In this document: piece by piece, positions 1 through 64,000 of the stretch
How the letters are laid out: each line of letters begins with the position of its first letter
Position numbering within the stretch: position 1 is the first letter of the stretch
Assembly (NCBI GenBank): GCA_021824175.1
Contig: JAKALP010000008.1
Coordinates: forward strand, 62,001-126,000
Length of the DNA: 64,000 bases
Origin: Deltaproteobacteria bacterium
GTDB lineage: Bacteria; Desulfobacterota; Desulfobacteria; Desulfobacterales; Desulfosarcinaceae
Reading direction: 5' to 3'
The notes under the pieces: generated by a model
Told to the model about the DNA's origin: nothing
Databases searched by the model: none
The model's input: only the letters and a program-made list of their open reading frames with translations
Position numbers and translations under genes: made by a program

Positions 1-1674
1 CGCGATTCTTGAAATGGTGATGGCGTACGGAGCCGAATCCAAGATGGTCCGGTAACTCTTCTCGCTTTCCGTGATTACGCGTTGGGCCTCTTTGAGGGCG
101 TCGATGTTGGTGGCGATGAACAAAATGCAGGGTTCGTTGCGGTAGAAGATAATGCGCGAGGAAACCAGAGCAGAACTTAAAGCCCCGTCCTTGGTGCGGA
201 ACTTCATCTCCAGACCATCCACTTTATTATCGCGGCGGATGGTTTCGACCAAACGGTCTCGTTCGGCATCGTCACCAAAGTGATTAAAATCGAAAAACGA
301 TTGGCCCAGGACTTCCTCCGCGCTGTACCCGGTGCGCGCGCTGAACGCCTGATTGACCAGCACATAGCGGAAATCGGTAATGCGGCTGATGGTAATCACA
401 TGGGGTACGGTATCCAGGATGGCGCGGTAGCTCTCCTCGCTTTCCTGGAGCGCCCGCTGGGATGCTTTCAGTTCATTGATGTTTTTAGCGATCACCACCA
501 AATGGGGTTCGCCGTGAAACTGCAAGGTGCGGCATGACCACAGATCAAGCGAGACGGAGCCATCCTTATTACGTATGGGCATTTCGATGTCTCTGACCAG
601 ACCGGTTTTATTCAGCTCTGCCACCAAACGCGCACGATCCGCTGCATTCAAATAAAGGTTGATTTCAGTAGAAGTGCGGCCGATGATTTCTTCGGGGGTG
701 TATCCGCTGCGTTGGTAAAAAGCGCTGTTGGCCTCGATATACTTTCCATCGCTGAGCCGGGTCAGGCAGATGGGATCTGGCGTAGCTTCCAGGATGGCGT
801 GGTATCGCGCCTGGCTCTCCTGCAGGGCCTTTTGGGCCCCCTTGATGGGCGTGATATCCGTAGCGATGCTCAGATAGCACGGTTCACCGTTAAATCGTAC
901 CGGCCGGGCCGACATGATGGTATCAATGATCCGGCCATCCTTGGTGCGGAAGGGCATTTCCAGCCGATCGATTCGGCGTTCCCGCTCCAATGCGGCGATC
1001 ACCTGTTGCTCATCTTCCGGGGTCAAGTGGAGATTGAGCTCCTTGGCGCTGCGGCCCACGGCTTCTTCCGCGCTGTAGCCGGTGTATTCGCAAAATCCCT
1101 TGCTGACTTGGACATAGCGCCCGTCTGAAATTCGGAAGACCGTGATGGAGTAGGGGGCCGACTCCATGATGTGTTGATATTTGTTTTCACTCTCGCGCAG
1201 CCTTTTCTTCAACACACTCTTTTCCGTGACATCCAGGGCCAGTCCGCCGAAGCCGGTCGCTTCCCCGGATGAGTCGGGCAGAAGGTGCAGCGCGGTTTCG
1301 GTTTCAAGCCGCGCGCCTTCTTTTGAAACGAAGACGATCGGCTTACGATCGGAAGATTGTTTGGTGCGATTGACTTCTTCGAAAGCGGCACGAATCATCG
1401 CGGCGCCATCAGCGGTCAGATGGGCGCTGATGGGGGATTGAATTACTTCCTGCTCCGGGCGTCCCAGCAGCCTGCAAAAAGCTGGATTGCAAAAAGTCAG
1501 CCGGCCATTCAGGTCAGTCTCAAAATAGGCTTCGGCCATTGATTCAAGAATCAGGCGATTGCGGCAGGTTTCATTGGAAACAGTTGATTGGCCCGTTCGA
1601 CGGACAACCTTGGGTCGCGGCGCTGTGGTCCGGGGCCGGCGTTTGGTCTTTGAATGGGTGATTCCAGTATCCAT
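1..1674 (-). CDS. Multi-PAS sensor protein (N-terminal part, runs off the left edge)
   Basis: An open frame of 558 codons starts with ATG at 1674, directly after an in-frame TGA, and continues past base 1. After a basic, probably disordered leader of about 38 residues come five consecutive PAS domains (about 39-160, 168-285, 290-405, 411-530, and a fifth from 540 cut by the edge). The PAS hallmarks repeat: SYRAILD/YRTILDSAP openings, GYSAEE and GYTPEEI helices, and E-M-x-F/I-R-x-K-D-G cores followed by linking helices. No membrane segment is visible, so a cytoplasmic sensor is likely. The output domain (histidine kinase, diguanylate cyclase or other) lies outside the window, so the function stays at signal sensing. 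The Shine-Dalgarno before the ATG is weak (AAGAAAAG). Confidence 0.85.
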   Translation of the reverse strand, partial: MDTGITHSKTKRRPRTTAPRPKVVRRTGQSTVSNETCRNRLILESMAEAYFETDLNGRLTFCNPAFCRLLGRPEQEVIQSPISAHLTADGAAMIRAAFEEVNRTKQSSDRKPIVFVSKEGARLETETALHLLPDSSGEATGFGGLALDVTEKSVLKKRLRESENKYQHIMESAPYSITVFRISDGRYVQVSKGFCEYTGYSAEEAVGRSAKELNLHLTPEDEQQVIAALERERRIDRLEMPFRTKDGRIIDTIMSARPVRFNGEPCYLSIATDITPIKGAQKALQESQARYHAILEATPDPICLTRLSDGKYIEANSAFYQRSGYTPEEIIGRTSTEINLYLNAADRARLVAELNKTGLVRDIEMPIRNKDGSVSLDLWSCRTLQFHGEPHLVVIAKNINELKASQRALQESEESYRAILDTVPHVITISRITDFRYVLVNQAFSARTGYSAEEVLGQSFFDFNHFGDDAERDRLVETIRRDNKVDGLEMKFRTKDGALSSALVSSRIIFYRNEPCILFIATNIDALKEAQRVITESEKSYRTILDSAPYAITISRIA

Positions 1675-1749
1675 TCAGTCTTTTCTTATCTCCTTGATAA
1701 CCGTGGCGGCGCTTGAAGGAAAATCCCCTATTTCCCCAATTTCGGCGTT

Positions 1750-1808
1750 GTGGCAAAATTTTAATTCTCGAAATACTACGTGGATGTCTGCGGCTAAAAT
1801 TTTGCTTC
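1750..1808 (-). repeat. Dispersed intergenic repeat, copy A
   Basis: This AT-rich 59-base block sits upstream of the PAS gene. Its ends form a perfect 11-base inverted repeat, GCAAAATTTTA (1753-1763) and TAAAATTTTGC (1795-1805). Read on the minus strand it shares the landmarks GCAAA, AGACAT, AGTATTTCGAG and ATT..AAAATTT, in the same order, with a block at 31151-31209. Two diverged copies in one window suggest a mobile or formerly mobile short repeat. Short ORFs through it (1571-1900) are not credible genes. Confidence 0.6.
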
Positions 1809-1994
1809 CGCCTTCCCGCCCAGTCAAGCTTTGGAGCGGGTCGCAGATCCCGCCGCTCTTTGGCGGGAAGAACTTGGAAACATATGGGCTTTTCATTCAA
1901 GCGCTATTTATCATGGAAATCTAACTGCGATACCGACTCCTTTCCGCGGCGATGCCGGTAACTTTGACTCGTGAGCCCAACAACCCAGAGTTTC

Positions 1995-2024
1995 AGTATC
2001 TCAGATGGCGAGCGATACTGTCAA
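1995..2024 (-). promoter_or_regulatory. Possible sigma-70 promoter for the PAS gene
   Basis: On the minus strand, TTGACA (2024-2019), an 18-base spacer and GATACT (2000-1995) fit a sigma-70 promoter, with a full -35 match and 4/6 at -10. The implied leader to the PAS start is about 310 bases and would include dispersed repeat copy A, so a closer promoter remains possible. Confidence 0.35.
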
Positions 2025-2079
2025 CGGTTGGTTGGCGCGGTCAGATGGGGATTAATTATTTGAAATTATGCGAGATCAA

Positions 2080-2943
2080 TCATTTCTTATTGATTGAGTC
2101 GGTTTTGCCGGCCTGGGTTTCCAGCAGGGTCCTGAGCCGCTGGGTCAAAGGCCCTGGGCACCCGGCGCCGATCGAGCGGCCATCGATCCGGGTCACCGGC
2201 AAGACTTCGGCCACCGTGCTGGTGATGAAGACTTCGTCCGCGGACAGGAGCGTGTGGTGGTTAAAAAATATCTCTTGGACCGGGATGCCCTCTTCACGAC
2301 AGATTTCCAGCAAACAGCCGCGGGTTACACCCGGCAAAATATTGGGGGTCAGGGGGTGGGTTTGAAGGGTGTTATCTTTGACGATGAATAAATTGGAAGA
2401 GGTGGCTTCGCGCACCACTCCCTCAGGGCTAATAAATATGGCATCCTGGGCTCCCGCGTCCAGGGCCTGCTGGCGGGCCAGGACATTGGGCAGCAGCTGA
2501 ACGGTCTTGATATCGCAGCGGCCCCAGCGGATATCGGTGACCGTGATGACATGGATGCCGTTTTCCAGATAAGCGCGCGGTGTTTCGGGCAGGGACCGTA
2601 CGGTAATGATGATCTGGGGCTGAACATTTATGGGAAAGGGGTGGTTGCGCGGCGCCACGCCACGCGAGATCTGCAGATAGACGCCGCCATTGTCCAGGGC
2701 CGCGGCCTGGAATATCTTTTCAATTGCTTCGCGAATCGAATCCCGCGAAATGGGCGGAAAGGAGAGGGCGCGCAGGGATCGTTCCAGGCGATCCAGATGG
2801 GCTTCGAAGGCAAACAGCCGACCGTGATAACCGGAAATGAATTCATAGACCGCGTCGGCAAAATGGTAACCGCGATCATTGATGGGGACCTTGGCTTCCT
2901 CGATGGGCATAATTCGGCCGTTGACATATGCAAGTTCAGGCAT
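2080..2943 (-). CDS. dat: D-amino-acid (D-alanine) transaminase, PLP class IV
   Basis: This 287-residue fold-type IV aminotransferase interconverts D-alanine and D-glutamate with their 2-oxo acids, supplying D-amino acids for peptidoglycan. The catalytic Lys is K146 in RCDIKTVQLL, and E179 in GVVREATSSN should contact the pyridine nitrogen. Tyr33 in DAVYEF and the R99-x-H101 pair in APRNHPF match the carboxylate trap known from Bacillus D-amino-acid transaminase, which favours this over branched-chain aminotransferase or aminodeoxychorismate lyase. The start is set at 2943 because GGAGG (2952-2956) lies 8 bases upstream. An ATG at 2958 would overlap that site. The gene is divergent from der. 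Confidence 0.88.
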   Translation of the reverse strand: MPELAYVNGRIMPIEEAKVPINDRGYHFADAVYEFISGYHGRLFAFEAHLDRLERSLRALSFPPISRDSIREAIEKIFQAAALDNGGVYLQISRGVAPRNHPFPINVQPQIIITVRSLPETPRAYLENGIHVITVTDIRWGRCDIKTVQLLPNVLARQQALDAGAQDAIFISPEGVVREATSSNLFIVKDNTLQTHPLTPNILPGVTRGCLLEICREEGIPVQEIFFNHHTLLSADEVFITSTVAEVLPVTRIDGRSIGAGCPGPLTQRLRTLLETQAGKTDSINKK

Positions 2944-3007
2944 GGCGCAAACCTCCATGATTAATCGATTACCTTGTATTTACAGGATGCGCCTTCCAAT
3001 GACAAGT

Positions 3008-3037
3008 TTGACTTTGGCCCACGCTTTCCGCTATAGC
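3008..3037 (+). promoter_or_regulatory. Possible sigma-70 promoter for der
   Basis: TTGACT (3008-3013), an 18-base spacer and TATAGC (3032-3037) precede der by about 50 bases. Spacing is acceptable and both boxes match at 4-5 of 6 positions. Confidence 0.4.
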
Positions 3038-3089
3038 AGAGGCGCTTTTAACGATTTACACATTTACGAAAGAAGAGCACCAAGCAACC

Positions 3090-4457
3090 ATGAAACCCGT
3101 CGTCGCCATAATTGGACGCCCCAACGTGGGTAAATCAACCTTGTTTAACCGGATCACCAAACGGCGGGATGCCATAGTGGATGATCTGCCCGGCGTGACC
3201 CGCGACCGGCATTTCGGTGATGCCACCTGGGACGAGCATGACTTCATCGTCGTGGATACCGGCGGTTTTGTCGACGGCGACGCGGACCCCTTTGCGGGCC
3301 ACATCCGTTCCCAAGTCGAGCGGGCCGTGATGGATGCCGATGCCGTGGTGCTGGTGCTGGACGGCAAACACGGGGCCTCGCCGTACGATAAGGATCTCAT
3401 TCTGTGGTTGCGCACCGTGCCCAAGTCCGTTTTTTATGTGGTCAACAAGATCGACAGCCCGGAACGCGAAGATCAGATGTACGATTTTTTCGCTCTGGGG
3501 CTGGATAAGATCTACACTTTGTCCGCCGAGCATGGCTACGGCGTGCCCGATTTTCTGGATGCCTTGGTAGCCGTGCTGCCCAAGGGTCAGGCCGCGGCCG
3601 AATCCCAAGAGATCCGCGTGGCGGTGGTGGGCCGGCCCAATGTGGGCAAATCTTCGCTGATCAACCGCCTGGTGGGCGAAGAGCGCATGCTGGTCAGCGA
3701 TGTGCCCGGCACCACCCGGGATGCCATCGATACCGTCTGCCAGCGCAAGGGACACTCCTATCGCTTGATCGATACGGCCGGCATCCGGCGCAAATCCAAG
3801 GTCGATCTCAAGCTGGAAAAGTTCTCCATCGTCAAAGCTCTGCAAAGCATGGATGAGTGTGATGTGGCCTTGATCGTATTGGATGCGGAAAATGGGATCA
3901 CTGAGCAGGATGTGAAAGTGGCCAGCTATGCCTTCGAGCGGGGCTGCGGGGTTATTTTTCTGGCCAACAAATGGGATCTGGTGGACGGCAAGAGCGTGAC
4001 TCCTCATAAATTCGGTTTGCAGCTCTATGATAAGGCCGCATTTTTGCGTCACGCGCCTTTGCTGACCGTTTCGGCCCTGACCGGTCTGCGCATGGCCAAG
4101 CTTTTTCCCATGATCGACAAGGTGCACCAGCAGTATATCTCTCGCATCAATACGGGCGTTATCAATCGCATCGTCAACGAAGCGATCCAGCGCACGGAGC
4201 CGCCCCTGCACAAGGGCAGGCGCTTGAAGTTCTACTACACCACCCAGGTGGCCGAAAAGCCGCCCACCTTTGTGACCTTTGTCAACTTCCCCGATGCGGT
4301 TCATTTCTCCTACCAGCGCTATCTGCTCAATCAGATCCGCAGCGGAACCGCGTTGGATATGACGCCGTTGCGGCTCTACTTTCGCCAGCGCACCGGCCGC
4401 ATTGAGTTTGGCAAATGGAAGAAGAATAAGCCGGGGAAGAAATCGCGGCGGTCTTAG
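3090..4457 (+). CDS. der: Ribosome biogenesis GTPase Der (EngA)
   Basis: This is a cytoplasmic GTPase needed for 50S subunit assembly. It shows the defining Der layout: two tandem GTPase domains followed by a KH-like RNA-binding domain. GRPNVGKST is near residue 8 and GRPNVGKSS near 182. Each domain also has its DTGG or DTAGI switch and its NKxD motif (NKID, NKWD). The C-terminal 110 residues include the family pattern [10 protein letters not shown] and [20 protein letters not shown], and the protein ends in a lysine-rich tail. The length of 455 residues is typical. The gene is monocistronic in appearance, with a 150-base gap to mtnA containing an inverted repeat. Confidence 0.97.
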
Positions 4458-4488
4458 CATGGGCGCAGCTACAATGACGTATTGTTTC

Positions 4489-4554
4489 ACCACAAGGACA
4501 CAGAGAGCACAGAGAAAAATATTTTAGCCTCTGTGATCTCTGTGCTCTTGTGGT
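4489..4554. repeat. Inverted repeat of the CACAGAG type
   Basis: Arms ACCACAAGGACACAGAGAGC... (4489-4514) and its near-complement (4528-4554) differ at about three of 26 positions around an AT-rich loop. The element sits between der and mtnA and could act as a bidirectional terminator. Its phrase-like composition resembles dispersed intergenic palindromes rather than a gene-specific site. Confidence 0.7.
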
Positions 4555-4607
4555 TATGATGAACTGGCCAGCGATACGTCACTACCAATGAAAAGGAAGA
4601 AATCATT

Positions 4608-5705
4608 ATGTTTGTGGACGGCCTGCAAATGCGGCCCATTTGGTTGGATCAGGATGGCTGCACGGTCCATGTCATTGATCAGCGCCAATTGCCGCACCAC
4701 CTGGAGATATTGACGCTGACCAACGTGGATGAAGCCATCTTCGCCATCCGGGAGATGGTGGTGCGCGGGGCGCCGCTCATCGGCGTCACCGGTGCCTATG
4801 GCGTGCTGATTGCCTCGCTCACCCATGCCGATCCAGAATCATTCAAGGCTGCTTGCCAGCGCATCCAGCAAACCCGGCCCACGGCCGTGAATCTGGCCTG
4901 GGCGGTGGAGCGCATGCAAACCGCGGTCGCGGCGGCCCAGGAATCCGAAACCCGATCGACCCTGGCGCGGCACGAAGCCTCGCGGATTGATGAAGAAGAG
5001 GTGGCGCGCTGCCGCGCCATCGGGGAACATGGGGCCCAGCTGATCCATGATATCCGCCATGCCAAAGGGGGCGGAACGGTCAATATTCTGACCCATTGCA
5101 ATGCCGGCTGGCTGGCCTGCGTGGAGTGGGGCACGGCCACGGCGCCGATCTATGTGGCCCATGAGCAAGGGGTCGATCTACATGTGTGGGTGGACGAAAC
5201 CCGGCCCCTGAATCAAGGCGCGCGTCTGACTGCCTGGGAACTGGGCAAGGCCGGCATCAAGCACACCGTGATCGTGGATAATGCCGGCGGTCATCTGATG
5301 CAGCACGGCCAGGTGGACATGGTTATCGTGGGGACGGACCGCACCACCTATACCGGCGATGTGGCCAACAAAATCGGCACCTATCTCAAGGCCCTGGCCG
5401 CCAAGGACAACAACATTCCCTTTTATGTGGCGCTGCCGTCCTCCACCTTTGACTGGCGCTTGCGTGACGGTATTCAGGAGATTCCCATCGAAGACCGCCA
5501 TCCGGATGAGGTCCGCCTGGTGCAGGGTTTAAGTCAGAACCGCGCCACCCAGGTACTGGTGCCGCCCCACCAAAGCCCAGCCCGAAATCCAGCCTTTGAT
5601 GTAACACCGGCGCGTCTGGTGACCGGCTTTATCACCGAGCGTGGGGTTTGCGCCGCCTCTGAAGAAGCGATACTTGGGCTGTTCCCGGAGAATAAACATG
5701 TCTGA
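4608..5705 (+). CDS. mtnA: S-methyl-5-thioribose-1-phosphate isomerase
   Basis: This enzyme isomerises 5-methylthioribose 1-phosphate to the ribulose form in methionine salvage. It belongs to the eIF2B-alpha-like fold. The 365-residue protein carries the family motifs VVRGAPLIG (51-59), the catalytic cysteine C164 in LTHCNAGWLA, and the catalytic aspartate D244 in VGTDRTTYTGDVANKIGTY. Length and motif spacing match MtnA rather than the related ribose-1,5-bisphosphate isomerases. The start has a good AAGGA site (gaaaaggaag) upstream. The end overlaps the following siroheme-decarboxylase gene by 8 bases. No other methionine-salvage gene is present nearby. Confidence 0.93.
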   Translation: MFVDGLQMRPIWLDQDGCTVHVIDQRQLPHHLEILTLTNVDEAIFAIREMVVRGAPLIGVTGAYGVLIASLTHADPESFKAACQRIQQTRPTAVNLAWAVERMQTAVAAAQESETRSTLARHEASRIDEEEVARCRAIGEHGAQLIHDIRHAKGGGTVNILTHCNAGWLACVEWGTATAPIYVAHEQGVDLHVWVDETRPLNQGARLTAWELGKAGIKHTVIVDNAGGHLMQHGQVDMVIVGTDRTTYTGDVANKIGTYLKALAAKDNNIPFYVALPSSTFDWRLRDGIQEIPIEDRHPDEVRLVQGLSQNRATQVLVPPHQSPARNPAFDVTPARLVTGFITERGVCAASEEAILGLFPENKHV

Positions 5706-6204
5706 AGTACTGAGTGAATTGGAAAAACAGGTGATCGCCGCCATCCAGGGCGATATTCCCATCGTGGAGCGGCCTTACCAGCAGATTGCGGCCCAGTTGG
5801 AGTTGACCGAGGAGCAGGTGCTACAGACGTTGGAGAATTTGGTCGGACGGGGCATCATCCGGCGTTTCGGCGCCACCTTGCGGCATCAGAAGTCGGGTTA
5901 TCAATCCAACGCCATGGTGGCCTGGCGGGTGGAAGAAGAGCGCATCGAGGCCGTAGGCAAGATCATGGCTTCTTTCAGGGCCGTGTCGCACTGCTACCGG
6001 CGTGATCCCACCCCAGACTGGCCATATAATCTCTACACCATGGTCCATGGCAAAGACGAGGAGGGCTGCCGCCGCACCGCCGCCAAAATGGCCCAGAAAG
6101 CGGGCGTCGATGACTATGCCATGCTTTTCAGCCGGCGGGAGTTGAAGAAGACTTCCATGCAGTATTTCAAGGAAAGCTTAAAGGAGCGGAAAAATAAAGC
6201 CTAA
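5698..6204 (+). CDS. ahbB: Siroheme decarboxylase subunit, AhbB-like (Lrp/AsnC family)
   Basis: This 168-residue protein has an N-terminal Lrp-type winged helix (about 5-70) and a C-terminal RAM-like domain. The stretch HCYRRDPTPDWPYNLYTMVHG is the signature of the Ahb/NirDLGH decarboxylases, which remove two acetate carboxylates from siroheme in the siroheme-dependent heme route or in heme d1 synthesis. In sulfate reducers AhbA and AhbB work as a pair. I see only one subunit here, so the partner must lie elsewhere and the choice of B over A is tentative. ATG 5698 is preferred over the upstream GTG 5641 because GGAG lies 8 bases before it. It overlaps the mtnA stop, implying translational coupling. 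Confidence 0.8.
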   Translation: MSEVLSELEKQVIAAIQGDIPIVERPYQQIAAQLELTEEQVLQTLENLVGRGIIRRFGATLRHQKSGYQSNAMVAWRVEEERIEAVGKIMASFRAVSHCYRRDPTPDWPYNLYTMVHGKDEEGCRRTAAKMAQKAGVDDYAMLFSRRELKKTSMQYFKESLKERKNKA

Positions 6205-6206
6205 AG

Positions 6207-7580
6207 ATGTCCATCAATAGCAAAAGCGATCCCAATACTCCCCATATTCTCCTGGTCAATCCCTGGATTCACGACTTTGCGGCCTACGATGTCTGGGCCA
6301 AGCCCTATGGTTTGCTCAGTCTTGCGGCTATCCTGCGGGATCATGGAGTGCGCGTCACTTATATCGATTGCCTGGACCGGTTTCATGCGCGGATGCCGGC
6401 GGCCGACCCCCACGCCCGTCACGGGCGGGGTCCCTACCTGAAAACCCCCATTGCCAAGCCCGCGGCGCTCAAAACCATTCCACGAACCTATAGCCGTTAT
6501 GGCATTCTTCCGGAATGGCTGCATGACGACCTTTCGGCATTGGAGTTCGCCCCGGATCTCATTCTCGTGACCTCGCTGATGACCTATTGGTATCCAGGGG
6601 TGTTTGAAACCATCGCCGTGCTCAAAGATCGTTTTCCTGCCGTGCCGTTGGTCTTGGGCGGGATCTATGCGCGGTTGTGGACCGCGCACGCCCGCCGGCA
6701 CAGCCGGGCGGACCAGGTCATCACCGACCGCGGCGATAGTCTGCTGGCGATAGTTAAAGCGTACACCGGATACGAGGTCGCTCCGCGCTTTGATCTTCTG
6801 AATCTTGACGCGCTGCCGCCACCAGCCTTTGACCTGCAGCGATGCATCAACTATATCCCCTTGCTCACTTCACGAGGATGCCCTTTTGATTGCGCCTATT
6901 GCGCTTCCCGGCTTCTGGAACCCGCGTTGCGCCGCCAATCGCCCCAGCGGGTGTTGAGCGAAATCGTCCATTGGCATGATCGGTACGGGGTCAGGGATTT
7001 TGTCTTCTACGATGACGCCTTGCTGGTCGGATCACAGCAGCATGCATTGCCATTGTTGGAAGGCATTATCCGGCTGCAACGTCCGCTCTTTTTTCATACG
7101 CCAAATGCTTTCCATATCCGCGCCATTACTGCTGAAACGGCCCGGCTGATGTACCGGGCCGGTTTTCACACCTTGCGCCTGGGTTTGGAAACCACCGATT
7201 TTGATTCCCGGAGTGAATTGGACCACAAGGTGAGCGAAGATGAATTCGAGCGGGCGGTGGGCCACTTGCGAAGCGCCGGTTTTTCCCAAGAACAAATCGG
7301 CGCTTATTTGCTGACCGGTCTGCCCGGCCAGGACCTCAAAGGGGTTCAGCGCTCCATCCGTATGGTCCGGAACCAGGGCATTACGCCGGTACCGGCCTAC
7401 TACACGCCCATCCCGCATACCCCTTTGTGGGAAAAGGCCGTGGCCCATTCCCGCTATGATCTGGAAGCAGATCCCATCTTCAGCAACAACACCATCATGC
7501 CTTGCCAGAAAGAAGAGTACTCCTGGAAGATTATGTCCAACCTAAAGGAGCTGGCTCGAAAGGAGCCATCCGCTCAATAA
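6207..7580 (+). CDS. B12-binding-domain-like radical SAM protein
   Basis: This 457-residue protein has an N-terminal Rossmann-like cobalamin-binding type domain (about 10-180) and a radical SAM core with the [4Fe-4S] motif C225-PFD-C229-AY-C232. The usual DxHxxG cobalamin lower-ligand motif is not visible, so B12 may bind base-off or not at all. It starts 2 bases after ahbB, so it is in the same operon. It is not AhbC or AhbD, which lack this N-terminal domain. The substrate is unknown; methyl transfer or ring chemistry on a lipid, tetrapyrrole or cofactor would fit the family. A strong terminator follows. Confidence 0.8.
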   Translation: MSINSKSDPNTPHILLVNPWIHDFAAYDVWAKPYGLLSLAAILRDHGVRVTYIDCLDRFHARMPAADPHARHGRGPYLKTPIAKPAALKTIPRTYSRYGILPEWLHDDLSALEFAPDLILVTSLMTYWYPGVFETIAVLKDRFPAVPLVLGGIYARLWTAHARRHSRADQVITDRGDSLLAIVKAYTGYEVAPRFDLLNLDALPPPAFDLQRCINYIPLLTSRGCPFDCAYCASRLLEPALRRQSPQRVLSEIVHWHDRYGVRDFVFYDDALLVGSQQHALPLLEGIIRLQRPLFFHTPNAFHIRAITAETARLMYRAGFHTLRLGLETTDFDSRSELDHKVSEDEFERAVGHLRSAGFSQEQIGAYLLTGLPGQDLKGVQRSIRMVRNQGITPVPAYYTPIPHTPLWEKAVAHSRYDLEADPIFSNNTIMPCQKEEYSWKIMSNLKELARKEPSAQ

Positions 7581-7604
7581 CTCTGCTTTGGCTCACAGCC
7601 GCAA

Positions 7605-7634
7605 AAGAGCCCTTCCTTTCGGGGAAGGGCTCTT
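7605..7634. terminator. Rho-independent terminator, bidirectional
   Basis: A 12-bp perfect stem AAGAGCCCTTCC (7605-7616) / GGAAGGGCTCTT (7623-7634), a 6-base loop and TTTTTATTTT follow. The complement also has a short U-tract. It lies between the convergent radical SAM and pectinesterase genes and can serve both. Confidence 0.92.
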
Positions 7635-7675
7635 TTTATTTTACGCAATCGATCAGAAGGGTGAATGCCGAAATG

Positions 7676-8848
7676 CTATTCCATGTTGGCCCATGCTTCG
7701 GGGTCCCAATTGTCGGAACCCTTCAAAATGTTCGATACTGTGTAGTTGGCGGCCTGGCTGGCGCTCAACTGAGGCCGCGAGGAGTTAACTACTGCTCCGG
7801 CGCCAGTGTTTTTATACTCATACATTCTCTCCGTGGTGGGGCTGACGCCGGACATGCTGGTCCATCCATTGGTCGCGATGTGCGATCCCAGATCGCAATA
7901 AAGATATACTGCCATGGATTTTACCGATGAGGAACTGCTGGGGTGCCAGGGCCGCCCCAACCACACACCCGTGGAGGTGCCGGTGGCCGTCACATCGCAA
8001 TCCAGGAAAATCAGCCCATAAGTGGTCGATGCCGCCGTGCTGGGCGCGCTGATGCATCCGCCGTTTTTCTGACGGGAGTTGATTTCGCACTGATTAAAAA
8101 CCGCCGTTGCTTCGCCAAAGATAAAATCGGTATGGCCCTGGATAAAACAATTTTTGAAATAATTGCGACCCGAGTTTTTGACATACAAGGTGTCCTGATA
8201 GCCTGTAAAGCGGCAGTTGACGAACACTTGCCGGTCAGCCTGGGGTTCGGCGGCCACGGCCTGCTTATTGGCGGCGCTGGAGTTGGGGTAGTCGAAAGAG
8301 TTTTCGAAGGTGATGTTCTTGGCGATGAAGTTTTTGGCCTGGAAGAAGGCGCTGGCGCTGCCGCTGGTGCTGCCCACGCCGCTGGCGTAGTTGTTGTAGG
8401 TCAAAATGGTCCCTGTGGCGCTTTGTCCCAACAGGCGCAGGTAGGGCTTGGATGAGGGCACGGTCACCACTTCGCGATAGGTGCCGTTTTTGATGTAAAT
8501 GGCGTACCAGGTGGTGCGGTTGCTCGGGGCCGCGTTGATGGCCGCCTGCACGGTGGTGTAATTGCCGCTGCCGTCCTTGGCCACGATCACATCGGCGCTG
8601 GCGCTGCCGCTGCTGCTTGAAGTACTGCTGCTCGACGTACTGCTGGTCGAGCTGCTGGTAGTCGAAGTGCTGCTGGAACTGCTGCTGGAACTGGTATTGC
8701 AGCCGCCACTGCCTGAGGTCGAACTGGTGCTGGATGTCGAGCTGGTGCTGGAGCTTGAGCTCGAACTGGTGTCACAGGCCGATAAGAGCAGTGCCATGGC
8801 AAACAGCGCTAAAATGGCCAAGAGCATCTTATGATTGAGTCTATGCAT
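7676..8848 (-). CDS. Secreted pectinesterase lipoprotein (CE8) with Ser/Thr linker
   Basis: Pectin methylesterase removes methyl groups from homogalacturonan, making it accessible to lyases. The 390-residue precursor has a lipoprotein signal ending LLSAC (C25), a poly-Ser/Thr linker to about residue 85, then a right-handed beta-helix CE8 domain. Family motifs are all present: GYQDTLY (acid/base D219), GHTDFIFG (nucleophile D241) and WLGRPW (R299). The linker is interrupted by GSGGCN near residue 47, as if two linkers had fused after loss of a module. ATG 8848 is chosen over TTG 8854 because of the AAAGGA site. The neighbouring GH43 gene has the same architecture, suggesting a small pectin/arabinan unit. 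Confidence 0.92.
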   Translation of the reverse strand: MHRLNHKMLLAILALFAMALLLSACDTSSSSSSSTSSTSSTSSTSGSGGCNTSSSSSSSSTSTTSSSTSSTSSSSTSSSSGSASADVIVAKDGSGNYTTVQAAINAAPSNRTTWYAIYIKNGTYREVVTVPSSKPYLRLLGQSATGTILTYNNYASGVGSTSGSASAFFQAKNFIAKNITFENSFDYPNSSAANKQAVAAEPQADRQVFVNCRFTGYQDTLYVKNSGRNYFKNCFIQGHTDFIFGEATAVFNQCEINSRQKNGGCISAPSTAASTTYGLIFLDCDVTATGTSTGVWLGRPWHPSSSSSVKSMAVYLYCDLGSHIATNGWTSMSGVSPTTERMYEYKNTGAGAVVNSSRPQLSASQAANYTVSNILKGSDNWDPEAWANME

Positions 8849-8925
8849 TATCAATGTTCCTTTCCGTTAAAGTTGGAATTTCATTCCCCGTTGCGGCTGC
8901 GGTGGGGGAGAAATAGGGTGAACGT

Positions 8926-10017
8926 CTAATTGCAGCCGCTGGAACTGCTGCTGGAAGTACTACTGGTGCTACTGCTACTACTGCTGGAGCTGCCGGCATC
9001 GCCTCGGTATGGCCAGCCATTGGAATCCCAATGGACGTTTTTAATCATGAGCGTGGCCGCGCCATTGTTGTTGGCGTCATAGGCATGATGCGCGATGACA
9101 TCCGTTCCCAACAGGGATTGCCCGCCGGGTCCTTTCCAGCGGTCATTGCCGGAGTCAAAGATCGTACCGCCGCCATTCATCATGCTCACGCCGCTTTTAT
9201 CATAGTAGGTGCCTGTGATACTGGTGGAACGGCCGAAAGCGATTTTATAGGTGCTATTAACGCCTTGGCAGCACTTATCAATGGAGACGAACAGGTAGTA
9301 GTAACCGTTGCGGTAAACAATATAGGCTGCTTCGATGGCTTGGCTGCTTCTAGTGGCCAATGAGTACATGGTTGCGCCGGACTTGGGCTTCATGGTGGCG
9401 GGATCGAGTTCGATCAGCTTGATCCCGCTCCAGAAGGACCCAAATGCCAGCCAGATGCGCCCGGATTGATCCACCACCATATTGGGATCAATGCAATTGT
9501 AGTTATTGGAAGAGGTGGAACGGATCACCATGCCCTTATCCGTCCAGCTTGAGGCCAGGTTGGTGGTGGTGGCCAAACCAATGGCTGAAGTATTGGAGCC
9601 GAAAGTAGAGATGGAGTAGTAGAGATAGTAGGTTCCGTTGTAGTAATGAACATCCGGAGCCCAGATGTTGTCCTCATGGTTGGGTACATAAGTGCTGGCC
9701 CAGGAGGGATATGAGTTGAAGACCTTGCCGATGTTGCTCCAGGCCAGACCATCCGCGGATCGCTTCACCTGGATGCCGACGCCGGTTCCATACACATAAT
9801 AGGTGCTGCCCGATTTAATAATGGCCGGATCATGGACATCCAGGGCGCCGGTCAGGGGCCAGTTGTCCGGATAGGTGGTCCCACTGCTGGAGGTGCTGCT
9901 GGTGGAACTGCTGGTTGAGCTGGTGCTCGTCGAGCTTGAGCTGCTGGAACTGCTGCCTGTGTCGCAGCCGGTGAGCCAGAGCGCCAGTAGACATAAAACG
10001 ATGACTGCTTTTTTCAT
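8926..10017 (-). CDS. Secreted GH43 arabinan endo-1,5-alpha-L-arabinosidase lipoprotein
   Basis: This enzyme should cleave alpha-1,5-arabinan, a side chain of pectin. The 363-residue precursor has a lipoprotein signal ending LTGC (C18), a Ser/Thr linker (about 20-45), and a five-bladed beta-propeller domain. The GH43 triad is visible: base D63 in VHDPAI, pKa modulator D122 in IWAPDV and acid E229 in AIEAAY. The C terminus is another Ser-rich linker of about 20 residues that simply ends at SGCN. In modular secreted enzymes such a linker normally leads to a binding module, so a module may have been lost. It is encoded upstream of, and in line with, the pectinesterase gene (77-base gap), probably cotranscribed. 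Confidence 0.92.
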
Positions 10018-10357
10018 CTTTGCTTCCCTCCCTATCTCTCCTTATTTCGGGTTCCAAGTCATGGCCCTGTATTTGAAAATGTCTTTTCATCTGTTGCGTC
10101 GTTGGATCATCACTTGCGGCTTGGCGTAAAAGGGGGGCGTTCGTATGAAAGGTGTACTGTATCTAAGCTATAAAATCTATTGGGGAAATCCACATTTTCC
10201 GGCTTCGCAAAACCTAATGCTTTGCGCAAAGGTCAACTATCTGTGGTGATTGACAAAAGGCGCCATGCTACCTAAAATCGGCGCCCTTCAGGTGAATGCC
10301 GGTTTTTGGGCTTTCGATGGACACGAATATTTGCCGGGGATCGGATTTAGGAAGTTC
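10018..10357. other. Intergenic region between GH43 and mtgA genes
   Basis: These 340 bases separate two divergent genes and must hold both promoters. I see no convincing -35/-10 pair, no palindrome and no credible ORF. A TTG-initiated extension of mtgA at 10250 lacks a ribosome binding site. Confidence 0.5.
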
Positions 10358-11065
10358 ATGGCCACTAGGGAGCGTTTTAAGCATCAGACCTTTAAATGGG
10401 TAAAGCGGGCCGGAATCGGCATGATTGGGTTGGCTGTCATGCCGCTGCTTTTGGTCGGGTTGCTGCGCTGGGTGCCGGTGCCTACCAGCGCATTCATGCT
10501 GAGGCACCTACTCAGCGGCGAGACGGTCGAATATCATTGGGTGGATTGGTCTCATATTTCAAAGCGCTTGCCCATCGCGGTCGTGGCCTCCGAGGACCAA
10601 CGCTTTCCCCTGCACTGGGGATTTGATTTCAAAGCCATCAATGATGCCATGCGGGAAAATCGCTGGCGCACCAGACCCCGGGGTGCCAGCACGATCACTC
10701 AGCAGGTGGCTAAGAATCTTTTCCTTTGGCCTGGCCGAAGCTTTGTTCGCAAAGGGATGGAGGCCGGCCTGACGCTCACGATTGAATTATGTTGGCCTAA
10801 AAAGCGAATATTGGAGGTCTATTTGAATATAGCCCAGTTCGGCCCTGACACATTTGGCGTGGCAGCGGCCAGTCGCCGCTATTTCAAGAAGTCACCGGCC
10901 CGGCTTACGGCCTATGAAGCGGCATTGTTGGCGGCCGTCTTGCCAAACCCTACCCACTACTCGCTTTCACCGCCCTCATCATACGTATGGCAACGGGCCG
11001 CGGATATCCAGGAGCAAATCAGCCTGTTGGGGGGTGAAGCCTACCTGAAAAAAATGGAACAATAG
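10358..11065 (+). CDS. mtgA: Monofunctional biosynthetic peptidoglycan transglycosylase
   Basis: This GT51 enzyme polymerises lipid II into glycan strands at the periplasmic face of the inner membrane. The 235-residue form starting at 10358 has one N-terminal membrane helix (about 17-38) and the GT51 motifs: EDQRFPLHWGFD with the catalytic Glu, RGASTITQQVAKNLFLWPGRS, and KKRILEVYLNIAQFG. There is no transpeptidase domain, so it is MtgA rather than PBP1. AGGA 5 bases upstream supports the ATG at 10358. The length equals the usual 230-245 residues of the family. Confidence 0.93.
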   Translation: MATRERFKHQTFKWVKRAGIGMIGLAVMPLLLVGLLRWVPVPTSAFMLRHLLSGETVEYHWVDWSHISKRLPIAVVASEDQRFPLHWGFDFKAINDAMRENRWRTRPRGASTITQQVAKNLFLWPGRSFVRKGMEAGLTLTIELCWPKKRILEVYLNIAQFGPDTFGVAAASRRYFKKSPARLTAYEAALLAAVLPNPTHYSLSPPSSYVWQRAADIQEQISLLGGEAYLKKMEQ

Positions 11066-11089
11066 GTGAGGATAGAGGGCGCCCCCGAC

Positions 11090-12127
11090 CTATTTGAGCT
11101 CCGAAACCCGCTCCAGGAAAGCAGCTACCAGTTCGATAGTGCTGATAATATCGGCTTTGTTAGCCAAAGCCACCGGCGCATGGAGATAGCGCACCGGTAC
11201 GGACAATGCGCCGACTTTAACGCCAGGGCCCGCGGTTTGCCCGGCGGCCGCGTCAGTGGCGCCGGTGTTTTTCACGATAACTTGATGGGGAATTTTAGCT
11301 GTCTCGGCCAGGTTCACCAGAAAATCGGCCAATGGCCGGTGGGCGATCATGCCGCGATCCGTCAAGCGGATTTCCGGGCCCTTGCCCTGGGCCGTGGAGA
11401 CAATGTTGGGCGGCAACCGCAAGCCGGGGGTGTCCGAGGCCACCGTGCCTTCCAGGACCAGCGCGATTTGGGGCAGGGTGGCATAGATCGCCGGGCCGGC
11501 CCCGCGCAGGCCGTACTCCTCCTGGGTGGAGGCGATGAGGAAAAGGTCGCAGTTGATATTCTTGGCCTGCTCAACCGCCTTGATCATCACAAACAGCCCC
11601 ACGCGGTCATCAATGGCCTTGGAGAAAAAGCTCCGATCATTCTGCCAGCCAGGGGTGGCAAAGGTGACCGGATCGCCCACTTTGACTAGAGCCGCGACTT
11701 CCTCGGCCGGCAAGCCCAGATCAATGAAGCTCTCCTCGATGGGCAGGGCCTCCTTGCTCTCCTTGCCATCCCCTTTTTTCAGCAGATGTGGCGGCACGCT
11801 GCCCACCATGCCGGGCAGATCCTTGCGTCCATGGACCATCACCTTCTGGGCGCCAAATACTCTGGGATCAATACCGCCCACCGGCATGACCCGGATGAAT
11901 CCCTGGGGCTCGATTTTGCTGACCAGAAACCCTACTTCGTCCATGTGGGCCATCAAAACCACCCGCGGCCCCTTGCCCGGAATATGACCGATCAAGCTGC
12001 CCATGGCATCGGTCTGGCATTGAGCCTTAAGCCCCGCAAATTGCTGGGCCATCAATTCCCGCACCCGTTCCTCGCGCCCGCTGACGCCGGGGGTGTCGAC
12101 CAGTTGTTGCAATAATGAGAAGTCCAT
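11090..12127 (-). CDS. M42 family metallo-aminopeptidase
   Basis: This 345-residue cytoplasmic protein belongs to the M42 tetrahedral aminopeptidase family (glutamyl aminopeptidase/FrvX/TET type), which trims peptides after proteasome or protease action. Metal ligands and catalytic residues are visible in family order: the histidine of MAHMDEVG, the bridging aspartate of SKAIDDRVG, the Glu-Glu of STQEEYGLRGA, and a late Asp in VLEGTVASDTPG. Substrate preference cannot be read from sequence. The start has AAGGA 7 bases upstream. It converges on mtgA with a 24-base gap and no obvious terminator. Confidence 0.9.
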   Translation of the reverse strand: MDFSLLQQLVDTPGVSGREERVRELMAQQFAGLKAQCQTDAMGSLIGHIPGKGPRVVLMAHMDEVGFLVSKIEPQGFIRVMPVGGIDPRVFGAQKVMVHGRKDLPGMVGSVPPHLLKKGDGKESKEALPIEESFIDLGLPAEEVAALVKVGDPVTFATPGWQNDRSFFSKAIDDRVGLFVMIKAVEQAKNINCDLFLIASTQEEYGLRGAGPAIYATLPQIALVLEGTVASDTPGLRLPPNIVSTAQGKGPEIRLTDRGMIAHRPLADFLVNLAETAKIPHQVIVKNTGATDAAAGQTAGPGVKVGALSVPVRYLHAPVALANKADIISTIELVAAFLERVSELK

Positions 12128-12263
12128 GGAGGTGTCCTTGAAAGAAAAAGATTTTAGGGGAACAACAGTTTAGTATTCAGGAGTAAGGAGTCAGAAATCA
12201 GTATTTAGAATTCACCATTACGAGCAAACCCCAAAGAAGTCAACCGCGATGCAGATCTGTTAT

Positions 12264-12278
12264 AGATAGCTTGTAATA
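12264..12278 (+). repeat. 15-base match to the end of the 31.1 kb inverted-repeat element
   Basis: AGATAGCTTGTAATA is identical to 31241-31255, which spans the right terminus and flank of the element at 31109-31250. It may be a remnant of another copy. Confidence 0.4.
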
Positions 12279-12304
12279 ATGAAGTGCTTACTTGTCGCGA
12301 TCAG

Positions 12305-12403
12305 CAACGGGCACACGGGCCAACGGGCACACGGGCTAACGGGCACACGGGCCAACAGGCAAACGGGCTAACGGGCAAACGGGCTAACGGGACACGTGCA
12401 AAC
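12305..12403. repeat. Tandem repeat, 16-base unit (two 8-base halves)
   Basis: About five to six copies of a unit close to ACGGGCACACGGGCTA run head to tail downstream of the cyclase gene. The variants (ccaac, ctaac, caaac) suggest slippage. An ORF read through it is low-complexity and not credible. Confidence 0.85.
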
Positions 12404-12406
12404 GAA

Positions 12407-14989
12407 TCAATGGGCTTTGCCCAACAGTTCGAATGCCTTCTGGTCCGCCACCGTCTCTTCCAGCTCGATGTAGTTGAGCTTCATGCGGGTGGCTTTCAAT
12501 GTATTGGAAGAAAAGATGATGCTGTTGGGAAATTCTCGGGAAACATCCTGCAGGCGGAAGACATCGTTGACCGAGTCGCCGATGACGGTATAGTCCATCT
12601 TCATGTCAAAACCGATATTGCCGACGACTACTTCTCCGGTATGAACGCTGATGCCGATTTTAAGCTCCACGCCTAATGACCTGGCTTGGTCGTTATTCAG
12701 AATCGCCAGTGAAGAAAGCATTTCCAGGGCTGCGTTGAGGGCATTGTCGGCATCGGCCGTGCTGGAAACCGGAGCGCCAAATACCGCCAGAAAACCGTCT
12801 CCCAGGTACTTATCCACGATGCCGTTGTGTTTGAAGACAATTCCGCCCATCAAGGAGAAGAAGCTGTTGAGCAGCGCTACTGTTTTTTGGGGCCCGAGGG
12901 ATCTGGCTAATGTGGAAAAACCGCGGATATCCAGGTTGATCAGGGTCAATGTCTTGAGCTCTTCAGTCAGCTCGGCGCCGGAAGCGGCACCGCGCAGAAT
13001 TCTCTCCAATACTTCCTTGGGCACGAATTTCTGAAAGATCTGACGAATGCCGCGCTCGTTCTCCGCCATGGCCACGGTCTCTTTGTAGAGGTTGGCGTTC
13101 TCCACGGCGATGCTGACCGACGAAGCAATGGATTGCAGCAATTCTTCATCTTCGCGCGTAAATTCTCCGATGGTTTTGTTGAGCACTTCGATGACGCCGA
13201 TGACTCGGCCTTGTGAAATCATGGGAACACATAACGCGGATTTGACATCAACGTTCTTATCCGCATCCGCCTGGGACATAAACAGCGTCGCGTTCTGTCC
13301 GGTTTGCACTACCACGGATTCGCCGCGTGCCGCCACATGTCCGGGAATACCCTGGCCCAGCTTAAGTTGCACCGGTTTGCGTTGATGACCGTCAATGTTG
13401 AATGAAGCGGCAAAATCCAGCCCGCCATCCTTGACCAGGTAGAGCGCGCCGGCCTCGACGTTCATGATGGTGCGGATCATCTCCATGGTGTAGTTGAGCA
13501 CCTGGCGGATATCAAAAGTAGATGAGGCCAGCGCGCCGCCGATTTGCCGGATGGAATCCAATTCGCGATTGCGTTTGATCACCGAATCATAAAGCCGATT
13601 GCGCTCCAGCACCAAAGAGAGGCAGCGCGCGGTCCATTCGATAAAAGGGTGCTCACACTCGGCTCGATAATTTTCGCGCATGATCAGAGCCAGCAGGCCG
13701 GTCAGACCGCCCGCGGTACGCAGCGAACAGAGATAGAGCGGCCGGCGCACGCGGTCGTCCATGATCTGTGTTTGCAGGTCCTGGGACAGGGCCTCGGTGT
13801 CGGTCAACAGGGTGACGGTGGGGCGCCGGATAACCTTACCCAATATGCTTTCCTGGCTGATGTGGAAGAATTGGCCTTTTATGGAAATCAGCGGATTGAC
13901 GGAGAGCAGCTCTTGAACGCTTAATTCGTCCAGCCGCGTGCCATCGGCTTTGAACAGAAAAGCGGCTTCAAAGTCAATGACCGTCCGGACTTCGTTCAGG
14001 CAAGCGCGAACCATCTCAGTACCCCGGATGCTGGAGTGGATGATATCGAAGATGGCGGCGATGGTCTTCAGATGGGCATCCTTTTGTTTCATTTCACCCA
14101 GAAGCTGAAGGTTTTCGAAGGTGAAGGCGGCATTGCTCACCATGGGTTCAAGAGCATCAATGATATCCTGTGGATAGGGAAGATTCTTGGCTTTGCGCGA
14201 AATATTCATCACGCCGATTATTTCCCGGCTGGTTTTGATGGGCAGGCAGATGAATGCTTTGGTGCCATACTGGGACCGGTTGGCGCGGCCGAAGCGCGAA
14301 TCTTTTTCCACATCATCCACCACCATCGCGGCTTTATTCAGAACCGCATATTTGGCGATGCTGTTTTCAAAATCCACATAGGGATCGGATTTGACCCATT
14401 GGCCCAAACCAATGGCGGCCTTCACCACGAACCGCTTGCGCTCCGGTTGTTCAAGCAGCATGATGGAGCCCACATCCGAGTCGGTCATGGCCAGAGCGCG
14501 CTCCAGCGTGACATAAAGAATTTCATCCGGGTCTGTAGTGACATAGCAGAGGTCGGCCAGCTCTTTGAGAAAAGCGATCTCCTTGTTTTTGCGGAGCAAT
14601 GCCTGCTGATTTTTATCCAGATGAACATCGATGACCCCGATGTTTCGAATCAACTGATGCAGTTCATCATGGCCTTGAGCGCTTGATGATTCCTGGGGAT
14701 AGGCGGTCTGAATGCGCTGGGAAAGGTTCTGGGAAAAGCGCGTGATCTCATCGAACACCCGGCGCAGGAGAGTAAACCCCAGGAAGGCGAATATGAGCAG
14801 AATGGCAAAGAAGACAGGTAGATAACGATCTTCCAACAGATGGTATTGAATGCCGAAATAGATCAACCCTGCCACTGGCACCAAGAAAAAAGAGCAGAAA
14901 ATCACGTTGAGCTTGCTGTAAAGGGAACGGTTTTTCAGCCAGCGACGGTTCAGCCATGCGTACAGGGGTTTTATGGGGTTCGGCTCCAT
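12407..14989 (-). CDS. Membrane-anchored class III adenylate/guanylate cyclase with three GAF domains
   Basis: This 860-residue protein should make cAMP or cGMP in response to ligands bound by its GAF domains. It has two N-terminal membrane helices (about 24-46 and 54-76), a HAMP-like helix, a first GAF (about 145-300), a second GAF-like region (310-465), a third GAF (480-640), a short coiled coil and a C-terminal cyclase domain (670-850). The metal aspartates are in INLDIRGFS (D about 687) and DKYLGDGFLAVFG, and the domain continues with HTGEVVVGNIG and DYTVIGDSVN. Base specificity is not decided. GAGGA lies 6 bases before the ATG. A near-consensus sigma-28 promoter upstream puts it in the flagellar regulon. 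Confidence 0.88.
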   Translation of the reverse strand: MEPNPIKPLYAWLNRRWLKNRSLYSKLNVIFCSFFLVPVAGLIYFGIQYHLLEDRYLPVFFAILLIFAFLGFTLLRRVFDEITRFSQNLSQRIQTAYPQESSSAQGHDELHQLIRNIGVIDVHLDKNQQALLRKNKEIAFLKELADLCYVTTDPDEILYVTLERALAMTDSDVGSIMLLEQPERKRFVVKAAIGLGQWVKSDPYVDFENSIAKYAVLNKAAMVVDDVEKDSRFGRANRSQYGTKAFICLPIKTSREIIGVMNISRKAKNLPYPQDIIDALEPMVSNAAFTFENLQLLGEMKQKDAHLKTIAAIFDIIHSSIRGTEMVRACLNEVRTVIDFEAAFLFKADGTRLDELSVQELLSVNPLISIKGQFFHISQESILGKVIRRPTVTLLTDTEALSQDLQTQIMDDRVRRPLYLCSLRTAGGLTGLLALIMRENYRAECEHPFIEWTARCLSLVLERNRLYDSVIKRNRELDSIRQIGGALASSTFDIRQVLNYTMEMIRTIMNVEAGALYLVKDGGLDFAASFNIDGHQRKPVQLKLGQGIPGHVAARGESVVVQTGQNATLFMSQADADKNVDVKSALCVPMISQGRVIGVIEVLNKTIGEFTREDEELLQSIASSVSIAVENANLYKETVAMAENERGIRQIFQKFVPKEVLERILRGAASGAELTEELKTLTLINLDIRGFSTLARSLGPQKTVALLNSFFSLMGGIVFKHNGIVDKYLGDGFLAVFGAPVSSTADADNALNAALEMLSSLAILNNDQARSLGVELKIGISVHTGEVVVGNIGFDMKMDYTVIGDSVNDVFRLQDVSREFPNSIIFSSNTLKATRMKLNYIELEETVADQKAFELLGKAH

Positions 14990-15013
14990 TCAAATTCCTC
15001 GAATCATAGGAAT

Positions 15014-15040
15014 ATATCGGCCGGGGAGGGGCAAACATTA
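15014..15040 (-). promoter_or_regulatory. Sigma-28 (FliA) promoter of the cyclase gene
   Basis: On the minus strand TAATGTTT (15040-15033), an 11-base spacer and GCCGATAT (15021-15014) match the sigma-28 consensus TAAAGTTT-N11-GCCGATAA at 14 of 16 positions with exact spacing. The transcript would start near 15006, about 17 bases before the ATG and just upstream of its ribosome binding site. Confidence 0.75.
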
Positions 15041-15055
15041 GGCCGTTGGCGCCAA

Positions 15056-15095
15056 ATATGAATGCCCGTGCAGTCAACTGCATGGGCATTCATAT
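15056..15095. terminator. Long hairpin between the 67-residue gene and the cyclase gene
   Basis: Arms ATATGAATGCCCGTGCAGT (15056-15074) and its complement (15077-15095) match at 18 of 19. No long U-tract follows on the minus strand, so it could be a terminator for the upstream small gene or a dispersed palindrome. Confidence 0.55.
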
Positions 15096-15175
15096 GGTCT
15101 TCAAAATATAATTGTTGGTCAAACTGTCTGAAATGAAAGCAGCCAACGGCCTTCCCTGGCCGCGGCCCTCGACCC

Positions 15176-15379
15176 CTAGGCCAGCAGGTTGATAACTCCA
15201 CCGACGCCCTTGGCTGTCGGTTCTTTTTGCATTTCAGCCTGGGGCGAAGAAAGTTCGCGTTCCTTTTCCGCTGTTGGCTCCTTGGCTTCCTCGGCGGGTG
15301 AACCATCAGGAGGCGCGGGGTTGGCTGGCTGGCGAACTTGAATAGGGGGCGTGCTGCTGACTGAACTGATTCCGCTCAT
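15176..15379 (-). CDS. Small Pro/Glu-rich protein of the flagellar regulon, function unknown
   Basis: The 67-residue product begins MSGISSVSSTPPIQ, has a central stretch rich in Pro, Glu, Ala and Lys that is probably disordered, and ends in a short hydrophobic GVGGVINLLA tail. No family is recognised. It is judged real because ATG 15379 has a strong AAGGAG site 7 bases upstream and, above that, an almost perfect sigma-28 promoter. That combination points to a late flagellar, chemotaxis or flagellar-secreted role. There is no signal peptide. A TTG start at 15385 is possible but would crowd the ribosome binding site. Confidence 0.75.
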   Translation of the reverse strand: MSGISSVSSTPPIQVRQPANPAPPDGSPAEEAKEPTAEKERELSSPQAEMQKEPTAKGVGGVINLLA

Positions 15380-15421
15380 AAGCAATCTCCTTTCCGCAAC
15401 CTTTTGGCTGCCATTGCACTA

Positions 15422-15448
15422 TTATCGGCAGAACTATTTATAACTTTA
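15422..15448 (-). promoter_or_regulatory. Sigma-28 (FliA) promoter of the 67-residue gene
   Basis: On the minus strand TAAAGTTA (15448-15441), exactly 11 bases, then GCCGATAA (15429-15422) match 15 of 16 positions of the enterobacterial sigma-28 consensus. Transcription should start near 15414, about 35 bases before the ATG. Confidence 0.85.
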
Positions 15449-15477
15449 GCGGATTAGATTACTTTTTTTTAATAATT

Positions 15478-15506
15478 TTGACACAAAATCTGTCTATTCT
15501 TATTTA
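15478..15506 (+). promoter_or_regulatory. Sigma-70 promoter of the beta-lactamase-fold lipoprotein
   Basis: TTGACA (15478-15483), a 17-base spacer and TATTTA (15501-15506) are followed about 50 bases later by the GGAGGG ribosome binding site and GTG start. It is divergent from the sigma-28 promoter. Confidence 0.65.
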
Positions 15507-15558
15507 TTTGCTTCAAGTAGGCTTTGTTAACAGATGATGAGAAATCGGAGGGCTTCCC

Positions 15559-17151
15559 GTGAAATCGAATTCAATGCGTTCAGGTCAGATGGCAATTGCG
15601 TTGTTAGTTGTTCTCGCTTTAACGATCAGCGGTTGCGGCGGTGGGAGCGGCGGCAGTAGTAGCAGTAGCAGCGGCGGACCTTCTCCGGCACCCACGCCGG
15701 CGCCTGTCGTTTCTTTTGACTCATCTTCGGATGTTCCGGTAACCGCCGGCAATGCGACCAATCTATTGCTTTCCGGCACTTGCACCAGCGTGGGCAGAAT
15801 GGTCACGGTCAGCGCCACGGATAAGAATTCCAATTCCGTCACAGTCGTGCCTTCGCCGGTGTGCCAATCAAGCGGCGGCTCACAGAATGAGGGGACCTGG
15901 GAAGTATCGATCAATCTGCGCAATATGGCCGACAGCACCGGCAGCGCCAAAGATATTTTTCTATCAGCGGGCCAGATCGATGGGGCCGGCAATTCCGGCT
16001 CGGCAACGATGCGGCTGAACAAATCGACGGGCGCTACCATTTGCACCTCTAGTGAGCTAACCGCCATTGAAAATGAGATCACAACCGCTTTGGACGGCAT
16101 TTGCCCGACGACCGATACCCCCTTTTCACTGGATGTCAAAGCCGTGGATGGAAGTCGGGAGTTTACCTATAATTGCAATATCTCCACTATGGACACCCGA
16201 TATGAGTCAGCCTCCACCTCCAAATGGGTGGCGGCAACGGTGATTCTTTATTTCATGGAGAGCACCGACAATCTCGATGCCAATAATAATTTGATTCTCA
16301 CGCTGGACAGCCATCCCTGGGAACTGATTGACGCCAGCATTTGGCCGATCACCCAAGGCGATCCGCTCTATAATATGACGCTGCGGCAATTGCTGAGTTT
16401 TACTTCCGGGCTTACTCAATCTGTTGTTTGCACTGATATAGATAATCCCAACGGTAGTTTTACCGGCTGCATTACCAATATCGCTAATGCAAATAAAAAC
16501 GGGATGGGAGCTGTGCCTGGCACTGTTTTCTCTTACGGCAGTAATCATTTGCAGGTCGCCGGTTTAATGGCCATTGAGGCCTACAACAGAGCCCATAACA
16601 TAAGCAGCGCGACTTGGCAGACTTTATGGAGCAACTTTACGAGTGAAACCGGTCTATTCCCCAAGCCCGATTCAGACTTTGATATTCCCTCCGAAAGCAA
16701 TCCCCGGCTGGCCGGCGGGATGCATTGGACCGGATCACACTATCTGGCCTTTATTGAAAAGTACTATCAGGGTCAAATTTTATCATCCGCTATACTCAGC
16801 GGCCAATTACTTCCATTATATCAACAGCAGTTATCGGATCAGATTGGAACCGCCGCCACCTCCGAAGCCGGCGGCGGCAATTCGCCCGCGTTGAAGGCTA
16901 TCCTCGAAGACTGGCATTATGGCTTCGGCAATTGGCTGGAGTGCCATGCCAATCCATTTGACTGTTTCAGCGGAGTAGACAGCCATTCATCTCCAGGCCT
17001 CTACGGCGCTTACCCCTTCATCAATTTCAGCAATAAGTTTTATGGAATTCTGGCTCGTAAGGGAGATTCGAATACCTTTCGCAACGGTTATGACATCTTT
17101 GCGCAGATCAGACCGTTGCTGGAGAAATGGGCTTCACGCGCTTGCTCGTAG
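15559..17151 (+). CDS. Lipoprotein with Ig-like domain and beta-lactamase/serine-hydrolase fold domain
   Basis: The 530-residue precursor has a lipoprotein signal ending ISGC (C26), a Gly/Ser/Pro linker (27-50), an Ig-like beta-sandwich (about 50-155) and a C-terminal penicillin-binding/class C beta-lactamase-like domain (about 165-530). S219-T-S-K222 fits the SxxK nucleophile motif, and Y326-GSN is a plausible variant of the second YxN motif. A KTG triad is not obvious. It could be an esterase or D-Ala peptidase acting in the periplasm or on the surface; true beta-lactamase activity is not implied. Many paired cysteines suggest oxidative folding. GTG start with GGAGGG 7 bases upstream. Confidence 0.7.
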   Translation: MKSNSMRSGQMAIALLVVLALTISGCGGGSGGSSSSSSGGPSPAPTPAPVVSFDSSSDVPVTAGNATNLLLSGTCTSVGRMVTVSATDKNSNSVTVVPSPVCQSSGGSQNEGTWEVSINLRNMADSTGSAKDIFLSAGQIDGAGNSGSATMRLNKSTGATICTSSELTAIENEITTALDGICPTTDTPFSLDVKAVDGSREFTYNCNISTMDTRYESASTSKWVAATVILYFMESTDNLDANNNLILTLDSHPWELIDASIWPITQGDPLYNMTLRQLLSFTSGLTQSVVCTDIDNPNGSFTGCITNIANANKNGMGAVPGTVFSYGSNHLQVAGLMAIEAYNRAHNISSATWQTLWSNFTSETGLFPKPDSDFDIPSESNPRLAGGMHWTGSHYLAFIEKYYQGQILSSAILSGQLLPLYQQQLSDQIGTAATSEAGGGNSPALKAILEDWHYGFGNWLECHANPFDCFSGVDSHSSPGLYGAYPFINFSNKFYGILARKGDSNTFRNGYDIFAQIRPLLEKWASRACS

Positions 17152-17167
17152 TAAAAATGGACTCAAG

Positions 17168-18994
17168 TTAGAACTGATCCAACGTCAAGTCGCGGCCCGT
17201 AACCGTGCTTTGGGTAGTGAGCCCGGCCAGGGCCAGGGCCGTGGCGCCGAGATCCGATATCCGGATCGGCGAGCGGTTCACGCCCTTTTTTCCGCCCGGT
17301 GTTTTGACGGCCGCCATGATGGGCAGGGTGTCCACGGAGCCGTGGCCGCCGTTATACACGCGCCAGGGTGGCGTCCAGGTGGGGACGTTGATGCCCACGT
17401 TGGGGATATGGCCGTTGTAAACCGGAATCTGCCAGCCGTTTTTGGCCAGAATCACCAGATCGGGCCAGAGCATATTTCGCTCTCGATCCACATCCACGTA
17501 ATAGGAGTGATAGAGTTCGCCGGGCAGACTCACGCCTGGCACGCCCTTTCGCATGTCATCGCGGTCCAGCACCCACCAGGGGCATTCCAGGGCGCCGGTC
17601 TGGGGGTTTCTTGCTCGATGGGAGAGCAGAATCGCTTGGGCGCGGGCCACCTCTTCTTTTCTTTCCCGCCAATACAGCACGCCATAACTGCTGACACTGA
17701 AGGCATAGACCCCTTCGGTGCGCAGTTTCGCCTTTTCGAGGATGGCCATGACATCGGTGGAGAAGAAATCTTCGGTACTCAAATGGTTGATGGAGGAGTG
17801 ATCGCTCAGTAGAATAATGTGTGCTTCTTCGGCTATCCCCAGTTCCTTAAGGCCCTGGATCAGGCGTCCGAATTGCTGATCTACATCACGGACGCAGTCG
17901 AGAACCCCTTCCCGGACGATCAGGCCATTTCGTTTGCTCACCATGAGATTGTTGATGTCGCGCGCGGCCGGCGTTCCGGCGAGTTCGGGATTTGCCTGGA
18001 TGAATTCCGCTGGGTCGTGGGCCGTGCCGATACAGTGCCCACCGTCATCGCACTGGGCCAGAAGAATGTAGGCCAGATCCGGGTCTTCGCGCCGGAAGAT
18101 TTCCAGGGCTGAATCAGCCACCCAACCATCATGGGGGAAGTGTTCGGGGAAATGCTCCATCTGGACGGTCAGAAGACTTCCCTGGCCGGTGTAGAGGCGG
18201 GTCATGACCTGGGATGGATTCAGGTGGGACAAGATATGGCCCTTTTGCATATGGCTGAAATCGAAAAAACCCCGGTGTCCCGACTCGTAATCGTCTTTGG
18301 CATTCGCGTCGGTGTTGGGATCAGCAAAACTCTCTTTTTGCGGCGGCGCAAGATAGGCCGGATGGTCTTTGCCCGTGACGATGAAATCCACAATAGGCGG
18401 GTCGCCGATGTCCTTGAACATCTCCGCCACCCACTCTTTGCCGCTGATGATCATGGTTTTAGAATCCGGCCACTGGCGTTTCCAGGCGTGAAAGATGGTG
18501 TCCACGGGCCGGCCCTGGTCGTCGCGCGCAAAGGAGAGATGGGAGCGTTTCAGAATCGCTTTGTCGCCGTTCCAGGATGCGGGTTGCGCCCAGACGCCGA
18601 TGATGCCGGTCTGAGCCGAACTGCAGCCAGCCATGGCATTGAGATGATTCATGTCCGTGGCCGCGGGCAGATGGGCCAGGGCATTGGGATACCACAGGCA
18701 GCTGTCCAGGAATGCGCGGAGATTGGGCATCAGCCAATTTCCCGGCGTGCCGCCCTGGTTGCCCATGGCATCCAAGCTCGCATAGGCCGGGTGCAAGGCA
18801 TCAATGGCGATATAGATGAGTTTTTGAGGTTCTTCTGATTGGGTATTCAGCGCGGCCAATGTTTTCGCGGCTTTTCCGGGGCCGACCAGGGAGCCCAGAA
18901 CCACGGAGCCGGTCACTACCCCTGCTTTTTTTAGAAAATGTCTACGGCTCACCGACTGACACTGTTCTGTTTTCTTCTTCTTCTGTTTTTTCAT
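17168..18994 (-). CDS. Tat-exported alkaline phosphatase superfamily enzyme (NPP/sulfatase-like)
   Basis: The 608-residue precursor carries a twin-arginine signal (SRRHFLKKAG, about residues 17-26) and a hydrophobic stretch, so it is exported folded. The mature part resembles nucleotide pyrophosphatase/phosphodiesterases: IYIAIDALHP gives the first metal Asp, ATDMNHLNAMAG the Thr nucleophile and NH signature, LLSDHSS the Asp-His pair, and GGHGSVDT a late His. The substrate may be a phosphodiester, phosphonate or sulfate ester. It follows the amidohydrolase gene by 7 bases and is the last gene of the C39-RimK-GCS2 operon, hinting that the pathway product is processed in the periplasm. ATG 18994 avoids a 29-base overlap with the upstream gene. 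Confidence 0.8.
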   Translation of the reverse strand: MKKQKKKKTEQCQSVSRRHFLKKAGVVTGSVVLGSLVGPGKAAKTLAALNTQSEEPQKLIYIAIDALHPAYASLDAMGNQGGTPGNWLMPNLRAFLDSCLWYPNALAHLPAATDMNHLNAMAGCSSAQTGIIGVWAQPASWNGDKAILKRSHLSFARDDQGRPVDTIFHAWKRQWPDSKTMIISGKEWVAEMFKDIGDPPIVDFIVTGKDHPAYLAPPQKESFADPNTDANAKDDYESGHRGFFDFSHMQKGHILSHLNPSQVMTRLYTGQGSLLTVQMEHFPEHFPHDGWVADSALEIFRREDPDLAYILLAQCDDGGHCIGTAHDPAEFIQANPELAGTPAARDINNLMVSKRNGLIVREGVLDCVRDVDQQFGRLIQGLKELGIAEEAHIILLSDHSSINHLSTEDFFSTDVMAILEKAKLRTEGVYAFSVSSYGVLYWRERKEEVARAQAILLSHRARNPQTGALECPWWVLDRDDMRKGVPGVSLPGELYHSYYVDVDRERNMLWPDLVILAKNGWQIPVYNGHIPNVGINVPTWTPPWRVYNGGHGSVDTLPIMAAVKTPGGKKGVNRSPIRISDLGATALALAGLTTQSTVTGRDLTLDQF

Positions 18995-19001
18995 GTTCCC
19001 A

Positions 19002-19697
19002 TCAAACTTTTGAGCGAATCGCGGTTTCAAGTCCGTCCAGCACGGCCTCGCTTAGATCCCGCCAGTGGCGCCATCCTTGCACGAATGTGCGCTGGTTCAA
19101 TTCCAGCTCGATGCCGATGTAGCGCTCGGGATATAGGGTTCGAAAATAAGTGGCCAGCCCGTCGGAAACGCCTTTGTAAGGTTCGTTGCTGCTGATTTTA
19201 TAAATCGGATGAGATTCACGGATCGCTGCTTTCCATTGGCGGCAGAATTCCTTTTCTGCTTCACGTCGGGGATCGTAAAGCAGGCCCACATCCATATCGC
19301 GCACCTGGCCATCCAATACTGGCGTAAAGCTGTGGCAGGCAATGTGTAGAACTCTTTTTTTTCGGGCCATGGCTTTGGTCACAGCCCGCTGAATGGGATC
19401 GCGGTGGGGGAAGTAATAGCGGTCCAGGATGCTCTTTTTAACAGCAGGGGTCCAGGATCGGGTGATTTTGGAGAAAAGCCGAGGGTGGCCCACGCTGCGA
19501 TTGAGATCCACCAACAGCCGGGAAGTAAAGGCCGCAAAAAGAGGCGCGTTGAAACGCTCGGCCATCATGCGCGCGGTCTGCACGGCCCCCAGGTCATAGC
19601 CCCGGTGGGAATTCAACAGTTCTTCGTGCCCCTTAAAAAGCCGCTGGTAGGGTTTGGGGATCTTATTGCCGCCGTGTTCGCAGGTGATGATGATCAT
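19002..19697 (-). CDS. N-formylglutamate amidohydrolase-like hydrolase
   Basis: This 231-residue protein belongs to the N-formylglutamate amidohydrolase family, zinc hydrolases that cleave N-acyl glutamates. Signature parts are visible: CEHGGNKIP at residues 6-14, HRGYDLGA at 31-38, LLVDLNRS near 61 and HIACHSFTP in the middle. The true start is taken as ATG 19697, whose ATGA overlaps the stop of the GCS2-like gene. The ORF upstream of it reads inside that gene. In this operon a histidine-utilisation role is unlikely because no hut gene is present. Cleavage of a gamma-glutamyl or acyl-glutamate bond in the operon's product is the better guess. Confidence 0.83.
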   Translation of the reverse strand: MIIITCEHGGNKIPKPYQRLFKGHEELLNSHRGYDLGAVQTARMMAERFNAPLFAAFTSRLLVDLNRSVGHPRLFSKITRSWTPAVKKSILDRYYFPHRDPIQRAVTKAMARKKRVLHIACHSFTPVLDGQVRDMDVGLLYDPRREAEKEFCRQWKAAIRESHPIYKISSNEPYKGVSDGLATYFRTLYPERYIGIELELNQRTFVQGWRHWRDLSEAVLDGLETAIRSKV

Positions 19698-20932
19698 GGT
19701 GTAAACACTCTTCCCATTTCCAGTCCAGTACAAAGTTCGCCATAAATCTCTTCCAGATGTTCGCGGCGCAAATCGCCCGCCAGGGCCGTAGAAATACGCC
19801 GGGCCAGGCACCCGTGGGTCAGAATGATGTGCAGCGCGGCAGATAATTCTTCTTCCCAGTGTGTGCCATCAATGCATGTGGCGGCCAAATGCTGCCAGAT
19901 CTCCCGGGTCGTCGCGCGGGAACGATTTATCCCCAGGGCCATTAAATAGGGCTTATGGTTTATAACCGCGCCGTCCGCATCACGAATTACTTCCAGAAAC
20001 AGATCAGCCAGTAGGTTCGTATCCATGGTCTTGATGGCTTCAGTGGGCATCCACTGTTCCCGGCACAAGGCCTGAAGCGCGAAGGAGATCAGACCCGCGC
20101 AGGCCAGATCCGCCTGGGGGGCCTCCTGGATGTCCAATACACGGATCTCGATGGCGCCACGGTCAAAACGGGCAATGGCGCCACGGGCGTTAAGAAATTC
20201 GTGCTGCAAGGCGCCGTCGGGATCATAGGGGGCGATATCACTGTACATGCGCTGGAAGATATCGCGCTCATAGGCCGCCTGGGTGTAGACCGGCTCGGGT
20301 ACGATACGGCCGGCCACCGAAGGGATGCGCTCCGAATTGTGGCGGTATACTTCCATGCGGCTGTCCAGATTACCGGTACGCTTTCCGTCGAGAATGGGTG
20401 AGGTCGCGGTCAGGGCCGGCATGATGGGCAGCAACAAGCGGATGGCGGCATGCAGCCGGCCGAATTCATCGTCGCCGCAAAAGGGCAAGTTGATGTGGGT
20501 GCTCTGGAGATTGGACCAGCCGTGGCCCCGGCACCCGAAAATGCGGTCAAAGGCTTCGTATACCGGGCTGTACTCATGGGGCCAGAGTTTGGTTTCGGTC
20601 AACGGGTCCATCCAGGGATGGCAGGCCGTGGGCATGAGCCGTCCACCCAGCGGCGCCAGGATGGCGTTGATCTTTTGAATGTCGTGTTGGAACAAAGCTT
20701 TCAGGCCCGGCACGGCTTTGGCCGGACCATTGGTTTTGAGTTCAATGACGTGCAACACCAGCTCGTTGGACCAGCTCAGCGGCCCCAGTTCCACTTCGGA
20801 AACGATTTGGCCGGCCGCCGCTTCCAGTACTTTATCCGCGATGGGCAGAACCGACAGGCTGCGCTGGTCCACAATCATGTATTCCAATTCGATGCCGATG
20901 GCTTCGAAGAGGTGCAAAGAAGTTTCGGTCAT
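19694..20932 (-). CDS. GCS2-type carboxylate-amine ligase
   Basis: The 412-residue protein belongs to the glutamate-cysteine ligase type 2 (YbdK-like) family, ATP-dependent enzymes that join the gamma-carboxyl of glutamate to an amine. The opening GIELEYMIVD is the Mg/ATP-binding strand, and STHINLPFCGDDEF and NSERIPSVAGRIVPEP follow in family order, with the arginine/glutamate-rich IEIRVLDIQEAP further on. The substrate amine is unknown. It overlaps the upstream RimK-like gene by ATGA, and GGAG lies 9 bases before its start. Two different amide ligases back to back suggest stepwise assembly of a short peptide. Confidence 0.87.
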   Translation of the reverse strand: MTETSLHLFEAIGIELEYMIVDQRSLSVLPIADKVLEAAAGQIVSEVELGPLSWSNELVLHVIELKTNGPAKAVPGLKALFQHDIQKINAILAPLGGRLMPTACHPWMDPLTETKLWPHEYSPVYEAFDRIFGCRGHGWSNLQSTHINLPFCGDDEFGRLHAAIRLLLPIMPALTATSPILDGKRTGNLDSRMEVYRHNSERIPSVAGRIVPEPVYTQAAYERDIFQRMYSDIAPYDPDGALQHEFLNARGAIARFDRGAIEIRVLDIQEAPQADLACAGLISFALQALCREQWMPTEAIKTMDTNLLADLFLEVIRDADGAVINHKPYLMALGINRSRATTREIWQHLAATCIDGTHWEEELSAALHIILTHGCLARRISTALAGDLRREHLEEIYGELCTGLEMGRVFTP

Positions 20933-22401
20933 GCGTTGCGGCTCCCGGAGGCGCGGTTTTCGATGCGTTTGAGAAATACTTCCATGATGCGCAGGTAGAG
21001 CTCATCCTGGAGCACGTCATCTTCATAGCCGGATTCAATGTTGGGATTATCGTTGATTTCGATGACCACGGCCGTTTTGCCAATCTGTTTGAGATCCACT
21101 CCGTAAAGGCCCTCGCCGATCAGGTTGGCCGCTTTCAGTGCGGTTTTAACCACGGCTGAGGGCGCCTTGCCCACTGGCAGGGTCTCCACCTTGCCATATA
21201 CTTCCCGGCCGCCTTTATCCTTGCGAACGATCTGCCAATGGTTGCCGGCCATATAGTATTTGCAGGCAAACAGCGGTTTGCAGTCCAGAATGCCGATGCG
21301 CCAATCGAATTCCGATGGCAAATACTCCTGGGCGATGAAGAGTTCGGACTTTTTGAGCAGTAATTTGGCCTGCTCCAGCATGGTTTCTTGATTTTCCACG
21401 CGCACCACGCCCTGGGAAAAAGAGCTGTCCGGCTGCTTTAGGATGCAGGGGTAGCTGATGTTCGGCAAAAGTGCTTCCAGGTTTTTGGAATGGACTATGC
21501 GGGTTTGGGGGATGTTGATTTTGGATCGCCCCAGCAGTTCCGCCAGGTAGACTTTGTTGGAGCAGCGCAAAATCGATTCGGGATCATCGATCACCACCAG
21601 CCCTTCGGCCACGGCCTTGCGCGCCATGCGATAGGTGTGATGATCCACGTTGGTGGTTTCGCGAATGAACAAGGCGTCAAATTCGGATAGGCGGTTGGAA
21701 TCTTCCTTGGTGATCAATTCCACGCCGATACCCACCTCTTCGGCCGCCTTGGCAAAGCGCTTGAGAGCTCTGGGGTCCGAGGGCGGGCGTTCCTCATCGG
21801 GATTATATAAGATGGCCATGTCATAGCGCGACACGGCCCGCTTGGGGATGTAGAGTTTCTTGCCGGCAAAATACTCCGAGGCCACCGATTCGGCAAAGGC
21901 GCGTTCTTCCACCGGGATCTCTTTGACAGTCAAAGGCGATACATTGGTCAGTTGCCAATAGTCCGCATAAAATCCGAAATCGGCCCTTAAAAATGGCGTC
22001 GGGAAGAATTTGAAGAGCCGTGAGCTGATCTGCTCGAAACGTTTATCCTGGCTTTTACCGAAGTAAATATCGATGGAGATCTTATGCGGATCATGATCCG
22101 TGAAAAGCTTTTCCAGGGCCTCTTCCAGCTCTTCGGAGACCAGGCGGATGATGCCCACCGACTTCATATCCTGAATGGTGGTGATGTTGGGGACGGGTTT
22201 GTGATTGCGGGCCTCGGCCAGCAGGCTGACATAATAGCCGATGCTCTGATACCGATAAGAACGGCAGATATTGAATACCTTGGCGCCTTTAAGATTGGAA
22301 AAGGAATGATCTGATAAATAGGTTCGGGCGGACACCAGCTCAAAGCCGGCAAATTGGAGCGGGCACTCTTCCGGGTTTTCAATGACCACAAGAACGGTCA
22401 C
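20929..22401 (-). CDS. RimK-type ATP-grasp ligase with RLAN-like N-terminal domain
   Basis: The 490-residue protein has an N-terminal alpha/beta domain of the type called RLAN (RimK-like ATP-grasp N-terminal) at about 1-150, a linker, and a C-terminal ATP-grasp module (about 285-480) like RimK/LysX. PCILKQPDSSFSQGV contains the ATP-binding Lys, and VIEINDNPNIESG the Mg-binding Glu/Asn. Such enzymes ligate amino acids, often glutamate, to a carboxylate through an acyl phosphate. The start is GTG 22401 with a perfect AGGAGG 4 bases upstream. It sits between the C39-like peptidase and the GCS2-like ligase. Confidence 0.86.
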   Translation of the reverse strand: MTVLVVIENPEECPLQFAGFELVSARTYLSDHSFSNLKGAKVFNICRSYRYQSIGYYVSLLAEARNHKPVPNITTIQDMKSVGIIRLVSEELEEALEKLFTDHDPHKISIDIYFGKSQDKRFEQISSRLFKFFPTPFLRADFGFYADYWQLTNVSPLTVKEIPVEERAFAESVASEYFAGKKLYIPKRAVSRYDMAILYNPDEERPPSDPRALKRFAKAAEEVGIGVELITKEDSNRLSEFDALFIRETTNVDHHTYRMARKAVAEGLVVIDDPESILRCSNKVYLAELLGRSKINIPQTRIVHSKNLEALLPNISYPCILKQPDSSFSQGVVRVENQETMLEQAKLLLKKSELFIAQEYLPSEFDWRIGILDCKPLFACKYYMAGNHWQIVRKDKGGREVYGKVETLPVGKAPSAVVKTALKAANLIGEGLYGVDLKQIGKTAVVIEINDNPNIESGYEDDVLQDELYLRIMEVFLKRIENRASGSRNA

Positions 22402-22419
22402 AATTCCTCCTTTTAAAAT

Positions 22420-23136
22420 TTACCTCCCCTTGGGCGGGGTGACAATCAACAAATTTGCGTCATAGGTTAGGATGCCCAACATAATGGCGCACACCAGACG
22501 ATTCAAGCGCACCGGGTAAATTTGGCTGGCGCTGATGGGATTGGGCAACAAGGGGTCGGCTACCAGGGCGGTACGCTCCTGCATGTCATAACCGCACAAG
22601 ACCACAAAGTGGCCGGTGGGTTCTCCTTGGACATCGTCATAGATCATTTTTTTGCCGGCCTCGATTTCCCGCGCCGTGCGGTAAAGAAAGGTGGCTGACA
22701 GGCCTGTCAGGATTGGAACCGACCGCTTGAGCAGACCGCGGATCAGGTTGGCGGTCAAGTCCTCAAAGCGGATGGTGCCTCCCAGTCGCAGAAACTCAAG
22801 GTAGGCCAAAGAGGCCGAACGGATTTTGGGGTTGCTCTTGGCCCGCATCTGGCGGATCAGGCGCTCCTGCATCTCCCGGGGGCTCAGCTTGAACCAGGTG
22901 GGATCAAACACCTGCAGATTAAAAGTGTAGAGTTTGGCTCGATAGCCCCGTTTAAGGGCGTGGCACCCCATGAGGACCGCCAAGGTGCCGCCCCCCTTGA
23001 GCTGTTTGACCTGGCGGATGACCTGAGGCAGCGGGATTTTATCTCCAAAGTAGTTGTATACCGCTTGCAGGCAGGTCGGCCCGCAGGTGGTGTCGTCGGG
23101 CTGGGCTAGAATTTCAAAGTGGAGTCGTGTATCCAT
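22420..23136 (-). CDS. C39-like papain-fold cysteine peptidase
   Basis: The 238-residue protein has a papain-like peptidase layout resembling family C39 (leader-processing peptidases). The oxyanion Gln is near residue 12, C18 in DDTTCGPTCL is the nucleophile, H176 in GHFVVLCGYD is the general base, and D194 in VADP the third residue. It lacks a transporter domain and a signal peptide, so it acts alone in the cytoplasm. It is the first gene of the operon. It may cleave a precursor or catalyse transfer, as some C39 relatives do. The ribosome binding site is weak, so the exact start is uncertain. Confidence 0.8.
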   Translation of the reverse strand: MDTRLHFEILAQPDDTTCGPTCLQAVYNYFGDKIPLPQVIRQVKQLKGGGTLAVLMGCHALKRGYRAKLYTFNLQVFDPTWFKLSPREMQERLIRQMRAKSNPKIRSASLAYLEFLRLGGTIRFEDLTANLIRGLLKRSVPILTGLSATFLYRTAREIEAGKKMIYDDVQGEPTGHFVVLCGYDMQERTALVADPLLPNPISASQIYPVRLNRLVCAIMLGILTYDANLLIVTPPKGR

Positions 23137-23341
23137 AGGTGAGTGGATGTCTACCTCGCTGGCGCCGGATGGGGTAGTGACAACGGGTCCATGCTACCAG
23201 AGCTGGTGTCTCTGTTGCGGCTCTGCAATTCTATGTCGAGCAGGCTCGCGGATGAGGAAAAAAGTATCAGCAATGGAGTAATGGGTCAAGGCAGGGGGGA
23301 GGGTAAGTCTGAAGCGTTGCTTTGATCGGCAACGGCAACGG

Positions 23342-23383
23342 CATCGGTATCGCTATCGTGGTGTCTCGATATCGATACCGATG
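23342..23383. repeat. Hairpin repeat in the gap before the exporter genes
   Basis: Arms CATCGGTATCGCTATCG (23342-23358) and CGATATCGATACCGATG (23367-23383) pair at 16 of 17 positions around an 8-base loop. The surrounding 410 bases (23137-23547) hold no gene; further degenerate CGATACCG copies follow. It looks like a simple-sequence palindrome family rather than an operator. Confidence 0.7.
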
Positions 23384-23547
23384 CTGATTCCGATACCGAA
23401 AACATAGCCATTCAAGAGCCATGACTCACCTGCCGGCAGCATGAGAAGAGTTGAGAATGAACTTCTGGATTTTTCCATATGATTGCGCTACCGTAGCGGT
23501 CATCGCAGATAACCCCTCAGCCCCACGAAAGGTGGTTCAAAAGAGCC

Positions 23548-24582
23548 ATGAAACGCAAACTGAGAATCATCCTCCCGATTATTTTGATTATCGCCATTGG
23601 AACGATCGCGATCCGTTATTTTGTAAAGGTCGAAGAAGAGATTAACCAAACCCATCTCAATATCTTCGGCAATGTGGATACCCGCACCGCTCAACTGGCC
23701 TTCATCGAGCAGGAGCGCATCGATCAGGTTTTGGTGGAAGAGGGGGCTGTGGTAACGGCCGGGCAGGCTTTGGCCATTTTGCAAACCAACCGGTTGAAGG
23801 CCCAGATGGCCGAGGCCCAGGCCCAGGTCAGCGCGTTGCAGGATGCCGTTGATCGTCTTGAAGCCGGTACACGGTCGCAGCAAATCGACCAAGCCAGGGC
23901 TGAAGTATCGGCTGCCAAGACGCGGGTCGCCAACGCCGAACTGAACTACCAGCGCTTGAAACAGATCACCGATGCCGGCATTGTCAGCCTCCAAAACCTG
24001 GACAATGCCCAGTCCCAGCTGGAGGTGGAAAAGGCCCAGCTCAAGGTTAGGGAAAAAGCCCTTAACCTCGCTCTGGAAGGGGCGCGCAAAGAGGATATCG
24101 CCGAAGCCCGCAACCGGCTGCAGGCTGCCAAGGCCAGTCTGGAACTGTTCAACATCCGCCTTAAAGATATGACCCTCCTATCGCCTTCCGATGGCGTCAT
24201 TCAGAACCGGATTCTCGAACCCGGCGAAATGGCCGGCCCCAGTCGACCGGTCTTTACCCTGGCCCTCAATGATCCCAAATGGGTGCGGGCCTATGTCGCC
24301 GAGCCCGACCTCGGGCGCATCGCCCAAGGCATGACGGCTACGATCCAGAGCGATTCCTTCCCTGGCGTAACCTTTGAAGGCTGGATCGGTTTCATCTCGC
24401 CAGTGGCCGAATTTACCCCCAAGAATGTTGAAACTTCCGATCTGCGCACCAAGCTGGTGTACGAAGTGCGGGTCATGGCCCGGGATCCCCGCAATCAATT
24501 GCGTCTGGGCATGCCGGTGACGGTCAGCGTGGACCTGACCACCTCACCGGGCCCTGGAAAGGACGCGGCGGTCAAGGGGTAA
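23548..24582 (+). CDS. ybhG: HlyD-like periplasmic adaptor of an ABC exporter
   Basis: The 344-residue protein is a membrane fusion protein: an N-terminal membrane anchor (about 5-25), a biotinyl-lipoyl half motif, a long alpha-helical hairpin rich in Ala, Gln and Glu (about 80-210), the second lipoyl half (LLSPSDGVIQNRILEPGE), and a beta-barrel domain. It would link the inner-membrane transporter below to an outer-membrane channel. No TolC-like gene is in the window. It is the first gene of a four-gene set in the order of E. coli ybhG-F-S-R, which is linked there to export of toxic cations and drugs. Confidence 0.85.
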   Translation: MKRKLRIILPIILIIAIGTIAIRYFVKVEEEINQTHLNIFGNVDTRTAQLAFIEQERIDQVLVEEGAVVTAGQALAILQTNRLKAQMAEAQAQVSALQDAVDRLEAGTRSQQIDQARAEVSAAKTRVANAELNYQRLKQITDAGIVSLQNLDNAQSQLEVEKAQLKVREKALNLALEGARKEDIAEARNRLQAAKASLELFNIRLKDMTLLSPSDGVIQNRILEPGEMAGPSRPVFTLALNDPKWVRAYVAEPDLGRIAQGMTATIQSDSFPGVTFEGWIGFISPVAEFTPKNVETSDLRTKLVYEVRVMARDPRNQLRLGMPVTVSVDLTTSPGPGKDAAVKG

Positions 24583-24588
24583 AACTCC

Positions 24589-26379
24589 ATGGGTCTTCAA
24601 GCAATGGTACATGATCCCCAGGGGCGCGATGTCGTGCTGGCTGTGCGCCGACTGAGCAAATCCTTCGTCGTTAAAAAAGGCGCCGCACCCCAAGTGGCGC
24701 TCGACGAGGTGACCCTGGATGCCCTGGCCGGCCAAGTCACGGGGCTGGTAGGCGCTGATGGGGCTGGCAAGACCACCTTGATCCGCACGGCCGCCGGCCT
24801 ATTGGTGCCCACCAGCGGTTCAGTGACCGTGCTGGGGCTGGACAGCACCCGGGATGCTTTGGAGATTCAACGTCAAGTCGGCTACATGCCGCAAAAGTTC
24901 GGATTGTATCAGGATCTGAGCGTGGCCGAAAACATGACCCTTTATGCCGATCTCCAGGGCGTGCCCATGGATCAGCGGCCGCGGCGCTTTGAGCGGCTTT
25001 TGCAAATGACCGACCTGCAAGCATTTACGCGCCGCAGAGCCGGTGCCTTATCCGGCGGTATGAAGCAAAAATTGGGGCTGGCCTGCGCCCTGATCAAATC
25101 TCCGCGGATGCTGCTGCTCGACGAACCCACCGTAGGCGTGGACCCGGTATCCCGGCGGGAGCTTTGGAAAATCGTCTACGAGCTGGTGGAAGAAGAGGGG
25201 ATCGGAGTACTTCTTTCTACGGCCTATCTGGATGAGGCCGAACGTTGTCACCAGGTGATTTTACTGCATGAAGGTCGCAAGCTGGACGAGGGGCCGCCTC
25301 AGAAATTCAAGGACCAGATCCGCGGCCGGGTGGCGCTGGTGACGCCGCCTGCCGAAGTCAAAGCGCGTCAGATCCAAAATCAGCTGGCCGGCCAAAGCGG
25401 CATCCTGGATGCCACCATCCGTTCCGCGCGGGTGCGCGTGGTGACGGCCCAGGGCGCAGTGCAGCGAGTGAAAGAAATACTGCCCAGCGCCTTTCACTCC
25501 CATGTTCAAGAAACGGAGCCAACCTTCGAAGATGCCTTCATGGCGTTGATTCCCCATCGGGAAAGCCAGTTGCAATTTCTTCAACGCTCGGAAACCCAAA
25601 CCCATAATAACCACCAAGAAGTGATGGTGCGCACTCACGGGTTGCAGAAGTTCTTCGGAGAATTTGAGGCCGTCAAGAAGATCACTTTCGAGGTACGGCG
25701 AGGGGAGATCTTTGGATTACTGGGGCCCAACGGCGCCGGCAAAAGTACTACTTTTCGGATGTTGTGCGGACTGTTGAGCGCCAGCGGCGGAGAAATCAGC
25801 GTGGCCGGTCACGATCTGCGCCGCTCTGGCGCCCGGGCCCGGGCCCGCCTGGGATACATGGCCCAGCAGTTTTCGCTTTACGGCCAACTCAGCGTGGAAG
25901 AAAATCTCTCTTTCTATGGCCGGGCCTATGGTTTGACCGGCGCCAAGCTCAAGCAGCGTCTGGCCTGGGCCGATGAAGAATTCGGGCTGACCCAGTGGCG
26001 TCAGATACAGGCCGGTCAGCTTCCCGGCGGTTACAAACAGCGGCTGGCCATGGCCGCGGCCCTGTTGCATGAGCCGGATATTCTTTTTCTGGACGAACCC
26101 ACTTCGGGGGTCGACCCCCTGGCCCGGCGCGAATTCTGGCTGCGCATCAACGGTTTCGCCGAACAAGGCGTTACCGTGGTGGTGACCACCCACTTTATGG
26201 AAGAGTCCGAATACTGCGATCGGATGCTGATCATGTCCCAGGGGGCGAGCCTGGCCATGGGCACACCCGACGAGATCCGCCATCTGGCCTATAGCTCAGA
26301 TAACCCTGATCCTACCATTGAAGATGCCTTTGTGGCACTGGCCCTGGGAGTATTGCCGGCCGGCCGGAACGAGGAGTAG
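24589..26379 (+). CDS. ybhF: ABC exporter ATPase with two fused nucleotide-binding domains
   Basis: The 596-residue protein holds two complete ABC domains. The first has Walker A GADGAGKTT (55-63), signature LSGGMKQK and Walker B MLLLDEPT. The second has GPNGAGKST, the degenerate signature LPGGYKQR and ILFLDEPT. The GADGAGKT form of the first Walker A and the LPGG form of the second are typical of YbhF/RbbA-like proteins. It is encoded 6 bases after the adaptor gene and energises the two permeases downstream. Confidence 0.9.
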   Translation: MGLQAMVHDPQGRDVVLAVRRLSKSFVVKKGAAPQVALDEVTLDALAGQVTGLVGADGAGKTTLIRTAAGLLVPTSGSVTVLGLDSTRDALEIQRQVGYMPQKFGLYQDLSVAENMTLYADLQGVPMDQRPRRFERLLQMTDLQAFTRRRAGALSGGMKQKLGLACALIKSPRMLLLDEPTVGVDPVSRRELWKIVYELVEEEGIGVLLSTAYLDEAERCHQVILLHEGRKLDEGPPQKFKDQIRGRVALVTPPAEVKARQIQNQLAGQSGILDATIRSARVRVVTAQGAVQRVKEILPSAFHSHVQETEPTFEDAFMALIPHRESQLQFLQRSETQTHNNHQEVMVRTHGLQKFFGEFEAVKKITFEVRRGEIFGLLGPNGAGKSTTFRMLCGLLSASGGEISVAGHDLRRSGARARARLGYMAQQFSLYGQLSVEENLSFYGRAYGLTGAKLKQRLAWADEEFGLTQWRQIQAGQLPGGYKQRLAMAAALLHEPDILFLDEPTSGVDPLARREFWLRINGFAEQGVTVVVTTHFMEESEYCDRMLIMSQGASLAMGTPDEIRHLAYSSDNPDPTIEDAFVALALGVLPAGRNEE

Positions 26380-26408
26380 AAGATATTTCACAAGTTCCAA
26401 AATCGTAC

Positions 26409-26449
26409 TCGTACTCGTACTCGAAAAAAATGTTCGAGTACGAGTACGA
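26409..26449. repeat. Perfect 17-bp palindrome inside the exporter operon
   Basis: TCGTACTCGTACTCGAA (26409-26425) and its exact complement (26433-26449) flank a 7-base loop in the 103-base gap between the ATPase and first permease genes. The RNA hairpin would sit just upstream of the permease ribosome binding site and could modulate relative expression, though it also resembles a simple-repeat palindrome family. Confidence 0.85.
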
Positions 26450-26482
26450 AAAAGAAATTGCAGGAGGGTGGAAGATATAAAC

Positions 26483-27616
26483 ATGACCCGACGCGCTCTT
26501 TTCTTCATGCGACTGCGCGGCTTTCTGCGCAAGGAGATGCTGCAAATCTACCGCGACCCCAGCAGCATTGCCCTGGCCATCGTGCTGCCCATGGTGTTGC
26601 TGTTTATCTTCGGCTACGGAGTATCCCTGGATGCCGAAAACGTACCCATTGCCATGGTGCTGGATGACTCCGGTCCCGAAGCCCGCGACCTGGCGGCCCG
26701 TTTTGATTTATCCATTTACTTCCATGCCCATTATGCCAAATCGATCACCGAGGCGGAGCAATGGCTGACCCAGCGTCAAGTGGAAGGTATCGTACGCGTC
26801 CCCCAAGGATTCACCGCCGACTTGTATGGCGGCCGAACCGCCAAAGTTCAGGTGATTCTCAATGGCGTGGATGCCAATCGCGCCCGCCTGGTGCAAGGCT
26901 ACTCCCACGGCGTGCTTCAGAAATGGAGTGAGTTCCGCATTGCCAGGGGCCAATCGGCCCAGCATCCGGCCGTGACCGTGGCCCAGCGCGTCTGGTTCAA
27001 TGAGGCCAGTGTGAGTCGCAATTTTCTGATCCCCGGCCTGATTACCCTTATCATGACCTTGATCGGCACTCTGCTCACTGCCCTGGTGGTGGCCCGGGAG
27101 TGGGAACGGGGCACCATGGAGGCTATTCTAGTTACCCCCTTGCGCCGCATCGATCTGCTGCTGGGCAAAGTGCTTCCATACTATGTGCTGGGCATGATGG
27201 GTATGTTATTGTCCGTGGTGGTCGGCATTCTTTTATTCGGGGTGCCTTTCCGGGGCTCCATCAGCGCGCTTTTATTCTTAAGTTCGCTATTCCTGCTCTC
27301 CTCATTGGGATTTGGCCTTTTTATTTCTTCCATGATCCGGGTGCAGTTCGTGGCGGCCCAAGTTTCCATTGTAACCGGCTATCTTCCGGCGCTTTTTTTG
27401 TCCGGCTTGCTGTTTGATCTGGAGAGCACGCCGCGGTTCATTCAAATTTTCTCCTACATCATTCCAGCCAAGTACTTCGTGGCCATCAGCCACACTCTGT
27501 TCATGGCCGGCAATGTCTGGCCGGTGCTGTGGCCCAATGCCCTTGCCCTGGCCGGCATGGCCACGCTGTTTATCGCTCTGGCCTATCGTAAGATGGTCAA
27601 ACGGTTGGATTCCTGA
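26483..27616 (+). CDS. ybhS: ABC-2 type exporter permease, first subunit
   Basis: The 377-residue permease has one N-terminal helix (about 27-47), a large extracytoplasmic domain (to about 175) and five C-terminal helices, the ABC-2 membrane pattern. The motif RFLIPGLI-like NFLIPGLITLIMTLIG and the amphipathic REWERGTMEAILVTPL before the next helices are family hallmarks. ATG 26483 is chosen over the longer in-frame ORF from 26318, because upstream codons read through the palindrome and overlap the ATPase gene, and GGAAGA lies 7 bases before it. Confidence 0.88.
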   Translation: MTRRALFFMRLRGFLRKEMLQIYRDPSSIALAIVLPMVLLFIFGYGVSLDAENVPIAMVLDDSGPEARDLAARFDLSIYFHAHYAKSITEAEQWLTQRQVEGIVRVPQGFTADLYGGRTAKVQVILNGVDANRARLVQGYSHGVLQKWSEFRIARGQSAQHPAVTVAQRVWFNEASVSRNFLIPGLITLIMTLIGTLLTALVVAREWERGTMEAILVTPLRRIDLLLGKVLPYYVLGMMGMLLSVVVGILLFGVPFRGSISALLFLSSLFLLSSLGFGLFISSMIRVQFVAAQVSIVTGYLPALFLSGLLFDLESTPRFIQIFSYIIPAKYFVAISHTLFMAGNVWPVLWPNALALAGMATLFIALAYRKMVKRLDS

Positions 27617-27657
27617 AGGAATCAACAAATATTTTCCCACGATAAAAGAGAAGATCA

Positions 27658-28779
27658 ATGGTTTCGACATTACGACGCATTTGGGCTTTGATTCGCAAAG
27701 AGTTTACCGCCATTCTCAAAGACCCGCGCAGCCGGGTGGTTATCATTGGCCCACCCTTGATCCAGTTCATGATGTTCGGTTATGCCGCCACCTTCGATGT
27801 CAAAAATGTGCGCTATGCCGAATTCGATGAAGATCGCTCCGCCCTATCCCGGCAGCTGCTGGCCAGTCTGCGTGGTTCCGACAGTTTCACGCGCGTCAAA
27901 ACCCTGTTGTCCAATGAAGAGATCAATACCGTGATCGATCGCCAGCAAGCCCGACTGGTGGTGCACATCGGACCGACCTTCAGCCGCGACATCCAGAACG
28001 GGGTGCAGACCAATATTCAAGTACTGCTTGACGGCCGCAATTCCAATGTGGCCTTGATCGCCATGGGCTACATCGGCACCATTTTGGAGCAGTTCAACCG
28101 CGATTTGGCCGCGCGCGGCTTGAGCGGCCTGGGCGGCGGGGTCATCCTGGAAGAGCGGGCCTGGTATAATGACAATCTCCAAAGCCGCTGGTTCATGATC
28201 TCGGGATTGGGCGGCGTGGTCAGCATGGTGGTGGTGATGATTCTCACCAGCCTTTCGGTGGCGCGCGAGCGCGAGTTCGGCACCTTTGATCAATTGCTGG
28301 TGGCCCCTTTCCGGCCGGGCGAAATCCTCATCGGCAAATCCGTACCGGGCATGCTCTTTGGCCTCGTGGATGCACTGATCTTTTCCGCCGGGGCGGTCCT
28401 CTGGTTCGAAATTCCTTTCCGGGGCACCCTCGGCGCGCTCGTGATCTCCCTGGCCTGCTTTATTCTGACCATCGTGGGCGTGGGATTGCTGGTGTCCTCG
28501 CTCTCCACGACCATGCAGCAAGCCTTGCTGGGCTCCTTTATCTTCATGATGCCGGGCATCATTCTTTCAGGCTTTACCACCCCCATCCAGAACATGCCTC
28601 ACTGGCTTCAAGTTGGAACGTTGATCAATCCCATCCGGTACGTCATTCAAGCGTTGCGGGAAGTCTTCCTGGAAGGCGCCGACTTGGTAAGGGTTTGGCC
28701 CCAGCTCTGGCCTTTGCTCCTTATTGCCTGCGTGACCCTGCCGGCCTCGGCTTGGATGTTCCGGCACCGGTCACAGTGA
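27658..28779 (+). CDS. ybhR: ABC-2 type exporter permease, second subunit
   Basis: The 373-residue protein is a paralogue of the preceding permease: an N-terminal helix, an extracytoplasmic domain of about 140 residues and five C-terminal helices. The conserved VAREREFGTFDQLLVAPF and PIQNMPHWLQ segments mark the YhhJ/YbhR family. The two permeases probably form a heterodimer driven by the fused ATPase. It starts 41 bases after ybhS and ends the operon. An inverted repeat that could terminate transcription follows. Confidence 0.88.
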   Translation: MVSTLRRIWALIRKEFTAILKDPRSRVVIIGPPLIQFMMFGYAATFDVKNVRYAEFDEDRSALSRQLLASLRGSDSFTRVKTLLSNEEINTVIDRQQARLVVHIGPTFSRDIQNGVQTNIQVLLDGRNSNVALIAMGYIGTILEQFNRDLAARGLSGLGGGVILEERAWYNDNLQSRWFMISGLGGVVSMVVVMILTSLSVAREREFGTFDQLLVAPFRPGEILIGKSVPGMLFGLVDALIFSAGAVLWFEIPFRGTLGALVISLACFILTIVGVGLLVSSLSTTMQQALLGSFIFMMPGIILSGFTTPIQNMPHWLQVGTLINPIRYVIQALREVFLEGADLVRVWPQLWPLLLIACVTLPASAWMFRHRSQ

Positions 28780-28853
28780 TTCGTGATTCGTTGATTGGTC
28801 GATTCGTTTATTCGTGAAAGAAATTTGACTAAACCTTAAAAAGTCCTCGAGCC

Positions 28854-28921
28854 GTCACCCCCGCGAAGGCGGGGGTCCAGAATTGCATGATTTACTGGTT
28901 CCCCGCCTGCGCGGGGATGAC
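28854..28921. repeat. Paired hairpin repeat, CCCGCGAAGGCGGG type
   Basis: Two 27-base half elements (28854-28880 and 28895-28921) are inverted copies of each other, and each contains its own GC-rich stem (CCCCCGC..GCGGGGG and TCCCCGC..GCGGGGA). This is a widespread REP-like intergenic palindrome class. A single degenerate half may exist near 50430. The remainder of 28780-29098 shows no gene; AT-rich sequence after 29000 should contain the dnaK promoter but no clear heat-shock element was found. Confidence 0.85.
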
Positions 28922-29098
28922 ATTAAGGGGCATCGTGCTACTTTTTACGGTTCCATCAAATTTGGTCTCCTTCCAAAAAATCTCGCCTGGCTATTTACAA
29001 GAAAGCCAATTGCATTACTTTTTAGTAACTTTAAAATTGATAATGCACTTATTCATCACAAGGTGTTTTATATGAATAGGCGCGGAAGGAGAATGAAC

Positions 29099-31012
29099 AT
29101 GAAAAAGATCATTGGAATCGATTTGGGAACCACTAACTCATGCGTGGCCATTATGGAAAACGGCGAGGCCAAGGTGATCACCAACGCCGAAGGCGGCCGC
29201 ACCACGCCATCCATTTATGCGGTCACCAATAGCGGTGAGCGGTTGGTGGGCCAGATCGCCAAACGCCAGGCCATCACCAACCCCAAAAACACGGTATTTG
29301 GAGTTAAACGACTGATTGGGCGAAAATATGATTCACCCCAGGTACAAAAGGACAAGACCATTTTGCCGTACAAGATCGAGAAGGCTGCCAATGGGGACGC
29401 CCATATCAACCTGATGGGCAAGAACCTTAGCCCGGCGGAAATTTCAGCCCAGATTCTGGTGGCCATGCGCAAGGCGGCCGAGGATTACCTGGGAGAAAAA
29501 GTCACCGAGGCCGTGATCACGGTGCCGGCCTATTTCGATGACAGCCAGCGCCAGGCCACCAAGGATGCCGGCAAAATCGCGGGGCTCAATGTCCAACGCA
29601 TCATCAACGAACCCACGGCTGCGTCACTGGCTTTTGGCCTGGACAAACGCACCGAAGGCAAAATCGCGGTGTTTGACCTGGGCGGCGGCACCTTTGATAT
29701 TTCCATTCTGGAGATCGGCGACGGCGTGTTTGAAGTCAAGTCCACCAACGGCGATACCCATCTGGGCGGCGAAGATTTTGACCTGAAACTCATCGACTAC
29801 CTGGCTGACCAGTTTAAAAAGGATCAAGGGGTGGATCTGCGCAAGGACCCCATGGCCCTGCAGCGCCTTAAAGAGGCGGCCGAAAAAGCCAAGATGGAGC
29901 TTTCCGCCACCTTGGAGACCGAAATCAATCTGCCCTTTATTACCGCGGACAGCTCCGGTCCCAAGCACATGAATCTCAAGATTTCCCGCAGCCGTCTGGA
30001 AGGGCTTGTGGCTGATCTGCTCGACAAACTGGAAGGCCCCTGCCGCACGGCTCTGAAGGATTCTGGTCTGCGCGCCGATCAGATCGATGAAGTAATTCTA
30101 GTGGGTGGCATGACCCGCATGCCGGCCGTGCAGGAACGCGTGCGTAAGATCTTCGGGCGTGAGCCCAACAAGAGCGTCAACCCAGATGAAGTGGTGGCCA
30201 TGGGCGCGGCCATTCAAGGCGCGGTGCTCAAGGGAGATCTGAAAGATGTATTGCTGCTGGATGTGACCCCGCTGTCGCTGGGCATCGAAACCCTGGGCGG
30301 CGTCATGACGCGTTTGATCGAGAAGAATACCACTATTCCCGCGAAGAAGAGCCAGCTCTTCTCCACGGCGGCCGACAATCAGCCGGCCGTCACGGTCCAT
30401 GTGCTTCAGGGCGAGCGGGAGATGGCCACGGACAACAAAACCCTGGGCCGCTTCGAGCTGACGGGTATTGCGCCCGCGCCGCGCGGCACGCCCCAGATCG
30501 AGGTGACCTTTGATATCGACGCTAACGGCATTGTCAATGTGTCGGCCGTGGACAAGGCCACCGGCAAGGCCCAATCCATCAAGATCACGGCCTCCAGCGG
30601 TCTGACCAAGGAAGAGATCGACCGACTGGTCAAGGATGCCCAGATGCATGCCTCCGAGGACCAGAAGAAGAAAGAACTGGTGGAAGCCCGCAATGCGGCC
30701 GATGCCCAGATCTACTCGGTGGAGAAATCTCTGGCCGAAATGGGCGGCAAGCTCGATCCCACCAGCCGCGCACAGGCCGAACAGGCCGTGGCTGATCTGA
30801 AGCAGGCCATGACCGGCGAGGACGCGGCCGCCATCCGGACCAAGAGCGAGCAGTTGACCCATATCGCGCACTCCATGGCCCAGGCGGCTTACAGCCAAAA
30901 CGGCCAGGGAAGTAGTGCCGGTCCGCGGGGGGGAGCCACTGGAAATAGTTCAACGCGCGGCCGTTCCAACGACGATGATGTGGTGGATGCCGATTTCGAA
31001 GAAGTAGCGTGA
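29099..31012 (+). CDS. dnaK: Chaperone DnaK (Hsp70)
   Basis: This is an ATP-dependent protein-folding chaperone. At 637 residues it matches the normal bacterial length. [13 protein letters not shown] opens the actin-like ATPase, followed by the [25 protein letters not shown] and [13 protein letters not shown] motifs, the [17 protein letters not shown] linker, the substrate-binding domain and a helical lid ending in [12 protein letters not shown]. The start at 29099 has AAGGAG 7 bases upstream; the ATG at 29093 would leave only one base. grpE and dnaJ, commonly neighbours, are absent, so this copy is isolated. Confidence 0.97.
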
Positions 31013-31046
31013 CGTTGAATGATTGTAGTGTGAGTTGAATCGGAAG

Positions 31047-31075
31047 CAAGCCAACCCCCTTGTGGAGTTGGCTTG
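31047..31075 (+). terminator. Probable terminator of dnaK
   Basis: A 9-bp stem CAAGCCAAC (31047-31055) / GTTGGCTTG (31067-31075) is followed by TTTCATAT, a short U-rich tail, 35 bases after the dnaK stop. Confidence 0.6.
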
Positions 31076-31108
31076 TTTCATATATGCGATGGCAGCGGTA
31101 ATTGACTT

Positions 31109-31250
31109 CAAGCTATCTCAAAATAAAAATTTTGGTTCAAAATCCAGGCCGAGGCAAATATTAAACCAGAGACATACCAAAGTATTTCGAGGATTTAAAA
31201 TTTACCGCCAACAAAGAGTCTGTGCCAAAAGATTATTTTGAGATAGCTTG
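31109..31250. mobile_element. 142-bp element with 18-bp perfect terminal inverted repeats (MITE-like)
   Basis: CAAGCTATCTCAAAATAA (31109-31126) is repeated in exact inverse at 31233-31250. The AT-rich interior contains copy B of the dispersed repeat also seen at 1750-1808. No target-site duplication is obvious. It lies between dnaK and a glycosyltransferase gene and codes for nothing. Confidence 0.55.
31151..31209 (+). repeat. Dispersed intergenic repeat, copy B
   Basis: The block shares ordered landmarks (GCAAA, AGACAT, AGTATTTCGAG, TTAAAATTT) with copy A at 1750-1808 in the opposite orientation. It lies inside the terminal inverted repeats of the 31109-31250 element. Confidence 0.6.
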
Positions 31251-31278
31251 TAATAGGTGGCTTGAGGTCCAAAAACGT

Positions 31279-32790
31279 ATGCCGTCCAACGAGCGTTCTA
31301 TCCCTTCCGTTTCCCGGGTGCATTCCGTATTTAATAATGAACATGTTTCTTTATTGGAGCGGCTGCGCCGCTGGCCTTTTCTTGAGCCGGATTGTACGCA
31401 ACGCCGGGCCGGACTCGATCAATGGCGGCAGCAAGTCTCCCAACGCCGCGCGGACGGCGCTCCCCGCCGGGTGCTCTTTGTCCACGGTCAGCTTCCCGGC
31501 GAGACCGGCTCGGGAGTCTACCTGCAGCAAATCGCGGCTGAAGCCATCCGCCGGGGCATTGATCTTTATCTGCTCTCCGCCGGGTACCATCCGCTGAATT
31601 CCAAAGACATCCCCAATGTGCCGGTTGAGCGCATCTTCACCTGTTTATTTACGCCGCCGGGGCAGGTCCCGCTTCCGGGCGCCGTGAAGACACCCATTTC
31701 CGGCATGTCGGTGGTCATGCCCTATCCGGTGCTGGCTTTCCGCGACCGCACGGATGAAGAGTTGCTCGACTGGCTGATGGTGTTCGGTCGACATATCGAG
31801 ACGCTGGTGGCCCAACTCCAGCCCGACGTGATTCATGTGGATCATCTGTGGTTCTTAAACGGTCTGGCGCGCCTGGTAGCCCCATGGATACCTTTGGTGG
31901 CATCCTGTCACGGCACGGCTTTTAAACTGATTCTCGATGCGCCCCGGTTTGGCGAACTGGTGGCGCCGTGCGTGGCCAGCGCGGATCATGTGTGCGCCAT
32001 CTCGCCCCAAACGTTGCGCGAATGCATCGAAACCTTCGGCGTACCTGAAGATTGCATCACCATCGAAGGGTACGGCTTTGAGCCGGAATTATTTCATTAC
32101 CGGTCCGTGGATCGCGGCGCCGCGTTGAAAAATGCGTTCGACGTTGATCTCCAGATTGATGGGCTTCTCGCTGTGGCCGTAGGGAAATTCGTGGATTGGA
32201 AAGGGTTTAAGGAGCTGGCTCTGGCCATCGGACACTTGCGCCAAAAAGGGGTTCCGATCACCGGCATCATCGTGGGGGAGGGGGATCGTGAGAGCCGGTC
32301 GGACCTCGAATACTTTATCCATCAGCACGGTTTGGCTGATTATCTTCTGCTGCCGGGAAAGGTCGAACGGTCCCTGTTGCCGGATATCTACCGGGCCGCG
32401 GACATCTATATTTTACCCTCCCATGTGGAACCTTACGGTATGGTGCTGATGGAGGCCTTGGCCTGCGGCTCGCCGGCCGTATGCGCCATGGCTGGCGGGC
32501 CACCCTCCTTTGTGCCCGCGGCCCTGCGGGAAGAGAGTCTTGTTATCATGGTGGACGCCGTCCAGATGACCGCGGACGGCCACGCAGTGGCCGAAGATCG
32601 CACGCCCTATGCCCTTCGCCTGGCCCAGGGCATGGAGGCAGTGCTCTTCAAGAAAATCCTTCCCCTGCAACGACAGCGCATCGCCGAAGCCATGCTCCCG
32701 CTGAGCTGGGGGCGCCTGGTGGACAACCTCGGGGTAATTTACGATCGTTTGATCACAAAAGCTTTAAGTGCAGAGCATCTCAGCCCTTAA
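31279..32790 (+). CDS. GT4-family glycosyltransferase
   Basis: The 503-residue protein has a GT-B fold. The N-terminal domain holds VLFVHGQLPGETGSGVYLQQIA, a Gly-rich acceptor-side loop, and the C-terminal domain has VGKFVDWKGFKELA, a sugar-nucleotide-binding RxxxxKG-like segment, and the E-x7-E motif region (HVEPYGMVLMEALACGSP). Donor and acceptor are unknown. Its place next to the glucosylglycerate genes suggests a hexose transfer in the same locus, but the link is positional only. The first ORF codon (GTG 31222) lies within the MITE-like element, so ATG 31279 is preferred, with GAGG upstream. Confidence 0.75.
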   Translation: MPSNERSIPSVSRVHSVFNNEHVSLLERLRRWPFLEPDCTQRRAGLDQWRQQVSQRRADGAPRRVLFVHGQLPGETGSGVYLQQIAAEAIRRGIDLYLLSAGYHPLNSKDIPNVPVERIFTCLFTPPGQVPLPGAVKTPISGMSVVMPYPVLAFRDRTDEELLDWLMVFGRHIETLVAQLQPDVIHVDHLWFLNGLARLVAPWIPLVASCHGTAFKLILDAPRFGELVAPCVASADHVCAISPQTLRECIETFGVPEDCITIEGYGFEPELFHYRSVDRGAALKNAFDVDLQIDGLLAVAVGKFVDWKGFKELALAIGHLRQKGVPITGIIVGEGDRESRSDLEYFIHQHGLADYLLLPGKVERSLLPDIYRAADIYILPSHVEPYGMVLMEALACGSPAVCAMAGGPPSFVPAALREESLVIMVDAVQMTADGHAVAEDRTPYALRLAQGMEAVLFKKILPLQRQRIAEAMLPLSWGRLVDNLGVIYDRLITKALSAEHLSP

Positions 32791-32813
32791 GTTATTCTCC
32801 CCACGTTCGATAT
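32787..32813 (+). promoter_or_regulatory. Candidate sigma-28 promoter
   Basis: TTAAGTTA (32787-32794), 11 bases and TTCGATAT (32806-32813) match the sigma-28 consensus at 11 of 16 positions, including the CGATA core and the correct spacing. It would start transcription about 97 bases before the 270-residue gene. Confidence 0.4.
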
Positions 32814-32916
32814 CTATGAATAGGATCAAGGCGACGGCGGAATTCTTCCCCAGCTTCCAAGCCAAACAACCACCGCCCCGTTGGCATCCAGAGACTATTC
32901 AAAGGGAGAGACCATT

Positions 32917-33729
32917 ATGGAAACCAATATTTCCAACAATTTATCGAGTTCAACGCCGTACATGGGGCAGGACCTTCGTTCCCTGCAGGCCGAGCGCGCC
33001 GCCGTGGCGGCCGTCAGCACCAGCAAGAGCATGGATGTACAACTGGTTACCGCCGAGGGCGATAAGGTGACGATTTCTTTGGATGCCAAGGCCGCATCCA
33101 TGTATGGAGTTTTTGAATCAGCTGGAATGCAAACCGATAAGGATTCGGCTCAAGTAGGGTATCAGAAGACCCAGATTGGCGCCTCAAGCTATGAGCGAGA
33201 AATGACCTTTACGGTGGAAGGCGACCTCAACGATCAGGAAAAGAAGGATATCCAAAAAGCGCTAAAAACCTTGAACCGCATGATGAAAGGTCTGGTTCAC
33301 GGCGATTTCAAATCCATGCTGGGCAAGGCGGAAAAGCTCAAGGGGTTGGAGAGCATCACCTCCATTGACGCCCAGATGTCCTATGCGCGCACCGTGGTGG
33401 TAGCCCAACAGGCCGCGGTCTCCGCCCAGACAGGGTCAGCACCCGCAATCACTAAACCGGCCGATCAGAATGCCCAAGTGACGGCGACCCAACCGTCATC
33501 GCCAGTGCTGGAATTGGCCCAGAAGGCCGACCAGGTGGCCGATACTACGGCCAAAGAGGTCCAGAAAACCCAGACTCCCATGGAACGCATAATGGCCTTC
33601 TTTGACAAAATGCTGGACGATTATCGCCAACAAGCCGCCCAGCTTGATCCCAATGGGGCTAAACTCGTTGACCGGGTGGCCCAACAGCTGCGCGCTGCCC
33701 TGGAGCAGTTCAACAAGCAATCCCAATAG
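32917..33729 (+). CDS. Conserved-looking hypothetical protein, possibly of the flagellar regulon
   Basis: I do not recognise a family for this 270-residue protein. It has no signal peptide or membrane segment. Residues 1-45 are Ser/Ala rich, 45-75 form a short beta region (DVQLVTAEGDKVTISLDAKA), and 95-145 contain YEREMTFTVEGDLNDQEKK followed by helices. An Ala/Gln/Thr-rich linker (160-205) leads to a C-terminal amphipathic helix region. ATG 32917 has GGGAGA upstream; the longer ORF from 32881 lacks a site. A candidate sigma-28 promoter lies upstream, and a strong terminator follows, so it is a single-gene unit. An export-substrate or motility role is only a suggestion. Confidence 0.6.
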   Translation: METNISNNLSSSTPYMGQDLRSLQAERAAVAAVSTSKSMDVQLVTAEGDKVTISLDAKAASMYGVFESAGMQTDKDSAQVGYQKTQIGASSYEREMTFTVEGDLNDQEKKDIQKALKTLNRMMKGLVHGDFKSMLGKAEKLKGLESITSIDAQMSYARTVVVAQQAAVSAQTGSAPAITKPADQNAQVTATQPSSPVLELAQKADQVADTTAKEVQKTQTPMERIMAFFDKMLDDYRQQAAQLDPNGAKLVDRVAQQLRAALEQFNKQSQ

Positions 33730-33780
33730 GGCTTGGGTCACTGCCGCCCCATTCTCCTGCAAGAACAAATAAGCCAGAGT

Positions 33781-33811
33781 AAACGCCCCCAAATCCAGGG
33801 GGCGTTTTTTT
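33781..33811 (+). terminator. Rho-independent terminator
   Basis: A 10-bp perfect stem AAACGCCCCC / GGGGGCGTTT with a 7-base loop ends in seven T's. It lies 51 bases after the 270-residue gene. Confidence 0.92.
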
Positions 33812-33920
33812 GTCCTTGAGCAGGACAATTTTGGATCATTGCCCTCCTGCCTGATTCGAGCTATCCTGAAATTAACTTCTTTTAAGTAAGCCAGCGACAG
33901 CAGCGATTGGCGGAATCGGC

Positions 33921-35603
33921 ATGCAATCCATTTTAAATCGGATTTATGGCCCACTGCGGGGTGCCGAGGCCCTGGGGCGGATTTCAGCCCTGATGGAGGG
34001 ATTTTCAATTAATGCTCCGCCCGCGCAAGATAAATTCTTCACCGAGACGGATGCCATTCTGATTTCCTATGGCGATACCTTGCTAAGCCCAGGGCAACCG
34101 CCGCTGCAAACCCTGCGCGGCTTTGCCGAGAAGTATTTTAAGGATATCTTTTCCACCCTTCACATCCTGCCCTTTTTCCCGTTCTCTTCGGACGATGGTT
34201 TTTCAGTCACCGACTTTTTCGCCGTGCGCTCTGATTTAGGGTCATGGCCGGACATTGCTGCCCTGGCAAGGGATTTCAAGCTGATGGTTGATCTGGTCGC
34301 CAACCACATTTCCGCCCAGAGCCAATGGTTTGCTGATTACCTGGAAGAGAAACATGGTTTCCGGGAACTGGCCATTGAGGTTGATCCATCAGAAGATCTC
34401 TCCAGCGTCACTCGCCCCCGGCCATGGCCATTGCTGACGCCATATGACAAACCATCGGGTCGCCGCGTGCATCTATGGACCACCTTCAGCGCCGACCAGA
34501 TCGATTTGAACTACCGCAGCCTCGATGTGCTGGAGCACATGGTGCGCGTATTGCTGTTTTACGTGGCCCATGGCGCGGGCCTTATCCGGCTGGACGCCAT
34601 TGCCTATTTATGGAAGCAGATCGGCACAGCCTGCATCCATCTGCCCCAGACCCATGATATGGTGCGGTTGTTTCGCAAGATCCTCGACCACCTGGCGCCC
34701 CATGTGATGCTGGTGACGGAAACCAATGTGCCGCATCCGGAGAATATCAGTTATTTCGGCGATGGGCAGGACGAGGCCCAGATGGTGTATAACTTCACCC
34801 TCGGCCCCTTGTTGTTGCATGCGTTGACTACCGGCAGTACTTCAGAACTGCGCCAATGGGCCGGGTCGCTGAAACCGATGTCGACCCGGACCACCTTCAT
34901 GAATTTTACGGCTTCCCATGACGGGATTGGGGTGAGGCCCCTGGAGGGCATTTTGTCTGCTTCCCAAATCCAGTCATTGGTGGATCGGGCTAAGCAAAAT
35001 GGCGGCGCGGTATCAGAGAAGCAAAACAGCGATGGTTCCACCAGCCCCTACGAGTTGAATATTACTTACCTGGATGCGCTCAAAGATCCAAACGAATCCG
35101 AGGACCCGTTTCATATTCAGCGTTTTTTAATCTCCCAAGCCGCGGCCTTGGCGTTGCCCGGTGTTCCGGCCGTTTACATTCATAGTCTTTTAGGATCACG
35201 CAATTGGGCGGAAGGCGTGCGCCAAACCGGCCGGGCCCGAACCATCAACCGCCAACAGATGGATGCCAATGAAATCGGCCAACAATTGGAAGAAGAGCAA
35301 ACATTCCGGTCGCAGATATTTTATCCCTACCTGGAGATGCTCCGTGTTCGCGGCCGCCAGCCGGCCTTTCATCCTCTCGCCGCCATGCAAGTGCTTCACC
35401 TGGACGATCGCGTCTTAGCCATCAAGCGCCACTGCCCGCGTCAGACTATATTTGCCTTATTCAATTTCAGCGCGGATCAATTGAGCCTCACTCTTCCGGG
35501 AACGGAAGAAAAGATGGTTTGGACCGATCTTCTCAGCGGCCGAAGTTTCAACCCGCCACCAGCGGTCGAATTGAAGGCCTATCAAATCCTGTGGCTCGCC
35601 TAG
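33921..35603 (+). CDS. GH13_18 glycoside phosphorylase, probably glucosylglycerate phosphorylase
   Basis: The 560-residue protein belongs to the sucrose-phosphorylase subfamily of GH13. The (beta/alpha)8 catalytic residues are visible: nucleophile D225 in LIRLDAIAYLWK, acid/base E267 in LVTETNVPHPEN and stabiliser D334 in ASHDGIGVRP, with the early LHILPFFPFSSDDGFS motif. Members phosphorolyse sucrose, glucosylglycerol, or glucosylglycerate to glucose 1-phosphate. The choice of glucosylglycerate is inferred from the glucosyl-3-phosphoglycerate synthase encoded 5 kb away. The gene converges on the neighbouring glycosyltransferase gene, the two stop codons overlapping by 4 bases. Confidence 0.85.
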   Translation: MQSILNRIYGPLRGAEALGRISALMEGFSINAPPAQDKFFTETDAILISYGDTLLSPGQPPLQTLRGFAEKYFKDIFSTLHILPFFPFSSDDGFSVTDFFAVRSDLGSWPDIAALARDFKLMVDLVANHISAQSQWFADYLEEKHGFRELAIEVDPSEDLSSVTRPRPWPLLTPYDKPSGRRVHLWTTFSADQIDLNYRSLDVLEHMVRVLLFYVAHGAGLIRLDAIAYLWKQIGTACIHLPQTHDMVRLFRKILDHLAPHVMLVTETNVPHPENISYFGDGQDEAQMVYNFTLGPLLLHALTTGSTSELRQWAGSLKPMSTRTTFMNFTASHDGIGVRPLEGILSASQIQSLVDRAKQNGGAVSEKQNSDGSTSPYELNITYLDALKDPNESEDPFHIQRFLISQAAALALPGVPAVYIHSLLGSRNWAEGVRQTGRARTINRQQMDANEIGQQLEEEQTFRSQIFYPYLEMLRVRGRQPAFHPLAAMQVLHLDDRVLAIKRHCPRQTIFALFNFSADQLSLTLPGTEEKMVWTDLLSGRSFNPPPAVELKAYQILWLA

Positions 35604-36862
35604 TTCAAAGTATTTCCGTAGTTGTTGCCCACCCCGAAGATATTGGCGAGTAGATTATTCAGCAGCCGTCGCAGCACCGTGTAGGAGTAATGCCGGCCAG
35701 CCACTCTGTAGTTGTGATCGGTCATCTTTTGGCGCAAATCCGGCGATTCCAGCACTTGCCGGACTTGCTGAACATTTTTTTTGGTCAGGTAGCCATCCAT
35801 GACGACCATGTCAAACCCCTTGGGCTCGATATCCCGGACAAAGATGGCATAGCGATTGACCAGCAAGGGCTTTCGGTAGTAGACCGCTTCCAGAAAAGCA
35901 TTGCCAAAGCCTTCGTACAAGCTGGGGTAGGTGATGAAATCAGCATGCGCGTATAGAGCCCCCAGCGTGGGTCGATCCGGGGCGTGCACCGAACGTGTGG
36001 CCACAAAACGCAGATCCACCCCGCGGTCCTGGGCAAAATCCTTGAGCCATTCGGCATATTCGAAACCCTCATCGCCGGCCGCGTGGGAGATGACCAGCTT
36101 GAAGTGCGGGTCGCGCAGCAGATGGACCAGTTCAACCGCGTGTTCGATGCCCTTGCGCTGTACCACGCGTGTGGGCTGCAGAATCAGGAAATCTTCCGGC
36201 GCCAGCCCGATCAATTTTCTGAAGTCGTGGGTATCCTTTTCATCGCATTGGGGTGGATTTTCAAAGTCCAACACATTTGGAATGACCATGGAGGAAATAC
36301 CGGTGCGCAAAGCCAGCTCTTCCTGGGCCGCGGAGTTGATGACCACATGCTCGATATGGGGCAGGTTAGGGGGAAAGGCCATGCGCAAGTAATCGCCCAC
36401 GGCATTGACCGCGTAGCGCGTGCGCTCCCAGTAGAAATCGTGGTGGTGGGCTACCGTGGGGATCTGGGTTTCAGCGATAAATTCCGTCATGGCCAGCCCC
36501 AGCGGCAGATGCATGGGAAGGGTCAGCAGATTTTCGGCCACCAGCATGTCGATCTTGAAGCGCTCGACGAAGGCATACAGGCCGTCTTTAATAAATGAGC
36601 GCAGCTTGTGAATAGCACGGGTCGCTTCCCGGCTGCGGCGCTTGCAGCCGAAAATCTCTTTTTCGATGGCGATGTTTCTTTCATGCTGAAAGAAAGCCTC
36701 GGGCACACAGAGGCTTTTTTGGGGGTCGTGGTCTAGTAGACCTGCAAACCAGTAACACTGATGGCCGGCCTGTTCAAAAATGGCTGCCCATTTAGAGGCT
36801 TCCAGGGAAACACCGTCCGTGCCCTCGAAACGGGTGGCCACGAATCCGATATTCTTTTTCAT
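35600..36862 (-). CDS. GT4 glycosyltransferase, mannosylglucosylglycerate synthase-like
   Basis: The 420-residue GT-B enzyme opens with MKKNIGFVATRFEGTDGVSLEASKW, in which GTDGVS forms the Gly-rich loop, and has QPTRVVQRKGIEHAV as the donor phosphate site and the E-x7-E region SLYEGFGNAFLEAV. From memory, this overall pattern resembles synthases that add mannose from GDP-mannose to glucosylglycerate. That assignment is an inference backed by the adjoining GpgS and phosphorylase genes, not proven. ATG 36862 is preferred because AGGAGG lies 4 bases upstream. It is transcribed away from the operon beginning at 36983. Confidence 0.75.
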   Translation of the reverse strand: MKKNIGFVATRFEGTDGVSLEASKWAAIFEQAGHQCYWFAGLLDHDPQKSLCVPEAFFQHERNIAIEKEIFGCKRRSREATRAIHKLRSFIKDGLYAFVERFKIDMLVAENLLTLPMHLPLGLAMTEFIAETQIPTVAHHHDFYWERTRYAVNAVGDYLRMAFPPNLPHIEHVVINSAAQEELALRTGISSMVIPNVLDFENPPQCDEKDTHDFRKLIGLAPEDFLILQPTRVVQRKGIEHAVELVHLLRDPHFKLVISHAAGDEGFEYAEWLKDFAQDRGVDLRFVATRSVHAPDRPTLGALYAHADFITYPSLYEGFGNAFLEAVYYRKPLLVNRYAIFVRDIEPKGFDMVVMDGYLTKKNVQQVRQVLESPDLRQKMTDHNYRVAGRHYSYTVLRRLLNNLLANIFGVGNNYGNTLN

Positions 36863-36892
36863 TCCGCCTCCTTCTGGCTTTAACATTGAAGG

Positions 36893-36921
36893 TTGACAAA
36901 CCCACCGTGATTTTCAACAAT
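36893..36921 (+). promoter_or_regulatory. Sigma-70 promoter of the glucosylglycerate operon
   Basis: TTGACA (36893-36898), a 17-base spacer and AACAAT (36916-36921) lie about 60 bases before the GT-like gene at 36983, in the divergent gap. The -35 is perfect and the -10 matches 4/6. Confidence 0.55.
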
Positions 36922-36982
36922 GCCGGTATGATCCTCTTTACGCGCGCCAGCCGGAAAATGAATCGAGCAGAGTGGGGGCAAC

Positions 36983-38389
36983 ATGAAGGTCGCCTTTATC
37001 CACTACCATCTCAAGACCGGTGGTGTCACCTCGGTGATCAAGCAGCAGGTGACGGCTCTCCACGACGTCTGCCAGACAATGATTCTGACCGGGGATCGCG
37101 GGCAGGGATCATGGCCCTGTCCGGTGGTGCAGATCCCCGAGCTGGGGTACGACCGGCTGGGCGCGAGCGCGCCGCCAGAGCAAATTGCCGCCAAGATCCA
37201 ACAAACCCTCATTGATGCGTGGCCTGGCGGATGCGATATCCTTCACATCCACAACCCCATCCTGGCCAAGAATAAACATCTTCTGCAGGTCATCAAACAG
37301 CTGCAACCGGCAGGGGTCAACCTTTTTCTTCAAATTCACGATTTCGCCGAAGAGGGCCGGCCCGGGGCCTATTTCAGTGAAGCCTATCCCCAGGATTGCC
37401 ATTATGGCGTGATCAATACCCGTGACGGCCGTTTGCTCATCATGGCCGGTCTCGAACCCAGCGGCGTGCACTGGCTCCCCAATGCGGTCGAGCCTTTGTC
37501 CGTGCAGGCCGGCCGGCAGCCGGAACCCATGGTGCTTTATCCGGTGCGCGCCATCCGCCGTAAAAATATCGGCGAAGCGATCCTGTTGTCCCTTTTCTTT
37601 GAAGACGGCCGCCGTCTGGCCATTACCCAGCCACCCAACAGCCCGGCGGATATGGCCAGCTACCAAGGGTGGCGGCAATATGTTTCCCAAAACAAACTCA
37701 AGGTAGAATTTGACCAGGGCCGGCAATTCGATTTCAGCGTTTTGATCAGCTCAGCCCAATCCATGCTCACCACCAGCATCACCGAAGGTTTTGGATTTTC
37801 TTTTCTGGAACCCTGGACCGCCGGCAAACTGCTCTGGGGACGCCGGTTGCCTGGCCCCTGCGCGGATTTTGAGGCCAACGGGGTTTTACTGCCAACACTT
37901 TATGATCGCATCGATCTCCCTTTGGATTGGCTGGATGCCAAACGTTTCCATGAACGATGGCGTGATGCCGTTATTAGCGCGGCCCATGCTTACGGGTACA
38001 CCATCGCGTCCGATACTGTGGAGCAAGGGTTCGCGGATATAACCCAGGGGGGCGTAGTGGATTTCGGCCTTTTGAATGAATACTTCCAGCGCCGGGTCAT
38101 CTCAAGGATTTTGGAAATACCCGCTGCGCGCGCGCAACTTCAGACCCTGAATCCTTGTCTGATAAAGCCGGGCCTCTTTGCCGAAGCAGACGCCTTGATC
38201 CCGAACAACAGGCGGGCCGTGGCGCGCCATTTCAATTTGCAGAGCTGCCGGCAACGCCTGTGGGCGATTTACGGGAAAGTCATCCGCCATCCGGTTCGGC
38301 ATCAGGTGAATAAAAAAGCATTGTGGGAAGCATTCTTCGATTTAAACCGTTTTTCGCTTCTGCAATGGGAGGCCTATGACGAGCGTTAA
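36983..38389 (+). CDS. GT4-like glycosyltransferase of the compatible-solute operon
   Basis: The 468-residue protein has a GT-B arrangement: KVAFIHYHLKTGGVTSVIKQQ at the start is a classic N-terminal acceptor loop, and TSITEGFGFSFLEPWTAGK contains the E-x7-E-like motif of retaining GT4 enzymes. The C-terminal 120 residues are an extension rich in Arg and hydrophobics, without clear match. It is the first gene of a tightly packed operon (HAD hydrolase, M20-like protein, GpgS), so it may extend glucosylglycerate with another hexose or act on a related glyceride. GGGG lies 6 bases before the ATG. Confidence 0.72.
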   Translation: MKVAFIHYHLKTGGVTSVIKQQVTALHDVCQTMILTGDRGQGSWPCPVVQIPELGYDRLGASAPPEQIAAKIQQTLIDAWPGGCDILHIHNPILAKNKHLLQVIKQLQPAGVNLFLQIHDFAEEGRPGAYFSEAYPQDCHYGVINTRDGRLLIMAGLEPSGVHWLPNAVEPLSVQAGRQPEPMVLYPVRAIRRKNIGEAILLSLFFEDGRRLAITQPPNSPADMASYQGWRQYVSQNKLKVEFDQGRQFDFSVLISSAQSMLTTSITEGFGFSFLEPWTAGKLLWGRRLPGPCADFEANGVLLPTLYDRIDLPLDWLDAKRFHERWRDAVISAAHAYGYTIASDTVEQGFADITQGGVVDFGLLNEYFQRRVISRILEIPAARAQLQTLNPCLIKPGLFAEADALIPNNRRAVARHFNLQSCRQRLWAIYGKVIRHPVRHQVNKKALWEAFFDLNRFSLLQWEAYDER

Positions 38390-39221
38390 AGAATTGTTCA
38401 AGCAGTATATCCGACCCCTGGAGCCGATTGCCACGGGCGTGGCGCCCCAGCTTTCCGGCATGCGGCGGTTTCAGGCCATCCTGTTTGATGTGTATGGCAC
38501 CCTGCTGATCATCGCGCCCGAAGAAATTGACGCTACTCAGCCTTCCAAACTACTGGCGGACATGCTCGGACGATATGGGATCAGAGACGCGCCGGCCCAA
38601 ATTATCGCGGCATTTCGAAATGCCATCGATCAAAGCCACCAAAAGGCGCATCAGCAGGGCGTTGACCATCCCGAAATAGATATCATTTCCATATGGCAGA
38701 CCGTTCTGGGGATCAAAAATCCTGAGGTGGCAAGCGCTGTTGCGCTCGAATATGAGTTGATCCACCATGCGGTTTACGCCATGCCGGGTCTCGCGGCTCT
38801 TTTGGCGACTTACCGCCAGGCTGGCGTGACCATGGGAATCATCTCCAATGCGCAGTTTTACACGCCGCCTTTGCTGGAGCATTTTCTGGGGGCCTCCCTG
38901 GCGCAATGGGGCTTTGATCCGCGCCTGATCTTCTTCTCCTGGCAATGGGGCCAGGCCAAACCGGCTTCATTAATGTTTCAAAAAGCCAAGGCCGTGCTGG
39001 CTCAGATGAATATCGCCGCTGAGGATACACTTTTTGTGGGCAATGACGTGGACAACGATATTGTGCCGGCCAAAGCCATCGGCTTTAAGGCCGCGCTGTT
39101 TGCCGGCGATCAGAGATCGCTGCGGCTCGGGGATAGGGCGGGTGGTCTTCAAGAATGCGCGCCCGATTTGACGATCACAGACCTGAGACAGTTAATCGCC
39201 GCAACCCGCGACGATGGATAG
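38376..39221 (+). CDS. HAD-superfamily hydrolase, candidate sugar-phosphoglycerate phosphatase
   Basis: The 281-residue protein shows HAD motifs: ILFDVYGTLL with nucleophile D38, IISNAQ as motif II, the lysine of GQAKPAS as motif III, and VGNDVDNDIVPAKAIG as motif IV. Motif I reads DxYGT, as in haloacid dehalogenases, in place of the DxDGT of most phosphatases. Still, position next to GpgS makes dephosphorylation of glucosyl-3-phosphoglycerate the natural proposal. It overlaps the preceding gene by 14 bases. The start is uncertain; a later ATG near 38460 would keep all motifs. Confidence 0.7.
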   Translation: MTSVKELFKQYIRPLEPIATGVAPQLSGMRRFQAILFDVYGTLLIIAPEEIDATQPSKLLADMLGRYGIRDAPAQIIAAFRNAIDQSHQKAHQQGVDHPEIDIISIWQTVLGIKNPEVASAVALEYELIHHAVYAMPGLAALLATYRQAGVTMGIISNAQFYTPPLLEHFLGASLAQWGFDPRLIFFSWQWGQAKPASLMFQKAKAVLAQMNIAAEDTLFVGNDVDNDIVPAKAIGFKAALFAGDQRSLRLGDRAGGLQECAPDLTITDLRQLIAATRDDG

Positions 39222-39238
39222 TTGCTCGGGAGGCTATC

Positions 39239-40405
39239 ATGGACCGATTTATCGATTTGTTGCCGGCCTTTGAGGCGGAGATTCGCAACATCCGCGAAAT
39301 TATTATCAGCAACATCGTGCTCATCGGCCAGGTGCCTGCGCCTACCTTTCATGAACAACGCCGGGCCCAACGCCTGGTGGAACGTCTGGCCGATTTTCAG
39401 GTGGATGAATGCACCATCGATGATTTCGGCAATCCCATCGCCATTATTCGCGGAACTTCCCCTTCCAGGCCGCCGATCTTTGTGGTGGCCCATCTGGATA
39501 CTTTTTCCCAGGATCAGGAAGAGAGCTACAATTTCCAAGTGACCGACAAGATTATCAGCGGCCCCGGAGTTTCGGATAACTCCGCCGCCGTGGGCGTGCT
39601 GGCCTCCTTGCCCGAAATTTTCCGGCGTCTCAAGCTTTGTTTTGAATCGGATATCGTTTTGGTAGCGCCCACGCTTTGCCTGGGCCGGGGCAACCTCAAG
39701 AGCATCCGCCGGCTCCTGCGCAATTGGGCCACGCCTATCCGCGGCGCCATCTGTCTGGAGAGCGTGGAGCTGGGGCGGCTCAATTACTACTCCGATGGCA
39801 TGATCCGCGGCGAGGTGGAGTGCAGCAGCATCGCCGCGGTGGACCCCTGGGAGCGCCACCGCAAACCCAATGCCATCCTGGTGATCAATGAGGTGATCAA
39901 TACCATTCTGAGCTTGCGGTTGCCGCAAAAACCGCGCTGCCAGATTGTCATCGGGAAGATCTCCGGCGGTTTTGATCATGGCAATATCGCCTATGAAGCC
40001 AAAATCGGCTTTGAAATCCGCAGCGACTCGGATGAGATGGTAAAGGATCTGTATGGTCAAATCCGCGACATCGTCGAAGAGTTCGACAAGCGGTTCGATG
40101 TCGAGCTCAAGTTGCAGCGCATCAGCAACCTCAACGCCACCCGGTTGCGGTACAATCACCCCTTGATCAAATGCGGTTCCCGGATCTTGGACCGGTTGGG
40201 GGTCGAGACGTTCAGCGAACCTTCCGAAACCGCTCTATCCATATTTCTTCATCGTCAGATTCCAGCTATTACCCTGGGTTTGACCCATGGCGACAATTTT
40301 CATCAGGATGGCGCCATGATCGAAATCGAGCCGCTGTGCAAAGGCATTTCCCAAATTCCGGCACTGATCATGGCCATGGATCATGGGGTGTGTGATGAAC
40401 AATAA
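39239..40405 (+). CDS. M20/M42-like metallopeptidase homologue lacking the catalytic Glu pair
   Basis: The 388-residue protein has the two-domain fold pattern of zinc exopeptidases. Metal ligands H85 in VVAHLDT, D113 in GPGVSDNSAAVG and E174 in ICLESVE are kept, and a late His is in LGLTHGDNF. The general-base position normally occupied by Glu-Glu reads APTLCLGRGN (143-152), with no acidic residue. It may therefore be inactive as a peptidase or act on a different bond. It lies inside the glucosylglycerate operon, 17 bases after the HAD gene and overlapping gpgS, so a role in that pathway is likely. GGGAGG precedes the ATG. Confidence 0.72.
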   Translation: MDRFIDLLPAFEAEIRNIREIIISNIVLIGQVPAPTFHEQRRAQRLVERLADFQVDECTIDDFGNPIAIIRGTSPSRPPIFVVAHLDTFSQDQEESYNFQVTDKIISGPGVSDNSAAVGVLASLPEIFRRLKLCFESDIVLVAPTLCLGRGNLKSIRRLLRNWATPIRGAICLESVELGRLNYYSDGMIRGEVECSSIAAVDPWERHRKPNAILVINEVINTILSLRLPQKPRCQIVIGKISGGFDHGNIAYEAKIGFEIRSDSDEMVKDLYGQIRDIVEEFDKRFDVELKLQRISNLNATRLRYNHPLIKCGSRILDRLGVETFSEPSETALSIFLHRQIPAITLGLTHGDNFHQDGAMIEIEPLCKGISQIPALIMAMDHGVCDEQ

Positions 40406-41363
40406 CTGGATCGAAGCCAATACCTTTCATCATTCCCAATTCAAGGAACTCCAACGCCTGGTTGCGGCCAAAGAGCGCAAGAATCTCTCCATTTCATTAT
40501 GCCTGCCGACCCTTAACGAAGAAAAGACCATTGCCAAAGAGATCGTGATCATGAAATCGGAGCTGATGACGCGTTACCCCTTGCTGGATGAGATCGTGGT
40601 TGTCGATTCGGGCTCCACTGATCATACGCGCGACATCGCCGCTTCCTACGATGTCCGGGTGGTGGAGGCCGATAATATTCTACCCCAGTTGGCAAAGTAC
40701 AAGGGTAAAGGGGAGAACTTATGGAAGGCGCTCTTCGTTACTGTCGGAGATATTATTGTCTACATAGACGCCGACATAAAAAATATTCATCACCGTTTTG
40801 CATACGGCCTACTCGGTCCGCTACTGCTCACCGACCATATTCGGTTCACCAAAGCCTTCTATGACAGGCCCATTGCCGAGGATACCAACAAGTACCGGCC
40901 ATCGGGCGGCGGCCGGGTCACTGAACTGGTGGTGCGCCCCCTGTTCTCGATGTTCATGCCGGACCTGACTCAGATCATGCAGCCGCTATCCGGTGAATAT
41001 GCCGGATACAGGTCTATATTCGAGAACATCCCCTTTCATATCGGCTATGGGGTGGAGACCGGCATGCTCATTGATATTCATGAAAAATGGGGGTTGGATG
41101 TCATGGCCCAGGTGGACCTGGACCGCCGGGTCCATCGCAACCAGGATACCAAGGCCTTGGGTCGCATGTCTTTTGTAATTATCAAGACCTTTTTAGACCG
41201 TATGGAACGATTGAGACGCATGGAGCTCAAACAGGAGCTTTTCGAAAGCATGATCCAATACGCATTGGCCGCGGGCAAACTGCAGGCCGAAGGCTCTATC
41301 CCCGAACGCTACGAGCGCCCACCGATTATCGAGCTGGCTGAATACCGGGAAAAATTTGTTTGA
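40395..41363 (+). CDS. gpgS: Glucosyl-3-phosphoglycerate synthase (GT81)
   Basis: This enzyme transfers glucose from an NDP-glucose to 3-phosphoglycerate, the first step of glucosylglycerate synthesis, a compatible solute and polysaccharide primer precursor. The 322-residue GT-A protein has SLCLPTLNEEKTIAKE, VVDSGSTD, the metal-binding D125-A-D127 in YIDADIKNIHHRF, and the acceptor/donor loop QPLSGEYAGYR, all hallmarks of GpgS. ATG 40395 overlaps the upstream stop by 11 bases, so translation is coupled; ATG 40383 would lengthen it by four residues. It is the last gene of the operon. The following glycosylation gene is convergent. Confidence 0.9.
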   Translation: MNNNWIEANTFHHSQFKELQRLVAAKERKNLSISLCLPTLNEEKTIAKEIVIMKSELMTRYPLLDEIVVVDSGSTDHTRDIAASYDVRVVEADNILPQLAKYKGKGENLWKALFVTVGDIIVYIDADIKNIHHRFAYGLLGPLLLTDHIRFTKAFYDRPIAEDTNKYRPSGGGRVTELVVRPLFSMFMPDLTQIMQPLSGEYAGYRSIFENIPFHIGYGVETGMLIDIHEKWGLDVMAQVDLDRRVHRNQDTKALGRMSFVIIKTFLDRMERLRRMELKQELFESMIQYALAAGKLQAEGSIPERYERPPIIELAEYREKFV

Positions 41364-41400
41364 AGTGAAGTTCAGTGTTTATGGTTGGCTTGCGGGGGCA

Positions 41401-44400
41401 TTAGCGGTTCTTGCGCCAAAGCTCCAGTGATGCGGAAATGCGGGCCATGGTACGGCTCCAGTCGTCGCCCAGGGGTTGGCGGAAGAGATGGGCCGTGGGA
41501 TACCACGGTGTCTGGGAGCGTTCCAGCAACCAGCGCCAGTCGGGCACGGCCGTCAGCAGAATCCAGACTTCCTTGCCCAGAGCGCCGGTCAGATGGGCCA
41601 CGGCCGTGTCAATGGAGATCACCAGGTCGAGGCACTCCACGGCCGCGGCGGTATCGCTGAAATCTTCGAATTCTTCTCCCCAGTTGGTCACTTTGAAATT
41701 GTATGGCAGGTGCGGGCTTTGGGCTTGGGCCGCTGCCGGACCTTTTTGAAGACCGATCCAATTGATGCCTTTGACAAAGGCCAGAGGCACGAGATCAGCC
41801 AGGGTGCAACTGCGCTCCTTGTAGGTGTCGTTGCCACCCCATACCAGCCCCACGTTCAATCCCTCTTCAGGCAGGCGTTTGCGCCACCGTTCGACTTTGG
41901 CGGGGTCGGCTTTCAGATAGGGGATATCATTGGGAACCGTGGCCGGGGTGGTCTTAAATATGCCGGGCAAGGAGCCCAGGGCGACATAGGTGTTGTAGTG
42001 CAGGGCAGGGGGGGTGTCGGCCGATAGCTCGATCAGTTCATCTACGCAAGACAACCCTTTGAACAAGTTGATCAGGGATCGCCGCGCTTCAAGGACCACC
42101 CGGCCGCCGCGCTCTTTGACTTTGGGCAGGTAGCGCACCATCTGAAGTGCGTCGCCGATGCCTTGTTCACTGTGCACCAGCAAGGTTTGCCCTTTAAATG
42201 ATTCTCCCAGCCACCGCTCGCCGTATAGCTCATGGGGGTAGTAGCGCCGGTGATCCTGGCACTCAAAGCGCCATTCATACCCTGGCCAGCCTTCTTCCCA
42301 TTGGCCCACCAGCAATCTGCAAATGGCCTGATTCAAATGAACTTCGGGATAATCGGGCTTGATAGCTAGGGCCTGCCTGAAGCAGTCATGGGCCTGATCA
42401 AGCAACCCCATCAAATGATAGGCGCGCCCCATGTTGTTCAAGGCCTTTGCATGCCGTGGATTGATCTGGATGGCCTGGGTGTAACAAGCTAAGGCCAAAT
42501 TGAGCTCGCCCTCGGAAAGGTGAATGGTGCCTAAATTGTAAAGGGCATCGGCATGCCGGGCGTTGATGCGCAGGGCATAGCGGTAGCATTCCGCCGCGCT
42601 TTTGAGATCCTTTTGGGCCTCTTTGACGACGCCCAGGTTATTGAAGATTTCGGCCAGATCGTGGTGCAACTCAATGGCTTGCTCATAGGTGGCGGCCGAT
42701 TGCTCGATATCGCCGTTCTGGAAAAGAGCCAAACCCAGATTGGCATAGGCCGGTTTCAATTGCGGATCCAGGCGCAGGGCGGTGCGATATGCCTCGATGG
42801 CCTGACTAAAACGGCCCTGGGCATGGCAGACGCTGGCTAATTCAAAGTGAGCCTCGGCCCATTTGGGTCGGATGGTGATGGCCTGTTGGAAGGATTTGAC
42901 CGCGGCCTCCAGCTCATCATTTTCCATGTGCCGCACCCCTTGATCGAAATAGACCTGGGCTTGGGCCGTGCTCGCGCCTGGGGCGGTTCGGGCCGGACCG
43001 CTCTCAAGCACTTCCTGATCCGGTACTTGGGCTGTGGTTAAATCTTTTAAAGCCGATAGCACATCCGCGATCACCTGACTCCAATCACCGGGTTCCTTCT
43101 GGCGGAAAAGGCGCGCCGTGGGGTACCAGGGCGAGTCATCGCGCGCCAACAACCAGCGCCAATCCGGCACAAAGGGCAACAGGATCCAGACCGGTTTGCC
43201 CATGGCGCCGGCCAGGTGCGCGGTGGCGGTGTCCACACTGATCACCAGATCCAGGTTGGCTATGACCGCGGCCGTTTCGCTGAAGTCGGGCAGTTCGTCA
43301 CCCAGGGGGGTAATCTTTTGGGTTTCGTCAAGGTGGTTCAACTGTTCGGTGGCTTCACCTTTTTGCAGACTGTAGAAATGGATTTGGGAAATGTTCCACC
43401 ATGGTCCCCAATCCGCCAGACGGCAGGCGCGTTTTTGATCGACCTGGCTGCCGGCCCACACAATGCCCACCCGTAACCCGTCTGCATTGAGACGGGTCTG
43501 CCAATGGGCTGTTTTTTGGGGATCGGCCTGGATATACGGGATATTGGCCGGCACTTTGGCCAGGGTGGTCTTCATGAGCAGCGGCAGGCTCATCAGAGGG
43601 ATAAAGCGCTCGAATTTGGCGGCTCCAGGGCTTTCGGGATTAAAAGCCAACACTTCATCCACGCATGGCAGTCGTTCAAGCAGCGGGACCAGCGGTGGGT
43701 GAACCTCCAGAAGTACCTTGCCGCCCAGCGCCTTAACCATCGGCAGATAGCGGCAAAAGTGCAACACATCGCCCAATCCTTGTTCGCAGTGCACCAACAG
43801 CCTTTCACCGCCAAAGGGCGAGCCATCCCAGCGGCGTGCTTTCAGCTTGTGCGGATATACCTGGTGAGCGCCGTCGCGCTTGAAACGCCATTCATAAGCC
43901 TGCCAGCCTTTGGCATAGTCGCCCTTTAACAAAAGGGCCACAGCCCTGTTGAAATGGGCTTCAGTGTAGTCCGGATCAGCTTGTAGGGATTGGTTGTAAT
44001 ACTCTATGGCTTCGTCGATATCTAACTGATCAAAAAGGGTTTTACCGATGTTGTTGAGCGCTTTGGCGTGGTCGGGCCGCTCAACCAGGATTTTTTTGTA
44101 GCAATTGAGTGCGGTTTGTAAATCCCCGGCGGCATGCACGGCATTGCCCAGGTTGAGCAGCGTGTCCGCATCCCTCGGATCAAGCTGCAGCGCTTGGCGG
44201 TAAGCGGCGATGGCTGCTTTTATGTCGCCATTGGCATGGCAGGCGTCACCCAGGCTGCGATGGTAGAAGGCCTGGTCGGGATTCAGTTGGATGGCCTTGG
44301 CAATCGCCTCTTGGGCTTGCCCAGGCCGTTTTTGCTCCAGACGCACCAATCCCAGCAAGTGGTAGGTATCGGCGTCATCTGGCTTTTGATCGAGGAGTTG

Positions 44401-44481
44401 AATGTAGCAGTTGGCGGCTTCCTCAAGACGTCCGTCATCGATGTGCTGGGCTGCAAGTGCGGCAAGTTCCAGAAGATCCAT
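41401..44481 (-). CDS. Giant TPR protein with two GT9-like domains
   Basis: The 1026-residue protein is a tandem duplication of one module. TPR repeats (about 1-190) lead to a GT9/heptosyltransferase-like GT-B domain (200-465), then a linker, TPRs (495-720) and a second GT9-like domain (725-1020). Each GT domain has LLVH(C/S)EQG(L/I)GD near its start and an ending of the form VDTAxAHLxGAxGKPVWILL..PDWRWLL. TPRs in such enzymes bind the protein acceptor, as in OGT. Flagellin O-glycosylation is the likely role given the flagellin operon and sigma-54 promoters nearby. It begins immediately after the TAA of the preceding small TPR gene. Confidence 0.8.
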   Translation of the reverse strand: MDLLELAALAAQHIDDGRLEEAANCYIQLLDQKPDDADTYHLLGLVRLEQKRPGQAQEAIAKAIQLNPDQAFYHRSLGDACHANGDIKAAIAAYRQALQLDPRDADTLLNLGNAVHAAGDLQTALNCYKKILVERPDHAKALNNIGKTLFDQLDIDEAIEYYNQSLQADPDYTEAHFNRAVALLLKGDYAKGWQAYEWRFKRDGAHQVYPHKLKARRWDGSPFGGERLLVHCEQGLGDVLHFCRYLPMVKALGGKVLLEVHPPLVPLLERLPCVDEVLAFNPESPGAAKFERFIPLMSLPLLMKTTLAKVPANIPYIQADPQKTAHWQTRLNADGLRVGIVWAGSQVDQKRACRLADWGPWWNISQIHFYSLQKGEATEQLNHLDETQKITPLGDELPDFSETAAVIANLDLVISVDTATAHLAGAMGKPVWILLPFVPDWRWLLARDDSPWYPTARLFRQKEPGDWSQVIADVLSALKDLTTAQVPDQEVLESGPARTAPGASTAQAQVYFDQGVRHMENDELEAAVKSFQQAITIRPKWAEAHFELASVCHAQGRFSQAIEAYRTALRLDPQLKPAYANLGLALFQNGDIEQSAATYEQAIELHHDLAEIFNNLGVVKEAQKDLKSAAECYRYALRINARHADALYNLGTIHLSEGELNLALACYTQAIQINPRHAKALNNMGRAYHLMGLLDQAHDCFRQALAIKPDYPEVHLNQAICRLLVGQWEEGWPGYEWRFECQDHRRYYPHELYGERWLGESFKGQTLLVHSEQGIGDALQMVRYLPKVKERGGRVVLEARRSLINLFKGLSCVDELIELSADTPPALHYNTYVALGSLPGIFKTTPATVPNDIPYLKADPAKVERWRKRLPEEGLNVGLVWGGNDTYKERSCTLADLVPLAFVKGINWIGLQKGPAAAQAQSPHLPYNFKVTNWGEEFEDFSDTAAAVECLDLVISIDTAVAHLTGALGKEVWILLTAVPDWRWLLERSQTPWYPTAHLFRQPLGDDWSRTMARISASLELWRKNR

Positions 44482-44739
44482 TTAGCTCTGTACCCTCGGT
44501 GCTGACGGCGTCATCAGAAGTTTCATCTCTGCCAGTGCTCGCTGGAGGTCGGGGTTGGAAGAGTCAATGGCAGCCGCGCGGTGAAGCAACTCGATGGCTT
44601 GCTTTACTTCATTGCGCGAGGCGGCCATTTGCGCCAAAGCGAGGAGGTAACTCGATTCGCTGAGTAACCCATGACGCAAACCTCCTCCGGGTCCCTGGTT
44701 AACCTTCAATGGAGCTCTATTTGGGTTAGTATCATACAT
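44482..44739 (-). CDS. Small TPR-like protein
   Basis: The 85-residue product has a 30-residue polar leader and then one to two helix pairs with TPR spacing (LLALAQMAASRNEVKQAIEL, DSSNPDLQRALAEM). It precedes the 1026-residue enzyme with TAAATG, so the two are co-translated. GGAG 8 bases before ATG 44739 supports this start over TTG 44757. It may be a separated first repeat block or an adaptor. Confidence 0.6.
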   Translation of the reverse strand: MYDTNPNRAPLKVNQGPGGGLRHGLLSESSYLLALAQMAASRNEVKQAIELLHRAAAIDSSNPDLQRALAEMKLLMTPSAPRVQS

Positions 44740-44759
44740 GGTCGCTGCTCCGTGCAAGT

Positions 44760-44874
44760 TTTTTGATGAGTGGGAAGGGGGTTAGGGACTGATGGACAAA
44801 GGGATTAAGGGACTGAGGGATAGAAGAGCTTCGTGGCTTTGGGGCTTTGTGCGAAAATCTTTTAGGCGCCATTC
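44760..44874. repeat. GGGACTGAGGGA-type simple repeats in the gap
   Basis: The short gap between two giant TPR genes contains degenerate GGGACTGATGGAC / GGGATTAAGGGACTGAGGGAT units. No promoter is clear here, so the small TPR gene may depend on read-through. Confidence 0.5.
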
Positions 44875-47800
44875 TTAGCATCGTGGCTCCATTTCTTTTT
44901 CCAATGCTGTGCGGACCTGCTCAAAAAGAGCATCCCAGGCGCCCCTTTGGGGCTGTCGAAAAAGTCTGGCCTGGGGATACCAAATGCTTTGCTCGCCGTT
45001 TAGGCCCCAGCGCCAGTCGGGCAGATAAGGGAGCAGAATCCACACCGGTCGTCCCATGGCGCCAGCCAGATGGGCCATGGCCGTATCCACGGTAATGATC
45101 AGGTCCATATGGGCGATCACGGCCGCGGTGTCGCCGAAATCCTGGAGCTGGTCGCCCAAGTGAATCATGGCGCCACTGCTGATCAGGTGCTGATATTCAG
45201 ATGGATCACGGTTTTTTTGAAGGCTATAGAGCTGAATGCCCGCCATCCGGCTGAGCCGGTGGAAATGATGGATGGGACACGACCGGCGGGCATCATTGAC
45301 ATGCATGGGATTTCCCGACCATACGATGCCGATCTTAAATGCGTCCGGAAGAATTTGGTTGCGCCATTTTTTCGCTCGGTCTCCATGGGAATGAAGATAG
45401 GGCACTGAGCGCGGTATTGTGGCTTCCGTAATATTCAGGCAGCCGGGCACACTCATGATCGGAATGACCAGATCCACACCCGCGAGATCGGGTGGGCGAT
45501 CGGTCAGACCCAGCAGGCGGTCGACCCCTGGGAACTCCGCAAACAAGGGCAACAGGGGCGACTGCACCTGAAACCACACCTTTCCGCCCAGCGACTTGAT
45601 GAGTGGGATGAAGCGGGCAAACTGAATCGTGTCACCCAGTCCCTGCTCACAGTGCACCAAGAGAGTGCGATCTTTGAATGGCCGGCCGTTCCAGGCCGGC
45701 AACTGATGTTGGAAGGGATAGACCCGGATATGACTCTGGGGGCGCTTAAATCGCCAATGCAACCGTTTCCATCCTTCGGTGTAATCTCCTTGCAACAGAT
45801 ACAGGGTGGCCAGATCGAATTGGGCCGTGGCATTGTCCGGTTGAAGGGCAACAGTCGTTTCAAAATGGCGGCGGGCGTTGGCCAGGTCCAAATTCTCCAG
45901 GTAGAGCTTGGCCATGGCATGGTGGGCGGCCGGATCGTGTTGGTTGTGATCCAAAGCCCGACGGTAATAGGAAAGTGTTTGATCCCATTGGCCGCGGTCC
46001 ATGTGAACATTGCCGATATTTTGAAGCGCCCCGGCGAAGTCCGGTTTGAGGCGGATGGCAGCCTCAAATGCGGCCATGGCCTCATCCAACTTACCGATAT
46101 GATGGAGGGCCATGCCGAGGTTATTGTGCGCCCGATAGTCATTGGGATCGTTTTCAGTGCTTCTTTGAAGAGCATTGGCCGCTTCGGCATATCGTCTCAT
46201 GCGGAAGAGCAGCAGGCCGAGATTATATACTGCCGGCGTATAAGCGGGGTCGATTAAAGTGGCCAACCGGTATGCTTCCACAGCGGCTGGATGGAACCCC
46301 GCGGCTTCATACGTTTGCGCCAGGTTGAAAACGGCCGGAACAAACCGTGGGGATAGCGCCCAGGCTGCACGGAAGCGGGCGGCGGCGGCTGGCCAGCGTC
46401 CCAGTTGGAAGTACAGCACGCCCAAATTGTAGTGGGATTCCATTAAGCTTGGGTCATTGGCGATTGCTCTATGATAAGACTCCATGGCTGCATCCAGGGC
46501 GCCTTGCTCCTCGAATAATTGTCCCTCACGGAAGTTCGCATCGGCTGCCTGACGGTCGTTGTTATGTGCCCTGGCCAAAGACGGCGTATTGGATTTTTCA
46601 GCGACCAATTTTTCCAAAGCAACCAGCATGCTGCAGATCGGCGGGGTCCAGTCACCGGGGCGTTGCTGCCGGAACAGCCGCATGCTCGGATACCAGGGAG
46701 AGTCCTCACGGTCTAGAAACCAGCGCCAATCGGCGATATAGGGCAGCAACACCCACACCGGCCGACCCATGGCGCCGGCCAGATGGGCCACGGCCGTATC
46801 GATGGTCACGATCAAGTCACAGTTGGCGATTACGGCGGCGGTATGGGCAAAGGTGTCCAGCTCCGGCCCAAGATTGTGGACCCACGGGGACAACTCTTCC
46901 TGGGAGGATGCCGAGGTATCCAACGGCTTTTGCAGGCCGTAAATGGCAATTTGTTCGAACGCCGAAAGGGGTGCCAGCAGGTTCACATCCAGGCGCCGCT
47001 TGGGATCGACATTGGAACCGGACCACACCAGGCCGATCTTGAATTTGTCCGGGTTCAGGCGGCCGGCCCAATGGGCCTTCAACGCCGGGTCCGAAAATAG
47101 ATAGGGGCCATCATCGGAAATTGTCTCTAGGCGGACACCCAACCGGCCCGGCAAGCTGGCCAAGGGAATGCAGAAATCACACTGGCTTTGGGGCCGCACG
47201 GTTTTGCCGCGCACCACCAATTCGTGGACATGGGGCAATTGTCTGAAAAGATCGATCAACGCCGGCCGGGTTTCCAGCACGATGCGCCCGCCGGCCTGGA
47301 CCAGTCGCGGCAGGTAGCGGAGATAGAGAAATACATCGCCGAAACCCTGCTCGTCGTAGACCAATAGGGTTTTGTCTTTTAAGGTTTGCCCCTGCCACAG
47401 CGGCAAGCCGTGGCGGTTGGGGTAGCCGCTGTCCGGAGGAAAGTGGCGCAGGCGCCACTCAAATTCGGGCCAGCCCTCTTCAAATCTTCCCAGCATCAAA
47501 TTCACTAAGCCTAGATTGAAGTGGGCTTCGGCATAATCCGGCTTCAGTTCCAGGGCGCGGCGGTACATTGGGACAGCTCGTTGGAAATCCCGCTTCTTCT
47601 GGAGCATATTGCCATAATTGCAGAAGGTTTCGGCATCCTGGGGGGCCAGGCGGGCAGCCAACGACATCCAGAAGATGGCCTCATCGACCCGTCCGTCTTC
47701 GGCCAGGCACTGGGCCAGCCGATTGTGAGCTTTGACATAGTTGGGTTTGACCTGGATTGCCTGTTGGAAATGGCTCGCAGCCTGACGAAAGTCGCCTTCG

Positions 47801-48378
47801 GACTGACAAATATCGCCGAGGCCGAAATGGGCTTTGGCAAAAAGCGGATTCGTTGCCAGAGCGGATTCCATAGCTCGTCGAGCCGCGGGCCATTCCCTTT
47901 TGGCCTGAAGGGCCAATGCCAGATTGTAGTACGCCTCGGTATATTGCGGATCAAGAGTCAGGGCACGTTCAAACCAGGCTTGGGCTTCATCCAGGCGGTT
48001 CATGGCCATCAGCGCCAGTCCACCGTTATTGTACGCCGGGGTCAGATTGGGCTGCAATTGCGCGGCCCGCTCAAAACACGCCAGGGCTTGGGCGTTCTGT
48101 AGACATGCCAGATAAACTGACCCCAGATCGCAATGATAGGCCGCGCGGGTGGGTTGGTGCCTGATGGCTTCCGACAGCAAAGTGAGCGCGGCCGTGAACT
48201 CTTGTCGTTGGTAAGCGATCAGCCCGGACAGGTGCAGGGCCGGGCTCTCTTCGGGGGAACGCGCTAGAATTTCCCGGCACAATCGTTGGGCCTCATCAAG
48301 ATCGCCTTGCCGGAATTTAAGCAATGCGACTTGAATGTCGGCCGTACCGTCATGACCTTTTCGGGCTATGTTTTGCAT
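44875..48378 (-). CDS. Giant TPR protein with two GT9-like domains
   Basis: At 1167 residues this is the largest gene in the window. Two modules again: TPR array (about 15-300), GT9-like domain (310-580), linker, TPR array (620-880) and GT9-like domain (890-1160). The glycosyltransferase landmarks LLVYDEQGFGD and LLVHCEQGLGD open the domains, and VTIDTAVAHLAGAMGRPVW / VTVDTAMAHLAGAMGRPVW close them. It is homologous to the genes at 41401 and 57617. A sigma-54 promoter upstream suggests coexpression with the flagellum. ATG 48378 is preferred over TTG 48399 for the AGGAT site. Confidence 0.8.
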   Translation of the reverse strand: MQNIARKGHDGTADIQVALLKFRQGDLDEAQRLCREILARSPEESPALHLSGLIAYQRQEFTAALTLLSEAIRHQPTRAAYHCDLGSVYLACLQNAQALACFERAAQLQPNLTPAYNNGGLALMAMNRLDEAQAWFERALTLDPQYTEAYYNLALALQAKREWPAARRAMESALATNPLFAKAHFGLGDICQSEGDFRQAASHFQQAIQVKPNYVKAHNRLAQCLAEDGRVDEAIFWMSLAARLAPQDAETFCNYGNMLQKKRDFQRAVPMYRRALELKPDYAEAHFNLGLVNLMLGRFEEGWPEFEWRLRHFPPDSGYPNRHGLPLWQGQTLKDKTLLVYDEQGFGDVFLYLRYLPRLVQAGGRIVLETRPALIDLFRQLPHVHELVVRGKTVRPQSQCDFCIPLASLPGRLGVRLETISDDGPYLFSDPALKAHWAGRLNPDKFKIGLVWSGSNVDPKRRLDVNLLAPLSAFEQIAIYGLQKPLDTSASSQEELSPWVHNLGPELDTFAHTAAVIANCDLIVTIDTAVAHLAGAMGRPVWVLLPYIADWRWFLDREDSPWYPSMRLFRQQRPGDWTPPICSMLVALEKLVAEKSNTPSLARAHNNDRQAADANFREGQLFEEQGALDAAMESYHRAIANDPSLMESHYNLGVLYFQLGRWPAAAARFRAAWALSPRFVPAVFNLAQTYEAAGFHPAAVEAYRLATLIDPAYTPAVYNLGLLLFRMRRYAEAANALQRSTENDPNDYRAHNNLGMALHHIGKLDEAMAAFEAAIRLKPDFAGALQNIGNVHMDRGQWDQTLSYYRRALDHNQHDPAAHHAMAKLYLENLDLANARRHFETTVALQPDNATAQFDLATLYLLQGDYTEGWKRLHWRFKRPQSHIRVYPFQHQLPAWNGRPFKDRTLLVHCEQGLGDTIQFARFIPLIKSLGGKVWFQVQSPLLPLFAEFPGVDRLLGLTDRPPDLAGVDLVIPIMSVPGCLNITEATIPRSVPYLHSHGDRAKKWRNQILPDAFKIGIVWSGNPMHVNDARRSCPIHHFHRLSRMAGIQLYSLQKNRDPSEYQHLISSGAMIHLGDQLQDFGDTAAVIAHMDLIITVDTAMAHLAGAMGRPVWILLPYLPDWRWGLNGEQSIWYPQARLFRQPQRGAWDALFEQVRTALEKEMEPRC

Positions 48379-48458
48379 CCCGTTTGATCCTGCCAACAAA
48401 TACTTCCACGATTGGGTGTGCCAATTGGTCTACTCGATTTCTTACCTATCTAATTCGC

Positions 48459-48474
48459 TGCAATTAGCATGCCC
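48459..48474 (-). promoter_or_regulatory. Sigma-54 promoter of the 1167-residue TPR-GT gene
   Basis: Minus strand GGGCAT-GCTAA-TTGCA has the invariant GG (48473-48472) and GC (48461-48460) separated by 10 bases and a perfect TTGCA -12 box. The start would be near 48448. Confidence 0.55.
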
Positions 48475-48634
48475 CAAATTGACCGGTCAGGCGGAACGAT
48501 CCGAGACGAAAAGCAAATTATTTCGGGGAGCAGGGGAGGGGAACCTCGACCGCAGGTCAAGTCAAATAATTGACGTGCCCGGAATGTTCTGAGCTCATAG
48601 GATAATAATTTCAGTGTATTACGTGCATATGGGA

Positions 48635-48652
48635 TTGGCCTGCCTCTTGCAC
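48635..48652 (+). promoter_or_regulatory. Sigma-54 promoter of the GT2 gene
   Basis: TTGGCCTGCCTCTTGCAC has GG (48637-48638) and GC (48649-48650) with 10 bases between them, close to TGGCAC-N5-TTGCA. It lies about 60 bases before the ATG at 48711. The rest of 48379-48634 shows no gene. Confidence 0.6.
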
Positions 48653-48710
48653 ACTTCCTTTGGCAAAAGATTTGTAATGCCTTCAACTTGTTAAGAACGG
48701 AAAGAGAACC

Positions 48711-49445
48711 ATGACCCAACAAGCCATTGCCCGCAGCTTCGTAATCCCGGTCCTGGACATGTCGCCCCACAGCCGATTCAATATCAAAACCTTGCTGGAT
48801 GACCTCGGCGCGGTGGCGGGCGAAGTAATTTGTATCTTCAACAGCCCGGAGGTATTCAAGGCCCTGCATAACCATCCGCGCATCGACAAATACTGCTTTA
48901 ACAAACTCAATGCCGGTGTGAGCCGCTCCTGGAACCTGGGCATCATGTCGGCCGAAGGCCGGGCCGTGTTCATCATGAACGCTGATCTGCATGTGCTGCC
49001 CAACGCCATTCATCAGTTGGAAAACTATCTGTTCCAACTGCCGGATGCCGTGCTCGTCGGCCCCCAGGGCAGTTATCTGGATTTCGAAAACCTGCGCATG
49101 ATCCATTATTTTCAGAAAGGCGCCTTTGAACAGCCGGTGCGCACCCATGATGTTTCCGGCTTTTTCTTCGCCCTTCATCTGGAGCGTTTTCTAGAGCATA
49201 AATTGCTGTTTGACCCCCGCTTCAGCCCCTGCTTCATGGAAGAGTGGGACATGGGGGTGCAGGTGATGAAAGCCGGTCTGTCTTCCTACGCCGTGCCGGT
49301 GACCGACTGGGAGCATGAGTGGGGCATCTCCGGTCACAAGGAGAACACGCCCATCAACTACTTCGGCCGTACGGTAATGCGCAATGATGTGTTGCAGGCC
49401 AACCGCGTCAAATTCAAAGACAAGTGGTTCAAGCGCGCCGCATGA
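48711..49445 (+). CDS. GT2-like glycosyltransferase
   Basis: The 244-residue protein is a GT-A family 2-like enzyme without membrane segments. NKLNAGVSRSWNLGIMSAEGRAVFIMNADLHV carries the nucleotide-sugar binding region and the DxD-like N-A-D metal motif; MEEWDMGVQVMKAGL is the ED-x-D-like acceptor/base segment. Donor unknown. It is translated from a GGAAAG-type site, coupled by ATGA overlap to the next gene, and preceded by a sigma-54 promoter, fitting a role in building a flagellin glycan. Confidence 0.8.
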   Translation: MTQQAIARSFVIPVLDMSPHSRFNIKTLLDDLGAVAGEVICIFNSPEVFKALHNHPRIDKYCFNKLNAGVSRSWNLGIMSAEGRAVFIMNADLHVLPNAIHQLENYLFQLPDAVLVGPQGSYLDFENLRMIHYFQKGAFEQPVRTHDVSGFFFALHLERFLEHKLLFDPRFSPCFMEEWDMGVQVMKAGLSSYAVPVTDWEHEWGISGHKENTPINYFGRTVMRNDVLQANRVKFKDKWFKRAA

Positions 49446-50395
49446 AAATTCTGTTTCTCACCCATCCCTATCCGAACTATGTGCCGGATCTGCTGCTTCA
49501 TGGCCTGCGCAAACTGCTGGGGCCGGAGGTGGTGGATTATCCCCGCAAGGATTGTCTTTATGAGGGCGTGATCGGATTGGGGATCTGCCCGGACGATCAG
49601 CGCTGTCCCGGCTGGTTTCCCCCCAATGACGGCCATGTGGATCGCAGCGATATTCCATCCAAAATCCAACGCGGCTATTTCGATTTGGTGGTCAGCGACA
49701 TACGCGCCGCGGCCGGCGTTTCCAAGCAGTTCAATCAATTGCCGGGGCGCTGGGCGATCATCGACGGTGAAGATCAGCCCAGCAAAATTCCCATCGGGCC
49801 TTATGTGGTCTTCCGGCGAGAAACCGATGGCGCCGATTACAGCATTCCACTGCCCATGGCCCTGCCTGAAGAGGTGCTGTTGTGGATCACGCGCTATGAT
49901 GAGTTGCCTAAGAGATACGATATCGGATTTCTGGGCAGCACTCACGACGGCGAACGCAGGCGACTCGTGGAAACCCTGGCCCGCCATTATCCCCAAAGCC
50001 TGTTCCAGGCCACCTCCGTGCCGAGCAGTGATAACCCCGTTCCCATGGGCCGATTTTCCCGTGACGAATACTACCAAAAACTCCAGCAGTGCCATGTCGT
50101 GCTCACTCTGGCGGGTGCGGGTTTTGATACGTTTCGTTTCTGGGAAAATGCCGCCTGCAATGCAGTGCATGCCGCGGTTCAAATGCCGCTTTTTTTACCG
50201 GATGATTTCATCGACGACCGCGAGATTCTTCGCTTCGTTAACACGGATGAGCTGCGCGCCAAGATCGACCGTCTCTTTGCATCCGAAAACCAGAGAAGAG
50301 AACACGTCGTGGCCGGCAGGCACAAACTGGTCAGCAAACACCTGACCGTTCACCGCGCTCAATATTTTCTGGATCACATCCGCCGGATATTCTGA
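49442..50395 (+). CDS. CgeB-like glycosyltransferase
   Basis: The 317-residue protein begins MKILFLTHPYPNYVPD, a GT-B opening, and its C-terminal half (ILRFVNTDELRAKIDRL..R..H..) matches the helix pattern of CgeB/DUF3880-type glycosyltransferases, where the sugar-nucleotide site has AGAGFDTFRFWENAA. Function in the island is inferred. ATG 49442 overlaps the GT2 stop. Downstream lie dispersed palindromes rather than another gene. Confidence 0.65.
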   Translation: MKILFLTHPYPNYVPDLLLHGLRKLLGPEVVDYPRKDCLYEGVIGLGICPDDQRCPGWFPPNDGHVDRSDIPSKIQRGYFDLVVSDIRAAAGVSKQFNQLPGRWAIIDGEDQPSKIPIGPYVVFRRETDGADYSIPLPMALPEEVLLWITRYDELPKRYDIGFLGSTHDGERRRLVETLARHYPQSLFQATSVPSSDNPVPMGRFSRDEYYQKLQQCHVVLTLAGAGFDTFRFWENAACNAVHAAVQMPLFLPDDFIDDREILRFVNTDELRAKIDRLFASENQRREHVVAGRHKLVSKHLTVHRAQYFLDHIRRIF

Positions 50396-50479
50396 TCAAG
50401 ATCGTGGAAGCATCAGGTGTCTTTTCGTAATGCCCGCGCAGGCGAGCATCCAGCGCCATTGCACTTAAGCTCATCCGTG

Positions 50480-50528
50480 CCATCCGTGTGATCCGTGGTC
50501 ATTTTTTTACCACGGATTACACGGATTA
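50480..50528. repeat. Inverted repeat of the ATCCGTGTGATCCGTGGT type
   Basis: CCATCCGTGTGATCCGTGGT (50480-50499) and its complement (50509-50528) match at 18 of 20 positions with a T-rich 9-base loop, between convergent genes. A decayed CCCGCGCAGGCG half-palindrome is at about 50430-50450. Probably a dispersed repeat acting as terminator. Confidence 0.75.
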
Positions 50529-50587
50529 CACAGATGGGTGGAAATGTTTGATGGATCTCAAAAATATTCCATCAAGAAATTCAGCTA

Positions 50588-51784
50588 TCACCGCGGCGCA
50601 ATGCTGAAGTCCACAATCCCCGTGCCGGACCAGTGACCCAGCTCGGTGACATCTTCCCTGGGTTCTTCGATGCTGTTCCAGAACTTCTCCATGGGTTCGT
50701 TCAGGTGGATATCATCCAGTACAAGCACGCCCTTGTATTTGTTCTTTTTGAGATGCTGGTAAAATTGATGTTCGAAAGTGCCATCGTGGTAGGTATCCAG
50801 CAGAATCAGGGGGGAGGAGAGCAGTCGCGGATCGTCCAGCACATTGCCGATGCAATATTCAATGGTCTTGAGTTCATCGACACCGTGGATGTCCTTTAGA
50901 TTTTCGATATCATAAGAGATCACCCGGTTGGCCGGATTATAGGACATCGCCAGGGCCGAATAGCCTTTCAAAGTGCCGACATCAAAAAGGATGCGATTAT
51001 TGCAAAGAGTGCTCAAGTAGGCCAGCAGGCGATAATGCTCCTTGAACTGGGTATCCAGAAAGTAGGCGCGATACTCCGAACTGCCGGTGTGACGGGCCAT
51101 GGCGGTGAGATCGATGGGTTCGATAGCGTTTCGTTTGAGATTGAGCCGCATGCGGATATTATTGGGCGCTTCGGCCCGTACCGGGAAAAAGGAGCTACTT
51201 TTCAGCATCTCCAGCCTGTGTTCCACATAGTTGGATTTGGGGATGAGGAATGATCCATAAAACCCTGGCTGATATTGGAAGATCTGATAGCTGCCGCTCA
51301 TGGGCATCATCTCTTCCGCCTCCCAGCACGAGCGATGGGTTTCATGGGGATTCCCGTAGATGGCTTCCTGAACCCAGCCCTTGCCCAAGGGCAGGAATAT
51401 AATGAGCGCTTTTTCGATATGGGCCGCACATTTGTCCAGCAGCAGCCACCCCTTTTCCTTTGTAAAATGCTCCAACACATCGCCCAAAACCACTACATCG
51501 TAGGTTTCCAGGGTGTCGATGAGATCAAAGGCATCACCGATGTGGATGCGATCGTAAATCGCCCGTTGATGGTCCTGGATATAGTCGCCATACACCTCTA
51601 TGCCGTCCAACCGTATTTTCCAATCACTCTTTCTGTAACGCTCGCCCAGCATCACATCCAAAAAATCACGGGCGATGAAGCCGAGTTTGCCGTTGCCCAA
51701 CCCGATATCCAGCATGGAATTGGGTCGGATTTGCGTAAGATACTGAACAAAGCAATTGATATGGCTAAAGGGGCTGGTGGGCAT
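50588..51784 (-). CDS. Tandem class I methyltransferase protein
   Basis: The 398-residue protein joins two Rossmann methyltransferase-like domains. The N-terminal one (1-200) has the SAM loop LDIGLGNGKLGF and is a paralogue of the genes at 56322 and 57002 (shared MPTSPFSH start, GDVLEHF and YGNPHE-HRS motifs). The second (240-398) has FDVGTLKGYSALAM, a SAM-loop-like motif, and LLDTYHDG, resembling macrocin-O-methyltransferase or glycan methyltransferases. AGGAGG 8 bases upstream and a sigma-54 promoter support the start. It probably methylates the glycan or its sugars. Confidence 0.75.
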   Translation of the reverse strand: MPTSPFSHINCFVQYLTQIRPNSMLDIGLGNGKLGFIARDFLDVMLGERYRKSDWKIRLDGIEVYGDYIQDHQRAIYDRIHIGDAFDLIDTLETYDVVVLGDVLEHFTKEKGWLLLDKCAAHIEKALIIFLPLGKGWVQEAIYGNPHETHRSCWEAEEMMPMSGSYQIFQYQPGFYGSFLIPKSNYVEHRLEMLKSSSFFPVRAEAPNNIRMRLNLKRNAIEPIDLTAMARHTGSSEYRAYFLDTQFKEHYRLLAYLSTLCNNRILFDVGTLKGYSALAMSYNPANRVISYDIENLKDIHGVDELKTIEYCIGNVLDDPRLLSSPLILLDTYHDGTFEHQFYQHLKKNKYKGVLVLDDIHLNEPMEKFWNSIEEPREDVTELGHWSGTGIVDFSIAPR

Positions 51785-51814
51785 GGAATAGTCCTCCTAG
51801 TTCCGAAAAATTGT

Positions 51815-51831
51815 AGCCAGAAACATGCCAA
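51815..51831 (-). promoter_or_regulatory. Sigma-54 promoter of the tandem methyltransferase gene
   Basis: Minus strand TTGGCAT-GTTTC-TGGCT has GG (51829-51828) and GC (51817-51816) 10 bases apart. The -24 box is near-perfect and the -12 box differs at one base. Start near 51804, 20 bases before the ATG and before AGGAGG. Confidence 0.6.
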
Positions 51832-52066
51832 TCGCGGCCTTAATCTCCTTGATGTCACGCCAGAAGTGTAATGGCATGGAATTTGGAGGATTGCTCCCGG
51901 CAGGGCGAATATGGCGCGCGCTGCCGGAAAATTGCCGCCGCGCTGGATGGCGCATGAAGTCATGGCGAGGATATTTTATTGATATCATATTTAATTCGCT
52001 AAACCGGCCGCATTCTTGGACCGTCAAGAAAATGAATTGAGTCACTTAGCCCGGAGCTAAACCGCA

Positions 52067-54349
52067 ATGAACTGTGCTTCCCCCTTAGAAATCCGTTACG
52101 ATTTTGCCGAGGCCGCGCATCTTTATTCCCATCATCCTCTTGTCCAAGGCAGCTATCCGGCAGTCATGGCCCAGGCCTTTGAGATGGCCGTTAAAGGTCA
52201 ATGGGCGGATGCCGCCGCTCAATTCTCCGCGGCTGCCTCTTCCCAATATGCGTATAGCGCCAATTTGCATGCCGGCCTTTGCCACCTGATCAATAATCAG
52301 CTCGTCGCGGCGGCCGAAGCTTTTGAAAATGCAGGAAGAATTGAATTTGATACGTTTGATCTACATCTTTACAGCGGGATCGTTGATCATCTTCTCGGGT
52401 TGAAGAGCAAAGCCAATGGCCGCTGGTGGGCGGCCAGGCAAATTGAAAAAAACGATACCATCAATGCTTTAGCCATGAAGTATTTCCGTGATGGCCTCCA
52501 CCCCGAAGCCTCAGCCCTATATCCGTTGTGCCGGGGCAAGGGCATCGACGTGGGATGCGGCAGTCATAAGGTCCATGCCAAAGCCATTGGCATCGATATC
52601 ACCCCTCCGGACAGACATGGTAATGCCGGTTGCGAAAATGGCCGGATGAGCCAGGCGGATCTGGTCGCATCGGGAGATGCTCTGCCCATCCGGGATGAGA
52701 CGCTGGATTATGTCGTGGCGCGCCATAACCTGGAGCATTACGATGATCCCATCCTGGCCTTAATGGAATGGCAGCGGGTACTGAAGCCCGGCGGTGCTCT
52801 GGGCCTTGTGGTGCCGGACCAGCGCTATCGCAACACCATCCAGTTGGACCCCACCCACAAGCACGTCTTCACCCCCTCCAGTCTGCGTCGCATTCTGGAG
52901 CTGATGAAGGGCTTTGATATTATTTACATGGATGCATTGGTGTGCCGGTGGTCCTTTCTGTGCGTCGCTCAAAAAAGGCCTGAAGCGGCGATGCAACGTC
53001 TCGATTACGCCGCGCTGCTGCATGACTATGAAGCTGGATTGGTTCGGCACCAAGCCATGATATATCGCCAAACCGGCTTTGATGCTTTGGCCGAACAGTG
53101 TGAGCAGTACATACATAAGTCCCTTCAAAAACTCGGTTCTTTTATAGAACAACACGTATCGCAACCAGATAAAACAACAACCATAGGTCAATCGACCATT
53201 ACCCCTGTCGCGGATCAAAACCATGCGATAGGCCTCGAAGTCCAGCCATCAAAATCCGCGGCCCCCAGGGTCGGAACAGGCCCTCTCTATCTGGGCTTGG
53301 TCCGGGGCGACGGCTATGGCTGGGGCGTTTGCAGCCGCTACCTGATCCAGGAGCTTTCAAAGATTTTGCCGGTGGTAGTGGTCAATACAGACGATGGAAC
53401 GAGCGAGAATTCGTGCCTGGACGGAACCCTGTTTCAAGCGCTGATGAATATCGATTTTGATCCTACCTTTCCCAAGGCGCGCGGCAGGCACAACTTTGGC
53501 TATGCTTTTTTTGAAAACGAGCTCACCCAGCGGTCCGTGGACAACGCCCGGTGTTACGATCTGGTCCTTGGCGGCTCCACCTGGAACCGCGAGCGCATGC
53601 TGGAAAGAGGCATCCCCAATTGCGGCGTGCTTATCCAGGGTATAGATCCGGAGATTTTTTACCCCATTGAATCCCCGGCCGCCTCAGATCGTTTTGCGAT
53701 TTTTTCCGGCGGCAAATTTGAACTGCGCAAGGGCCAGGATCTGGTCCTGCGGGCGGTTAAAATCATGCAGGATAAATATCCGGATGTGTGGCTGGTCAAT
53801 TGCTGGTACAACCTCTGGCCCGGTTCCACCCGGCTGATGAGTTATTCGCGCCATATTCGCTTCCAGCACCTGGACGGCGAACCCTGGATCAATACCATGC
53901 AGCGAACCTATGCCGAAAACGGGTTGGACCCCGGCCGCATCATCACGCATGAACTGGTTCCCCAGAAGGTACAGCGCGAATTGTATGCGGCCACCGATAT
54001 CGGCCTTTTCCCCAACCGTTGCGAGGGCGGTACCAATCTGGTCCTGATGGAGTATATGGCCTGTGCCAAACCGGTGATCGCTTCCAATTCCAGCGGGCAT
54101 AAAGATATCGTCAATGATGGCAATGCGCTTTTGCTTAATCATCTCACTCCATTCAATGTGGTGGATGCCAAAGGCGAGCTGATTGGGCGCTGGCAGGAGC
54201 CTTCTTTGGATGAATTGGTGAGCCGTTTGGAGTATGCCTACCACCATCGCCATGAAATCAAGCGCTTCGGCCGGCAGGCCGGCGAGGATCTGAAGAAATT
54301 CACCTGGGCCCGCAGCGCCCGGCAATTAATTGAGCTCATGGGGGGCTGA
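52067..54349 (+). CDS. Fusion of TPR-like, methyltransferase and GT4 glycosyltransferase domains
   Basis: The 760-residue protein has an N-terminal alpha-helical, TPR-like region (about 25-130), a class I methyltransferase domain (160-310) with GKGIDVGCGSHKVHAKAIGID and HNLEHYDDPILAL, a Gln/Thr/Ser linker (350-400), and a C-terminal GT-B domain (400-755) with the GGKFELRKGQDLVL donor site and CEGGTNLVLMEYMACAKPV, the E-x7-E motif. Such a fusion could couple sugar addition with O-methylation. GGAG is 10 bases upstream. The 280-base leader region shows no convincing sigma-54 site. The FkbM gene follows after 3 bases. Confidence 0.82.
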   Translation: MNCASPLEIRYDFAEAAHLYSHHPLVQGSYPAVMAQAFEMAVKGQWADAAAQFSAAASSQYAYSANLHAGLCHLINNQLVAAAEAFENAGRIEFDTFDLHLYSGIVDHLLGLKSKANGRWWAARQIEKNDTINALAMKYFRDGLHPEASALYPLCRGKGIDVGCGSHKVHAKAIGIDITPPDRHGNAGCENGRMSQADLVASGDALPIRDETLDYVVARHNLEHYDDPILALMEWQRVLKPGGALGLVVPDQRYRNTIQLDPTHKHVFTPSSLRRILELMKGFDIIYMDALVCRWSFLCVAQKRPEAAMQRLDYAALLHDYEAGLVRHQAMIYRQTGFDALAEQCEQYIHKSLQKLGSFIEQHVSQPDKTTTIGQSTITPVADQNHAIGLEVQPSKSAAPRVGTGPLYLGLVRGDGYGWGVCSRYLIQELSKILPVVVVNTDDGTSENSCLDGTLFQALMNIDFDPTFPKARGRHNFGYAFFENELTQRSVDNARCYDLVLGGSTWNRERMLERGIPNCGVLIQGIDPEIFYPIESPAASDRFAIFSGGKFELRKGQDLVLRAVKIMQDKYPDVWLVNCWYNLWPGSTRLMSYSRHIRFQHLDGEPWINTMQRTYAENGLDPGRIITHELVPQKVQRELYAATDIGLFPNRCEGGTNLVLMEYMACAKPVIASNSSGHKDIVNDGNALLLNHLTPFNVVDAKGELIGRWQEPSLDELVSRLEYAYHHRHEIKRFGRQAGEDLKKFTWARSARQLIELMGG

Positions 54350-54352
54350 TCA

Positions 54353-55054
54353 ATGCCGGCCGATTACCCTTCGCCACTAACCCAGGCATCAATTCAGACT
54401 CCTAAAGGTGAACAAACGGTCCATCTGCCAAGTAACGAGCTTTTCCGTCTGGAACATATCTTCAAGCACCATGAATATGGAGTGCCGAACCATTATCTGC
54501 CGTCTGAACCAATCGTGGTAGTGGATATCGGCGCCAATGTGGGGCTGTTTGCGCTCTACATGAAAAATCTGCGGCCAGACAGCGTCATTCACTTCTTTGA
54601 ACCGGCCCCGTTGAACTTTGAATTGCTGCGGAGGAACGTAGGCGGGTACAAAGATGTTCACCTGCACCCCGTTGGACTAAGCGATTCAACCCAGGCCGCG
54701 GTCATGATGCTTCACTCTGCCAATACCGGTGAAAACTCAATCAAGTGTTCTCTTTCAGATCAATGCGGGCAAATCGAGGTGCCGATTGTCGCCGCCCGGC
54801 AGGCCTTTGAACAGCTCGGTTTAACCTATATCGATATTTTAAAAATCGATACCGAAGGCTGTGAGGTCGAGATACTGCGCAGTCTGCAAGAGCGCCTCCC
54901 CTATGTTGGGCTTGTGCTGCTCGAATATCACAGCGATGAGGACCGGCGCGCCATCGATGCCTTGTTGGTGGGATTCAACCTTTTTTGTGCCTCCATCGCC
55001 ACAACAGAGGGAGGCATCCTAAAGTATATCAACCGCGCGCTGCTTAAGGGCTAA
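54353..55054 (+). CDS. FkbM-family methyltransferase
   Basis: The 233-residue protein has the FkbM pattern: VVVDIGANVGLFALYM binds SAM, FFEPAPLNFELLRRNV follows, and DILKIDTEGCEVEILRSL is the family signature. Members O-methylate sugars or polyketides. Here a sugar of the flagellar glycan is the likely acceptor. It is encoded directly behind the fusion gene and ends at a gap with AATCAACGAATC phrases. Confidence 0.85.
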   Translation: MPADYPSPLTQASIQTPKGEQTVHLPSNELFRLEHIFKHHEYGVPNHYLPSEPIVVVDIGANVGLFALYMKNLRPDSVIHFFEPAPLNFELLRRNVGGYKDVHLHPVGLSDSTQAAVMMLHSANTGENSIKCSLSDQCGQIEVPIVAARQAFEQLGLTYIDILKIDTEGCEVEILRSLQERLPYVGLVLLEYHSDEDRRAIDALLVGFNLFCASIATTEGGILKYINRALLKG

Positions 55055-55067
55055 AGGCCTTCCCCCC

Positions 55068-55097
55068 TAATCAACGAATCAACCAATCAACTGATCA
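55068..55097. repeat. AATCAACGAATCAACCAATC intergenic phrase, copy 1
   Basis: The phrase recurs at 61841-61876 and, inverted, at 28783-28815. All three are in gaps between genes. The repetition of a CGAATCA motif suggests a shared origin by slippage or copying. Confidence 0.5.
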
Positions 55098-55125
55098 AAG
55101 ATCGGTTATCGAGAACCGATTCCGA

Positions 55126-56325
55126 TTATTCCCCCAGATGAATGATTCGGGCCGGATCTTCCGGCCGGCCGTAGAGATAGGTGCCCCAATCTTTGTGGGC
55201 TCGGCCAAATCCTTGTGCGCGTACATCTTGAATATGCTTCTTGAATAACGGCTCTTCCAGGCCAAAAGCTGTGGCCTTCAGATTTTGGGTTCCATAGTGA
55301 GCGTCGTTGAAACAAATCGGCAGCCATACCTCGCGCAGTTTGGATGCCCGCAGGACCGCCGGGTTGTTGGAGTGGGCCACTGTGCGCAGCAGGGGCAAAC
55401 CCAGTTTTGGGTTTTCTTCTTCCATTGCAAAGTCATACCCGGCAATGGCGTTGGGCCGCTTGTTGAATCGGACCATATTCACATCCGGGTGATGGTCGAA
55501 TACCGTAAGCAACTCTATCAACGGAATCGGGGGGCCATCAAAAAGCCAGTCATGCTCCACCAGCAGCAAATAGGGGGTAGTAATGCTGGTGCTGACTTCC
55601 GACACAATGCCTCGCAATCCAGCGCTCTCGAAGACCTTCAGGTCAAAGTTTTGTTGACGGCAAAACTCCTCCAAAGCCGTGTGGTATGCATCGGCCGATA
55701 GGCTTTTTTCAGTTGAGCGGTCATAGCAGACCCATTTGGGGCAGGTTGCCAATACTTCTCCAAAAAGATTACTCATGGAACCATATGTCGCTGAAATCAA
55801 ACGAACTGATGGCGGTGATAAATCCTGGTATCGTTTTAATTTGCTGGTGAGATGGGTGATGATGACCAGAGTGAGACGATTCTGTAAATCCGCGGCCATA
55901 CTTGCCGTCGCAGCTGATATTTTTCTTGCTTGGTAAGGAGATGCCAGTGGTGCCGTCATATGGGGGGCTATGGTTGGAACCGTCTGGACGATGCGTCGTG
56001 CCCAGGTGTTTGAATGGTCCCATCGCAGGGCAGCCTGGAGATTGAGGCGGGCATCACTCCATCGCTCCAGGGCGCTATAACATTGGGCCGTGAGGGCGTA
56101 GAGCTCGGCCACCTGACCTGCCGTTACAGGCGTTGGTTTGCCACCATCGAGCAGATAGATCTGAAACCACTCGTTCACGCCCAGAATCCCTGGAATGCAT
56201 GTCAGCGCTTTGTGGCAGGCTTCAATGGCCTTTTCATAGTGGCCTGTTTTATAAAGTAGTTGCGCTCGTTCAAAGTGGGTCCAGGGATTGAGCATATCAA
56301 GGTTCCCGGCTTTTTCGTGATTCAT
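55126..56325 (-). CDS. TPR-linked GT2-like protein
   Basis: The 399-residue protein has two TPR-like pairs at the N terminus (about 14-100) and a GT-A like domain (150-399). RLTLVIITHLTSKLKRYQD is its first strand and YLLLVEHDWLFDG, with H-D in place of DxD, a probable metal site. It may be a degenerate or unusual glycosyltransferase. Its ATG overlaps the stop of the preceding methyltransferase gene (ATGA). It is the last gene of the sigma-54-driven minus-strand operon beginning at 61617. Confidence 0.62.
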   Translation of the reverse strand: MNHEKAGNLDMLNPWTHFERAQLLYKTGHYEKAIEACHKALTCIPGILGVNEWFQIYLLDGGKPTPVTAGQVAELYALTAQCYSALERWSDARLNLQAALRWDHSNTWARRIVQTVPTIAPHMTAPLASPYQARKISAATASMAADLQNRLTLVIITHLTSKLKRYQDLSPPSVRLISATYGSMSNLFGEVLATCPKWVCYDRSTEKSLSADAYHTALEEFCRQQNFDLKVFESAGLRGIVSEVSTSITTPYLLLVEHDWLFDGPPIPLIELLTVFDHHPDVNMVRFNKRPNAIAGYDFAMEEENPKLGLPLLRTVAHSNNPAVLRASKLREVWLPICFNDAHYGTQNLKATAFGLEEPLFKKHIQDVRAQGFGRAHKDWGTYLYGRPEDPARIIHLGE

Positions 56326-56969
56326 TTGATGAGCTGAGTGTCGATCAGCTCGCCTGGATTCGGTGGCGGCCAGCCCGGACCGCGAAGGTGTTGTTCGATC
56401 CGGTAATGGAGGTAGTCCTCCCGGCGGATGAGAAATGTGCCGTAGGCGATCGGGTCCTCGCCGAAGAATTTGTACTGCCAGACAAAGGGTTCGAAATCAC
56501 TCCAGCGCCATGTGGAGCGGTGCCGCTCATGGGGATTGCCGTACATCGTCCCCTGTTCCCAGGCATCGCCCAAGGGAATGTTGAGGATCAGGTGGTGTTT
56601 GGTGTGTTCCATGCAACGATCCAGGAGTTGCCAGGCCCGGTGCTTTTCAAAATGCTCCAGGACATCGCCTAAAAAAATCATGTCGTATTCCAGCAGCCGC
56701 GGCAGCACTTCAAACGCGTCGCCGATGTGGATTTCATCATAAATGGCTTTTTGGTGTTCATGGATATAGTCGGGAAACACTTCAATGCCATCAATCCGGA
56801 TTTTCCAATCCTCGGGCCGGTGTCTTCCGCCGAATACAATGTCGAGCATTTCCCTGGCAATGAAACCGAGCTTGCCGTTGCCCAGGCCGATGTCCAGCAC
56901 CGACGAGGGTTTGGTTTCGCGCAGAAACTCAACAAAGGTGGGGATATGGCTGTAAATGCTGGTGGGCAT
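56322..56969 (-). CDS. Class I methyltransferase, island paralogue
   Basis: The 215-residue protein is homologous along its length to the gene at 57002 and to the N-terminal half of the one at 50588: MPTSIYSHIPTF start, LDIGLGNGKLGF SAM loop, IDGIEVFPDYI, GDVLEHFEKHRAW and YGNPHERHRS. The open frame runs back to 57194, but only ATG 56969 has a GGAGG (4 bases upstream) and it aligns with the paralogues. It probably methylates a glycan component. Confidence 0.8.
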   Translation of the reverse strand: MPTSIYSHIPTFVEFLRETKPSSVLDIGLGNGKLGFIAREMLDIVFGGRHRPEDWKIRIDGIEVFPDYIHEHQKAIYDEIHIGDAFEVLPRLLEYDMIFLGDVLEHFEKHRAWQLLDRCMEHTKHHLILNIPLGDAWEQGTMYGNPHERHRSTWRWSDFEPFVWQYKFFGEDPIAYGTFLIRREDYLHYRIEQHLRGPGWPPPNPGELIDTQLIK

Positions 56970-57001
56970 TGGGCCTCCTGGCCGCCCCGACCGCCATGCG
57001 G

Positions 57002-57601
57002 TTAGGAGGTGCCGGTTCTCAGAAGATTGATCTTGTGATCGATGTAGTCCCCCTTTCTGATCAAGAGGGTGGCATAAGTGGCAGGATGAAGCTCGAAGAA
57101 TTTGTATTTCCAGGTAAAGGGTGCGAGTTCGGGCCAGGTCCAAACCGAGCGGTGACACTCGTGGGGGTTGCCATAGATCTCTGGTTGCTTCCACTCCGGA
57201 CCTAAAGGAATATTGATAATCAAGTGAGCCGTGGTGTGCTGGGCGCAGCGGTCCAGGAACTGCCAGGCTTTGTCCTTTTCAAAATGCTCGAGCACATCGC
57301 CGATCAGGATCATTTCATAGCTGCCGAGGGTTTCGATGATGTCATAGGCATCGCCGATATAGATATGGTCATAGATGTCGCGCTGGTGGTTCTGGATATA
57401 GTCCGCGAAGATTTCGATGCCATCGATGCGGACCTGCCACTGCTCCCGGCGGTAGCGCTCACCCAACATCACATCCAGCAGATCACGGGCGATAAAGCCC
57501 AGCTTGCCGTTTCCCAGGCCAATATCCAGGACTGAGGCCGGCCGAGTCTCGATCAGATAGTTGACAAAGGTTTGAATGTGAGCGAAGGGGCTAGTGGGCA
57601 T
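57002..57601 (-). CDS. Class I methyltransferase, island paralogue
   Basis: This 199-residue protein is a paralogue of the genes at 56322 and 50588, with the same LDIGLGNGKLGF, DGIEIFADYIQNHQ, GDVLEHFEKDKAWQ and YGNPHECHRS motifs, but no extra C-terminal domain. The short gap to the upstream gene (15 bases) and to the downstream one (32 bases) place it in the same transcript. Acceptor unknown. Confidence 0.8.
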   Translation of the reverse strand: MPTSPFAHIQTFVNYLIETRPASVLDIGLGNGKLGFIARDLLDVMLGERYRREQWQVRIDGIEIFADYIQNHQRDIYDHIYIGDAYDIIETLGSYEMILIGDVLEHFEKDKAWQFLDRCAQHTTAHLIINIPLGPEWKQPEIYGNPHECHRSVWTWPELAPFTWKYKFFELHPATYATLLIRKGDYIDHKINLLRTGTS

Positions 57602-57616
57602 CGATTAAATTCCTAA

Positions 57617-59548
57617 TTATTTTAATATGAATATTTCTAATTCTTTCTTCATTGCTTGAATAACGGCTTCCCAATCCTTGGGCCTCGGCTGGCGAAACAG
57701 ACGCATGGTTGGATACCAGGGGGTGGTTGCGCTGGTCATGCCCCAGCGCCAATCTGGGATAAAGGGAATCATGACCCAAACCGGTTTTCCCATGGCCCCG
57801 GCCAGATGGGCGATGGCCGTATCGACGGTGATCAATAGATCGATATGCGTCAAGACCGCGGCCGTATCGCTGAAATCACTTAGCTCTGCATCCAGGTTGA
57901 TGAAATCACTTCTTCCGATGAACTCCTTGCTTTGCTCAGTGGCTGGACCTTTCTGCAGTCCCACGAACGAGATGCCGGGCATTTCGAGAATCGGCCGCAG
58001 CTGGCTGAGTTGGCACGACCGATTACGGTCATTGGTGTGTTGGGGCCGGCCGGCCCAAGCCAGGCCGATTTTCATGCCGGAAGAGGGCAGCCGGTTGCGC
58101 CATACTTCCGCTTTAATCCTATCGGCCAAGAGATAGGGCTGTTGACCCGGAGCGGTTTCTGGTGTGGTTCTGAACAGTCTCGGCAGGCTCAGTAGGGGAA
58201 AGTGGAAATCATATTTTGCTTCCGGCCGCCCGTTGGTTGACCGGACGATGAGTTGATCTATTCCGGCCGCATTCTTCAAGAGCGGCACCAGCTCCTTGCG
58301 GGTTTCCAGAATCAGCCTGCGGCAGCGCGCTTTGACCATGGGCAGATAGCGAACCATGTGGATCGTATCGCCCAGACCCTGTTCGTCATGGATCAGGATG
58401 GCCGCGTGCGGCACCAATTCACCAGACCAGCGCGGGCCATCGAGATCAAAGGGATAGATGCTCTTGCGCTGGGGGATGCGGAAGCGCCAGTCAAAATCGA
58501 TCCATCCTTCCAAGTATTGATTTTGCAGCAAATAGACAAATGAGCGGTTCCAATGGGCCACGGCCAATTCGGGGTCCAGAGCGATGGCTCGGTTGAAACA
58601 GGTCAGGGACCGGTCCAGGTCGCCGATATTTTTACACGCCAGGGCCAGGTTGTTCCAGGCGTCGGCATAGTCCGGTTTGAGCTGGATGGCGCGCAACAGG
58701 CTCGCCATGGCCTCCTCATAAATTTCGGCCTGGCGCAAGGCGCTGCCCAGATTGAAATGGCCTTCGGCCAATCGCGGTTCAAGGTCCACCACCCGGCGAT
58801 AGCATTCAATGGCGTCATCCAGGCGGTTTTGTTTCAAGTAGATGTTACCCAAGTTGTTTTGAGCGGTGCTGAGATGGGGGTGCCTGGATAGTACTTCACG
58901 ATAATTCTGAACAGCTTTTTCCAACTCACCCTTGCCGGCGAGAAGTTCGGCCAGGTTCACATAAGCCGGCATCAGGTCAGGGGCCAATTGATGGGCCTTG
59001 GCATAACACTGCTCAGCCCGCGCAAGGGTCCCAATCCTTTCAAGGGCCTGGCCCAGGTTGTTGTGCGCCGGAGCATGACGGTCATCGATGGCGACAGCGC
59101 GTTCGAACCACGGCACAGACTCGGCAAAGCGTTGTTGTCTAAGAAGGAGGCAGCCAAGGTTGTACGCGGCTTCAAAATAGTTCGGGTTTAACTTTAATGC
59201 TGCAGTGTAACACCCTATTGCTTCTTCATATTTTTCGACTTGCTCATAGGCCTGGGCCAGGTTGAAGTGTGCATCATCCCATTTTGGCTGGAGCATAACG
59301 GCTTGTTGAAATGACTGGATGGCTTTGGCCCATTCGGCCCGTTGAAACCTGATCAGACCCTGGTTAAACCAGGCCTGGTAGAGGTCGGGTTTTTGTTCGA
59401 GGATTCGATGATATTCGGCCAGTGCCGCATCATGTTTTCCAGCCGCATGTAAATCACATGCGGTTTCAAACCGGGCTTGCCAGGTGGCGGGGATTGAAAT
59501 CAGCCTCTGAGTCTCCCGGGTTGAATGACTGTCGGCAAACAGGCTCAA
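57617..59548 (-). CDS. TPR protein with one GT9-like domain
   Basis: The 643-residue protein has about eight TPRs (25-345) and a single C-terminal GT9-like domain (350-640): LIHDEQGLGDTIHMVRYLPMV opens it, and TVDTAIAHLAGAMGKPVWVMI then PDWRWG close it. It is the single-module relative of the two giant proteins at 41401 and 44875. Its ATG overlaps the stop of the SPINDLY-like gene. A protein-binding TPR superhelix plus glycosyltransferase fits flagellin modification. Confidence 0.82.
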   Translation of the reverse strand: MSLFADSHSTRETQRLISIPATWQARFETACDLHAAGKHDAALAEYHRILEQKPDLYQAWFNQGLIRFQRAEWAKAIQSFQQAVMLQPKWDDAHFNLAQAYEQVEKYEEAIGCYTAALKLNPNYFEAAYNLGCLLLRQQRFAESVPWFERAVAIDDRHAPAHNNLGQALERIGTLARAEQCYAKAHQLAPDLMPAYVNLAELLAGKGELEKAVQNYREVLSRHPHLSTAQNNLGNIYLKQNRLDDAIECYRRVVDLEPRLAEGHFNLGSALRQAEIYEEAMASLLRAIQLKPDYADAWNNLALACKNIGDLDRSLTCFNRAIALDPELAVAHWNRSFVYLLQNQYLEGWIDFDWRFRIPQRKSIYPFDLDGPRWSGELVPHAAILIHDEQGLGDTIHMVRYLPMVKARCRRLILETRKELVPLLKNAAGIDQLIVRSTNGRPEAKYDFHFPLLSLPRLFRTTPETAPGQQPYLLADRIKAEVWRNRLPSSGMKIGLAWAGRPQHTNDRNRSCQLSQLRPILEMPGISFVGLQKGPATEQSKEFIGRSDFINLDAELSDFSDTAAVLTHIDLLITVDTAIAHLAGAMGKPVWVMIPFIPDWRWGMTSATTPWYPTMRLFRQPRPKDWEAVIQAMKKELEIFILK

Positions 59549-61617
59549 TGGGATTGTGATCCTTCCTGCACGTCAGGGGTTTTTCCTCTGGCAAACCGTC
59601 GATAAAAGTCTTCCAGAGCTCGGACCACGGTGACGTCGTTAAACAAAAGGTGCTTATTGGCCCTGATGTGGTCTTTGACCGCGGCATGGAATCCAGGCTC
59701 ATTGGCCAGTCGAACCGCCAGCTGGATATAATCGGCTTTGCTGCCGGCAATGGTGGCTTCGAGCCCCATGCGTTTGAGAAAGGCATAGGTATGGCGGCCG
59801 CGCATCAACGCACCCGGTAAAGTGACTATTGGCAGGTCGCAGGCCAAGGCTTCCAGACTGCTTTTACCGCCCGACCACTCCAGGCTGTCTAACAGCACAT
59901 CGGCGGCCAGATTCAAGTTCAGAAAATCTTCGTGATTGAGCCTTGGCACAAAAAGGCATCGGAAAGACAAGCCCTGTTTTTCAAAGGCGCTGGAAAGGCG
60001 TCCGGCAAATTTGGAAGTCACGCTTTCATTATTATGTGCCAGAAACACAAACATCGCGCGCGGCACTTGGGCGGCAATTTGAGGGTATATATCATCGTGT
60101 TGGGGCAGGTATTTAAACAACGACTGGGTGGTTAAAAACACGGTTGCCGCTTCGGGTATACCGAACTGTTTTCTTGTCTTTGGGCTGGCCGGCACAAGGG
60201 GCGGAGGCAGGTTCAAGGCCAGATTGGGCAGACGAATCAGTTTCTCCGAGTAGTATTGCTGGGCATCGGCCGTTTCCATCAAATCACTGCTCAGGTAGTA
60301 GTCGATGGTCGGTAGCCCCGTGGTCACCGGATGGCCCCAGCCTTTGCACTGCACTGGCGCCAGGCGCAATGCGGCCAACTGCAGGGTGGCCGGGTTCATG
60401 CCAATGTCGGTGTGAATGAGAATATGCAGACGATCGTTTTCGATCTGGGCCGCGGCCGCCGTCACATTGCCGGGAAAATGATAAAAGTGGTCCACGCCTT
60501 GCCGGATAGATTCGGTCAAGGCATCTTTGCGGTCGCCGATATGATAGCAGTAGTATTCGAAATCATCCCGGTTGGCGCCGGTCAGCCAGCCCTTTAGAAA
60601 AATGCCGATGGTATGGCCGTACAGACACGACGAGGCATAGCCGATGCGAATCTTTTCACCGGAATTCAATACCGGCATCGGCTTTGGCTGGGACCAGTGA
60701 GGAAAGTTGGCGGCCATTATGCGCGTGGCAAACCGGCCATAGAACTGTTGCAGGTAAAGGTCATCGCGTCCTTGGTACTGCAAGTAAAAGTTGGCGGTCA
60801 CCGAAAGACCCTGCAGGGCAGCACGGCGGCCCTGCTCTGTTTCCAGGCGGGTGGCGCGGATCAAGGTCTCCAAATTTTCAGTAAAAAGTTGCCGGTAGTG
60901 CTCGATTTGCGTTTCCAATTCGTAATACATGGGAATGGCGAGCAAATAGAGCCAGCGCGCCGGCGCATAATTGGGATTTAGCGCCAAGGCTTTGCGGTAT
61001 GATTCAAGGGCATGATCAAATGCCCCCTTTTTTTGGTGGATGATACCGATATTGAAGAAGGCCTCAACCATGTCCGGCTTGATTTGAAGTGCCTGCTCAA
61101 AATAGAGCTTGGCTTGGTCCAGTTTGTCCTGATCACGCCAGATCACCCCGATATTGTTCAGGGCTTCGGCATAATCCGGCCTGATTTTCAGGGACCGTTG
61201 AAAGGTAGCCACGGCCTGGTCGTAAAGACCCTGGGATTTGTAGAGCAGCCCCAAGTTATAAGCCGCTTGAGCGTTATCGGGTTGCAGCCGCAATACGGTG
61301 CGATAGGCCGCCTCCGATTCTTCCAGGCGATTCAAATCCGCCAGGGCGTGCGCCATATTAAAGTGGGCTTCGGCCAGCTCCGGCCGCAAGCGTACGACTT
61401 GCGCATAGCGTTCGACGGCATGTTCATATTGGGATTGCTGATGAAATGCCACACCGCAGTTGTAAAGGGCTTCAAAGAGTTGCGGATCGATCCTAAGGGC
61501 CTGTTCGTAGGCGGCAATCGCGCCGGCAAAATCATTTTGGGCCAGTCGCTCATTACCGGATTGAAAAAAACTGTCCGCGCTTTGGGGTGGATGCATAGGC
61601 CGCGTTTTCCAATTCAT
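59545..61617 (-). CDS. SPINDLY/OGT-like O-glycosyltransferase (TPR + GT41)
   Basis: The 690-residue protein has TPRs (about 15-230) and a GT41 domain (320-675). QCKGWGHPVTTGLPTIDYYLSSD and LDSLEWSGGKSSLEALACDLPIVTLPG are the signature blocks of SPINDLY/OGT-type enzymes that attach GlcNAc or fucose to Ser/Thr of proteins. It likely puts the first sugar on flagellin. ATG 61617 is chosen over 61638 because the sigma-54 promoter predicts transcription from about 61642, leaving room for AAGAG before 61617. First gene of the minus-strand operon to 55126. Confidence 0.85.
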   Translation of the reverse strand: MNWKTRPMHPPQSADSFFQSGNERLAQNDFAGAIAAYEQALRIDPQLFEALYNCGVAFHQQSQYEHAVERYAQVVRLRPELAEAHFNMAHALADLNRLEESEAAYRTVLRLQPDNAQAAYNLGLLYKSQGLYDQAVATFQRSLKIRPDYAEALNNIGVIWRDQDKLDQAKLYFEQALQIKPDMVEAFFNIGIIHQKKGAFDHALESYRKALALNPNYAPARWLYLLAIPMYYELETQIEHYRQLFTENLETLIRATRLETEQGRRAALQGLSVTANFYLQYQGRDDLYLQQFYGRFATRIMAANFPHWSQPKPMPVLNSGEKIRIGYASSCLYGHTIGIFLKGWLTGANRDDFEYYCYHIGDRKDALTESIRQGVDHFYHFPGNVTAAAAQIENDRLHILIHTDIGMNPATLQLAALRLAPVQCKGWGHPVTTGLPTIDYYLSSDLMETADAQQYYSEKLIRLPNLALNLPPPLVPASPKTRKQFGIPEAATVFLTTQSLFKYLPQHDDIYPQIAAQVPRAMFVFLAHNNESVTSKFAGRLSSAFEKQGLSFRCLFVPRLNHEDFLNLNLAADVLLDSLEWSGGKSSLEALACDLPIVTLPGALMRGRHTYAFLKRMGLEATIAGSKADYIQLAVRLANEPGFHAAVKDHIRANKHLLFNDVTVVRALEDFYRRFARGKTPDVQEGSQSH

Positions 61618-61652
61618 CTCTAAATACTCTTGAATCATTTTCTCGTAATTAC

Positions 61653-61669
61653 AGCAATAAAAGTGCCAT
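61653..61669 (-). promoter_or_regulatory. Sigma-54 promoter of the SPINDLY-TPR-methyltransferase operon
   Basis: Minus strand TGGCACTTTTATTGCTG is a full match to TGGCAC-N5-TTGCW, with GG (61667-61666) and GC (61655-61654) 10 bases apart. Start near 61642. Confidence 0.75.
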
Positions 61670-61745
61670 GGAGTCTATTTGGGGTTTCATGTGTGTCTAT
61701 AGTCTTAAGAGAATGACTCTGGTGAAATTTGCTTCCCACAATGCA

Positions 61746-61816
61746 TTCCCGCACGGAACGTGGGAAGGAGGGAAATTGCTTAGGTGAGTTATGAGTTCCC
61801 ACACAGCATGTGGGAA
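61746..61816. repeat. Two TTCCCRCAC...GTGGGAA hairpins
   Basis: TTCCCGCACGGAACGTGGGAA (61746-61766; written in part TTCCCGCAC/GTGGGAA) and TTCCCACA-CAGCA-TGTGGGAA (61796-61816) are two copies of one small palindrome 50 bases apart. They lie in the 423-base gap between the glycosylation operon and flaF, which holds no gene. Confidence 0.7.
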
Positions 61817-61840
61817 AAAGGAAAAGTTGGGGCCCAAGCC

Positions 61841-61876
61841 CCTAATCGACGAATCACCCCATCAACGAATCAACGG
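61841..61876. repeat. AATCAACGAATC intergenic phrase, copy 2
   Basis: CCTAATCGACGAATCACCCC then ATCAACGAATCAACGGG repeats the phrase at 55068-55097, including the preceding CCCCTAATC. Confidence 0.5.
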
Positions 61877-62008
61877 GCGCTTTAAAAAACCACCATTCTT
61901 TTGTTGACGTGCATAGCACTACTGTCAGTAGGAAAGCCTTGCACCTAACTTTGCCGATGCCTTGACGCAAACTCGCCAAAATGATGGCGTTGTTGGGAGA
62001 GCTCGTAT

Positions 62009-62047
62009 AAAAAATCACCGCCGGCATGCAGTGATGCCGGCGGTGAT
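62009..62047 (-). terminator. Rho-independent terminator of the flagellin-flaF operon
   Basis: A perfect 14-bp stem (62047-62034 / 62027-62014) with a 6-base loop is followed on the minus strand by a U-run (62014-62009) and then TATACG. It lies 16 bases after flaF. Confidence 0.92.
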
Positions 62048-62062
62048 GTAATTGGGGGGGGC

Positions 62063-62452
62063 TTAATCAACGGGGCCGTTGGGTGAACCGCGCAGTCCAG
62101 CCGCCAGGTTTTTATTAATTTTAATGATGATATCCAGCTTCTCGGGCGCGGGAAACGCCATGGTTTCAAATATGCGCCGGTCGATGAATTTGCTTAGCCT
62201 CAATATATTCAGTTTGATCTCTTTGGGCAGCGGGTTGTCTTCTTTCGACACCTCCACCTGAAAAATGCTCCACAGACGCTGATTGTATTTAAGCGCCTGA
62301 TCCAGAAGCGTATTGCGATTCGGTGAATCCCAATTCTTCTTGCACTCCATGAGTTTTAGAGCCCCTTGGGTTAACACACGCGCTTCAACCTCGCGCCCTG
62401 GCATGGTTTCTTTCTGGACTGTCTCATAGGCTTTCACAGCATTGCTTAGCAC
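62063..62452 (-). CDS. flaF: Flagellar biosynthesis regulator FlaF
   Basis: FlaF acts with FlbT to couple flagellin synthesis to assembly and secretion. The 129-residue protein shows the family pattern NAVKAYETVQKETMPGREVEARVL, LKYNQRLWSIFQ, SKEDNPLP and FIDRRIFETMAFP. GTG 62452 is chosen as the start because AGGAGG lies 9 bases upstream, inside flbT, and it makes the product begin MLSNAVKAYE as in other FlaF proteins. It overlaps flbT by 29 bases. A longer ATG start at 62473 would place that AGGAGG inside the gene. Confidence 0.87.
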   Translation of the reverse strand: MLSNAVKAYETVQKETMPGREVEARVLTQGALKLMECKKNWDSPNRNTLLDQALKYNQRLWSIFQVEVSKEDNPLPKEIKLNILRLSKFIDRRIFETMAFPAPEKLDIIIKINKNLAAGLRGSPNGPVD

Positions 62453-62831
62453 GTTCAAGGACCTCCTCTTCAAAATTGATCAATTTGCGAGCCTCTTTCA
62501 GGGCATCGTAGTACCGGTTTTGAGCAATGTGCTCGCTGACGCAGTCTATAATGCCAACGGCTCGCGGGATAGCTGACAAGAAATCGCGCACCAACTCCCA
62601 GTAGATCTTATGGTACTGGGCCACTTTCTCCCCATCCACATACATCAATTGGATGGTCATGTAGATACGCTTGGCCGGCGAATCGGCCTCTTGGGGAGAA
62701 AGAATGTGTTTGTGACGCAAAATGGGAACCGTGTTCTCCACCAGAAACTCGGATTTGGTTGCTCCATTGGTAATCACTGCGCCGCCGATAATGATGCGTT
62801 CATGGGGTTTTAGAGATAGTTTAAGCGCCAT
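62424..62831 (-). CDS. flbT: Flagellin translation regulator FlbT
   Basis: FlbT in Caulobacter binds the flagellin mRNA leader and represses its translation until the hook is complete. The 135-residue protein has the family's LSLKPHERIIIGGAVI opening, a VLRHKHIL-like ILRHKHILSPQEA segment, RIYMTIQLMYVDG and YDALKEARKLINFEE. Gene order flagellin - hypothetical - flbT - flaF indicates one operon. The ribosome binding site (GGAAAC) is weak. Confidence 0.9.
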   Translation of the reverse strand: MALKLSLKPHERIIIGGAVITNGATKSEFLVENTVPILRHKHILSPQEADSPAKRIYMTIQLMYVDGEKVAQYHKIYWELVRDFLSAIPRAVGIIDCVSEHIAQNRYYDALKEARKLINFEEEVLERAKQCCESL

Positions 62832-62878
62832 AATCTGTTTCCGTTCTTTTTAAAGAAAAAGAAGCAGCTTTTATGCCA

Positions 62879-63562
62879 CTACTGTAGAGCGGCGATGACG
62901 CGGTTGGCATCCGCAACAAACCCCGCGCGTCTATCTGGCAAAATCTTTTGAGCCTGCGCCACACTATCTGCGGCATCATGGAGCATTTGGTCCGGGGCAT
63001 CGGAAGGAAGTTCCGGCAGATCCAATCCGCCCGGACCGGGATGTAGGGGTTGCGGCTGAATGACCAGGTTCGGTTGATTGTTGCCCACCGAAATCTCCCA
63101 TTGGCCGGCCTCGCTGAACCGGCTGGAATCACCTAAAATTTTTTCAGGCGAATCATCCCTTGGCGGGATGGTCAACTGATCGATCATTTTGCGCAACGAT
63201 GAAAATTGTCGCAGGGCTTCCACGCGCTCCTCGCTATCCACGGGGTAGGGCGGATACATCTTGACTACCGGATCAAGAGCGGCCTTCATTTTTTCCACTT
63301 TGTCCTGAATCCGGCTGATGGTGTTATCCACATCGCGGATCTGCTGCGCCACTGTTTGGGCTTGGTCATTGGCCCCTTCCAGCTTGCTGAACAAAATACG
63401 ATCAGAGGAGGACAGGCTGCGGTCCACTTCATAGGCTTTTGCGTTGATCTTTAGCTCTTTGGCCTTTTTTTCAGCTTGCGCCTGGTAGTAGCTCTGACCT
63501 TGGGGATCACTTTGGATGGGAGGCACTGGAGGCACAACTTTCTCATTGTCGGCGATTTTCAT
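62879..63562 (-). CDS. Uncharacterised coiled-coil protein of the flagellin operon
   Basis: No family is recognised for this 227-residue protein. It has a Pro-rich start (PPVPPIQ), a basic helical segment (28-45), a coiled-coil-like region with Gln/Asp/Lys heptads (about 60-95), and a Pro/Leu-rich linker (165-190) before a final helix. There is no signal peptide or membrane helix. Its place between flagellin and flbT suggests an assembly, chaperone or export role in flagellar biogenesis. A GC-rich hairpin precedes it, which may attenuate transcription from flagellin. Confidence 0.65.
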   Translation of the reverse strand: MKIADNEKVVPPVPPIQSDPQGQSYYQAQAEKKAKELKINAKAYEVDRSLSSSDRILFSKLEGANDQAQTVAQQIRDVDNTISRIQDKVEKMKAALDPVVKMYPPYPVDSEERVEALRQFSSLRKMIDQLTIPPRDDSPEKILGDSSRFSEAGQWEISVGNNQPNLVIQPQPLHPGPGGLDLPELPSDAPDQMLHDAADSVAQAQKILPDRRAGFVADANRVIAALQ

Positions 63563-63581
63563 AATGGCCTCGCGAAGTGAC

Positions 63582-63609
63582 CCGGCAGAGGGGCGAACCC
63601 CTCTGCCGG
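63582..63609 (-). promoter_or_regulatory. Strong hairpin downstream of flagellin
   Basis: A 12-bp perfect stem CCGGCAGAGGGG / CCCCTCTGCCGG with a CGAA (or TTCG on the minus strand) tetraloop lies 40 bases after the flagellin stop and 20 before the next gene. There is no U-tract, so it is more likely an mRNA-stabilising or attenuating hairpin than a full terminator. Confidence 0.75.
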
Positions 63610-63649
63610 TGAATCAAGTCTAATAGTATTGCTACTATTTTTGGAACGA

Positions 63650-64000
63650 CTAGAACAACCGCATTACTGACTGGGCCGCCTGAGAAGCCAAGCTCAACGA
63701 AGTAGTGCCCAGAGACTGACGTGTTTGCAGCATCAGCATGTTGGCGCCTTCTTCGTTCATGTCGGCGTTGGTCAGGTTGGCAGCGCCATCCTGCAGTGTA
63801 TTGATCATGCCCTGGGTAAAGTCCTGACGAATGGTGATGGTGCTCAGGTTGGTGGACAGTTTCTGGGCTTCGGTACGCAGGTTGCCGCGTGCACTATCCA
63901 GTCTGGCAATAGCGGAGTTGATCTGGGCCTTGTCGGCCGTACCGCCGGCGCTCACCCACGCATTAGTGGCATTGGTCTGCAAGCTCAGCGTTGCGCCCAG
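63650..64000 (-). CDS. fliC: Flagellin, C-terminal part (5' end beyond the window)
   Basis: This open frame runs in from the right edge; 116 residues are visible. The final 85 residues are a typical flagellin D0/D1 C-terminal helix pair: IARLDSARGNLRTEAQKL, then NLTNADMNEEGANMLMLQTRQSLGTTSLSLASQAAQSVMRLF at the end. It is the filament subunit and the likely acceptor of the glycosylation island. The final residue is Phe, an uncommon but acceptable end; most end near LL or LLR. Confidence 0.93.
   Translation of the reverse strand: MGATLSLQTNATNAWVSAGGTADKAQINSAIARLDSARGNLRTEAQKLSTNLSTITIRQDFTQGMINTLQDGAANLTNADMNEEGANMLMLQTRQSLGTTSLSLASQAAQSVMRLF

Follow-up and report, generated by a model that had tools for sequence, protein, structure and literature searches.

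Conserved C39-RLAN-GCS2-FGase gene cassette at a Desulfosarcinaceae locus and the alternative partner sets of RLAN ligases

Gene content of the locus

All five open reading frames of the preliminary description were found in the window (the whole analysed stretch of 64,000 nucleotides), located on the minus strand from position 23136 to 17168 in the order C39-like hydrolase, RLAN/RimK-type ligase, GCS2-type ligase, FGase-type hydrolase and Tat phosphoesterase. Their arrangement on a single strand was confirmed, each of the five proteins exceeding the curated Pfam cut-offs (PF13529 and PF03412; PF14401 and PF08443; PF04107; PF05013; PF01663, respectively). The genes and their downstream neighbours are:

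22420–23136, minus strand: C39-like papain-fold cysteine hydrolase (P0001), 238 aa, PF13529 and PF03412
20929–22401, minus strand: RLAN and RimK-like ATP-grasp amide ligase (P0002), 490 aa, GTG start, core of the cassette
19694–20932, minus strand: GCS2-type carboxylate-amine ligase, 412 aa, PF04107
19002–19697, minus strand: FGase-type (N-formylglutamate amidohydrolase family) hydrolase, 231 aa, PF05013, optional cassette member
17168–18994, minus strand: Tat-signal type I phosphodiesterase-like protein, 608 aa from ATG, PF01663, judged to be outside the cassette
15559–17151, plus strand: beta-lactamase-fold protein with a lipoprotein-like N terminus
12407–14989, minus strand: GAF/adenylate-guanylate cyclase protein
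11090–12127, minus strand: M42 glutamyl-aminopeptidase-family protein

The ATGA overlaps proposed for the gene junctions were present between RLAN and GCS2 and between GCS2 and FGase (4 bases each), while the C39-like and RLAN genes were separated by an 18-base gap; the phosphoesterase gene indeed followed 7 bases after the FGase gene. No tRNA was found in the window, and the promoter and terminator scans returned 6 sites (5.9 expected) and 9 sites (9.7 expected), respectively.

The RLAN domain of P0002 (PF14401, 150.4 bits with a cut-off of 25, residues 25–171) was followed by a RimK-like ATP-grasp domain (PF08443, 36.8 bits with a cut-off of 21, best stretch 281–362), which is the composition of an RLAN-type ATP-grasp ligase. 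Its AF2 model (pLDDT 85.2) had ArgX, LysX and RimK as the top PDB matches in the fold search, and the residues K283, K322, D436, E448 and N450 were invariant across 25 proteins. The AF2 model of the GCS2 protein (pLDDT 90.9) matched YbdK best (1r8g, Foldseek E 8.6e-13), and its invariant residues E15, E17, E64, H146, E262 and R264 are common to E. coli YbdK, where the counterparts are E17, E19, E60, H138, E237 and R239. The shared fold and core residues place the protein in the GCS2 superfamily beside YbdK and the plant-type glutamate-cysteine ligases (GCL); however, identity to 1r8g in the structural alignment was 15%, and the protein scored under TIGR02050 (48.5 vs 176.4), TIGR02048 (30.4 vs 249.05) and TIGR03444 (22.6 vs 370.8), so that an assignment as YbdK or glutamate-cysteine ligase was rejected. 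Its profile had no match among solved structures by sequence, in contrast to the fold search, in which the model also resembled PafA and Dop weakly, with YbdK and plant GCL ranking closer. The expectation that the two ligases differ from ordinary RimK and from known glutamate-cysteine ligases was thus borne out by the NCBIfam scores: the RLAN ligase reached 23.3 bits vs 331 for the RimK S6 ligase equivalog (NF007764) and 23.7 bits vs 272 for glutathione synthase, and the GCS2 protein at best 44.1 vs 409 among the PRK13517 group and glutamate-cysteine ligase equivalogs.

In the C39-like protein the residues Q12, C18, H176 and D194 were invariant, which we take to be consistent with a C39-type active site. 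A bacteriocin-processing peptidase, in which C39 is fused to an ABC transporter, was rejected for this protein of 238 aa, which had no transporter domain match; BtrH_N gave a weak match (E 0.059, 14 bits with a cut-off of 29.7). The FGase-type protein matched PF05013 with 86.2 bits, its closest solved structure by sequence being the uncharacterised Atu2144 (2odf), and it was far from the HutG-type N-formylglutamate deformylase (TIGR02017, 12.7 vs 278.75 bits). A crude hydropathy check found a hydrophobic N terminus in none of the four cassette proteins. The C39-like protein had a single hydrophobic stretch close to the C terminus, from residue 214 on, and may thereby contact the membrane.

Conservation of the four-gene cassette

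The conserved unit consists of four genes, encoding the C39-like, RLAN/ATP-grasp, GCS2 and FGase-type proteins, and their linkage is beyond chance. The order on one strand was the same in the window and in its relatives: loci that contained both members of a pair had them in the same order, no more than 400 bp apart, in 89 of 90 cases for C39-RLAN, 89 of 90 for RLAN-GCS2 and 57 of 58 for GCS2-FGase (139 distinct loci, chosen mostly through RLAN similarity, with a 50-bit floor for partner labels). The order was kept in sulphate reducers, Nitrosomonas, iron or sulphur oxidisers, planctomycetes and others, and the cassette is carried by the cultured Desulfatitalea alkaliphila (L059) and by Solidesulfovibrio magneticus (L064, L066). 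Co-occurrence was nested. Among 297 Desulfobacterota genomes, RLAN was present in 14 and GCS2 in 11, all of them RLAN-positive; C39 was found in 11, of which 10 had RLAN, and FGase in eight, all with GCS2. Similarly, 44 of the 185 genomes from the class of a Nitrosomonas (G356) had RLAN, and 11 had GCS2, with C39 in the same 11 genomes, all RLAN-positive. Hence, in the samples searched GCS2 and (with one exception) C39 occurred only together with RLAN, and FGase only with GCS2. The FGase gene was present in 54 of the 84 loci with C39 and GCS2 and absent from at least 25, five of the other 30 loci ending at a contig edge. The suggestion that two ligases and two hydrolases belong together was upheld by order, spacing and co-occurrence.

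The fifth gene did not share this conservation. Its product passed the Tat-signal model TIGR01409 (23.1 vs 16.7) and missed the Pfam TAT_signal model (13.2 vs 22.7). No match to the phosphoesterase was found in the 92 RLAN loci searched, some of which were short contigs, and a single one of 59 other relatives had it, itself without an RLAN match. In sibling loci FGase was followed by an M42 peptidase gene (L033, L035) or, directly, by a relative of the GAF/cyclase gene (L028, L030). The five-gene unit of the preliminary description was therefore not sustained, and its predicted co-occurrence across Desulfobacterota held for the four cassette genes alone. The Tat phosphoesterase appears to be a recent neighbour outside the conserved unit. 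The beta-lactamase-fold protein had no match in 11 sibling and G046 stretches searched and perhaps belongs to the same private insertion.

Further downstream, an M42 relative followed the cassette in four of the six sibling loci whose available downstream sequence exceeded 1.4 kb (L028, L032, L033, L035), being absent from the longer stretches L029 and L031; among the loci examined it was a recurrent neighbour within the genus only. The search for a carrier, tag or transporter beside the cassette found no non-cassette family of at least 70 aa in more than six of 80 loci, and no small-ORF family (20–75 aa) within 2 kb of the cassette in more than three of 85.

Two partner sets of the RLAN ligases

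The RLAN tree (135 distinct rows) was split into two deep clades, one associated with C39 and GCS2 (and optionally FGase), including the window, and the other with a RimI-like acetyltransferase that in most cases is joined to DUF3335, a different C39 domain. In the smaller clade of 34 rows, 31 were of the GNAT type, three lacked a set and none had C39 with GCS2; the GNAT label required the 50-bit floor, below which the weak matches of L118 fell (21.2 and 6.2 bits). The larger clade of 101 rows included 84 with C39 and GCS2, 16 without both and one GNAT fusion. Eight of these 16 had no partner beside RLAN, four had C39 only, three GCS2 only, and the remaining one had GCS2 and FGase at a contig end. 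No GCS2 match was present anywhere in eight of the 10 genomes tested from this group, suggesting that an N-cap is not always needed. The GNAT fusion of the larger clade (GNAT-RLAN-ATP-grasp) is that of L039, from the window's order, whose genome had neither a GCS2 nor a C39 match. Some sister loci had M14, ArgE-type M20 and DUF2817 neighbours, and no residues separated the two clades at the thresholds used.

The exclusion was also evident at the genome level in the class of G356: DUF3335 at E <1e-50 was present in 27 of the 44 RLAN-positive genomes and absent both from the 11 GCS2-positive genomes among them and from 53 RLAN-free genomes, the chance of zero overlap between DUF3335 and GCS2 being 1.6e-6 with kinship not corrected. 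The GCS2-positive G365 had a weak DUF3335 match under the cut-off (21.5 bits). The control genome of Methanosarcina acetivorans contained DUF3335 and lacked RLAN, showing that this domain is not tied to RLAN everywhere. Since the exchange of partners follows mostly one deep split, it represents few evolutionary events.

Neighbourhoods of this kind around RLAN (PF14401) RimK-like ATP-grasp proteins were reportedly predicted by Iyer et al. in 2009; the partners that this work and the Pfam entry reportedly name comprise GCS2 and a fusion of a GNAT with a papain-like peptidase. We know of no functional test of RLAN neighbourhoods. New beyond the 2009 prediction are the partner sets, mutually exclusive in the sample searched and tracking the deep RLAN split, the nesting of C39, GCS2 and FGase, the exclusion of the Tat gene and the GNAT-RLAN fusion.

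Possible function and relation to known systems

Several known systems resemble the cassette. RimK/RimB glutamylation of S6 likewise pairs a peptidase with an enzyme of the ATP-grasp glutamate ligase fold, but the window cassette has an extra RLAN domain and a GCS2 partner and scores far under the S6 ligase model. Side-chain assembly in butirosin combines an ATP-grasp ligase, gamma-glutamyl protection and the papain-like transferase BtrH. The cassette resembles it in these parts and in the weak BtrH_N match of P0001, but neither an acyl carrier protein nor an aminoglycoside gene was recognised next to the cassette. The osmolyte N-acetylglutaminylglutamine amide (NAGGN; asnO, ngg and an M42 peptidase) depends, according to excerpts of PMC8070244, on an enzyme that both acetylates glutamine and ligates it, with a glutamyl aminopeptidase gene adjoining. 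This layout is echoed by the GNAT-RLAN fusion and by the M42 neighbour; however, P0002 had no TIGR03103 match at E 0.1, L039 matched its GNAT part only (23.6 vs 569), the M42 protein of the window was under TIGR03106 (37.3 vs 397.75) and AsnO was not among the recurrent cassette neighbours, so that the cassette, lacking both the TIGR03103 ligase and the TIGR03106 hydrolase, was rejected as an NAGGN system. The Rlo operon of Pseudomonas (RloA retropepsin, RloB and RloC ATP-grasp), as presented in excerpts of PMC12239564, also joins an uncharacterised ATP-grasp protein with a peptidase, but its secreted retropepsin and membrane transglutaminase-like protein are not among the genes of the window cassette.

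We tentatively propose, as a reading that falls somewhat short of an even chance, a cytosolic amide-bond cassette that would both assemble and break down an N-capped peptide containing glutamate. We infer the steps from the protein families, conserved catalytic residues, order, co-occurrence and nesting. The RLAN ligase, as the core enzyme, would join a residue, probably glutamate, through an amide bond to an acceptor that is either a small peptide or an amino acid, and GCS2 would add a gamma-glutamyl group to an amine of the same molecule, filling the role of the acetyl group from the RimI-like acetyltransferase in the sister systems. The C39 enzyme would cleave or transfer the peptide, while the FGase-type enzyme may take off an N-acyl-glutamate-type group during recycling, the product being a peptide metabolite retained in the cell in the style of NAGGN.

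A less probable, albeit serious, alternative is a reversible protein modification, in which RLAN would glutamylate a protein C terminus, as RimK does on S6, GCS2 would extend or cap it, and C39 and FGase would remove the tag. The RimK homology fits this too: the nearest solved structures of RLAN are ArgX, LysX and RimK, including RimK bound to RpsF, and ArgX and LysX load a carrier protein. The weak likeness of the GCS2 model to PafA and Dop and the use in sister systems of a RimI-like acetyltransferase, from a family named for ribosomal protein S18, point the same way. However, RLAN stays well under the RimK S6-ligase model (23.3 vs 331 bits), YbdK and plant GCL rank ahead of PafA/Dop as matches of GCS2, and there was no recurrent carrier or tag gene near the cassette, a search that would miss a target encoded elsewhere. 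A mainly scavenging role, in which the hydrolases would do most of the work on blocked glutamyl peptides and the ligases would put the fragments back to use, seems unlikely: it would agree with the two hydrolase families, with M14, ArgE-type M20 and DUF2817 in some sister loci and with M42 downstream in the genus, but no other member persists as widely as RLAN, which can occur without the hydrolases, so the ligase rather than a hydrolase looks like the core.

A shade less probable again is a glutathione-like route, whereby GCS2 would make gamma-Glu-X (X perhaps Cys), the ATP-grasp enzyme would add a third residue like GshB, and the papain-like enzyme would act as a phytochelatin synthase or amidase. 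A GCS2 with an ATP-grasp ligase is the logic of glutathione synthesis, the GCS2 fold resembles glutamate-cysteine ligases, and excerpts of PMC10318531 discuss a papain-like cluster that includes phytochelatin synthase as well as C39 and BtrH. Yet every listed glutamate-cysteine ligase equivalog was missed (best 44.1 vs 409), as was glutathione synthase (23.7 vs 272), GCS2 of this family never occurred without RLAN in two samples, and a thiol tripeptide leaves the acetyltransferase as the alternative partner of RLAN unexplained. An envelope pathway, in which the cell would assemble a glutamyl compound inside and the Tat phosphoesterase would finish it outside, is hardly credible. The gap of just 7 bases after FGase makes a shared transcript possible in this strain, but the gene was in none of the 92 RLAN loci and in one of 59 relatives (without RLAN), with other genes at its place in siblings; the step across the membrane envisaged earlier was accordingly abandoned, the four cassette proteins also having no hydrophobic N terminus.

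Extending the proposal of a capped glutamate peptide beyond the window is more doubtful than the proposal itself. RLAN ligases might form a single metabolite system, ancient and widespread, in which two N-capping modules replace each other: GCS2 gamma-glutamylation in one clade and RimI-like GNAT acetylation in the other (the GNAT in one case fused to the ligase), each with its own papain-like hydrolase. The capped glutamate peptides made in this way, in several phyla, would be a class not yet described and might serve generally as solutes or stress metabolites. No paper on the C39-RLAN-GCS2-FGase cassette was found among the matches listed in the open-licence literature, which does not show absence. 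With the exported phosphoesterase removed as a misleading lead, the mutual exclusion of GCS2 and the RimI-like acetyltransferase/DUF3335 around the same ligase offers a definite hint at the chemistry, namely an N-cap. The two ligases and two hydrolases, closely linked across sulphate reducers, Nitrosomonas, planctomycetes and others, would represent a hidden metabolic pathway.

The conserved gene cluster

Five genes follow one another on the minus strand of the window between 23136 and 17168 (genome G000, contig C42; 6.07 Mb), and the domains ascribed to them in the preliminary description were confirmed by Pfam:

23136-22420, minus: C39-like hydrolase
22401-20929, minus: RLAN/RimK-type ATP-grasp ligase (RLAN)
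20932-19694, minus: GCS2-type ligase
19697-19002, minus: N-formylglutamate amidohydrolase family enzyme (FGase)
18994-17168, minus: Tat phosphoesterase

The described ATGA overlaps were present at two junctions but not at the first, which is an 18-base gap, while the 7-base gap before the phosphoesterase was borne out. Directly upstream, translations of 23548-28779 gave divergent genes, namely an HlyD-like one, one for a double ABC ATPase and two resembling permeases; among these, only the ATPase had a match in sibling stretches (L028, 35–38%). At 7676-10017 a pectinesterase adjoins a GH43 arabinanase-like gene, which is unexpected in a relative of sulphate reducers.

Searching 60 genomes, including the window's own, with the RLAN protein produced full-length homologues with 83–86% identity in eight of the ten other genomes of the genus and homologues with 44–69% identity in four further genomes of the order. 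A scan of named genomes revealed at least 580 relatives, of which the best 80 were taken, so that this set leans to close relatives. Iterated profiles were run over these 80 and the 12 loci from relatives (92 in total, 8 of the 12 sharing their contigs with members of the larger set). C39, GCS2 and FGase repeatedly adjoined RLAN, while the phosphoesterase was absent from the available stretches, some of them short, of all 92 loci. A direct search found the latter in one of 59 other relatives (G046, 70% identity), whose genome had no RLAN match. In siblings, FGase is followed by either a GAF/cyclase gene (L028, L030) or an M42 peptidase (L033, L035); in the window the phosphoesterase stands in between together with a beta-lactamase-like gene, and we interpret the two as inserted in this genome alone. 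Thus, of the five-gene operon originally proposed, four genes recur together and make up the conserved unit, while the Tat gene is judged to lie outside the pathway.

Nested co-occurrence and a second partner set

Co-occurrence was counted in two samples chosen independently of the cassette: 297 Desulfobacterota genomes and 185 genomes from the class of a Nitrosomonas (G356, locus L125). This count, suggested in the preliminary description for Desulfobacterota, showed that the four-gene set is nested in the 297 genomes. At the set E-value limits, RLAN was present in 14 of them and GCS2 in 11, all with RLAN; C39 was found in 11, ten with RLAN (the exception being G193), and FGase in eight, all with GCS2; the Fisher values for these associations take no account of kinship. 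In the Nitrosomonas class RLAN occurred in 44/185 genomes, while GCS2 and C39 were confined to the same 11, all RLAN-positive. RLAN is therefore able to stand alone, GCS2 and C39 come jointly on top of it, and FGase, in the Desulfobacterota sample, is added only on top of this layer. Among ten genomes of unstated completeness with a GCS2-free RLAN locus, eight had no GCS2 match and two had GCS2 elsewhere.

Next to the C39 of G193 (L228:3170-3901) the contig ends in an ATP-grasp fragment; a gene with a weak FemAB-type match and an AdoMet-decarboxylase-like gene are its other neighbors. In G284 the RLAN frame (L148:5685-7192) is interrupted by a stop codon and the C39 match is absent, with GCS2 and a short FGase match retained. 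In Nitrosomonas nitrosa FGase (L116:15898-16638) lies ~5 kb from the cassette, not adjoining GCS2. On a Pseudomonas aeruginosa plasmid, RLAN (L150:7905-9494) lacks the cassette partners but has in its vicinity a gene set for a glutamate/aspartate transporter, a gamma-glutamyltransferase and an asparaginase.

In the Nitrosomonas class, the gene beside RLAN at most GCS2-free loci encodes a GNAT acetyltransferase in fusion with the C39-like domain DUF3335. With two partial loci left out, the 42 counted comprised 9 with C39 and GCS2, 29 with GNAT (26 with DUF3335), 3 without a partner and 1 with C39 alone. Genome-wide, DUF3335 (E < 1e-50) was detected in 27 of the 44 RLAN genomes, but in none of the 11 with GCS2, of the 14 Desulfobacterota RLAN genomes or of the 53 RLAN-free genomes searched out of 141 in the class. 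Weak matches with E between 1.7e-5 and 1.9e-4 were excluded; they occurred in G365, which carries GCS2, and in G410, G477 and G377, the last two scoring above the curated cut-off. On the assumption of independent genomes, which does not hold, zero overlap between 11 and 27 of 44 would have a chance of 1.6e-6. The control genome of Methanosarcina acetivorans has DUF3335 without RLAN, indicating that this domain works outside the RLAN setting too; DUF3335 proteins are frequently found in fusion with GNAT domains (PMC10318531). Three GNATs were scored against the RimI model (cut-off 86.4 bits): that of L206 passed (88.4), while the stand-alone one of L146 (79.4) and the fused one of L039 (70.2) were just below.

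Near GNAT-type loci, genes clustering with DUF2817 (L185, L188, L221), M14 carboxypeptidase (L187, L195, L205) or ArgE (M20) (L186, L203, L213, L218) were seen, with one protein tested for each; they possibly fill the role of the FGase-type hydrolase.

RLAN phylogeny and active sites

The FastTree phylogeny, built on 139 distinct loci less four partial ones (135 RLAN rows), split at its midpoint root into clades of 34 and 101 rows, each with support 100. The smaller clade included 31 GNAT loci, 3 without a set and none with C39 and GCS2; the larger contained 84 with C39 and GCS2, 16 without both and a single GNAT. The latter is a 649-residue GNAT-RLAN-ATP-grasp fusion (L039:6704-8650) from G049 of the window's order, a genome with neither C39 nor GCS2 match, and its long branch (1.04) makes the placement unsure. 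The clades had 83 conserved positions in common and no fixed differences at the thresholds used, suggesting that RLAN itself probably catalyzes the same reaction in both.

Invariant residues were Q12, C18, H176 and D194 in C39 (21 proteins), K283, K322, D436, E448 and N450 in RLAN (25), E15, E17, E64, H146, E262 and R264 in GCS2 (23; all common to YbdK) and H8, H122, E197 and E199 in FGase (16); we take them to have the roles usual in their families. The GCS2 model (pLDDT 90.9) had YbdK and plant GCL as its nearest matches and a weak likeness to PafA and Dop. The RLAN model (pLDDT 85.2) matched ArgX, LysX and RimK over ~300 alignment columns, among the 50 listed of 1,385 matches; as sequence matches fell mainly within residues 234–459, this likeness presumably covers the ATP-grasp part. 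To our knowledge, the RLAN domain itself has no match.

Proposed function

GCS2 and GNAT-papain neighbors of RLAN were reportedly listed already by Iyer et al. in 2009 and are said to be named likewise in the Pfam RLAN entry, so the cassette belongs to a predicted kind, of which we know no experimental test. The additions here are that the two partner sets exclude each other, that they correspond to the deep RLAN split, and that the Tat gene is taken out of the pathway; no published account of these was found among the literature matches listed.

Modification of a protein would explain the cassette nearly as well as synthesis of a small molecule; no recurrent small ORF fit for a carrier or precursor peptide was present within 2 kb of it. 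A known parallel to the proposed capping and ligation is the osmolyte N-acetylglutaminylglutamine amide, for which a single enzyme carries out both the acetylation and the ligation of glutamine, with a gene for a glutamyl aminopeptidase alongside (PMC8070244). Among six sibling loci with >1.4 kb of downstream sequence, four have an M42 peptidase after the cassette; outside the genus it was no recurrent neighbor.

Since RLAN is partnered at some loci by a gamma-glutamyl-type ligase and at others by an N-acetyltransferase with DUF3335, never by both in the searched genomes, the simplest reading is that these two partners do the same job: either would cap an amine, the capped molecule would gain an amide bond through RLAN, a papain-like enzyme would cleave or transfer it, and the FGase-type enzyme would take off an N-acyl-glutamate-type group.
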